A stretch of 33,662 nt of DNA from Myxococcales bacterium (GCA_023248635.1 JAHFED010000064.1:1-33662), one strand, 5' to 3'. Positions 1 through 33,662 are shown, numbered from the stretch's first letter. Notes: generated from the letters alone by a model not told the origin. Translations and numbers: made by a program.

Positions 1-120
1 CGCGCAGCGCCGAGGGGCGACGCGACGGTGAGGGCGACAGAGCACGGATGCCAACCTCACCCGAGCCGGAGCCCTCACGTTTCAATCACCGACCTGTTCG
101 TTCTTGCGGGGGCAACTACA
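1..120. repeat. Left copy of a 120-bp perfect terminal inverted repeat
   Basis: Bases 1-120 are the exact reverse complement of bases 33543-33662, with no mismatch. Identity stops at base 121/33542. The copy contains the last 14 codons and stop of a reading frame ending in SVIET, followed by non-coding DNA. It is either a true terminal inverted repeat or a multicopy repeat at which assembly stopped in both directions. Confidence 0.95.
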
Positions 121-287
121 TGGTGGCTCAGAGTTCCGCCAAAGACGTGTCCATCCCGGTCCCTCAGTGGCGCCCCTCTTGGAGCCCCAGGCCGAGGAAG
201 AAGTCCAACCCCGCTCTTTTCGACGACGGCCCGCCGAAGAGTGAACAGGCTCCCCTTCGTTGTCGGCTTGGTCGGTCGGTTGCTCAT
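75..287 (-). CDS. Small hypothetical protein ending in the inverted repeat (70 aa)
   Basis: This minus-strand ORF begins with ATG 28 bp after the stop of the upstream large gene, with a purine-rich GAGGG about 6 nt before the start. It would encode 70 residues rich in Arg, Pro and Gly, with no domain that I recognise. Its last 14 codons (ending RTNRSVIET) lie in the terminal inverted repeat, and the same C-terminal peptide is encoded in the other copy at the right end behind an unrelated upstream sequence. That could mean a repeated coding module or simply an open frame crossing a repeat. The good start context and position at the end of an operon argue for a gene; the composition and small size argue against. 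Confidence 0.3.
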   Translation of the reverse strand: MSNRPTKPTTKGSLFTLRRAVVEKSGVGLLPRPGAPRGAPLRDRDGHVFGGTLSHHVVAPARTNRSVIET

Positions 288-315
288 CGAATCCCTCGCA
301 CAGCCAGTGACAAAT

Positions 316-2175
316 TCAGCGAAGCTCTCCGATGCCGGCAATCGCAGCGCGCGACCACCAAATCGTGACGTGGGCTTCGCCCTCATTGTTCGATGGGGAC
401 GCGCCGACGACACAGCGCGTGCCCAACTCATCGAAGAAGCTCACGAGGTCCGCTGGCGAAACCTCGGTTTCCGGGGCCGAGATGTGAACGAACACCGGCT
501 CGTATTCCTTCTTGATGGTGCGAGCGCTGATGCGGTGGGCGATCTGGATCAGGCCCACGACCGGGGTCACCAGCTCCTCTTGCTCAAGGTGGCCAAAGTG
601 CGGATCGTCCAGGAAGGTGGCCTGCGCGAGTTCGTGAATGTTGAGGGGAAAGACCTCGTCACCCCGCGCATGGAGCCAGGTCTGCAACCCAAAGAGCAGG
701 GCCCGCGTCGACAAGAAGTTGGGAACCACCCTGCTGCCCACCACGCCTCGGCCTTCAAGGACAACACCGCGCTCTGCGCTTCGCGATGCCGGACACCCAG
801 TTGTGCAAGCGAGCAGCGGGGCGCCGCACGCGTCGAGGTCATGGGCAACGCTGGCAACGGCCGTCTCGCTGCCCATCAGGACAATGAGCGCGGGCTCGCG
901 TCGTGGCAGCCGGTCGCCGTAACGCACGATGTGGAAGAGGGGCGATGGGCTGCCATCATTCCGGTGGGGCACCACGCAGGTTTCGGCCTCATCCGCCGCA
1001 GGATCGTCGGGGCCACCTTCCTCGCCGAAGAAGAGCGCACGCAGGTGGCCTTCGCGCTCCTCCGAAAACGACTGTTTTGAGAACACGGGGATTCTGCGCC
1101 GCCAGCCGACGTCGGGGAGCAGGCGGTCAGCCTTGGCCTCGCAAGCGACGACGCAGATTTGATTGGGACCTTCGCCGTCGTTGTCGTTCTCTAAGCCAAC
1201 CCTCAACCTCAGTTCGCTGAGTTCGTCGATAAGCGGGACCAGGCCGGCGTCCTCGATCTCCCGGTCCCAACTGCCAGCGACCGATGATCGCCGCCAGCGA
1301 GGTGGATGCCCAAGCGCAGCCTGCAGATAATTGAGAACTGTCGGACGAACGTCGTTTTCGGCGCGCGGCGGAACAACGATGTCGACGACTTCGGCCAGCG
1401 TCGCGTAATCGCCATCGACTTGGTGAAGCGCGGCAAGCGCCCTTGCAGTAGCGGCCTCGGGATTGGCGAACTCCGTGACATCGTTGACTCTGACATCGCT
1501 GCAGATGTGTGCGCCGAGATCCGTGATCAGCAAGGGTTGGTGCTCTGCCGTCGATAGGTGGGCTCCATCGTGCGGTTCGAGGACCCAGGCCTGTGAGTAG
1601 GAGCGGCAGCCAGCACGGTGGCCCGGGACGATGTCCAGCTGCCCACGCGGGAGGCGCAGGTAGTGCGCGTTGTCGTCGAGAATCGAAGGTACGAAGAAGC
1701 CGGGGTCCCGGGTGGCCAGCGTTGCCAGGAAGAGGCCAGCGCGTCGGTCACCGGTGAAGAGCCTGAGCCGCCCTTGTTTGCCTGTGAAGAAGCGCCTGTG
1801 CCGCCAACAAGAATCCAGCTGCGCCGTCCACGCCGCGCGGGCATCGAGGAACAGTCCCGCCGGAATGTCGGTGAAGGCAGAGACCGGGTGCGCCGGCCAG
1901 TTCTTGAAGCTGTCCTCGCGGCGCAGGAGAACGGCCGGCGCCTTCTTCTCTCGCGCTACCGCGCAAAGCGAAGCAATCGCATTCTTGGCTGCAACGCTGG
2001 CCTCTCGGGCGAGGACGAGGACACCGGAGTCGGCAACGCGCACCTTGAGATCGTTGAGTGCATCCCCGCCTTGGGAGGAAAGGTGGCCATCTCCGTGGAC
2101 ACGGATCACGCCGCAGTGGCGCTGCAGATCGTCTCGAACATCTGTGACGACGAGAACGGGCCGTACATCGAGCAT
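316..2175 (-). CDS. Large protein of unknown function, paralogue of the preceding gene (619 aa)
   Basis: The function is not recognised. The protein is a divergent paralogue of the product of the gene immediately upstream (2341-4416). Both start with a short beta-strand followed by an Asp-rich turn (VLVVTD / GVLVTD). Both have a GRLRLFTGDRR / GAIQLLHVIGDRR block near residue 140, a VVAC(E/D)A block in the middle, and an aligned (L/S)...RYG.R.P...P...VL(M/L)GS segment near residue 430. No signal peptide or membrane segment is evident, so it is probably cytoplasmic. The ATG at 2175 is chosen because GGGGAG lies 6 nt upstream and the resulting N-terminus matches the paralogue; an upstream in-frame ATG at 2286 would add 37 unrelated residues. 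It is the last large gene of a minus-strand run behind two HTH regulators. Confidence 0.75.
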   Translation of the reverse strand: MLDVRPVLVVTDVRDDLQRHCGVIRVHGDGHLSSQGGDALNDLKVRVADSGVLVLAREASVAAKNAIASLCAVAREKKAPAVLLRREDSFKNWPAHPVSAFTDIPAGLFLDARAAWTAQLDSCWRHRRFFTGKQGRLRLFTGDRRAGLFLATLATRDPGFFVPSILDDNAHYLRLPRGQLDIVPGHRAGCRSYSQAWVLEPHDGAHLSTAEHQPLLITDLGAHICSDVRVNDVTEFANPEAATARALAALHQVDGDYATLAEVVDIVVPPRAENDVRPTVLNYLQAALGHPPRWRRSSVAGSWDREIEDAGLVPLIDELSELRLRVGLENDNDGEGPNQICVVACEAKADRLLPDVGWRRRIPVFSKQSFSEEREGHLRALFFGEEGGPDDPAADEAETCVVPHRNDGSPSPLFHIVRYGDRLPRREPALIVLMGSETAVASVAHDLDACGAPLLACTTGCPASRSAERGVVLEGRGVVGSRVVPNFLSTRALLFGLQTWLHARGDEVFPLNIHELAQATFLDDPHFGHLEQEELVTPVVGLIQIAHRISARTIKKEYEPVFVHISAPETEVSPADLVSFFDELGTRCVVGASPSNNEGEAHVTIWWSRAAIAGIGELR

Positions 2176-2286
2176 GGATTTCTCCCCGACGAACTGTCGA
2201 CGACGTTGAAGAGCAAGCAGTCGTTCGATCACACCACGGGCATCTGGACCGCTGTCTACGAGGTCACCGACGAAAAAGATCGGCAT
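2176..2286 (-). pseudogene. Possible relic of a metallophosphoesterase (GD.VDSGPD motif)
   Basis: The in-frame 37 codons between the upstream ATG at 2286 and the preferred start at 2175 encode FVGDLVDSGPDARGVIERLL. This resembles the second metal-binding motif of ApaH/PPP-type phosphoesterases (GD.VDRGPDS..V...L). The motif that should precede it (D.HG) and the GNHE motif that should follow are absent. I see either a remnant of a lost phosphoesterase gene in the space between the two paralogues or an N-terminal extension acquired by fusion. Chance resemblance cannot be excluded. Confidence 0.25.
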
Positions 2287-2340
2287 CTACGTTGGTTTTC
2301 TCTTCGTCTTCTTTCACAATATACCAATCAAAGAGCAGGG

Positions 2341-4416
2341 TTATTTCTTGTCTGCATCGTAGTCAGCCAACATCTTAAAAAGTGGCCCGTGGTCAACGGA
2401 GACCTCTTTCCAAGCCTCTTGAACCGACACTTTTGGAAGTGGTCCCTGAAATCGGGCGTCATCAATGGCACCAGGCGCCGTCGAGGTGTCGGCACCCGCG
2501 CGAAGCGCGATCGCAACAACAGCTCTGGCTGTGACACCGGCCCCTTTGAGTCGATCACCTGACGGATTTAGTGTGTCTTTTGAAGTGAAGCAGAAGGACG
2601 TCATGCTGACGATGAGCACCCTGTCGTCGTCGAGGAAGAGGTGGGCTCCCCTTGCCCAACGCAGCTTGGCGATCTCGGCTATCGCTTCGCGAACTGGCAA
2701 AGGTGCCGAGAACCTCTTCTCGTCGGCGATGATGAAGGACGGACCGCCAACGACGATCATGCGGACAACACCAAGGGCTTCGACCTCGGCCCGCTGGGTG
2801 GCAGGCAGCCCTTCGAACTTCAGCAGCGCCGCCGCCGCAATGGCTTCGCCGGACTCGGAAGCTCGGGGTGGTGGGCGGGCCTCAGCCGGTGGCAGCTTGT
2901 GAGTTTGCGGCAGCAAGGTCTGCAAGGCGCCGATCGCAGCGTCGCTGATGGCCTCCTTGTTGGGATTGCCCAACGCTCCCCGTGCCTCGGTCAGCGAAGC
3001 TGCGTTGGCGATCTCGCAGGCGGCCACGGCGTCACCGCGCTTTTGGTCCTGCTCCCACCCTCGCAGCAAGCGCAGGCACGGGATCGTCGGGGCGATCTTT
3101 TCCAGCTCGGCGGCCATTGCAGACGTGTTCTTTGCCGAACCCAAGAGCACGAACATCGTCGGCTGCTCAAGCGGGATTCGCGCGCCGTACCGCCACAACG
3201 ACCAACTGAACCCGTCGTGCCTGATGCCTTCCTGGAGCCCATGCTTTTTCCAACGGACATGGGTGACTGCTTGATGCTGGGCTTCTGCTTCGGCGTCTTC
3301 GAACTTCGGCTCGGGAATGGCGAGGTCGGCGTCGCAGGCCACGAGCATCGGACGGTGTGGCGCTGGGAGCGGCTTCGCCTCGGGGTGAAGTTCGAGATCT
3401 CCATAGGCCAGCTCGACGTGGAAACGCTCGGATCGAGGGAGCAGTAGGCACGCAGCCACCATCCCCCGCAACTCCGCGCTCACCCACAGGGGCGGAAATT
3501 CCAGATGATAAAGGACGGCGTCACAGAGGAGGGCATGCCTCACGCGCTGGGTGCCGTCGCTGGCAGGCAGGTCGCGCTCAAGCTCGCCAATGAGCCGCAT
3601 CGTGCGAGCAAAGTCGTGATGCACGGCGTGGAGCGCAGAAATATTCTCCGCCATGCCGTTCACGCAGCCAATGGGGGGGACAACGCTCTCGTCAAAAGGC
3701 GCCGCGCGATAGCCGAGGTCGAGGGTGTTGAGGGGATGCCGCTCCAACGTCGACGGCAATGCCTTGGCGTGGCGAAAGCTGAAGACTTCGGTCCTTTGTG
3801 AACGCCCGGGCAACGCAGGCGCGAACCACCGGTGAGGTAGCTCGCAAGACGAGACGCCCTCGCCGGCAAGAACGACAGCGCAGTGCTCACTTGGCTCCAG
3901 CAATCGTTCCCCCGCGCCACCGTCGTCGTAGGCGCAGTCATGATCGTGCGTGAAAGCGCGGAAGCGCCGGTCTCCGATGACGTGGAGCAGCTGGATGGCG
4001 CCACGCGGCAACGGCCACCGTTTCCCACCATCAAGAACCGGATGGTGGTGCGCCCAAGCGAACATCGCGGTTCGAAGCGAGGGCCATGCCCAACGCGGCA
4101 CGTCGGCAACCAGAGTGGCGCGGTGCGAGGCCCAGGGATCACCAACGGCGTCGGTATCCAAGCGAAACAGCAGAAGGGGTAAGCGGCGCTCACAGACCTC
4201 AGCGGCCAGGGAGACAATTTTGGCTCGTGCCGCCGGTGACGAGGTCCAGCGCGCCAGGATCACCAACCCTCGACGTCGAGCTTTGCGCAGGATCCTCTTG
4301 TTGGCGTCGCCCCCACACGGATCGACGACATCGCCGCTGTCGGTCACGCGAAAGGATGGGTCCCCGACGGGGACGTCTGCTGGGTCTGTGACCAGCACCC
4401 CAAACTGTGGCCACAT
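2341..4416 (-). CDS. Large protein of unknown function, first of a paralogous pair (691 aa)
   Basis: No known domain is recognised. It begins MWPQFGVLVTD and shows a Rossmann-like alternation of hydrophobic strands and helices in the first 90 residues (RRRGLVILARWTS, LPLLLFRLDTD). A helical middle section is followed by a VACDADLAIPEP segment and an RYGARIPLEQPTMFVLLGS segment shared with the downstream paralogue. The ATG at 4416 is chosen because AAGGGAGG lies 5 nt upstream; a TTG at 4440 would add eight residues but has no better site. The C-terminus (after about residue 540) contains a second alpha/beta unit (VRMIVVGGPSFII, GAHLFLDDDRVLIVS). It lies about 120 bp downstream of an HTH gene on the same strand, so the two regulators and two large proteins probably form one operon. 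Confidence 0.75.
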   Translation of the reverse strand: MWPQFGVLVTDPADVPVGDPSFRVTDSGDVVDPCGGDANKRILRKARRRGLVILARWTSSPAARAKIVSLAAEVCERRLPLLLFRLDTDAVGDPWASHRATLVADVPRWAWPSLRTAMFAWAHHHPVLDGGKRWPLPRGAIQLLHVIGDRRFRAFTHDHDCAYDDGGAGERLLEPSEHCAVVLAGEGVSSCELPHRWFAPALPGRSQRTEVFSFRHAKALPSTLERHPLNTLDLGYRAAPFDESVVPPIGCVNGMAENISALHAVHHDFARTMRLIGELERDLPASDGTQRVRHALLCDAVLYHLEFPPLWVSAELRGMVAACLLLPRSERFHVELAYGDLELHPEAKPLPAPHRPMLVACDADLAIPEPKFEDAEAEAQHQAVTHVRWKKHGLQEGIRHDGFSWSLWRYGARIPLEQPTMFVLLGSAKNTSAMAAELEKIAPTIPCLRLLRGWEQDQKRGDAVAACEIANAASLTEARGALGNPNKEAISDAAIGALQTLLPQTHKLPPAEARPPPRASESGEAIAAAALLKFEGLPATQRAEVEALGVVRMIVVGGPSFIIADEKRFSAPLPVREAIAEIAKLRWARGAHLFLDDDRVLIVSMTSFCFTSKDTLNPSGDRLKGAGVTARAVVAIALRAGADTSTAPGAIDDARFQGPLPKVSVQEAWKEVSVDHGPLFKMLADYDADKK

Positions 4417-4535
4417 GATCGCCTCCCTTGCAGAGCCCAAGAACGCAGGCAGCGAAGACGAGAGCTGACGGTTCAGGTCAGGCGCGGCACCGTAGGCACC
4501 ACGGGCCTTGGGTCAACAGTCGGTGACCGGCACAG

Positions 4536-4835
4536 CTACTTGCGGGCGGCTGCAGCGAAGAGCGTGGCGGCGTCAACGCCCAGGCCATCCACGAGCCTGG
4601 CCAGCGTCACCAGGCTGACGTTGGCCTCCTGGCGCTCAACCCGCTGCCAGACCCGGACCGTGAGGCCGCATTCATGGGCGGCGTCCTCTTGGGTCCACTC
4701 CCGCGCCTGCCGAAGTGCCTTGATGTTCTCGGCCAGTCGCTTCTGCAGACGTCGGTAGCTCCGCGTTTCGTAGAGCGGCAGGCGGTCAGCCTTGCGCTCC
4801 CGCGTCGTCGTTCCCTTCTGCGTCCGGTCGGTCAT
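4536..4835 (-). CDS. XRE-family HTH regulator (99 aa)
   Basis: A small DNA-binding protein of the Cro/C1 (HTH_3) type. A basic N-terminus of about 25 residues is followed by the helix-turn-helix core at roughly residues 35-90 (LAENIKALRQAREWTQEDAA, then LTVRVWQRVERQEANVSL, then LARLVDGLGVDAATLF). The ATG at 4835 is preferred over a TTG at 4856. It follows a second HTH gene on the same strand by about 210 bp and precedes the paralogous pair, so it probably controls that operon. Two direct repeats of CTAGCGTC lie just upstream of its start and are candidate operator sites for it or its neighbour. Confidence 0.85.
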   Translation of the reverse strand: MTDRTQKGTTTRERKADRLPLYETRSYRRLQKRLAENIKALRQAREWTQEDAAHECGLTVRVWQRVERQEANVSLVTLARLVDGLGVDAATLFAAAARK

Positions 4836-4876
4836 CTTCGAAAAGATCGGGGCCAACCGGCGCTAGCACCACGTCT

Positions 4877-4898
4877 CTAGCGTCCTGTCGCTAGCGTC
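4877..4898. promoter_or_regulatory. Direct repeat CTAGCGTC x2, candidate operator
   Basis: CTAGCGTC occurs at 4877-4884 and again at 4891-4898, so the copies are 14 bp apart, and a related GCTAGC is at 4862-4867. The cluster sits 40-60 bp upstream of the start of the HTH gene at 4835, where an autoregulatory operator would be expected. Binding by either HTH protein is inferred from position only. Confidence 0.3.
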
Positions 4899-5043
4899 TT
4901 TCTCGATCAGGTGATTACAGTCTGTGGATGCTCTTTCTTCAGGGGACCAACGAGGCGCTACGCGCGAACCGCAATCGACGATGCCGCGTCACCGGCGACG
5001 TCCAACCTCTGACGCTCCAATTGGCGGTGCCTATGGCTGACCG

Positions 5044-5337
5044 CTATTTGGCGGCGGGGACCTTCGGTTTTGCCTTCCCGCGTCGCTGTCCCCGCACCGG
5101 TTGCTGCTCGATGGGCTTCAACAGATCGGTGATGTCCACGCCGATGGCGGCAGCGACCTTGGCAACCCACGGAATCGTGGCTCCAGCCTTCAGGGCGAGC
5201 ACACGCTCAAGGTGCGGTCTCGCGACACCGGCGAAGTCTGCGACCTGCACGAGGGTCAAGCCCTTTCGGGCGGCAAGCCGCCTGACGTTGTGCGCCAGGC
5301 GGAGCCTCGCATCTTCAGCCGCCTGCTCAGGATCCAC
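5044..5337 (-). CDS. XRE-family HTH regulator (97 aa)
   Basis: A small Cro/C1-type DNA-binding protein. The HTH core spans about residues 15-66: LAHNVRRLAARKGLTLVQVA (helices 1-2), then DFAGVARPHLERVLA (recognition helix), then IPWVAKVAAAIGVDITDLLK. A basic Pro/Lys-rich tail follows. The start is GTG at 5337, because a stop codon lies in frame a few codons upstream and no ATG is available. It is transcribed divergently from the lipoprotein gene at 5466 and heads the minus-strand run of two regulators and two large paralogues. A two-regulator head of this sort is common in mobile or defence operons, but its targets here are inferred only. Confidence 0.85.
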   Translation of the reverse strand: MDPEQAAEDARLRLAHNVRRLAARKGLTLVQVADFAGVARPHLERVLALKAGATIPWVAKVAAAIGVDITDLLKPIEQQPVRGQRRGKAKPKVPAAK

Positions 5338-5427
5338 TCCGAGACGCTACGGAGGGTCGCCTTGGGTCCGTGTAGCGCATCGGGTACACAACAGACCGCT
5401 CCCAGATGCCGATCCCTGGAGGATCCG

Positions 5428-5469
5428 ATGAGAACCAACGTGGTTGCCTCCCGCAAGGGAGGCACGTGA
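5428..5469 (+). other. Possible 13-codon leader ORF coupled to the lipoprotein gene
   Basis: ATG at 5428 is preceded by GGAGG with 5-nt spacing and opens a 13-codon frame (MRTNVVASRKGGT). Its TGA stop overlaps the GTG start of the following lipoprotein as GTGA. The arrangement would couple translation of the two, and it supplies a ribosome-binding site for a gene whose own SD spacing (3 nt) is short. Whether the peptide is made is unknown. Confidence 0.2.
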
Positions 5470-6167
5470 TCGGAGCCGAGAGCCAACCATCACCATCCGG
5501 CGCCGCGTTGGCGCTCATGGCGCTGGTACTCAGTGCCGCATGTGACCTCTCTCAGAGTCCTGCGGCTTGCCAGCAGATCGACATCGCCGCCTGTGCATTG
5601 CGCGACCACTGTGGCGGCGTCGACGCGAGTACCTGCGAAGCTGGCCGCGTTGACCCTCACCTGCTCGGCTGCGGCACGACATCCGAGGACGCGGCCACCT
5701 GTATCGACGCCATCAACGGCGTCATCTCCGGCGAGTGCATTTCGATACCGCTGGACCTGCCGTGCCCGAACACAATCTTCGGCATCGCAGGTGAGGCATG
5801 TGCTGCCGACGAGGAGTGCGGCGGCGGTCTGCCTTGCGAGGCCGGGTTGTGCGGTGGGCCGACTGGCGGCGACCCCGTTGGCAGCGGAATACCGGGTGCG
5901 CCCTACGTTTCCTGCGCTGGCGATGGGGACTGCGACAGCGGCCTTGCCTGTCGACGCATAAGGGGCGGTGGCGTCTGCACGGTCGAGTGCGAGGACAATA
6001 GGCCATGCCCAACTGTGACCGGCACCTCGAACCCCGATCTGGTTGAACCCAGGTGCGGGACGATCGACTTCGCCGACAACAACGGCTCGTGCATGGCTCA
6101 TTGCCGGAGTCCTGCGGATTGCGACTCCGGACTTGTCTGTGACACGGCTGGCAATTGTGCTCCATAG
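5466..6167 (+). CDS. Cys-rich secreted lipoprotein (233 aa)
   Basis: Predicted lipoprotein: a hydrophobic stretch ends in the lipobox LSAAC, with the acylated Cys at about residue 26 counted from GTG 5466. The mature protein contains repeated cysteine units of the kind C....EC..GL.C....C and C....DC.SGLAC, at three places (near residues 110-125, 150-175 and 215-230). This pattern is common in myxobacterial surface proteins. The start is uncertain: GTG 5466 has AAGGGAGG only 3 nt upstream, and ATG 5406 would give a longer N-terminus. The signal peptide lacks a clear positively charged n-region. It overlaps the start of the next lipoprotein gene, which suggests co-expression. The function is not known. 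Confidence 0.7.
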   Translation: MIGAESQPSPSGAALALMALVLSAACDLSQSPAACQQIDIAACALRDHCGGVDASTCEAGRVDPHLLGCGTTSEDAATCIDAINGVISGECISIPLDLPCPNTIFGIAGEACAADEECGGGLPCEAGLCGGPTGGDPVGSGIPGAPYVSCAGDGDCDSGLACRRIRGGGVCTVECEDNRPCPTVTGTSNPDLVEPRCGTIDFADNNGSCMAHCRSPADCDSGLVCDTAGNCAP

Positions 6168-7923
6168 ACGCCTGCTCCTGCCCCTGATGGCCGCGCTGGC
6201 GAATCCGGCGTGCAACACCGTGACGACAGAGACACGGTCAGAGCCCGTACTCCGCGGGACCACCGCTGCTGGTCAGGATTGGGAGGTGCGCGGAGGCAAC
6301 CTCTTTGTCGATGCTTCGCCGAACCCCGGCCACGTCGTTGTTCGAGTCGTGAGGAAAGAACAGTGCTTCGAGAAATTCGAGGATACCTACGGCACCACCG
6401 TCACCCGAGTCACCGTCCTCGGTGAGAAGGACAAAACCACCGCGACCAGCGTTGCTTCAGCCGGCGGCGTAGTCATGGCGCTTGGGGGACTCGCGGGGCT
6501 GGCCCTGACGCCCTTCGTCATTTACGACACGCGCGCTGAGGACACCGCCGGGAATTTGGTGCCAGTCGCTGACCAGCCCGGCTTCGCTCTTTGGCCCATC
6601 GGGCTCTCCGTCACCGCCGTGAGCATCCTCGCTGGCGCCACGGCGCTGGCTGCGCCCGTATTGGCAGGAGAGTCTGTGGTCGCCGAGGACGAAACGTCGA
6701 CCAAGCAGCGCCGCGAGGAGAAGGTCGACTGCACCCGCGAGGTCCCCGCTTCGAACGAGCAGCTTGAGGCCGTGGCCGACGGCCGGACCATGCCGCTCGG
6801 CGCGACAGACGGAGAGGGCAAGGCCACCATCGACATCACGAGCTTGATTCCGACCATCTTGCCGCCATCAGCGCCCCGGCCAACTACAGCCAGCATCATC
6901 GCCTCGCCCACTGGCGCAGTCGCTTCCGTTGCTGCCCAAACGGGGGGAGAAGTCGACGGGGTCGTCTTAACACTCGACGTCGCCAGCGTTTCGACGACGA
7001 CGGCCGCAACGATTCCAATCACCGAGCTTGCCGAAGTTGCGACGTGGAATGCCGAAAGCCAAAAGCGTCTCGCCGACGAACGGGTGCGGGCGCTCGCCGG
7101 TCCGATGAAGGCCGCATGTTCTGGTTCGAGCGCCTACGCCTGCCTCGCCGCACTCGACTCGTGGGCCGACTCGAAGTGGCGCGTCGGCGAACAAGGCGAG
7201 GACGCTACCGTCGCCTATGAAGCCCTCGATGAACTGTGTGGCGAGATGCCCGGACTGGCCGACGCCGAGGGCCCTGAGGACGCCGAGGACGCCGGACTAA
7301 GGCTCAGCGTCAAAGCAGCCTGTTACGGGGAGCTGGTCCGATTGAGCGCAGGCACTGTGCGAATGTGCCGGGAGTCCTGCAGGTCTGCGAAGGGGTGCGC
7401 CTGCAAAGCTCCAACGACGAAGGCCTGGGCCGCAGCAGGGAAGAAGGCGTCGAGAGCACGTGCGATCGTGGGAAATCGCGCTGACCCAAAGAGCCTGGAG
7501 TCGGCTTCGACGCTCAGCGCTGCGCTCGAAAGGGCCGCCGCTGCAGCGCAGAGGGAGCAGGAACGAAGGGCCGCCGCTGAAGCGGCAGAAGAGGAACGAA
7601 AGTCCAGGGCACTGGTACAAAAATGCGCAGCCGAATCGCGAGCGGCAGCACAGAAATGCGCCGTAGAAGTCGCCGAGGAAGTGGACGGTTCAGGAGTAGG
7701 TCGCTCCGGGCCCGGACGCATCGATCTCGGTCACGCTATGTATCGCTTTGGACGGCAAGACGTGCGGTTCACGATCACCGTGTCTGCGGTGCAGGAACTG
7801 ATAACTACTGCCAACCAAATTGGCCAAACGCGAGCCATGAAGGCGACCATGATTCGTGTCTTAAAAGGCTGCGAGACGGAGATGGCCCGCCAGTGCCTGA
7901 ACCAGAAAGACGACGGACAATAG
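6157..7923 (+). CDS. Lipoprotein with two membrane-type helices and C-terminal YRFGRQ domain (588 aa)
   Basis: The N-terminus from GTG 6157 reads MLHRRLLLPLMAALANPAC, a signal peptide with a non-ideal lipobox (NPAC); GTG 6139 is an alternative start. Two hydrophobic stretches follow, GGVVMALGGLAGLALTPFVI (about residues 100-120) and GLSVTAVSILAGATALAAPV (about 145-168), which could span a membrane. The middle region is Ala/Thr-rich, followed by a Cys-containing segment and an Ala/Glu/Arg coiled coil (about 465-520). The last 70 residues contain GHAMYRFGRQDVRF and are clearly related to a domain in the next gene product. It overlaps the preceding gene by 11 bp and precedes another lipoprotein by 60 bp, so the three are probably expressed together. 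No function can be assigned. Confidence 0.7.
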   Translation: MLHRRLLLPLMAALANPACNTVTTETRSEPVLRGTTAAGQDWEVRGGNLFVDASPNPGHVVVRVVRKEQCFEKFEDTYGTTVTRVTVLGEKDKTTATSVASAGGVVMALGGLAGLALTPFVIYDTRAEDTAGNLVPVADQPGFALWPIGLSVTAVSILAGATALAAPVLAGESVVAEDETSTKQRREEKVDCTREVPASNEQLEAVADGRTMPLGATDGEGKATIDITSLIPTILPPSAPRPTTASIIASPTGAVASVAAQTGGEVDGVVLTLDVASVSTTTAATIPITELAEVATWNAESQKRLADERVRALAGPMKAACSGSSAYACLAALDSWADSKWRVGEQGEDATVAYEALDELCGEMPGLADAEGPEDAEDAGLRLSVKAACYGELVRLSAGTVRMCRESCRSAKGCACKAPTTKAWAAAGKKASRARAIVGNRADPKSLESASTLSAALERAAAAAQREQERRAAAEAAEEERKSRALVQKCAAESRAAAQKCAVEVAEEVDGSGVGRSGPGRIDLGHAMYRFGRQDVRFTITVSAVQELITTANQIGQTRAMKATMIRVLKGCETEMARQCLNQKDDGQ

Positions 7924-7983
7924 CTATCTCTAAAATACATGATGGATTGGTCGAAAAAAATACTGAATTCGGAGGCTGTGAGG

Positions 7984-9369
7984 ATGAAGAAGAATAACGC
8001 GGCGGCTCTGGTGAGTTCGTGTCTGCTGTTCCTCGCCGCATGTGCCGACAAGGCGGCGCCGAACTTCGTCGCGTGCTCTGAGGCTGAGAAGAACGGGGAG
8101 TTTGGCACCGCGGTGAAGGCTTGCCGCGCGGCTGTCGCCGCCGACCCCAAGAGCGAGAGCGGCCTTGCTGCTGCGCTGAAGCTCGATGCCCTGGAACGAA
8201 AACGCGCCGCGGCCGAGGAAGTTCTCGCGAAGGAAGCCGCAGACGCAGAAGCCAAGCGGGCAGCCAAGCTAAAGGTCGAAGCCGCCGAGAGACTGGCCCG
8301 ACAACTCGCAGAGGAGCGCGACCTAGCGGGCCGACGGCCAATGCAGCGATGTATCATTGAAGTGATGGAGGAGGCCGAAAAGGGTGATATAAATCATGCC
8401 TTGTACAGATTTGGACGACAGAATCCGCACTTTGATATCGCCGTAGATGCAATCACGATGTTTCGTTCGCAGGTAGTAGAGATTGGACAAGGTCGCGCGT
8501 CGGCCGCTGTGATCAAACGCATAGACGCGGAGTGTGAGCGAGTCTTTCCGCCGCCACCTCCCCTCGCCCCTCCGTCACCCACGATCCCGGACACTCTTCT
8601 CCCGGTTTATGTTTCTGTGGACAAAGCGATCCTTCAGTCCGTCCCCAGTGCGGATCCGGCCGAAAGCGAATCACTCGCGCAACTCCGGTTCGCAACGGCT
8701 TGCTCGCCACAGAGCAGCGACGCAGTCACTAAGGTTAGTGGCGACCAATGGCGCGCGGTTACATGCGCGGGCAAGAGCGGATTCATTGCCGCGACATTAT
8801 TGACTGATCGACTTCCCACTCTCGAAGAAGCGCTTGCATCCGCCGCGGCGGAGGTAAAAGCCCGCGAGCGCTACCGCTGGTACCTAAAGGCGGCGATTCT
8901 TGCTCCGCAAGATCCGCGATGGCGAGAGTCTATTCTCACTGCATATCAAGATGCATTGCTGGACGACCTTCACGTGATTCGTTCGCACGGAAAATCGTCG
9001 AACGATCATGGTTCAGAGTGCTGTTCGACAAAAGCGCAGCCCTGCAAGCTAACGGATGCTCTCGACCCCAACGACTGGCTGATTCGCCAGTGGGATCCAT
9101 CGCCGCCGACACTCGGTCCGGACGGCTCCCCAACAAGGGGGTACCTGCCGGACGTCGCGGAATTTGTGGCGCTTAGGGTGGTCGATCCGTCGCACGCCCG
9201 CCTTGTACTGGGCTATCGCTCCGCGAGTGCAGGACAAGGGTGTGATCAGATCTCCACTCAGATCGAGTTCAAAAACACGTATGAAGAAGTGCCGGAGATG
9301 ATTGCAGTGCTGACCAATGCTTCTCGGAACGAGAACAATCGCATCCCCGCGAGTCTTCTATCGCCATGA
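7984..9369 (+). CDS. Lipoprotein with YRFGRQ domain and SH3-like segment (461 aa)
   Basis: ATG 7984 has GGAGG 8 nt upstream and gives a textbook lipoprotein signal, MKKNNAAALVSSCLLFLAAC, with the acylated Cys at residue 20. A TPR-like or helical segment follows (ACSEAEKNGEFGTAVKACRA), then an Ala/Lys/Glu coiled coil. A domain with HALYRFGRQNPHF (about residues 138-190) matches the C-terminal domain of the preceding gene product. After a Pro-rich linker (PPPPPLAPPSP) comes a segment near residues 205-275 that resembles a bacterial SH3 domain (LPVYVSVDKAILQSVPS ... GKSGFIAATLL). The C-terminal third is unrecognised. The 60 bp upstream are unusually AT-rich for this DNA and may hold a promoter. 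Confidence 0.75.
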   Translation: MKKNNAAALVSSCLLFLAACADKAAPNFVACSEAEKNGEFGTAVKACRAAVAADPKSESGLAAALKLDALERKRAAAEEVLAKEAADAEAKRAAKLKVEAAERLARQLAEERDLAGRRPMQRCIIEVMEEAEKGDINHALYRFGRQNPHFDIAVDAITMFRSQVVEIGQGRASAAVIKRIDAECERVFPPPPPLAPPSPTIPDTLLPVYVSVDKAILQSVPSADPAESESLAQLRFATACSPQSSDAVTKVSGDQWRAVTCAGKSGFIAATLLTDRLPTLEEALASAAAEVKARERYRWYLKAAILAPQDPRWRESILTAYQDALLDDLHVIRSHGKSSNDHGSECCSTKAQPCKLTDALDPNDWLIRQWDPSPPTLGPDGSPTRGYLPDVAEFVALRVVDPSHARLVLGYRSASAGQGCDQISTQIEFKNTYEEVPEMIAVLTNASRNENNRIPASLLSP

Positions 9370-9689
9370 CAGGGGATGGTGTCCGTTCTCCAAGGGCTTC
9401 AACCGGAACCCAGTGTACGCCGCGGCGCCGGTCTGCTTCCAGCAGCGACACCCACTTGACAGGTGGGAAGTCTTGCAGGGTGGCGTGCGAGAGCGCTTGA
9501 TCGGATCGACTCCGTTGCTTGACAAAAGGCGCAAGTTTGAAGGACGGCCTTCAAAGTTGGCAGAATCTTCCTGCTAACTTTCCTCTTTTCTTTCAATGCC
9601 TTGCATCGCCCGCATGGCTTCTCCACGCTGTTTTGGCCCGCCCTAACCTCCGTTTCGGGAGTCCGGACCACAGTCCACTGGAGATCAGA
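9370..9689. other. Intergenic region upstream of the small ORF and parA
   Basis: No convincing gene is seen. The stretch contains a hairpin at 9536-9555 and, just after it, a T/C-rich AT-rich tract (about 9575-9597) that could hold the promoter for the small ORF and parA. Open frames here lack start contexts and family resemblance. Confidence 0.6.
9536..9555. repeat. Hairpin TTTGAAGG-ACGG-CCTTCAAA
   Basis: A perfect 8-bp inverted repeat with a 4-nt loop. No T-run follows directly, so it is not a typical intrinsic terminator. Its place about 140 bp upstream of the small ORF at 9690 fits either an operator for the parA operon or an imperfect terminator of the lipoprotein operon. Confidence 0.35.
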
Positions 9690-9848
9690 ATGTTATCGCA
9701 AGATTCAGACATCAAAAAAGGCACGCCGAACACTTCGCGCTTTTGGCTTCTGGACGTTCCCCGTTCCGAGACCAGCGACGCCAGCACCACAGCGAGCGGC
9801 GTGACTCCTGGACGCCTGGACGCTCTGACGCTCGTGGTTACGAGATAG
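9690..9848 (+). CDS. Small protein encoded directly upstream of parA (52 aa)
   Basis: ATG 9690 is preceded by GGAG with 7-nt spacing. The 52-codon frame (starting MLSQDSDIKKGT) ends with TAG at 9848, two bases before the parA ATG at 9851. That spacing indicates translational coupling, so the ORF is probably genuine although too small and polar (Ser/Thr-rich) to classify. Partition operons sometimes begin with a small regulatory or accessory gene, but no such role can be read from this sequence. Confidence 0.45.
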   Translation: MLSQDSDIKKGTPNTSRFWLLDVPRSETSDASTTASGVTPGRLDALTLVVTR

Positions 9849-9850
9849 CC

Positions 9851-9904
9851 ATGGCGTCAATTATCGCTGTCGTCGCGGACAAAGGTGGCTCGGGAAAGTC
9901 CACC
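9851..9904 (+). pseudogene. parA-like gene, 5' fragment (Walker A), interrupted
   Basis: ATG 9851 opens MASIIAVVADKGGSGKST, the N-terminal strand and deviant Walker A motif (KGGSGKST) of the ParA/MinD/Soj family of DNA-partitioning ATPases. After the Thr codon at 9902-9904 the frame runs into antisense DUF2252 sequence. The missing continuation (VTTNLGGLLHRKGHR) is found at 26096 on the same strand. Joining 9904 to 26096 restores the family spacing GKST-x3-NL without gain or loss of a base. The insertion therefore inactivates parA. Confidence 0.85.
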
Positions 9905-10299
9905 CATTCCCAAGGAGCCGTGCAGGTCTCGTCGAAGTCGTTGACGTCGAAGACGATGCGGCCGTCGGCCGACGCAAACGCGCCGAGATTCCGGACGTGC
10001 GCGTCGCCGCAGATTTGCACCGTGTGCTGCGTCGACGGCAGCGTCACGAGGTCCATCGCCATGATCGGCCCGCTCCCGCGAAAGAAGGCAAAAGGCGACT
10101 CGGCCATCCGGCCATATTTGATGGGAACGAGATCTTCGATGCGGCCGGTGTTGGTCTTGCGCAGCACGTCGACGATGGCGGGTCGCCCCGCGCCGACGCG
10201 CCAGACGTCTTGGTCGACGCGGCGGACAACGGCGCGCAGCGAGCGGCCGTGGGCGAGTCTCTCTGCAATGGGGGCGAAACGCGACGGCGCTTTGGACAT
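9905..10299 (-). pseudogene. DUF2252 gene, 5' half (N-terminal 131 codons)
   Basis: The minus-strand frame from ATG 10299 (ATG 10332 possible) reads MSKAPSRFAPIAERL and then the DUF2252 signature: LVPIKYGRM, SPFAFFRGSG, the histidine-containing ICGDAHVRNLGAF, and DVNDFDETCTAPWEW. DUF2252 proteins are about 430-460 residues long with a kinase-like (APH-type) fold suspected; their reaction is unknown. Coding stops being DUF2252-like after TGG at 9904-9906, where parA sequence begins. The remaining 315 codons lie at 26095-25150. In the present arrangement the product would be truncated. Confidence 0.85.
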
Positions 10300-10531
10300 A
10301 CGAGGCAAGCGTAGAACCGATCGAGCTGCCATGGGCCCGATGGTCGATCCGCCACGGCCCGTCGACGACGTCGTCGACCGGCAGTGTCCCTCGGGCATCG
10401 TGGGCGTGGGCGCGGGCGGACCGCACAGGAACAAGACCGAGATGGGTCCCCGGCTTGAGCCGCAAACGATCGCCGGCTTGCCGCGCACCGCGGTTTTGGA
10501 GCAAGGATCCGCCTCCTCACCGAGGTGATCG

Positions 10532-11572
10532 ATGTCCGACAAGCGCATGTTCGAGTTCGTCGAAGGCAGCTCCAGCAAGTTCTGGGAGGTCTGGCGCAGC
10601 GGCTCGGAAGTGCGCACGCGCTACGGCAAGATCGGCACCGCGGGTCAGGTCACGGTGAAAGATGAAGGCACGGAAGAAAAGGGCATCAAGCTGTACAACA
10701 AACTGATCGCCGAAAAGACCAAGAAGGGGTATGAAGAAAAGACCGCTGGAGGCGCGCCATCGGCGACAACGACGATGACGATGCCGCCAGCCCAGGCCAA
10801 AGCGACCGCGGCGACTCCGGACTTTTCAGGATTGCTGAAAAAGGTCGAGGAGAAGGCCAAGAAAGCAGGTGTGACCTTGCCGGCGGGCGCCTCGGAAGCG
10901 GCGTTTACCGCCTTGGAGACGACGCTGGGCTTTCCGCTGAGCGCCTCGATGAAGGCCTATTACCGCGCCCACGACGGCGGCCCTGAAGACGCCGACGACT
11001 TCGTTGACGCCGACGACCTGGGCGGCCGCGAGTTGCTGAGCCTCGAACGCATCGCCAGCGAGTGGAAGGTGTGGAAGGGCCTGCTCGACGCCGGCGACTT
11101 CGGCGACAACGACCACAGCGACCCCGAAAAAGGCGTGCAGCAGAGGTGGTGGATCCCGCAGTGGGTCCCCGTCACCTACGACGGCTCCGGCAACCACCAC
11201 GTCGTCGACATGGCCCCGGCCGACTTCGGCGTGGCCGGCCAGGTGCTGTCGTTCTGGCACGACGAAGAGACCCGCACCGTGGTCGGCAAAGGTTTTCTCG
11301 CCTGGCTGGCGTCGCCGGACACCAAGTTCAACGGTGGCGAAGGCGGCGACGAAGACGAAGGCGAAGGCGGTGGTTGGCGCCGCTTCGAGGTCGACGAGAA
11401 GTTCTGGATGATCAAGCTCGACGGCGCGTCGCACACGGTGCGCTACGGCAAGATCGGGACCGACGGCGCCGAGAAGACCAAGGACTTCGACGACGACGAC
11501 GCAGCCCAGAAGGACCACGACAAGCTCGTGAAGGAAAAGACCAAGAAGGGTTACGAAGAAGCCGACGGCTGA
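10532..11572 (+). CDS. WGR - SMI1/KNR4 - WGR protein (346 aa)
   Basis: Two WGR domains flank a SUKH (SMI1/KNR4) domain. The first WGR (about residues 5-68) has FWEVWRSGSEVRTRYGKIGT; the second (about 284-344) has FWMIKLDGASHTVRYGKIGT. Both end in EKTKKGYEE, so they arose by duplication. The middle (about 95-270) has the SMI1/KNR4 pattern of an acidic alpha/beta domain (LGFPLSASMKAYYRAHDGG, then DLGGRELLSLERI, then W.PVTYDGSGNHHVVDM). WGR domains are nucleic-acid-binding modules also found in PARPs; SUKH domains often act as binding or immunity modules. ATG 10532 has GAGGTG upstream. The gene heads the SWIM/MoxR/DUF5682/VWA cluster. E. coli yehI (WGR, DUF4132) similarly lies beside the yehLMPQ genes. 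Confidence 0.85.
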   Translation: MSDKRMFEFVEGSSSKFWEVWRSGSEVRTRYGKIGTAGQVTVKDEGTEEKGIKLYNKLIAEKTKKGYEEKTAGGAPSATTTMTMPPAQAKATAATPDFSGLLKKVEEKAKKAGVTLPAGASEAAFTALETTLGFPLSASMKAYYRAHDGGPEDADDFVDADDLGGRELLSLERIASEWKVWKGLLDAGDFGDNDHSDPEKGVQQRWWIPQWVPVTYDGSGNHHVVDMAPADFGVAGQVLSFWHDEETRTVVGKGFLAWLASPDTKFNGGEGGDEDEGEGGGWRRFEVDEKFWMIKLDGASHTVRYGKIGTDGAEKTKDFDDDDAAQKDHDKLVKEKTKKGYEEADG

Positions 11573-11739
11573 GGTCGAGCCGATCGTGCCCACCAGGCTG
11601 GACCGCTCGCGGCACCGTGCTCGGCCTTCACGGGCACCGCCGCCCTCGCGAAGGGCACCGTGAACGATGTCACGCGGCCAGTGACGCCAGAAGGCTCCGC
11701 GACTTGAGATTCCTCGCGATTTGCGCCGATCGTCCGAGC

Positions 11740-12993
11740 ATGGCGACGAAAAAGAAGGCGACCCCAATCCCTGCACCGACGACGCCCCCGACGCCGGAGG
11801 CAGCGACTGCCGTCGCCGATGCTGCGGCGACGACGGAGTTGAAGACGAACAGGAAGAAGGCGATGCCGAAGGAGGCGAAGCAGAAGAAGCCGTCGAAGAC
11901 GCACTCGGAGCTGACCGACAGGCGCGTCGCCTTCGTCGGCGAATTCTCGATCTGGCCTGGCTACCACCACGCGAACCCCTCGACAGTGGCCAAGAGGCAC
12001 GGCGCGATCCTCACCGAGGCCGTCGACGACACTCTTGACGTCCTGGTCCTCGGCGACAACCGCGGCGAAGGCCGTGCCGAAACGAAGAAGAAAGCCGAGA
12101 AGCTCGTTGCCGGCGGCGCGAAGTTGAAGATCGTCGACGAGGCCACCTACCGCGAGTGGGTGCGCATCGATCTGACCGGCAAGCGCTTCGTCCTCGTCGG
12201 CGGCTTCGACTGCTCCCCCGACGAGGCCACCGATCGGCTGCTGGCGCGCATGGTGGAAAACGTCGGCGGCGTCGTCGTCGACGACTTCCTCGGCGACCAT
12301 CAGAAGGGGGGCGGCGCCGTCGACGTCGACTACGTCGTCCGCGGCCTGCGCAAAGGAGAGAAGAAGATGGCGCGGCTGAACCTCGCCGAGAAGCTGATCA
12401 AGGGGGGCAGCGAGCTGAAGATCCTCGAGGAGGGCCAGTTCCTCGCTCTGGTGCGCAAGGACGCGCCCCTGGGTGCCGCGTCATCGTCGTCGACGGCGGG
12501 CGCTGCTCCCGGCGAGGGCGCCGTCGGCCACGACTTCTCGGCCTTCATGGGTCAGCTCTATGGCGTTGCCGAGCAGGCCAAGATCGGCCGCGCGCTGAAG
12601 ATGTTGAAGGCCGAGAGCTTCAAGCTCTTCAACAAGGTCGACGAAGTGCGGCTCATCGGTGTCGTGAAGAGCCAGACCGGCAGCGGCGAGGTCTACGCGC
12701 CCTGGCTCAACGCGACGGGGCAGTACGGCTGCTGCACCCAGGACCTCGACGAGTGCATGGGTCTGCAGGGGGCCGTGTGCAAACATCTCCTCGTCCTCGT
12801 CGTCGGCCTCACGCGCACCGGCGTGATGCCGGCCGAGCGCGGGCTCGGCTGGCTCAAGCTCGCCCGCAAGAAGGGCCCGAAGTTCGAGCAGGACCTCTGT
12901 GCCGAGACCCTCCTCCAATACAAGGGCGCCGAAGCCGGGACCGTCGACTGGCGCCCCACTGAGACCCTGCCGGAAGACTTCCTCGCCCTCTGA
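11740..12993 (+). CDS. BRCT-BRCT-SWIM zinc-finger protein (417 aa)
   Basis: After a Lys/Ala/Pro-rich N-terminal tail (about 55 residues) there are two BRCT-like domains, at about residues 58-140 (RRVAFVGEFSIWPGYHH, LDVLVLGDN, AKLKIVDEATYREWV) and about 143-240 (GKRFVLVGGFDC, VDVDYVVRGLR, ELKILEEGQFLALV). The C-terminal 150 residues are a SWIM zinc-finger module with GCCTQ, C and CKH ligands (CCTQDLDECMGLQGAVCKHL). BRCT domains bind phosphopeptides or DNA ends, and SWIM fingers bind nucleic acid or protein. The combination suggests a nucleic-acid-associated partner of the downstream MoxR/VWA proteins. The start ATG 11740 is the only sensible one, though its ribosome-binding site is weak. The last 180 residues are duplicated in the next gene. 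Confidence 0.85.
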   Translation: MATKKKATPIPAPTTPPTPEAATAVADAAATTELKTNRKKAMPKEAKQKKPSKTHSELTDRRVAFVGEFSIWPGYHHANPSTVAKRHGAILTEAVDDTLDVLVLGDNRGEGRAETKKKAEKLVAGGAKLKIVDEATYREWVRIDLTGKRFVLVGGFDCSPDEATDRLLARMVENVGGVVVDDFLGDHQKGGGAVDVDYVVRGLRKGEKKMARLNLAEKLIKGGSELKILEEGQFLALVRKDAPLGAASSSSTAGAAPGEGAVGHDFSAFMGQLYGVAEQAKIGRALKMLKAESFKLFNKVDEVRLIGVVKSQTGSGEVYAPWLNATGQYGCCTQDLDECMGLQGAVCKHLLVLVVGLTRTGVMPAERGLGWLKLARKKGPKFEQDLCAETLLQYKGAEAGTVDWRPTETLPEDFLAL

Positions 12994-13143
12994 GCGAGCT
13001 TGATTGGGGGAAATCAGTGTTGACCAGGATCAACAGTTGGGGCGTTGCTGCGGCGGCGGCGAAGTGATCTGACGGCGTCATGGCCCGGGAGCTGATTTCA
13101 TGACCCTCCTCGTCCCCTCTGCTCTTTCGTCCGGGGTCTTGAG

Positions 13144-13695
13144 ATGAGCTCTAGACGCGTCGTCAACGCCAAGGCCGCTGCTGCGCCGCTGCCGCTGGCC
13201 GTGCCCGCGAAGCACACCGCCGGCCTCGTCACCGACGTCGCGCGCTTCGTGCAGGAGCTCGGCAAGAGCGTCGACCTCGGCCGCATCGGCAACGCCACCA
13301 AGATGCTCAAGGCCGAGCGCTTCCAGCTCTTCTCCGACGTGGCCGACGACGATGTCATCGGCGTCATCCAGAGCCAGTCGAGCAGCGGCCGTTTCTACTC
13401 CTGCCGCTTGAGCAAAGACGGCGACTTCTCCTGCTGCACGCAGAACCTCCTGCCCTGCGGTGGCCTGCGCGGCGCCCTGTGCAAGCACATCCTCGTCCTC
13501 GTCATCGGCCTCTGCCAGAGCCGCCGCCTCGACGTTCCGCTCGCCCTCGCTTGGGCCGGCGCATCGAAGGCGAAGAAGCCAGTGCTCGACAAGGATCGGG
13601 CGAGCGCCATCTTCCTCAAGCACAAGGGCGCCGAAGCCGGCACGGTCGACTGGCGGCCGACAGAGACTGTCCCCGAGGATTTCTACGCCCTCTAG
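13144..13695 (+). CDS. Stand-alone SWIM zinc-finger protein (183 aa)
   Basis: This is a paralogue of the C-terminal half of the preceding gene product without BRCT domains. Shared blocks are LGRIGNATKMLKAERFQLF (versus IGRALKMLKAESFKLF), CCTQNLLPCGGLRGALCKHI and the C-terminal HKGAEAGTVDWRPTETVPED. Even the nucleotides of that last block are nearly the same, which indicates a fairly recent tandem duplication. Zinc ligands are the CC pair, the following Cys and CKH. In E. coli the SWIM protein YehQ (about 630 aa) is one polypeptide; here the SWIM part and the 518-aa protein that follows may together be its counterpart. The ATG at 13144 follows a weak GAG-containing site. Confidence 0.85.
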   Translation: MSSRRVVNAKAAAAPLPLAVPAKHTAGLVTDVARFVQELGKSVDLGRIGNATKMLKAERFQLFSDVADDDVIGVIQSQSSSGRFYSCRLSKDGDFSCCTQNLLPCGGLRGALCKHILVLVIGLCQSRRLDVPLALAWAGASKAKKPVLDKDRASAIFLKHKGAEAGTVDWRPTETVPEDFYAL

Positions 13696-13762
13696 AAAGA
13701 GACCCGCGGCGGCCCCGGCCGAGCCCGTTGACGACGAGGTCGACGACGACGTCGACGTCAAC

Positions 13763-15319
13763 GTGCAGGGGGCGCGCGCACGCACCGGCTGGCGTGCCGA
13801 GGTCTGCGCCACTCTGGAGCTCCTCGAGGGCGAGATCGAGGACCTCTTCGTGCGCGGCCTCTCCGCAGCCAACGCCGACGACGTGCGCACCCTCGACCAC
13901 GCCGCTCGGCAGCTCGACGGCGCCGGCGCCTCCTTCGTGGCCGCCCGCATCGACGATGTGATCGTGCTGCAGAAGGCGGGGGCAAAGACGGCGGCGAAGG
14001 CGCTGCTGCAGTTGCAGACGACGTTAAGGGTCTTTGAGCGGGTGCTCACCCTGGAGGCCGTTGAGGCCCTGCTCGGCGTGGCAAACGACGACGACGTCGA
14101 CGCGCACGCGCGCACCGCTGTTGCGCCTGCCACAACCGCCGGCAAGCCCGCCGCGGCGTTGCTGCCGTCCGCCGAGGGCAAGAGGCTGCTGCCAGTGCTC
14201 GAGGACCTCGCCCGCGCTGTCGAAGACCTCGTCGCCACCGGCCTGGTGACGGCGTCGAAGGCGACGAAGGAGAAGCTCGAGGCCTCCTTCAAGGAGGCCT
14301 CGCGCCTGAAGCTCGGCCGCCTGGCCGCCTCGCTGCGCTACGTCATGGAGGAGCTCGGCCGCTACCTCGACGGGGCGCCGACCTTCTCGGCGAAGAGGCT
14401 CGCTCTCTTCCTCGGCCGGTCGTGGATGCTCGGCCGCGGGCTCGCGCTGGCCATCAGCGAGAAGAACGAGGCGGCACAAGCCCGGCTCTTGTGGTCCTTC
14501 CCCGCCGTCGCCGTCGACAGCGTCGTCTTCGTCGCCCTCGGCGTGCGCAAGCGCCTGCCCCAGGGCACCGGCATCGTGGCCTTCGACTTCCACCTGCGCG
14601 TTGTCGACTACATCGCCCTGCCTGGTGGCATCACGCTCGCGCGCGGCGCGCCCCTGGTCTGGTCGCACATCGTGCCCCGCAAGGACGCGAGCATTCCGGC
14701 TGAGGCCCTGCTCCACCTCGAGATCAAGCCCGCTGGCGGAGGCATCGGCTGGAAGCCCGTGAGCCTGACCGACCCGAAGGTCTTCGCCGTCGACGTCGCC
14801 AGCGTCGTCGTCGATGGCCGCGGCGGTGGCCGGCTCCTGATGGGTCCGCAGACCCGCGTGCGGGCCCTCGAGCGCACCGTCGCGCCCGCCGACCTCGCTG
14901 GCCTGGCCGGCTTCGTCCCCGCCGACATCGCCGACCGCGCCGCCGCCTGGCAGACCTCGCCCCTCGACCTCGAGGTGGAGCACGCCGAAGAAGTGCTCGT
15001 CCAGGCCGTCGTCGGCAAAGTGAAGAAGGGCGAAGAGGGCGCCCCCGACGTCGTCGTCGTCAGCGCAGCCGCAGTGGGCGGTGCCACCTTCGCTTTCGAC
15101 GTCAAGCTGCCGCGCACCGAGGAATGGACCGCGCTGGCAACCGCGTTGAGGGCGCTGGCGAAGACAAAGAAGACCGCACCGATCTTTGGCGTGCTGCATT
15201 TCGATCGCTGCCAGCTCTGCTTCGCGCCCCTCTCTGTCGTCGACGACAGCGGCGTCCGCCACCTCATGATTTCCACCGACAAGGTGGACCTGAAGACCCT
15301 CACCCGCTCCCTGTTCTGA
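13763..15319 (+). CDS. Unknown protein of the SWIM/MoxR cluster (518 aa, start uncertain)
   Basis: This open frame starts where the SWIM gene ends. The first half is helical (about residues 8-210: LELLEGEIEDLFVRGLS, LEDLARAVEDLVATGLV), with a repeat-like match between those two blocks. The second half is beta-rich (VDSVVFVALGVRKRLPQG, VKLPRTEEWTALATALRAL). It is not a domain that I can name; it may correspond to the C-terminal part of YehQ-like SWIM proteins. No ATG lies near the expected start: GTG 13763 is the first usable codon after the SWIM stop, and the next in-frame start upstream (ATG 13460) would overlap the SWIM gene by about 235 bp. A frame change that split a longer SWIM protein is possible. 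It ends 16 bp before the MoxR gene. Confidence 0.7.
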   Translation: MQGARARTGWRAEVCATLELLEGEIEDLFVRGLSAANADDVRTLDHAARQLDGAGASFVAARIDDVIVLQKAGAKTAAKALLQLQTTLRVFERVLTLEAVEALLGVANDDDVDAHARTAVAPATTAGKPAAALLPSAEGKRLLPVLEDLARAVEDLVATGLVTASKATKEKLEASFKEASRLKLGRLAASLRYVMEELGRYLDGAPTFSAKRLALFLGRSWMLGRGLALAISEKNEAAQARLLWSFPAVAVDSVVFVALGVRKRLPQGTGIVAFDFHLRVVDYIALPGGITLARGAPLVWSHIVPRKDASIPAEALLHLEIKPAGGGIGWKPVSLTDPKVFAVDVASVVVDGRGGGRLLMGPQTRVRALERTVAPADLAGLAGFVPADIADRAAAWQTSPLDLEVEHAEEVLVQAVVGKVKKGEEGAPDVVVVSAAAVGGATFAFDVKLPRTEEWTALATALRALAKTKKTAPIFGVLHFDRCQLCFAPLSVVDDSGVRHLMISTDKVDLKTLTRSLF

Positions 15320-15335
15320 GCCCCCGGAGAACGCC

Positions 15336-16526
15336 ATGGCCTCGAAAAAGAAGAGTGAATCCGCGGACGAGACGTCGTCGGCCCTGTCGACCGCGCCGGC
15401 GAAGGAACGCGATCGGGTGCGCGAGCCCGCCGAGGTTCGCTACGCCCACGAGCTCGAAGCTCTGCGGCAGAACGATCCGACCCCACCGCCGTCGCCGTGG
15501 AAGCTGTCGCCGCGCTCGGTGCTTGCCTACGTGCTCGGCCAGAAGAAGGTGTTGAAGGCCACCATCGACGGCGCCGTCGTCGACGTGCCCATCACCCGCA
15601 AGTTCTTCGGCGATGACGCCCTCGTTGAGCGGGCCATCGTCACCCTTGCCAGCGAGCGAGCGCTGCTGCTCGTCGGCGAGCCAGGCACCGGCAAGAGCTG
15701 GCTCAGCGAACACCTCGCTGCCGCCATCTCTGGCTGCTCGACCCTCACCATCCAGGGCACCGCCGGTACCACCGAAGAGCACATCAAGTACTCGTGGAAC
15801 GTCGCTCGCGTCATCGCCGAGGGGCCGACGCCGCAGAACCTGATCCCCGCGCCGACGATGATCGCGATGAAGTCGGGGACACTGTTGCGTTTCGAGGAGA
15901 TCACGCGCTGCGTTCCCGACGTGCAGGATGCGCTGGTGTCCATCCTCTCTGACAAGGCGATCGCTGTCCCCGAGCTCCCCGACGCCAACATGATCTGGGC
16001 AAGGCCGGGGTTCAACATCATCGCCACGGCGAACTCTCGCGATCAGGGTGTGAACGAGCTGTCGGCGGCCTTGAAGCGTCGCTTCAACTACATCCACATC
16101 CCGGTGATCGCCGACCAAAAGACCGAGGTCGACGTCGTGCGCGAGCGCAGCAAGGAGCTCCTCGAGCGCTACCAGATCCCTGGCCCCATCGACGAGCCCG
16201 TGCTGCAACTCCTGGCCACCGTCTTTCGCGAGATGCGCACCGGTGCCACCAGCGAGGGCACCTCGATCCAAAAGCCGTCGACGACGGTGTCGACGGCAGA
16301 GGCCATCGGCTGCGCCCTCGACGCCGCACTGTATGCGCGCTTCTTCGGCGGCGGCGTCGTCGGCCCCGCTGACGTCGCCCGCAACCTCGTTGGCTCCATC
16401 GTCAAGGAAGACATGGCCGACGTCGGCGTGCTCAAGGAGTACCTGACCCTCGTCGCCAAGAAGCGCGCGACCACGGACCCGGCCTGGAAGCAGTTCCATG
16501 AAGCCGCGGCCAAGGCGCTGGGCTGA
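15336..16526 (+). CDS. MoxR-type AAA+ ATPase (396 aa)
   Basis: Walker A is at residues 114-121 (GEPGTGKS), Walker B at 183-188 (LLRFEE), sensor 1 at 227-233 (NIIATAN), and the arginine finger is in LKRRF (246-250). The N-terminal 50 residues are a low-complexity charged tail. MoxR ATPases act as chaperone-like motors with VWA-domain partners, often to remodel or load metal or protein complexes. Here the VWA partner is encoded two genes downstream. A GGAG site lies 8 nt before ATG 15336. The stop overlaps the start of the DUF5682 gene by one base (TGATG), so the two are translationally coupled. YehL of E. coli is the likely counterpart. Confidence 0.92.
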   Translation: MASKKKSESADETSSALSTAPAKERDRVREPAEVRYAHELEALRQNDPTPPPSPWKLSPRSVLAYVLGQKKVLKATIDGAVVDVPITRKFFGDDALVERAIVTLASERALLLVGEPGTGKSWLSEHLAAAISGCSTLTIQGTAGTTEEHIKYSWNVARVIAEGPTPQNLIPAPTMIAMKSGTLLRFEEITRCVPDVQDALVSILSDKAIAVPELPDANMIWARPGFNIIATANSRDQGVNELSAALKRRFNYIHIPVIADQKTEVDVVRERSKELLERYQIPGPIDEPVLQLLATVFREMRTGATSEGTSIQKPSTTVSTAEAIGCALDAALYARFFGGGVVGPADVARNLVGSIVKEDMADVGVLKEYLTLVAKKRATTDPAWKQFHEAAAKALG

Positions 16527-19042
16527 TGAACGAGCGCGCGCCCCACCCCGTCGTCGACGACGTTCTCACGGTCCCTCTGTTGGGAGCGGGTCTCGACATC
16601 GACGCCGTGCGCGCGGCGACGGCGAAGGTGCTCGCCGACGACGTCTGTTGGTTTCCCGTGCGCCACCACTCGCCGACCGCCGCGTTGCACCTGCGCAAAG
16701 CGATGCTCGAGAAGAGGCCGAAGGTCTTGTTCCTCGAGGCCCCCGCCGACGCCAACGAGCTGGTGAAGCACATCGTCGATCCAAAGACGAAGCCGCCGGT
16801 GGCGCTGTACGTGAGCTACCGCGACGACGACAACGTCACTGGCCTCGCCGGCATCGCCAGCCCTTCGCCCGACGTGCCGCCGCGTTTCTCGGCGTGGTTT
16901 CCGCTCATGGCCTACTCACCGGAGTACGTGGCCATGAAGACGGCGGCGGAGATCGGCTGCGACGTCGTCTTCTTCGACCTGCCCCGCTCCGCGTTGATCA
17001 AGGAGCACGAGACCGCTGGCGCGGACGGCGACGACCACAATGACGTCGAGGACGCCGGCGTCGACGGCGATGACCAGAGCGAAAAGCGCGGCGAGAGCTG
17101 GGAGGCCCTCGCGGTGCGCAGCACCTTCTACGCGGCGCTCGCCAAGAGCGCGGGCTTCCGGACCTGGGACGAGTGCTGGGACGCCCTCTTTGAGGACCCG
17201 GGCCGGCACCAGACGTGGCGGGCCTACCGCGAGGACCTCGCCGCCTTCTGCGCCGCCGTGCGCGCGACCACACCGCGGTCGCGCGTCGAGCAGGACGGCA
17301 CCCTCGCCCGCGAGCGCTTCATGCAGAAGACGTTGACGACGACGCTGCAGGAGCGCGGCGTCGACGGCAAAGACGCCTTCGTCGTCTGCGGCGGCTTCCA
17401 CCTCTTCCTCGACCGCGACGATGTCGTGGAGCCACCAGCGCGGCGACCGGGCACGCACTACGCAACGGTGGCGCCCTACTCCTCCTTCCGCGTCAGCGAG
17501 GCGAGCGGCTACGGCGCCGCCAACCGTGCGCCCCAATGGTACGGGCTCCTGCACGACGCCTGCGACGACTCCCGCGGCGGCGACGCCGACGACGGCGCTG
17601 TCGACGCCATGCTCAAGCACATCGTCGCCGTGTTGCGACAGGGCCGCAAAGAGGGCGACGGCCTCTCCTCCGCCGATGCCATCGCCGCGGCGCAGCACGC
17701 GCACCTGCTCGCGCGCTTGCGGGGCCGGCGACACCCCGTCCTCGACGACATTAGAGACGCTTTGATCTCCTGCTGCTGCAAGGGGCGTCCAGCAGAGGAA
17801 GGCGCGCACCTCGTGCAGGCGATGGTGCACGCCGAGATCGGCAACGCCGTCGGCCGCGTGACACCCGAGCTCGGGCAGCTCCCCCTCGTCCACGACTTCT
17901 ACGCCGCCGTCGACAGCCTCGATCTCGGCGAGGTCATGGGCCGCGAGAAGCGCCTCACGCTGCAGCTCGACCTGCGCAAGGAAGAAGACCGTCGGCGCTC
18001 CGTGTTCCTGCACCGGCTCGTACACCTCGAGGTGCCGCTGGGAAAGATGCTCGACGAGCGGGCGCTGGCTGGCACCTTGTTCAGCGAGCGTTGGTCCCTG
18101 GCCTGGTCGCCGAAGGTTGAGGAGGCTCTGATCGAGAAGAACCTCTACGGCGACGCCGTTGAGACTGCCGCCGCCGCCGTTCTCGAGGAGCAGCTCGCCA
18201 AGGATGAGGTCCACGCTGGCCGGGCCTGCCAGCGGCTGGTGCGCTCGCTCAACATGGACCTGCCGGGGATGATGCTCCGGCTCGAGAGTGCCTGCGGCAA
18301 GGCCATCGACGAGGACCAGCGCTTCGTCTCCCTCGCCGACGCCGTCGTCGCTCTCTTGTTGCTCGATCGCCACGCAGCCCGCGGTGCCCTCGCGCGCGAA
18401 GCGCTGCAGACCTTGATCGAGAGGGCCTTCGGTCGCGCCTGCTTCTTGATTCCCGACGTCTCCTCCGTCGCCGAGGAAGATCAGTCCGCCGTCGTCGCCG
18501 GCCTGCAGTCCCTCGCCGAGGTCTTGCTCGGCACCAGCACGGAGGGCCTCGACAAAGACGCCTTCGTCGAAAACGTCAGCAACGCCGCCACGATCTCCAC
18601 GGTGCCCTTCCTGCAGGGCGCGCTGCGCGGGCTCCTCTGTGAGATCCGCGCCGTCGACGCCACTGACCTCGCCGACCGCGTCGCTGCCTACGCTCGCGCC
18701 CGCCCCGATGTGCTCGTGCAGGCGGGCCCTTTCCTCGACGGTGTGATGGCGGTGTCGAAGACCTCGCTGCTGCTGGGCGCCGACGCCCTCGTCGCTGCCG
18801 TCGACGAATTGCTGCGCGCTGCCGACGACGACGCCTTCAAGACCATGTTGCCGCTTGTGCGCCACGCCTTCGAGCGCCTGCACGAGCGTCAGCGCGATGC
18901 CCTCGCCGGCCACGTCGCTGAGCGCTACGGCCTACGGGAGGCGGCGTCGATCACGAAGCTCGAGACCAGCACCGATGCCCTCGCCGAGATGGCCCGCATC
19001 GACAAACGCGTGGCCACGATCATGAAGGAGTGGGCCTTATGA
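16526..19042 (+). CDS. DUF5682 family protein (838 aa)
   Basis: The N-terminal domain has the family signature CWFPVRHHSPTAALHL (about residues 41-56), LFLEAPADANELV, PPVALYVSY, WFPLMAYSPEYVAMK and VVFFDLPRSAL, followed by VVCGGFHLFL near residue 290. The remainder is largely helical. The EAP/EGP and H..SP pattern recalls TraB/ChaN-like folds, but no activity has been shown for this family to my knowledge. It is typically encoded beside a MoxR ATPase and a VWA protein, as here, and E. coli YehM appears to belong to the same arrangement. It begins in the MoxR stop codon and ends 31 bp before the VWA gene. No signal peptide is seen; it is probably cytosolic. Confidence 0.88.
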   Translation: MNERAPHPVVDDVLTVPLLGAGLDIDAVRAATAKVLADDVCWFPVRHHSPTAALHLRKAMLEKRPKVLFLEAPADANELVKHIVDPKTKPPVALYVSYRDDDNVTGLAGIASPSPDVPPRFSAWFPLMAYSPEYVAMKTAAEIGCDVVFFDLPRSALIKEHETAGADGDDHNDVEDAGVDGDDQSEKRGESWEALAVRSTFYAALAKSAGFRTWDECWDALFEDPGRHQTWRAYREDLAAFCAAVRATTPRSRVEQDGTLARERFMQKTLTTTLQERGVDGKDAFVVCGGFHLFLDRDDVVEPPARRPGTHYATVAPYSSFRVSEASGYGAANRAPQWYGLLHDACDDSRGGDADDGAVDAMLKHIVAVLRQGRKEGDGLSSADAIAAAQHAHLLARLRGRRHPVLDDIRDALISCCCKGRPAEEGAHLVQAMVHAEIGNAVGRVTPELGQLPLVHDFYAAVDSLDLGEVMGREKRLTLQLDLRKEEDRRRSVFLHRLVHLEVPLGKMLDERALAGTLFSERWSLAWSPKVEEALIEKNLYGDAVETAAAAVLEEQLAKDEVHAGRACQRLVRSLNMDLPGMMLRLESACGKAIDEDQRFVSLADAVVALLLLDRHAARGALAREALQTLIERAFGRACFLIPDVSSVAEEDQSAVVAGLQSLAEVLLGTSTEGLDKDAFVENVSNAATISTVPFLQGALRGLLCEIRAVDATDLADRVAAYARARPDVLVQAGPFLDGVMAVSKTSLLLGADALVAAVDELLRAADDDAFKTMLPLVRHAFERLHERQRDALAGHVAERYGLREAASITKLETSTDALAEMARIDKRVATIMKEWAL

Positions 19043-19073
19043 GCCAGCTCCCGTCTGCTCGCCGAGGTCTCAG

Positions 19074-20201
19074 ATGACTGCGCCGAAGCCGAAGCCACAG
19101 CTCGACGACGACGACCGCGCCGCGCTCACGCGGTGGCGGCTGGTGCTCGGCCAGAGCGCGCAGCAGGCCGGGCTGGAGCTCGTCGGCGACGAGGCCGCCG
19201 GGCTCGAGAGCACCCTGGACTTCCTCTTTGACCGCGGTGGCGGCAAGGCAACGTCGACGTTGACGGTGCCGCGCTGGATCGACGCCGTGAACGAGCTCTT
19301 CCCGCGGGCGGCGAAGGAGGTGCTGGAGCGCGAGCTCATCAAGAGGAAGGGCATTACCGAGCTCCTCGACAAGCCGGAGATCCTCGAGAAGATCGAGCCC
19401 AGCGTCGAGATGGTGAAGACGCTGCTCACGCACAAGGACCTGCTGAACCCCAAGGCCCGCGTGCTGGCGCGCAAGATCATCGACCAGGTGGTGCAGCAGC
19501 TGAAGAAGAAGCTCGAGGTGCAGATCGAGCAGGCCATCGTCGGCGCCGTGCGCAAGGACCGACACGCGCCACGCCGGGTGTTCAAGAACCTCGACATCAA
19601 GACGACGCTGCGCCGCAACCTGAAGAACTGGGACGAGGGTAGGCAGCTGCTCCTCGTCGACCGCGTCTTCTACTACGCCGCCGAGCGGAACCGCCGGCCC
19701 TGGCACATCATCTGTTGCGTCGATCAGTCGGGCTCGATGCTCGAGAGCGCGATCTTTTCGGCGGTGATGGCCTCCATCTTCAGCGAGCTCCCTGGGGTGA
19801 AGACCTCGCTGGTGCTCTTCGACACGCAGGTCGTCGACTTGAGCGATCAGCTCGGCTCTCCCGTCGATGTGCTTCTCAAGGTCCAGCTCGGCGGCGGCAC
19901 CGACATCACCAAGGCCCTGCAGTATTGCGGCGAGCTTCTGCGCGAGCCGCCGCGCACCATCTTGGTGTTGATCACCGACTTCTACGAGGGCCGCGACGAG
20001 CGCGACATGATCGCCGAGGTCGCGAAGCTCGCCGACGCCGGCGTGCGCATGGTGGGCCTCGGCGCCCTCGGCTACGACGCGCGGCCTCAATACAACAAGC
20101 CCACGGCCAACAAGTGCCGCAAGGTCGGCATGGACGTCCTCGTTTGCACGCCGGAGAAGTTGGCCGAGTGCATGGGGGAGATCATCGCGGGGCGGCGGTG
20201 A
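19074..20201 (+). CDS. VWA domain protein, MoxR partner (375 aa)
   Basis: The C-terminal von Willebrand A domain (about residues 210-375) has a complete MIDAS: DQSGS at 217-221, Thr/Asp in GGGTDI (276-277) and the Asp of ITDFYEG (302). The N-terminal 200 residues are helical and charged (TRWRLVLGQSAQQAG, KIIDQVVQQLKKKLE), as in YehP-type proteins. It probably binds a metal ion and a client or the MoxR ATPase. ATG 19074 follows a GAGG site. It is the last gene of the tightly packed cluster; the next gene begins 76 bp later and looks unrelated. Confidence 0.9.
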   Translation: MTAPKPKPQLDDDDRAALTRWRLVLGQSAQQAGLELVGDEAAGLESTLDFLFDRGGGKATSTLTVPRWIDAVNELFPRAAKEVLERELIKRKGITELLDKPEILEKIEPSVEMVKTLLTHKDLLNPKARVLARKIIDQVVQQLKKKLEVQIEQAIVGAVRKDRHAPRRVFKNLDIKTTLRRNLKNWDEGRQLLLVDRVFYYAAERNRRPWHIICCVDQSGSMLESAIFSAVMASIFSELPGVKTSLVLFDTQVVDLSDQLGSPVDVLLKVQLGGGTDITKALQYCGELLREPPRTILVLITDFYEGRDERDMIAEVAKLADAGVRMVGLGALGYDARPQYNKPTANKCRKVGMDVLVCTPEKLAECMGEIIAGRR

Positions 20202-20277
20202 CGACGACGACTCCTTCGACTTCGCCCCCCCGGGACAGCAACTTGTCAGGCGCAGCGCTTTGTCGTCTGTTCGGGAC

Positions 20278-20796
20278 ATGCGGCCGTTCCTGACCTTCAT
20301 GAGTGTGGCGTTCTTTCTCGGTTGCGAGCCCGAGCCGGTGGTGGAGACACCGCTGCCCGTGCCCGCCGCCGTCCTCCCAGCGCCTGTCCCCGTCGTCATT
20401 GCGGCACCGGCGCCGGACCCGCTCGCAACGGCCTTGGCGACTGCCGGGATCCCTGTTGGCCAGGGACCTCAACTCGAAGGCGGCGTTGGGCCTGGTGTCG
20501 ATGGCCGGATGCGCGTGCAAAGGCCCGCGACCATGGGCGGTCTCCAAAACGATGAGGTCTACGCCGTGATGCGCGCCCATGTGCGGAGTCTTGAGCGCTG
20601 CGCGGGGGAGGCGACAGGTGAGCTCGGCGTGTCGATCGACGTCGACGCTGCGGGCCGCGTGACCGAGGCGGAGGTCACGCAAGGCGATCCGGTGGTGGCG
20701 ACATGTATCGCGCGCCAGGTGAAGAGCTGGCGCTTTCGGCCGGTCAAGGGCGGGACGGCGTCTGCCATCCTCCCGTTCACCTTGCTGCCCCACTGA
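20278..20796 (+). CDS. Lipoprotein with AgmX/PglI-type C-terminal domain (172 aa)
   Basis: MRPFLTFMSVAFFLGC is a lipoprotein signal with Cys at residue 16, followed by a Pro/Val/Ala-rich linker. The C-terminal 85 residues match the TonB-like AgmX/PglI domain found in many myxobacterial proteins: VRSLERCAGEATGELGVSID, then AGRVTEAEV, then CIARQVKSWRFRPVKGG. The two Cys (ERC and TCI) are the usual conserved pair. AgmX was defined in Myxococcus gliding; here the role is unknown. ATG 20278 is preferred over a GTG/ATG cluster at 20260, because it gives the better signal peptide. Confidence 0.8.
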   Translation: MRPFLTFMSVAFFLGCEPEPVVETPLPVPAAVLPAPVPVVIAAPAPDPLATALATAGIPVGQGPQLEGGVGPGVDGRMRVQRPATMGGLQNDEVYAVMRAHVRSLERCAGEATGELGVSIDVDAAGRVTEAEVTQGDPVVATCIARQVKSWRFRPVKGGTASAILPFTLLPH

Positions 20797-20850
20797 CGCA
20801 GGCCGAGGAGCACCGGACCGCGGCAGCGACGATGTTGGATCGACCGACCC

Positions 20851-21711
20851 TCACACCGCGGGGAGCCGCGCCTGGAAAACCCCCTCTTCGCTCACGACGA
20901 GGCAGAGCCCGGCTGGGTTGGCGACGAGGCGATGCACGCGAGCGGGGCCAGTGCCTGACGCCGCCTCAGTGACCCAGCTTGCCCCCAAGTCCTTGGACAG
21001 GAGCACGCCGCCGTCGGTCGTCCCCACGACGAGAGTCGAGCCCATCAAGGTCCCACCCGTGAGGCTCTTTGACGTCGATGGCTCAGGCGTCGTCCAAGTT
21101 GCCCCGGCGTCGCGACTGTGCGCTGTGAAACCCGCAGCGCCGGCGACGACGATGGTATCGCCATCGAACATCGGCGCGTGCAGCGCCTGAACCCTCCACG
21201 AGGCAATCAGGTCCAGGTGCGCCGCACCGGCGTCGAGGCGAAACAGCCTCCCATTTGAGGACGTCACGAAGCCGTCGCCCTTGGCGTCGATGCACACCCC
21301 ACGCGTCCAGACGCCGCGCGGCAATGACGATTCCTGCCAGTCGTCGGAGCCCGTGGTGCGCCAGGCAACCCGATTACAACCGCACACGATAACGAGCGAC
21401 GATGTCGCCGATATTTGATGCATTGGATCTTTGTGTCGTAGCTGCTTAACAACCCAATTTGTCCCGTCGTCCTCCGAGGTGGCGATCCTACCGCCGCCAC
21501 AGGCGACGAGGAGCTCGCCAGACGGCAGTCGCGCGACGCCGCCAAGACTCCACCGTTTTCGATCCAGGGAAATCTGCGCCCACGACGTGCCGTCGTCGAT
21601 CGAACGGATCAACAGTCCGTTGGTGCCGGATGCGAGGGCCTCTCCAGCCGCACCGAGCCAGAGGCCGTAGAACCCCGCCATTCCGCTCGTCGTGCACTGA
21701 AGGGTGATCAT
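20851..21711 (-). CDS. BNR/Asp-box beta-propeller protein (286 aa)
   Basis: At least four Asp-box motifs are visible: IDDGTSWAQ, EDDGTNWVV, RDAGATWTT and KDLGASWVT, spaced at about 45-75 residues. This is the pattern of a BNR or Ycf48-like beta-propeller. No signal peptide is seen from ATG 21711, which has AGGAAG upstream; a TTG at 21735 is an alternative start. It converges with the AgmX-type lipoprotein gene (54 bp apart) and lies about 130 bp downstream of the methyltransferase gene on the same strand. The binding partner is unknown; propellers are frequent neighbours of MoxR-VWA modules, but this one is on the opposite strand. Confidence 0.75.
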   Translation of the reverse strand: MITLQCTTSGMAGFYGLWLGAAGEALASGTNGLLIRSIDDGTSWAQISLDRKRWSLGGVARLPSGELLVACGGGRIATSEDDGTNWVVKQLRHKDPMHQISATSSLVIVCGCNRVAWRTTGSDDWQESSLPRGVWTRGVCIDAKGDGFVTSSNGRLFRLDAGAAHLDLIASWRVQALHAPMFDGDTIVVAGAAGFTAHSRDAGATWTTPEPSTSKSLTGGTLMGSTLVVGTTDGGVLLSKDLGASWVTEAASGTGPARVHRLVANPAGLCLVVSEEGVFQARLPAV

Positions 21712-21843
21712 CTCGCTTCCTCGGCATCGCACCAAGAGCCATGCCTTTTTCTTCTCTTCAACCAGGCAACGTTAGCCGGCTTGGAGGCGCCGCTCGAGAC
21801 CTGACCCGGGGTGCTGCGTCGCCGGAGTTGCTTCTCTCATCGA

Positions 21844-22572
21844 TCAGGTGCCGGCGGGCTTGGTCGCCGTGATTCGCCAGGTCGGGATGAAGAACGCCAC
21901 ATTGTCGATCCCCACGGCGACGTCGACGAGGCCAGCTGCGCGCAGCACCTTCGCGTAGGCACGCCCCGGCGAAATGTCGAGGATGAGCACGCGCCCACCG
22001 GGCTTCAGCACGCGCGTGATCTCGCGCAGCGCCTGCGAGCGACCCCCAGCACTCGGCACGTTGTGGATGGCCCAAGAGGACACAACGACGTCGAACGACG
22101 TGTCGGGCAGCTCCATCTTCGTCATATCGCCGGTCAGGATCTCGATCCGCTCACTGGTGCCCTCGGCGAGCGCGTTCTGCTTGGTGACCGCAGGGTCGTT
22201 GCCCGATTGATCGACGCTGCGCCACAGGTCGAGCCCGACGGCGCGGCCGGTGGTGAGCGCCTTCGCCACGCCGTGCAGCAGCAGTCCGCGACCGCAGCCG
22301 ACGTCAAGCACGCGCTCGTCGCCTTTGAGCCCGAGGTCGCGCACCAAGCGATCGCGCGCGCGCAGCTTCACCACACGGCTGCCGATGATCATCCACACTG
22401 CCGTCGCGAGCCAGGCGACGCCCGGCCAAAGCAGGAAGGCGAGCCTGCTGAGCGGCGGCCCTGCGTCGAGCAAGCGCACGACGACGGCGATAGACACCGA
22501 GAGAGCGCCGGCAGCGGCGAGGTTGCGCACGACAGTGGGCGCGTCTTGTCCGTAGTTCGCGGCGTTGCTCAT
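21844..22572 (-). CDS. Membrane-anchored class I SAM-dependent methyltransferase (242 aa)
   Basis: Two hydrophobic helices come first (about residues 17-36 and 43-64). The methyltransferase domain follows, with motif I ERVLDVGCGRGLLLHGVA (about 86-104), an acidic residue after the second strand (AVGLDLW), and post-motifs ILTGDMTKMELPDTSFDVVV and LREITRVLKPGGRVLILD. The latter two blocks are typical of Methyltransf_11/UbiE-like enzymes. The substrate cannot be told; the membrane anchor suggests a lipid or quinone. ATG 22572 was chosen (22584 possible). It diverges from the lipoprotein gene at 22857, leaving a 284-bp region that must hold both promoters. Confidence 0.85.
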   Translation of the reverse strand: MSNAANYGQDAPTVVRNLAAAGALSVSIAVVVRLLDAGPPLSRLAFLLWPGVAWLATAVWMIIGSRVVKLRARDRLVRDLGLKGDERVLDVGCGRGLLLHGVAKALTTGRAVGLDLWRSVDQSGNDPAVTKQNALAEGTSERIEILTGDMTKMELPDTSFDVVVSSWAIHNVPSAGGRSQALREITRVLKPGGRVLILDISPGRAYAKVLRAAGLVDVAVGIDNVAFFIPTWRITATKPAGT

Positions 22573-22856
22573 GGGCTCGCGCATAGAGCGTCGGGTCGAG
22601 AGCGTCGACGGGCACCGACAACGTCGATGCTGGCAGGTGTCGCGCCCGTCGGTTGGCGCCCATGCGCCGGACGCTGCCCGCAAGAGCGACTTCGCTTTCT
22701 TCGAGGAGGTCCGCGTCGTCGCCAGCGCCGAGCTTGCCCGCTTGGTTGGCGCGCTGCGGCAGTCGACGCTGCGGCCGACCTCGCGTTTCGGCTCGGCCCG
22801 CAAGAGTTGCCGGGGCTGACAGATGCCGGCGCTGCGGACTCGGGGTAGGCTCGGGC

Positions 22857-24239
22857 ATGCGCTTCGCCTTCGTTCTTGTCGTCGTCGTCTCGGTGCTGGG
22901 CGCCTGCAAACCAGTGGAGCCGGCGAAGGACCGCACCGCGCCCCGCGTCGTCGCCGTCGACCCCAGCGATCCCGTGGTGCCCGTCGACGTCGCCTTCGTC
23001 ATCACCGTGAGCGAGGATCTGCTGGCCACCACGGTCGAAGCCGATCCCACCTCGGAGACGGTCACTGTCGTGCTCGTGCCGCGCGCGGCCACGCTGGATG
23101 CGCTGATCACCGACTTCAACAACCCGCCTCTGGCCGACAGCCGTCAAGACGAACCCGTACAGGTGAACGTCGACGTCGACGGCCCCGCCTTGGCCATCAC
23201 GCCTCTTGAGCCTTTGGAGCCGCGCACTGCTTATGTGCTGCTCCTGGGGAGCGACATCACCGACGGCGCCAGCAATCCCCTCGTCGACGGCAGCGGGCTC
23301 AAGGCTGTGTTTCGCTACGACTTCGAGACCGATGGCGGGCAGCCGACGGTCAACGACGTCGACGTCGATGGCCCTGGTTTGGTGGCTCCCAACCGCCGGC
23401 GCCTGGTCGTGACCTTCAACCAGCCTGTGCAAAACGTCGGCAACGACACGCTCACGCTCTCGCCCACAGCACCCATCGACGCCATCCTCGCCAACGAAGC
23501 GCGCACCGAGGTCACCGTGCTCATCGGGGCCGGTGAAGGCTGCAACCGTCTGGCACCGTCGACGACGTACACGCTGGCTGTGAGTGCGGCAGTGGTCGGC
23601 GACACCGGGCAGGCGCTGGCTCCCTTCAGCGCTGACTTCACCACGGGTGCTGCTTGTGACAGCGCGCCGAACCTGATCGTCGACGGGCCCGATGCTATTG
23701 CTGGCGAAGTGGCGGCCTCGGTGCGCTTCGAAACGACCAAGGCGTCGACGACGGAGGTGCGTTTTGGTTTGAGCGGTGGGCCCCTGGATTGTCTGGGTGC
23801 TGCTTGTCCCGTGTTGGGGACCCCAGCCCGCACAGCCATCGCGGGCTCGAGCCCGCCGCGTTTTTTGCACAGTGTCGAGCTGGCCGGCCTCGCGCTGGAT
23901 TCCTCCTACGACGTCGTCGTCAGCGCCGAAGACGACGTCGGCAACACCAGCACCGCGCAGGTCGCGTTCATCACGGCTCCGCTGCCGAAGGTGGCGATCA
24001 ATGAGGTGATGGCCAATCCGTCGACGTCGTCGGAGGCCACAGGCGAATACGTCGAGCTGGTGAACTTCGGCGGCGTCGACGTCAACACCGCCCTGACCTT
24101 CGGCTTCGATCCGGTCACCGGCATCGCAGCGCCGGGGAGCTTGATGCGCGAAGGCGACGTCTACTCCGCCGTGGCCCATGCCCTCGGCATCGACTTCGAC
24201 GGCCGTGTCGATATGCCTTGTATGGTCAAGAACGCGTGA
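22857..24239 (+). CDS. Big_5/lamin-tail lipoprotein, C-terminus probably chimeric (460 aa)
   Basis: MRFAFVLVVVVSVLGAC is a lipoprotein signal with Cys at residue 17. Two Ig-like (Big_5/SbsA-type) units follow: DRTAPRVVAVDPSDPVVPVD with LEPRTAYVLLLGSDI, and PNRRRLVVTFNQPV with LAPSTTYTLAV. An Fn3-like piece follows (SSYDVVVSAEDDVGNTS). A lamin-tail domain begins at about residue 380 (VAINEVMANPSTS, GEYVELVNFGGVDV) but does not complete. After about base 24095 the sequence changes to FGFDPVTGIAAPGSLM and VYSAVAHALGIDFDGRVDMP, which resembles the C-terminus of DUF1501-type proteins. The gene therefore seems to be a 5' fragment joined to a foreign 3' end. Cell-surface or secreted. Confidence 0.7.
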   Translation: MRFAFVLVVVVSVLGACKPVEPAKDRTAPRVVAVDPSDPVVPVDVAFVITVSEDLLATTVEADPTSETVTVVLVPRAATLDALITDFNNPPLADSRQDEPVQVNVDVDGPALAITPLEPLEPRTAYVLLLGSDITDGASNPLVDGSGLKAVFRYDFETDGGQPTVNDVDVDGPGLVAPNRRRLVVTFNQPVQNVGNDTLTLSPTAPIDAILANEARTEVTVLIGAGEGCNRLAPSTTYTLAVSAAVVGDTGQALAPFSADFTTGAACDSAPNLIVDGPDAIAGEVAASVRFETTKASTTEVRFGLSGGPLDCLGAACPVLGTPARTAIAGSSPPRFLHSVELAGLALDSSYDVVVSAEDDVGNTSTAQVAFITAPLPKVAINEVMANPSTSSEATGEYVELVNFGGVDVNTALTFGFDPVTGIAAPGSLMREGDVYSAVAHALGIDFDGRVDMPCMVKNA

Positions 24240-24308
24240 TTTTGCTCCGTTAGAGTGATGCTATTGCGGTGCTCGATTCCGCGCACGTGCTTGCCGCCGC
24301 CGGAGAAG

Positions 24309-24521
24309 TCAGCTCTGTAAGCGCACACGACGTGCATCTCGCCAGGCAACCCGAACGCTGTTGAGCCCGAGCAGATGGTGGGCGGCGGCCCAGATGAAGG
24401 GGACGAGACCGCGCGCATCGTTCGGGTCGTACGGCGGGATCGTCGTAGACGAGCTTCTCGATGGACACCGCTCTGCGCCAGGCGACGAAGCCGCGTGCTC
24501 AACCTCGGTCCACGTCGGCAT
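24309..24521 (-). pseudogene. Unrecognised ORF fragment in a junction region (70 codons)
   Basis: A minus-strand frame with mostly G/C third codon positions reads through YDPNDARGLVPFIWAAAHHL and LGLNSVRVAWRDARR to a stop at 24309. I do not recognise it. It lies between two apparently truncated plus-strand genes, so it may be the 3' end of a gene brought in as filler. Surrounding 24240-24527 holds nothing else I can support. Confidence 0.25.
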
Positions 24522-24527
24522 GGAAAG

Positions 24528-25109
24528 ATGCTCGCCGACGCCGAGGCCGATGATCCACTCCGCAACATCACCAACATTGCGCCGGGCGTGGGCGTCGGAT
24601 CACCCGCCATCGGTGCGGCCGGCGACGGCGGCGTCATCGCTGGTTTGCTGCCCAGCGCGCCCGCCACGCCCGGCTTCGAAGGCCCTGGCGGTACGCCGGC
24701 GTGGAGCGTGAACATTGGTTTGCGCGTGCCCCTCGAAAGTCCGCGCGATGCCACGCTCAGCGTCAGCGCCGCCGTCGGCGGCCCCCAGCTCGGGGCAAGC
24801 GCCGAAGCCACCGTGCGGCTTCGCGACGGGCAAACGACGGGCAACGCCGAGCTCCACGCGACCCAGGGACCGGTCACCGCCAAGGCGCAGGTCGGCTACG
24901 GCAGCGACGGCCACATCGATGCCAAGGTCGCTGTCGACGTCGGCGTCGGCACCGTTGCTGGTCGCGAGGTCCGCGTGGGTAACCAGCTCACGGTGAACCG
25001 CGCTGCCGATGGCACGGTCACTGGCGGCGGGCAGCCCATCGTCAACGGCCACGGCGTCGTCGATGCGGTTCACACCGTGCGCACGGGCCTGCGCAAGCTC
25101 ACCGACTGA
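24528..25109 (+). CDS. Hypothetical protein, probably a 5'-truncated gene (193 aa)
   Basis: The frame has the codon bias of the region and encodes a Gly/Ala/Val-rich protein with alternating short beta-strands (SVNIGLRVPLESPRDATLSV, then QLGASAEATVRLRDG, then AQVGYGSDGHIDAKVAVD). This resembles an outer-surface beta-repeat or autotransporter-like segment. No signal peptide is present and the ATG at 24528 has a poor ribosome-binding site, so the genuine 5' end is probably missing and the gene is likely a fragment of something larger. Upstream sequence is unrelated. It converges with the DUF2252 half at 25150. Function unknown. Confidence 0.5.
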   Translation: MLADAEADDPLRNITNIAPGVGVGSPAIGAAGDGGVIAGLLPSAPATPGFEGPGGTPAWSVNIGLRVPLESPRDATLSVSAAVGGPQLGASAEATVRLRDGQTTGNAELHATQGPVTAKAQVGYGSDGHIDAKVAVDVGVGTVAGREVRVGNQLTVNRAADGTVTGGGQPIVNGHGVVDAVHTVRTGLRKLTD

Positions 25110-25149
25110 GCGACGATCTGTCGTCGACGACCTTGAATGATCGAAGGAC

Positions 25150-26095
25150 TCACGCCGCGACTGTTTGCGCTGGCAATGCGCCCGCCTTGATCGCCTTCCT
25201 GAATTGGTCGTAGTCCGCTGCGACTTGATTGGAGTAGGCGACGGCGAAATCAGCGATGGCGCGATCGAGCTTTGCGGCCTCGCCGCAGTAACCCGAGAGG
25301 ACGGCGGCGTCGCTGGTGCGCGCGTGGCCCCGCGCGAAAATCTCGCCGGCCACGAGCGCGTATTCGACGAGCGCGGCGCCTTCGAGATCGCGGGACTCAA
25401 TCGACGCCTTGTGATCCGAGAGTTGGCGCACGACGAAGTGCTGCTCGTCGATCGTGGTCCAACCCAGCAAAGGATCGGTGGTGGTTTGCATGCGGTGTTG
25501 TCCCTCGGCCACCCGCCTCCCCTCGTGCATGGGGAGGTTCGCTTCGGGCCGATACGGCGCGTAGCAAGACGGCAGAGCTTCTTTGACCTGAAGCATCATT
25601 GGGTCCTGTGGCCCATTGCCGAAGCAGAGGACGACGTAGTTTCGTCGTCCGACGCTCCCGGTGCCAACGACTTTGAAGGCGACGTCGACGGGCTGATAGG
25701 CGTCGAGCACGATTCGACGATTGGGCCCCAGCGTCGACCGGTACTCCGAGAGGGACGCCAGTACACGCCGCGACACACCGGATCCTACCCGTTGCAAAAC
25801 CGGTGGCCGATTCACGAAGCGGTAGTCACCGGCCGGCGTCTTCGCCGTCAGCTTCTTGAGGGACCCCAGTGGGCTGGAGCGCTCGGCCTTCAAGAGCACG
25901 CGACGAACCGGCCCGTCGGCGAGGTGGCGGTTCACTTGATAGTGGGCGAGTTCGACGGCTGGCATCGTTCCGAACCGGTGCAGCGACTCGCGATACGAGC
26001 GCACGAGCGCCTCGACCGCGTCACGGCAGAGGCGATCCGAGTTGTTCGCTTCGCGCCCCGCCAGGACGAAGCTCACCGCCAGCCGCTTGATGCCC
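25150..26095 (-). pseudogene. DUF2252 gene, 3' half (C-terminal 315 codons)
   Basis: Read from 26095 downwards, this gives IKRLAVSFVLAGREANNSD, RFVNRPPVL, DVAFKVVGTGSVGRRNYVVL, QVKEALPS, HEGRRVAEGQ, LGWTTIDEQHFVVRQLSDHK and YCGEAAKLDRAIADFAVAYS. These are the conserved C-terminal blocks of DUF2252 in the right order. It completes the N-terminal half at 10299-9905, which ends in PWEW; the family reads PWEWD.KRLA.S across this point. In the present arrangement it has no start of its own other than sequence derived from antisense parA. Confidence 0.88.
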
Positions 26096-26443
26096 GTGAC
26101 CACCAACCTCGGCGGGCTCCTCCATCGCAAGGGCCACCGCGTTCTTGTCGTTGACGCAGACCCACTTCGTACATCCAGCACTTGGGCGTCGGTGGCTTCT
26201 GAGCGGGACGAGGATGCCCCTACCGCCGTGGCCATCACGGGCAAACGGCTGTTCAAGGACGTCCAGCGGCTGGCCGAGAACTACGACTTCGTCGTCATCG
26301 ATACGGGCAAGGACTCCAAGCCCGAGCAGCGGGCCGCACTGATGCTCGCGCATTTGGCCCTGTTTCCGGTGGCGCACAAGCATGAACAAGGCGTACAAGA
26401 TGCTGGCGCTCCGCGCGCTCATCGATGGGAATGCCCTCTTTGA
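26096..26443 (+). pseudogene. parA-like gene, continuation after the insertion, truncated
   Basis: From GTG at 26096 the frame continues ParA: VTTNLGGLLHRKGHRVLVVD with the switch aspartate in DADP, STWASVAS, then FVVIDTGKDSKPEQRAALML (the second conserved Asp strand) and LALFPV. Resemblance to ParA ends at about 26371. The last 23 codons are out-of-frame sequence of the next gene, so only about 110 of the usual 200 or more residues exist even after rejoining to 9851-9904. The parA gene was therefore also cut at its 3' side by a second event that joined it to the DUF3427-type gene. Confidence 0.8.
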
Positions 26444-27983
26444 TGGCATGGACATCGCCGAAAACGCTCGCCTCGCGTTCGAGGGGGTCCGGGACGACCT
26501 CCTGTTGTTCCGAGAGATGCGGGAAGACGAGGACCGGCAGGCGTTCGGTGCTGCGTTCATTCGAAAATGGCGCGAGATGCCCCTTGCCGTTTGGGCTCGC
26601 GGCGAGTCGACGCGGCAGCCTTGGTTCGAGCTGAAGGGCGATCGTTTCGTGGCGCAATTCGTCGTTCTGCCGGAGGACCGCGCTGTCTTCGAGAACATGA
26701 CCGAGGAGATGGTCGAGCTCCGCCTCAGCGAAGCGCGTGATCGGCGTCTGCGCAAGCAGGAGCCCGACGCTGCGGTCGCTCCAATTCTGCTCACCGTCTC
26801 ACACTCGCAGCACCGTCCTATCTTGCGCTTCATGCGGGAGCGCCGTCCTGACACCCCCACCGGCGAGACCTGGGTCAACGTCGACGGCGAACGGTTCCTG
26901 TTTCCGTTCCAGGCAATCGCAGTGAACAAGGTCTGGGCAGCTGATGGGACGAGAGAGAACGTCTTGCCGACGCTCATGCGGCGTTGGTTTGGTCCCGCTG
27001 CCGGCCATCCAGGAACTCGACACCGGGTCACGCTGGGTCGTGTGGGAGATGAATGGGTGCTCCACCGTCAGCCCGAGGTGACCCCGAGTTCGCCACCAGC
27101 GGAGCAGCCGATGCTTCGGCCGCAATTGCTCTTCTTCCCGGATGTTCGCGTCGCGTGTGGCGCGCTTGAGACCAGCGCCGGTCAGGGAGAGTTCGCCGAG
27201 CGCGTCAACGTGGTCGCGTCAGTGCCCCTCGATGCCGCCAAGCACTTCGTGGTGCGCGCCAGCGGCGACTCAATGAACGGTGGGAGCCATCCCATCGCCG
27301 ACGGGGACCTTGTGCTGTGCGAATGGACCCGTGGAGCGTCGCCCGAGGCCCTTGAGGGACGCGCGCATCTGCTGGTGGGGTCTGACGCCCCGGACACGTC
27401 CTTCGCTGTGATGAAGGTCCCGCACCGAACAAGCAGCGGATGGACGCTGGAAAGCTGGAACCCAGCCTTCCCACCGCAGCCGATTCCGGAGAGCGTCGGC
27501 AAGCTGGAGGCCGTGGCGCGGGTTGTTCAGGTTGTCACTGAGGATCTCGGCCTCGTGCTGTGGGGGGAGTACTCCCGCGACGCCATCGTCGACGCCTTTG
27601 GAGGCAAGAACGATCCGTCGTGGAAGGTCGGTCATCGCGACATTGAGGTGGCGGGGAAACCGCACACGATCTTGATGGTCACCTTGCGGAAGGATGGGCA
27701 AACCCGCCTCGAACACCGGTACGCCGACGGCCTCGTCTCTCCCACCGAGATGAACTGGGACTCTCAGGATTCGACGACCTCAACATCGGCGAAGGGGAGA
27801 AGGATCATTGGACATGTGCAGGAGCGGCGGACAGTGCACATGTTCGCCCGCTACGACTCCCATCAGGACTTTCGCTATCTCGGTCCCGTCACCTACGTAA
27901 CCCACGAGGGCGACGCCCCCATGCAGGTTCGTTGGCGGCTGCATGTTGCGTTGCCCGACGCGCTCTTCAAGCTCTGGTCATAG
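26382..27983 (+). CDS. DUF3427 protein with embedded S24 (LexA-like) peptidase (533 aa)
   Basis: Residues 1-125 (NKAYKMLALRALIDG, WREMPLAVWARG, EEMVELRLSEARDRR) and about 135-220 (LPTLMRRWFGPAAGHPGTRH) match the region that follows the helicase core in DUF3427 DEAD-box helicases. Residues about 275-385 are an S24 peptidase domain with the Ser/Lys dyad, Ser297 in GDSM and Lys345 in AVMKV. The C-terminal 115 residues are DUF3427 (MNWDSQDSTTSTS, RRIIGHVQERRTVHMFARY, FRYLGPVTYVTHEG). The helicase core normally in front is absent. The gene begins at the point where ParA homology ends, so it is probably a 5'-deleted helicase, although ATG 26382 could serve as a start. S24 domains act as self-cleaving repressors or sensors. 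Confidence 0.8.
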   Translation: MNKAYKMLALRALIDGNALFDGMDIAENARLAFEGVRDDLLLFREMREDEDRQAFGAAFIRKWREMPLAVWARGESTRQPWFELKGDRFVAQFVVLPEDRAVFENMTEEMVELRLSEARDRRLRKQEPDAAVAPILLTVSHSQHRPILRFMRERRPDTPTGETWVNVDGERFLFPFQAIAVNKVWAADGTRENVLPTLMRRWFGPAAGHPGTRHRVTLGRVGDEWVLHRQPEVTPSSPPAEQPMLRPQLLFFPDVRVACGALETSAGQGEFAERVNVVASVPLDAAKHFVVRASGDSMNGGSHPIADGDLVLCEWTRGASPEALEGRAHLLVGSDAPDTSFAVMKVPHRTSSGWTLESWNPAFPPQPIPESVGKLEAVARVVQVVTEDLGLVLWGEYSRDAIVDAFGGKNDPSWKVGHRDIEVAGKPHTILMVTLRKDGQTRLEHRYADGLVSPTEMNWDSQDSTTSTSAKGRRIIGHVQERRTVHMFARYDSHQDFRYLGPVTYVTHEGDAPMQVRWRLHVALPDALFKLWS

Positions 27984-28500
27984 GCGACGCGGCTGCCTGC
28001 ATGTTCGGCGCCTCAAGCATTCCAGCGGTGCCCCTGCGCACAGGTGAGGTGCTTGGACTCTATGCCGCCGCGTCAAGTCGAGCCGGTGGTCCACCGGTCC
28101 ACCGCAGTTTGGGCAGGGAATGGCCTTTGTCGGCTGAAATCCGAGTGGTTTTGACGGTCATCGGCGGCGGCGTCCTTGGAGCGCTGGGGCCAGCACCGGA
28201 CCCCGGGATTTTGGGACCCTGATGACGGTGCGCAAGGAAAAGAAGCCCTCGACAAGGCGGACGTCGTCGAGGGCCAGGTACAGGCGTGCACCGTCGACTG
28301 GCTATCCCTCGCGTCGTTGCATCGTTGCATCGTTGCGTCCCGCCGGGCCGCCGTCTGTTTCGCCAACTGGCAACGCTCACGCTCGGCGTCGACGGGCGGC
28401 GGACGCACCCTGGAGTCGAGGAAGATTGGCGACGGCAATTCATCGGCCTCCCGCCCCGCAGGTTCGGCTTACAGTCCCCCGGTCTCCGCTGGAGGTGCCG
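27984..28500. other. Intergenic region before the nuclease-helicase operon
   Basis: No gene could be supported in these 517 bases. A short minus-strand frame with CPNC and no start codon is not convincing. A short 8-bp tandem repeat lies at 28315-28337. The region probably contains the promoter of the three-gene operon starting at 28501. Confidence 0.55.
28315..28337. repeat. Tandem 8-bp repeat (CGTTGCAT, about 3 copies)
   Basis: CGTTGCAT occurs at 28315-28322 and 28323-28330, followed by CGTTGCG at 28331-28337. It is a short microsatellite 160 bp upstream of the operon start; slippage or protein binding are both possible. Confidence 0.7.
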
Positions 28501-29142
28501 ATGCGAGCCGACGCTCCACCGATGTTTACCGACGCTTGGCGTTTGGCTCCAACGCGCATGACGCCGGAGCCCCTATGGATTTCATCGTTGACCGCGGTGC
28601 CGGGTGTCGTCGTTGATGATGGACTTCGATGGCCGGAGAACGAGTTTCGGAACCGTCAGCCTCCGCCTGAGTTCGTGACGATGGAGAGCGTGCGCTACCT
28701 CAGCTGGCCCGGTGGAGCGTCAGCGGTGCGGCAGTGGCGGGACGGAGGCGGTGATTCCGACTCAACCCTCTCCCCAGCGCAGCTTGCCGCAGACCTGCGG
28801 CTGGGTCTCTGCCGTCCTGGCGAACCGAGCGACTACCATTTTGCGATCCAGAATTGCATGAGCCTCGCGCTCCTCGGCTCGAAGCGGGACCCAGATGCCC
28901 TCGCATGGGTTGAGTGGTTTTGCTGGCTGGACATTCGGCTCGTCGCTGCACTACCGAGCGCGGCTCGGGTTGGCGGCGATTTCGTGCGAATGCTGGCTTT
29001 CGACACGCTTTCAACAATCTATGAAAACGAGGGCATGCTGGAGTACGCAAAAGACGTCGTTGCCCGAGCAAACGGCGTGCGGAATTTGCTAAAGACCGAC
29101 GTAGACGAGCGATTGCAGCGTCTGCATGACGAGGATTCGTGA
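28501..29142 (+). CDS. Unknown protein, first gene of nuclease-helicase operon (213 aa)
   Basis: ATG 28501 is preceded by GGAGGTG with 5-nt spacing, the best ribosome-binding site in this part of the window. The protein has no recognised domain. The N-terminal 90 residues are Pro-rich; the C-terminal 120 residues are helical with a Trp-rich section (YHFAIQNCMSLALLGS, DALAWVEWFCWLDIRLVAAL, FVRMLAFDTLSTIYENEG). The final helices look TPR-like. Its TGA overlaps the GTG start of the helicase as GTGA, so translation is coupled and a shared function is likely. It could be an adaptor or regulator of the helicase. Confidence 0.75.
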   Translation: MRADAPPMFTDAWRLAPTRMTPEPLWISSLTAVPGVVVDDGLRWPENEFRNRQPPPEFVTMESVRYLSWPGGASAVRQWRDGGGDSDSTLSPAQLAADLRLGLCRPGEPSDYHFAIQNCMSLALLGSKRDPDALAWVEWFCWLDIRLVAALPSAARVGGDFVRMLAFDTLSTIYENEGMLEYAKDVVARANGVRNLLKTDVDERLQRLHDEDS

Positions 29143-31199
29143 CGTCAATCGACGAGGCTATCCCGTCAGCCTCATATTTGGAGCACGCGTTCTTACGCTG
29201 GGTTCTGCGTCCGGCGGTCTTGCCGTCAATCGTGGAAAGAGTTCGCGCCCAGGAAAAGGTAGCGATAGGCACACATGCCTATCGCATTGATTACACGTTT
29301 CTTGGCGACACACTCGTCCTGGATGTTGAACTCGATGGCTATGCGTTTCACTCACACCGGCGCGCTTTCACCCACGATCGAATGCGACAGAATGACCTCC
29401 AGACGCTCGGGCGTCGGATGCTGAGATTCGACTACAGCTCCATCCGCGATGACACAGCCCGCTGCGTTGCCCAACTTCAGGCATTCTTGCGGACCGACCC
29501 AGCTCTCGCGGCGTTCATAGTCGAGCATCCGATCATCGAGCAGCCCCAGATGGACGCGAATCCCGCCGCAGCCCTCTGGCCATCGCCAATGGTGCCCCAG
29601 GGAGCGCAAATGACGTATTTCGCCAGCACACGACCCAAGCTCGGTCTTTCGACACTGCGGCCCTGCCAGCAGGAAGCCTTTTGGGCGGTTGGCGACTACT
29701 TCGCGAAGGGCGGTCGCAATGCCGCGTGCGTCATGTCGGTCGGCGCCGGAAAGACGGCGCTCGGGATTGCCGTGGCTCTCGGTATGGCGGAACGGCGGGC
29801 CCTGTTCGTCACCCCTGGCAACGTGATTCGTGGGACATTCGCCAGAGCCCTCGACGCAAATGAACCGAAGAACGTTCTCTACGGCCTTCCGTCCGGCCCG
29901 CTCATACCCGGCTGTCCGCCGCCGCGCACACGCGTCCTCGACCGCGACAGCGGCGCTATTCGCAGCCTTACGCGCGAGGACCTTCTTGAAACAGAGATCA
30001 TCCTGACGAATTTTCATTCGCTTGGCATGGGTACTGATCCCGACGACCTTCTGTCAAAACTACGGCCTGACGATATTGATCTTGTGGTCGTCGATGAAGC
30101 GCACATCGCCGCAGCTGACAGCTATAAACGCCTATTTGCGCATTTCGCAGGTGCAAAAACTCTGTTGATGTCCGCATGTTTTGCGCGTGTTGATGGGAAA
30201 CCAATCGAAGCCGACGTCGTGTACCGATACCGACTCCTCGACTCCATCGTCGACGGCCACGCCAAGAACCTCCGCGTCGTGCGTTTCGCCCCCGATCCCG
30301 TGCAGGCGATCTACGAGATCAGATATGCCGACGGCCTTGTCGAAGAAGTGAAGGGACGTGACGCTGTCCTTGAACTGATTGACGAGGGGAAGTTGTCTCG
30401 CATTGTCGCGCGCTCAACGGAACCGATCCGGCAGATGATGCGAACCGTCCGCCGACTGTTGGACGAACAACGGGCGCTTCTTCATCCTGTCAGGCCGCGC
30501 GTCCTGTTCTCAGCGCTGGGCGAGCGCCACTCAGAGCAGATCGCGGAGATCGCAAATGAACATGGGATCGCAACGGATCGTGTGCACCACTCGATGACGG
30601 AATCGCGTATCGCCGGCATACTCAAGCGCTTTGAATCGGACGCCGGCGACCTCGACGCTGTTGTACAACTGAAAATGCTCGGACAGGGCTACGATCTGCC
30701 GGCGATTACCATCGTCTGCGCATTTCGACCCTACGGTAGCTTCGGAGAATTCTACCAATTCATCGGCCGGGGTATCCGCGCCATCCAACATCCGGCGCTG
30801 CTCGATCGAGTTCCCTCGCACCGACAGCGTCTCGACGTGTGTTTTCATTCGGACCTTGGTCTCGATGAACACATCGCGACCCTCTATGCTGAGAATGACA
30901 TGGACCCCGCTGGCGTGCAGCACGTGCCATCCGACTCTTGGACACAGCCAGTCGTCGATGCTCGCGCGGCTGAGCCCGGGACGGCCGACACAGCTGGACG
31001 ACCCGAGATGTTTGTTGTCTTCGAACCCGGATCCACCATAGAGCGCGTCGTGTACAACGAGCAGCGGGTCGAAACGCAGGCGGCAGAGCGTCGGCGGCAT
31101 GCGCTGATGCAGCGATACCAGCACTATGCGCAAACACAGGCGAATCCGATGTCGTTCGAGGAATTCGTTCGCGTCGCGGAGGTCTTGTTTCGTGATTGA
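29139..31199 (+). CDS. DUF559-type nuclease fused to SF2 helicase (686 aa)
   Basis: Residues about 40-110 form a PD-(D/E)XK nuclease of the DUF559/Vsr-like type: Asp51, then Glu64-x-Asp66 in VELDGYAFH, then DRMRQNDLQTLGRRMLRFDY. The helicase follows with Walker A SVGAGKT (200-206), DEAH at 319-322 (VVVDEAHIAA), motif III as SAC (345-347, usually SAT), and motif VI QFIGRGIR (540-547). The nuclease would cut and the helicase translocate on DNA, as in restriction-like and other defence enzymes. GTG 29139 overlaps the previous stop, with GAGGA upstream. The C-terminus lacks DUF3427, which is carried by the separate protein at 26382. It overlaps the next gene by 8 bp. Confidence 0.88.
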   Translation: MTSIDEAIPSASYLEHAFLRWVLRPAVLPSIVERVRAQEKVAIGTHAYRIDYTFLGDTLVLDVELDGYAFHSHRRAFTHDRMRQNDLQTLGRRMLRFDYSSIRDDTARCVAQLQAFLRTDPALAAFIVEHPIIEQPQMDANPAAALWPSPMVPQGAQMTYFASTRPKLGLSTLRPCQQEAFWAVGDYFAKGGRNAACVMSVGAGKTALGIAVALGMAERRALFVTPGNVIRGTFARALDANEPKNVLYGLPSGPLIPGCPPPRTRVLDRDSGAIRSLTREDLLETEIILTNFHSLGMGTDPDDLLSKLRPDDIDLVVVDEAHIAAADSYKRLFAHFAGAKTLLMSACFARVDGKPIEADVVYRYRLLDSIVDGHAKNLRVVRFAPDPVQAIYEIRYADGLVEEVKGRDAVLELIDEGKLSRIVARSTEPIRQMMRTVRRLLDEQRALLHPVRPRVLFSALGERHSEQIAEIANEHGIATDRVHHSMTESRIAGILKRFESDAGDLDAVVQLKMLGQGYDLPAITIVCAFRPYGSFGEFYQFIGRGIRAIQHPALLDRVPSHRQRLDVCFHSDLGLDEHIATLYAENDMDPAGVQHVPSDSWTQPVVDARAAEPGTADTAGRPEMFVVFEPGSTIERVVYNEQRVETQAAERRRHALMQRYQHYAQTQANPMSFEEFVRVAEVLFRD

Positions 31200-33342
31200 T
31201 GAGTCATTTGGCCGACGGTTTCTCGGCGCGACCCTCCCGGAGGCGCCGCGTATCATCCAGCGAGAGCGCGCGGGCACGTTCGATAAAATAGATGCTCTGC
31301 TCGCGGACTTCCTCGCGCTTCTTCTCGGGCAAGATGGCCCCAACTCGTCAACTAACGCGGACGCGATAGCATGCTTGTGCGCGGGCAATGTGAGCGTCCT
31401 GTCTTCGTCATCCCGCGAAACTATTAAGGAATTATTCGATCGCGACTCGATGGCAAAAAGAGGCGCCTGGTTTATTCCGGATTTGAAGCGTATTGATGTT
31501 GGCTGGTTCCTGTTTGCTTCTTTCCAACAGCGGCAATCCCGCTTCGCTACGGCGTCCGTTAAAGACTTAAAACTCAAGGTTGAACGGCTTGATCGGGAGA
31601 TGCTTTTCCTCTGGGCGGCGGCGCTTCCACTCGTAGATCTCTTGTGGGCGCCCTTCCGTTTTCGTGGTTCCGAGACCGGAACTAAGATCGACGCGGAGGA
31701 TTGGCGTCGCGTCGTAGAGCTGTACGCGCTGATGGCCGTGCCAAATGCCGCACTCGCTCCGCTGCTGCCGCGGCGTGGATGGTCGCGACTCGATGCTGCG
31801 CAACGACGTCAATTTAGAGACGAACTATTTGACGCAGTACTCCCGGTATTAAAGACGGGAGAGGCGGTTAGATCCGTTCGTACTATTCACCTGCGCGACC
31901 TTGCCATTCGGCACTATAAGTGTGCGAAGGCCGGATCGGCGCTTCGTCGAAAAGTGCTGAGCAAACCGTTTCACTCGACGCTCGTCGCGTATTTTGCCGG
32001 AGGCTGGCTGGAGTGGCTCGCGTGGCTGGCGGAGCCGCCGCACCCTGACGAGGAGGTGATTGAAGTACTCCCGTCGACAAAGATCTTTGTTGGCACAAAC
32101 GAGGACGTGAGTCGCAAGGTCGACGCTGCGGCCGCGGCGACGGGCTCGTCGGTTTCCCGTGTCGCAGAAGTCTTGGCAGCGCTTCAGGGCACGTCTGGCG
32201 CTCGCTCGCCCATTGATGATCGCCTCGACGCCGTCCGTCAGTTTTGGGACGGCATACAAAACGTGTCGCGCGCGCACGCGGTGTCGGATGGTCCGCTGTG
32301 GGGCCTGGTCGGGGAGCGGTACTTCCGTCTCGCGGGCGGGCTTCGCGGGATGTTGGGCGACCCTGATGACGGCATCGCAGATCGACTCCTGCCCCGCCCG
32401 CTACTCGAACGGATCGACGACCTATGGTCGACCTGTGTCCTCGAGAGGTGGCCAGACGGTCTCGTCTTTGAGTCGTTTCCGCGTGCGGCGATGGCTGAGG
32501 CGTTTGGCCCAGCACTGAAATTTTGGCATGAGACATCACTCACTGCTTGGTTCGTGTCCGAGGGGCCGTTCTCGCGTTCGTCGCTTGGCGGGCTGAAGGA
32601 TCACTCCCGAAAGCTGCTCCGCGAACTCGAGGAACTGGGGGCGCCGATCCCTAGTCTGCTCTTCGAGCAGCTTGCGGCGGCGGAGGCCGCGAGAGGTCAG
32701 GCTGAGCAACTCTGGGACAAGACTGACGACCAGGGTGACGGGCTGTCATTCGCGATGTCTGCCGGAACGCGCCTGGGTGGCTACGTCGATTTCCGGGACA
32801 TCATCGCCCGCCACTCGTTCGATTGGACGATGCAGCATTTCAGTGGCTACTTGAGACAGCGTTGGGAACGCGCGATCGTCACTGTGCAAAAGGAATTTCA
32901 TCGTCGGGTGGCGGACAAGGGCAAGCCGCCGACGCCGAAACAGTTCGCGACGATCGGCGCGGACGTGGCTAACCAGTGGTTCGCAGGTGACCTCTCCCGC
33001 CTCGCCGCGGCGATTGGCGCAAAGAGCCCAGTGGCGCAAACGAGAAGGACACCCAAGCTCCGTGGCACGGCGACCTCGTTCGCCAGGCGGGTGTACCTGC
33101 GTCTGCTCCGCAGCAGCGATCCAGCGGACAGCATGAACGCTGCCGCCGCATCCGCACATTACGCCAAGCAGGCCGTAGAGGTTGTCCAGCAGTGGGAAGC
33201 AATGGGAACAATGCCGGACTTTGCAGACGGCGGTGCGCGTCGCGTTGACTATCTTCGAGACAGGGTATTTGGAGACATTTCACCTGAGCTTGCCTGGATG
33301 AAATATCTCGAAGTCATTGCTGAAGAGGCTACGCGCGATTAA
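31192..33342 (+). CDS. Large unknown protein, third gene of nuclease-helicase operon (716 aa)
   Basis: No known domain is recognised. GTG 31192 overlaps the helicase stop by 8 bp and has GGAGG 9 nt upstream. The protein is mostly helical with many Trp and Arg residues, including a hydrophobic helix at about residues 135-152 (LFLWAAALPLVDLLWAPF) and a segment DAAAAATGSSVSRVAEVLAA. The C-terminal region contains KGKPPTPKQFATIGADVANQ and a basic stretch (TRRTPKLRGTATSFARR) suited to nucleic-acid contact. The tight coupling with the nuclease-helicase argues for a complex or a shared pathway. Codon use is more AT-rich here than in the inserted segment. It may be the specificity or effector subunit, which is inference. 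Confidence 0.8.
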   Translation: MIDESFGRRFLGATLPEAPRIIQRERAGTFDKIDALLADFLALLLGQDGPNSSTNADAIACLCAGNVSVLSSSSRETIKELFDRDSMAKRGAWFIPDLKRIDVGWFLFASFQQRQSRFATASVKDLKLKVERLDREMLFLWAAALPLVDLLWAPFRFRGSETGTKIDAEDWRRVVELYALMAVPNAALAPLLPRRGWSRLDAAQRRQFRDELFDAVLPVLKTGEAVRSVRTIHLRDLAIRHYKCAKAGSALRRKVLSKPFHSTLVAYFAGGWLEWLAWLAEPPHPDEEVIEVLPSTKIFVGTNEDVSRKVDAAAAATGSSVSRVAEVLAALQGTSGARSPIDDRLDAVRQFWDGIQNVSRAHAVSDGPLWGLVGERYFRLAGGLRGMLGDPDDGIADRLLPRPLLERIDDLWSTCVLERWPDGLVFESFPRAAMAEAFGPALKFWHETSLTAWFVSEGPFSRSSLGGLKDHSRKLLRELEELGAPIPSLLFEQLAAAEAARGQAEQLWDKTDDQGDGLSFAMSAGTRLGGYVDFRDIIARHSFDWTMQHFSGYLRQRWERAIVTVQKEFHRRVADKGKPPTPKQFATIGADVANQWFAGDLSRLAAAIGAKSPVAQTRRTPKLRGTATSFARRVYLRLLRSSDPADSMNAAAASAHYAKQAVEVVQQWEAMGTMPDFADGGARRVDYLRDRVFGDISPELAWMKYLEVIAEEATRD

Positions 33343-33542
33343 CCTGAATCGCTGCCGGCTTGGCGCTGCGAAGAACCCAGAGGCGATCGAGGTGCGAACA
33401 CCACCCAAGCCCCGGAGATGATCGAGCGGCGAGCCCTGCCAACACGGCGCCGTCGCCTAGGACGACGTCGCCGCGTGGCGAGATGAGCTGCGCCTCCGTT
33501 TGGCGTTCATGTGCAGCTGGTGCGGCATCAAAGTTGGGTGGG
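33343..33542. other. Region after the operon with no supported gene
   Basis: No gene is supported between the operon and the right inverted repeat. A short frame runs into the repeat and ends in the same SVIET C-terminus as the left-end ORF, but it has no start codon in a good context. Confidence 0.6.
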
Positions 33543-33662
33543 TGTAGTTGCCCCCGCAAGAACGAACAGGTCGGTGATTGAAACGTGAGGGCTCCGGCTC
33601 GGGTGAGGTTGGCATCCGTGCTCTGTCGCCCTCACCGTCGCGTCGCCCCTCGGCGCTGCGCG
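33543..33662. repeat. Right copy of the 120-bp terminal inverted repeat
   Basis: The exact reverse complement of bases 1-120. See the left copy; the base before it (33542) no longer matches. Confidence 0.95.

Follow-up and report, generated by a model that had tools for sequence, protein, structure and literature searches.

How did a segment whose two ends are the halves of a single DUF2252 gene come to lie inside a parA gene, with no base gained or lost in the exchange? The window analysed here (33,662 nt) is the whole of contig C117 in a Myxococcales draft genome of 6.53 Mb and 135 contigs, and its features are collected in Table 1.

Reciprocal exchange between parA and DUF2252

As the first-pass annotation had claimed, parA is broken at 9904 and resumes in frame at 26096, with 16,191 bp in between. 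Joining these two positions gives a single frame, MASIIAVVADKGGSGKST/VTTNLGGLLHRKGHRVLVVDADP..., and removal of the segment restores the target parA frame exactly, with no base missing. Likewise, joining 26095 to 9905 on the minus strand gives a single frame, ...NDFDETCTAPWEW/GIKRLAVSFVLAGRE..., which confirms that the segment is a circular permutation whose ends rejoin as a continuous DUF2252 gene. The joined DUF2252 protein spans columns 1-392 of the 392 in PF10009 (406 bits, Pfam) and aligns gap-free across the junction with seven relatives, the top identity being 54% (L060). The joined ParA aligns across its junction with the ParA proteins of plasmids pMF1 (44%, residues 2-116) and pSa001. 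The description of the exchange as one without gain or loss of bases at a very short match is correct: the only bases common to both sites are CC. Of random point pairs, 18% share at least two bases, and the CC match is explicable by chance.

The further statement that both genes are whole except for the exchange holds for DUF2252, which is complete, but not for parA. The restored parA frame has 133 codons and is a remnant that lacked its 3' half before the exchange, because ParA similarity extends only to about residue 111-116 out of about 220, and the frame continues into the DUF3427 gene. Aligning the joined genes with their families, which the annotation had proposed as a check, gave a full-length match for DUF2252 and a match through the junction for ParA, the latter only up to this limit. 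At 26370-26443 the parA remnant runs over the beginning of the DUF3427/S24 gene and the two are in effect fused, a mosaic junction predating the insertion. DUF2252 beside the WGR gene or the operon, the synteny across the circle joint, was seen in none of 80 DUF2252 loci or the loci of relatives, and the exact junction patterns had no match in IMG/VR.

Table 1 Features of the window (positions counted from its first nucleotide)
Feature	Position	Strand	Remark
Contig-end repeat, 120 nt	1-120		Perfect inverted copy at 33543-33662
Left arm of parA-bearing DNA	1-9904		GC 0.627, atypical; HTH gene and uncharacterised genes
HTH gene, left arm	4536-4856	-	
parA 5' part	9851-9904	+	Codons 1-18, to the Walker A threonine; MASIIAVVADKGGSGKST
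Inserted segment, 16,191 bp	9905-26095		Host-like; both ends formerly adjacent
DUF2252 5' part	9905-10332	-	Residues 1-143 of joined 457
WGR-SUKH-WGR protein	10532-11572	+	PF05406, PF09346
Intact operon	13144-20201	+	Colinear with three other genomes of the phylum
Operon member	13144-13695	+	SWIM-like
Operon member	13460-15319	+	
Operon member, AAA_5	15336-16526	+	MoxR-type AAA
Operon member, DUF5682	16526-19042	+	
Operon member, VWA_CoxE	19074-20201	+	
BNR/YCF48-like repeat protein	20851-21735	-	
SAM-dependent methyltransferase	21844-22803	-	
B', 5' part of Big_5/LTD-domain gene	22818-24070	+	Start codon 22857, cut by fusion; 88% to C57 (L167 6508-7760)
A', 3' end of DUF1501-type gene	24068-24247	+	Stop 24237-24239; 92% to C57 (L167 6231-6410)
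DUF2252 3' part	25150-26095	-	Residues 144-457 and stop
Right arm of parA-bearing DNA	26096-33662		GC 0.617
parA 3' part	26096-26443	+	Codons 19-133 and stop; remnant; ParA similarity to about 26390, then overlaps DUF3427 gene
DUF3427/S24 protein, right arm	26382-27983		
Right-arm gene	28222-29142		
DUF559-helicase, right arm	29139-31199		
Right-arm gene	31126-33342		

A host-like segment in atypical DNA

The two partners of the exchange differ in composition, and here the picture given by the first-pass annotation was incomplete, since the contrast in GC and tetranucleotides went unseen there. The segment (GC 0.673, tetranucleotide r = 0.984) falls inside the range of other host contigs, whereas the parA-bearing flanks (GC 0.623, r = 0.945) fall outside it, and composition shifts at the junctions between them. 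The receiving parA-bearing DNA is the atypical partner, and the segment is host-like DNA. Its operon, comprising a SWIM-like gene, the 13460-15319 gene and genes for a MoxR-type AAA protein, DUF5682 and VWA_CoxE, is kept in distant phylum members, to which DUF5682 shows 52-56% identity; DUF5682 is missing from the three same-family genomes examined. Since three other genomes of the phylum have the operon in colinear form, no breakpoint or circle closure lies inside 13144-20201.

In the flanks, the DUF3427/S24 protein has a full-length relative of 59% identity in a same-genus genome, and a relative in G001 (C702) shares a frame of 1411 residues with a helicase. The DUF559-helicase (54% identity) and its neighbour at 31126-33342 (33-36%) share synteny with a cluster carried by Streptomyces plasmids (NZ_CP108260). 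This pair and generic ParA were the only plasmid relatives found, and the flank proteins had no relatives in IMG/VR. The region 28138-33342 shows weak restriction-enzyme matches (PADLOC) and is possibly a defence system. No replication gene was recognised in the parA-bearing DNA, which carries a parA remnant, is of atypical composition and ends in a repeat at the contig borders. A left-arm cysteine-rich protein was also compared with one beside a DUF1501-type gene (gene A, below) in G001 (27-31%), and was set aside as a member of a common cysteine-rich family without a link.

The contig-end repeat itself was overlooked in the earlier account. This 120-nt repeat, with the edge TGTAGTTGCCCCC, stands at both ends of C117, at the start of C40 (L023) and at the end of C49 (L166/L058), always facing outward; the repeat's body is missing from the bin, and no target-site duplication is evident. 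It resembles a mobile element that has long inverted ends. We also considered a linear-plasmid terminal repeat, and prefer a dispersed repeat at an assembly break, given the copies on C40 and C49. Other repeats were noted elsewhere in the bin. A block 88% identical between C10 (L019, 2555-3249) and C57 (L194, 216-910) lies near integrase-like frames in each case and is another mobile element, while a 543-bp tandem unit on C32 (L230, 13.0-17.9 kb) and two repeat copies about 6.4 kb apart on C72 (L264, 1.1-10.9 kb) probably belong to large repetitive genes.

A candidate closure point inside the segment

A circle of chromosomal DNA must carry, besides the point at which it was opened, a second unnatural junction at its closure. 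The segment bears one candidate. The beginning of a Big_5/LTD gene (B') and the final 50-odd codons of a gene of DUF1501 type (A') are fused in frame over three shared bases, CGG (24068-24070), forming one ORF at 22653-24239; gene A was named from the sequence of its copy on C57, not from a Pfam search. On C57 the whole of A is followed by the whole of B, 145 bp apart on one strand. The order is thus A-B on C57 and B-A in the window, where both genes are cut internally. Similarity of A' to C57 ends 8 bp past its stop codon, and that of B' begins 39 bp ahead of its start codon. Because these limits sit just outside the genes, unrolling the circle would place the remaining 14.7 kb precisely in the intergenic space of A and B; the C57 copy is without these 14.7 kb between A and B.

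Substitutions against the C57 copy fall mostly at third codon positions (B' 21/23/108; A' 0/0/12 for the first, second and third positions), so selection acted on A' and B' until not long before the event. The donor copy presumably came from a close relative or was an old duplicate, and was not taken directly from this chromosome. The B and A cut sites resemble each other somewhat more than random pairs do (19/40, P = 0.012), and a homology-assisted join at this cut is possible.

By parsimony we infer that this same circle was closed at the B'-A' fusion, because one circle then explains all, while the alternative needs two. The circular (or exactly unit-length tandem) source suggested in the first-pass annotation is in this way supported more strongly than its author could argue, since the segment bears a closure-like fusion besides the rejoining DUF2252 ends. 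Searches of other genomes found neither the unrolled locus A'-DUF2252-...-B' nor the scar expected at the donor (A 5' part joined to B 3' part), and the scar is also absent from the host's own genome. In three same-family genomes A and B were not observed as neighbours, and in the same genus they lie on different contigs; C57 is the sole witness for the A/B neighbourhood.

Proposed history of the segment

Taken together, the best overall explanation, which we hold to be probable though well short of certain, is a circle derived from a relative's chromosome and two illegitimate exchanges, likely by a Ku/LigD route. The source would be a chromosome piece from a close relative of the host, with the order A', 14.7 kb (DUF2252, the WGR gene, the AAA/DUF5682/VWA operon and the methyltransferase), B'. 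An illegitimate join from inside B' to inside A' (CGG, 3 bases) would close the 16,191-bp circle, and a second illegitimate exchange between DUF2252 and parA (CC, 2 bases) would link it base for base to the parA-bearing DNA.

These two exchanges may have happened in either order. The circle may have formed first and then been inserted; or a parA-bearing element may have entered DUF2252 and left with flanking chromosome, excised between A' and B', as a prime plasmid. Either order yields identical products. Of the earlier reading that a circle integrated into parA, the circle is supported, and the integration becomes one of two possible orders of the same two exchanges.

The likely enzyme route would be end joining by Ku/LigD. 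NHEJ-type junctions have 0-4 shared bases and no flanking homology; the two exchanges here share only 2 and 3 bp, with the weak extra similarity at the B/A cut described above (P = 0.012). Ku and LigD (PE and polymerase domains) are adjacent on C121, and the contig ends there, so that the ligase domain is not seen; the pair lies at 28266-31155 (G000, L205). Ku was not found in the three nearest genomes. The presence of the two proteins does not show their action, and that Ku/LigD acted in these exchanges is our inference.

Alternative explanations

An assembly or binning fault, in which the assembler joined a parA-bearing contig with a separate circular or chromosomal contig, is unlikely, though it is invited by a draft genome of 135 contigs, by contig ends that lie in a repeat common to two other contigs, and by the composition switch at the junctions. 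The matches of 2 and 3 bases are far too short for a join based on overlaps or k-mers, and a fault would need two chimeric joins reciprocal to the base plus a coincidental, closure-like third fusion. Additionally, the 1.7 Mb of the bin that were sampled show no second strain, at about 90% identity, from which a chimera might be built; a two-strain mixture as the origin of the 88-92% copies was likewise unsupported there, the search for other duplicated blocks having covered only about 1.7 Mb.

The 16.2-kb molecule may instead have been a small natural plasmid, with the B'-A' fusion left by an earlier local rearrangement (for example, insertion of a 1.5-kb A-B circle or tandem copy). The self-closure of the segment would fit, as would the failure to find the unrolled locus in any genome. 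The segment, however, has the composition of the host chromosome and contains no detected replication or mobilisation gene, and this account asks for a second circle or tandem event on top of the first, opened exactly in the A-B intergenic space. We regard it as improbable.

Serine integrases carry out a base-conservative exchange at an identical core of 2 bp. The exchange seen here, conservative to the base at a 2-bp identical core, would suit site-specific integration of a circular element by such a recombinase. The earlier observation that no recombinase is visible is borne out, none being present among the annotated proteins scanned in either partner (Pfam for both, PHROGs for the flanks). 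The parA and DUF2252 sites themselves show no palindromy (6/20 and 5/20; random mean 5.4) and no mutual similarity (8/40 against a mean of 10.9), and both lie within conserved motifs of ordinary genes. A serine recombinase would also leave the B'-A' fusion in need of a second explanation, and we consider this origin decidedly improbable.

Least credible, and very improbable indeed, is a chromosomal tandem duplication from which a fragment of exactly one unit length was broken out and joined into parA: it would yield the same B'-A' junction and permuted unit, but the linear fragment would have had to be cut at an identical base in each of two successive copies, which is improbable, and the bin holds no further copy of the segment except the diverged pieces on C57 and C96.

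Discussion

F-prime and R-prime (type II prime) plasmids arise when a replicon integrates and exits with chromosome from both sides, giving a permuted segment and a new chromosomal junction; classical prime plasmids integrate by IS or homology. The segment is like them in that it extends from DUF2252 in both directions, to A' and to B', if the fusion is the closure point. It is unlike them in that the parA-bearing DNA is at most a putative replicon, and transfer genes were not found. For pMF1 of Myxococcus fulvus (EU137666), an origin by circularisation of a chromosomal fragment has been proposed (PMC11705834); its ParA is 44% identical to the interrupted parA, and no other pMF1 gene matches the window.

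Closer parallels come from eukaryotes. In wine yeasts, 'region B' from Zygosaccharomyces bailii comprises about 17 kb of foreign chromosomal DNA in circularly permuted insertions with split genes; its breakpoints have little or no similarity, with 2-3 shared nucleotides at four junctions, and a circle with NHEJ was proposed (PMC3053389). Circular permutation, split genes and 2-3 shared nucleotides are common to both cases, whereas region B belongs to a eukaryote and has several permuted copies and a working ARS (PMC3053389). Our case is a single copy in a single draft genome and shows the presumed closure junction as well. For human segmental duplications via circular DNA, a change of order from A-B/C-D to B-A/D-C served as criterion, together with microhomology at breakpoints (PMC7450558). 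The window shows the same reversal, A-B on C57 against B-A here, and microhomology. The human duplications lie within one eukaryotic genome with both ends matched to the donor (PMC7450558), while the donor in our case is represented only by an 88-92% copy without the 14.7 kb. A literature search for bacterial cases of this mechanism returned nothing useful. It is unusual for a single bacterial contig to show both the point of opening and the apparent point of closure, and by analogy the locus is apparently a rare bacterial counterpart of the DNA-circle insertions of yeast and mammals.

Gene blocks that move without integrase, transposase or homology are usually ascribed to unspecified illegitimate recombination. 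When the opening and apparent closure points can be read to the base, the intermediate becomes nameable, as a circle or a prime plasmid, and testable. More broadly, and quite tentatively, chromosomal circles that do not replicate, closed and re-inserted by end joining, might move kb-sized gene blocks between related bacteria without mobile element, repeat or recombinase, as a counterpart of eccDNA. The locus also supplies a search rule, a change of order from A-B to B-A together with a reciprocal gene split, which is usable on complete genomes for the frequency of such events and their association with Ku/LigD.
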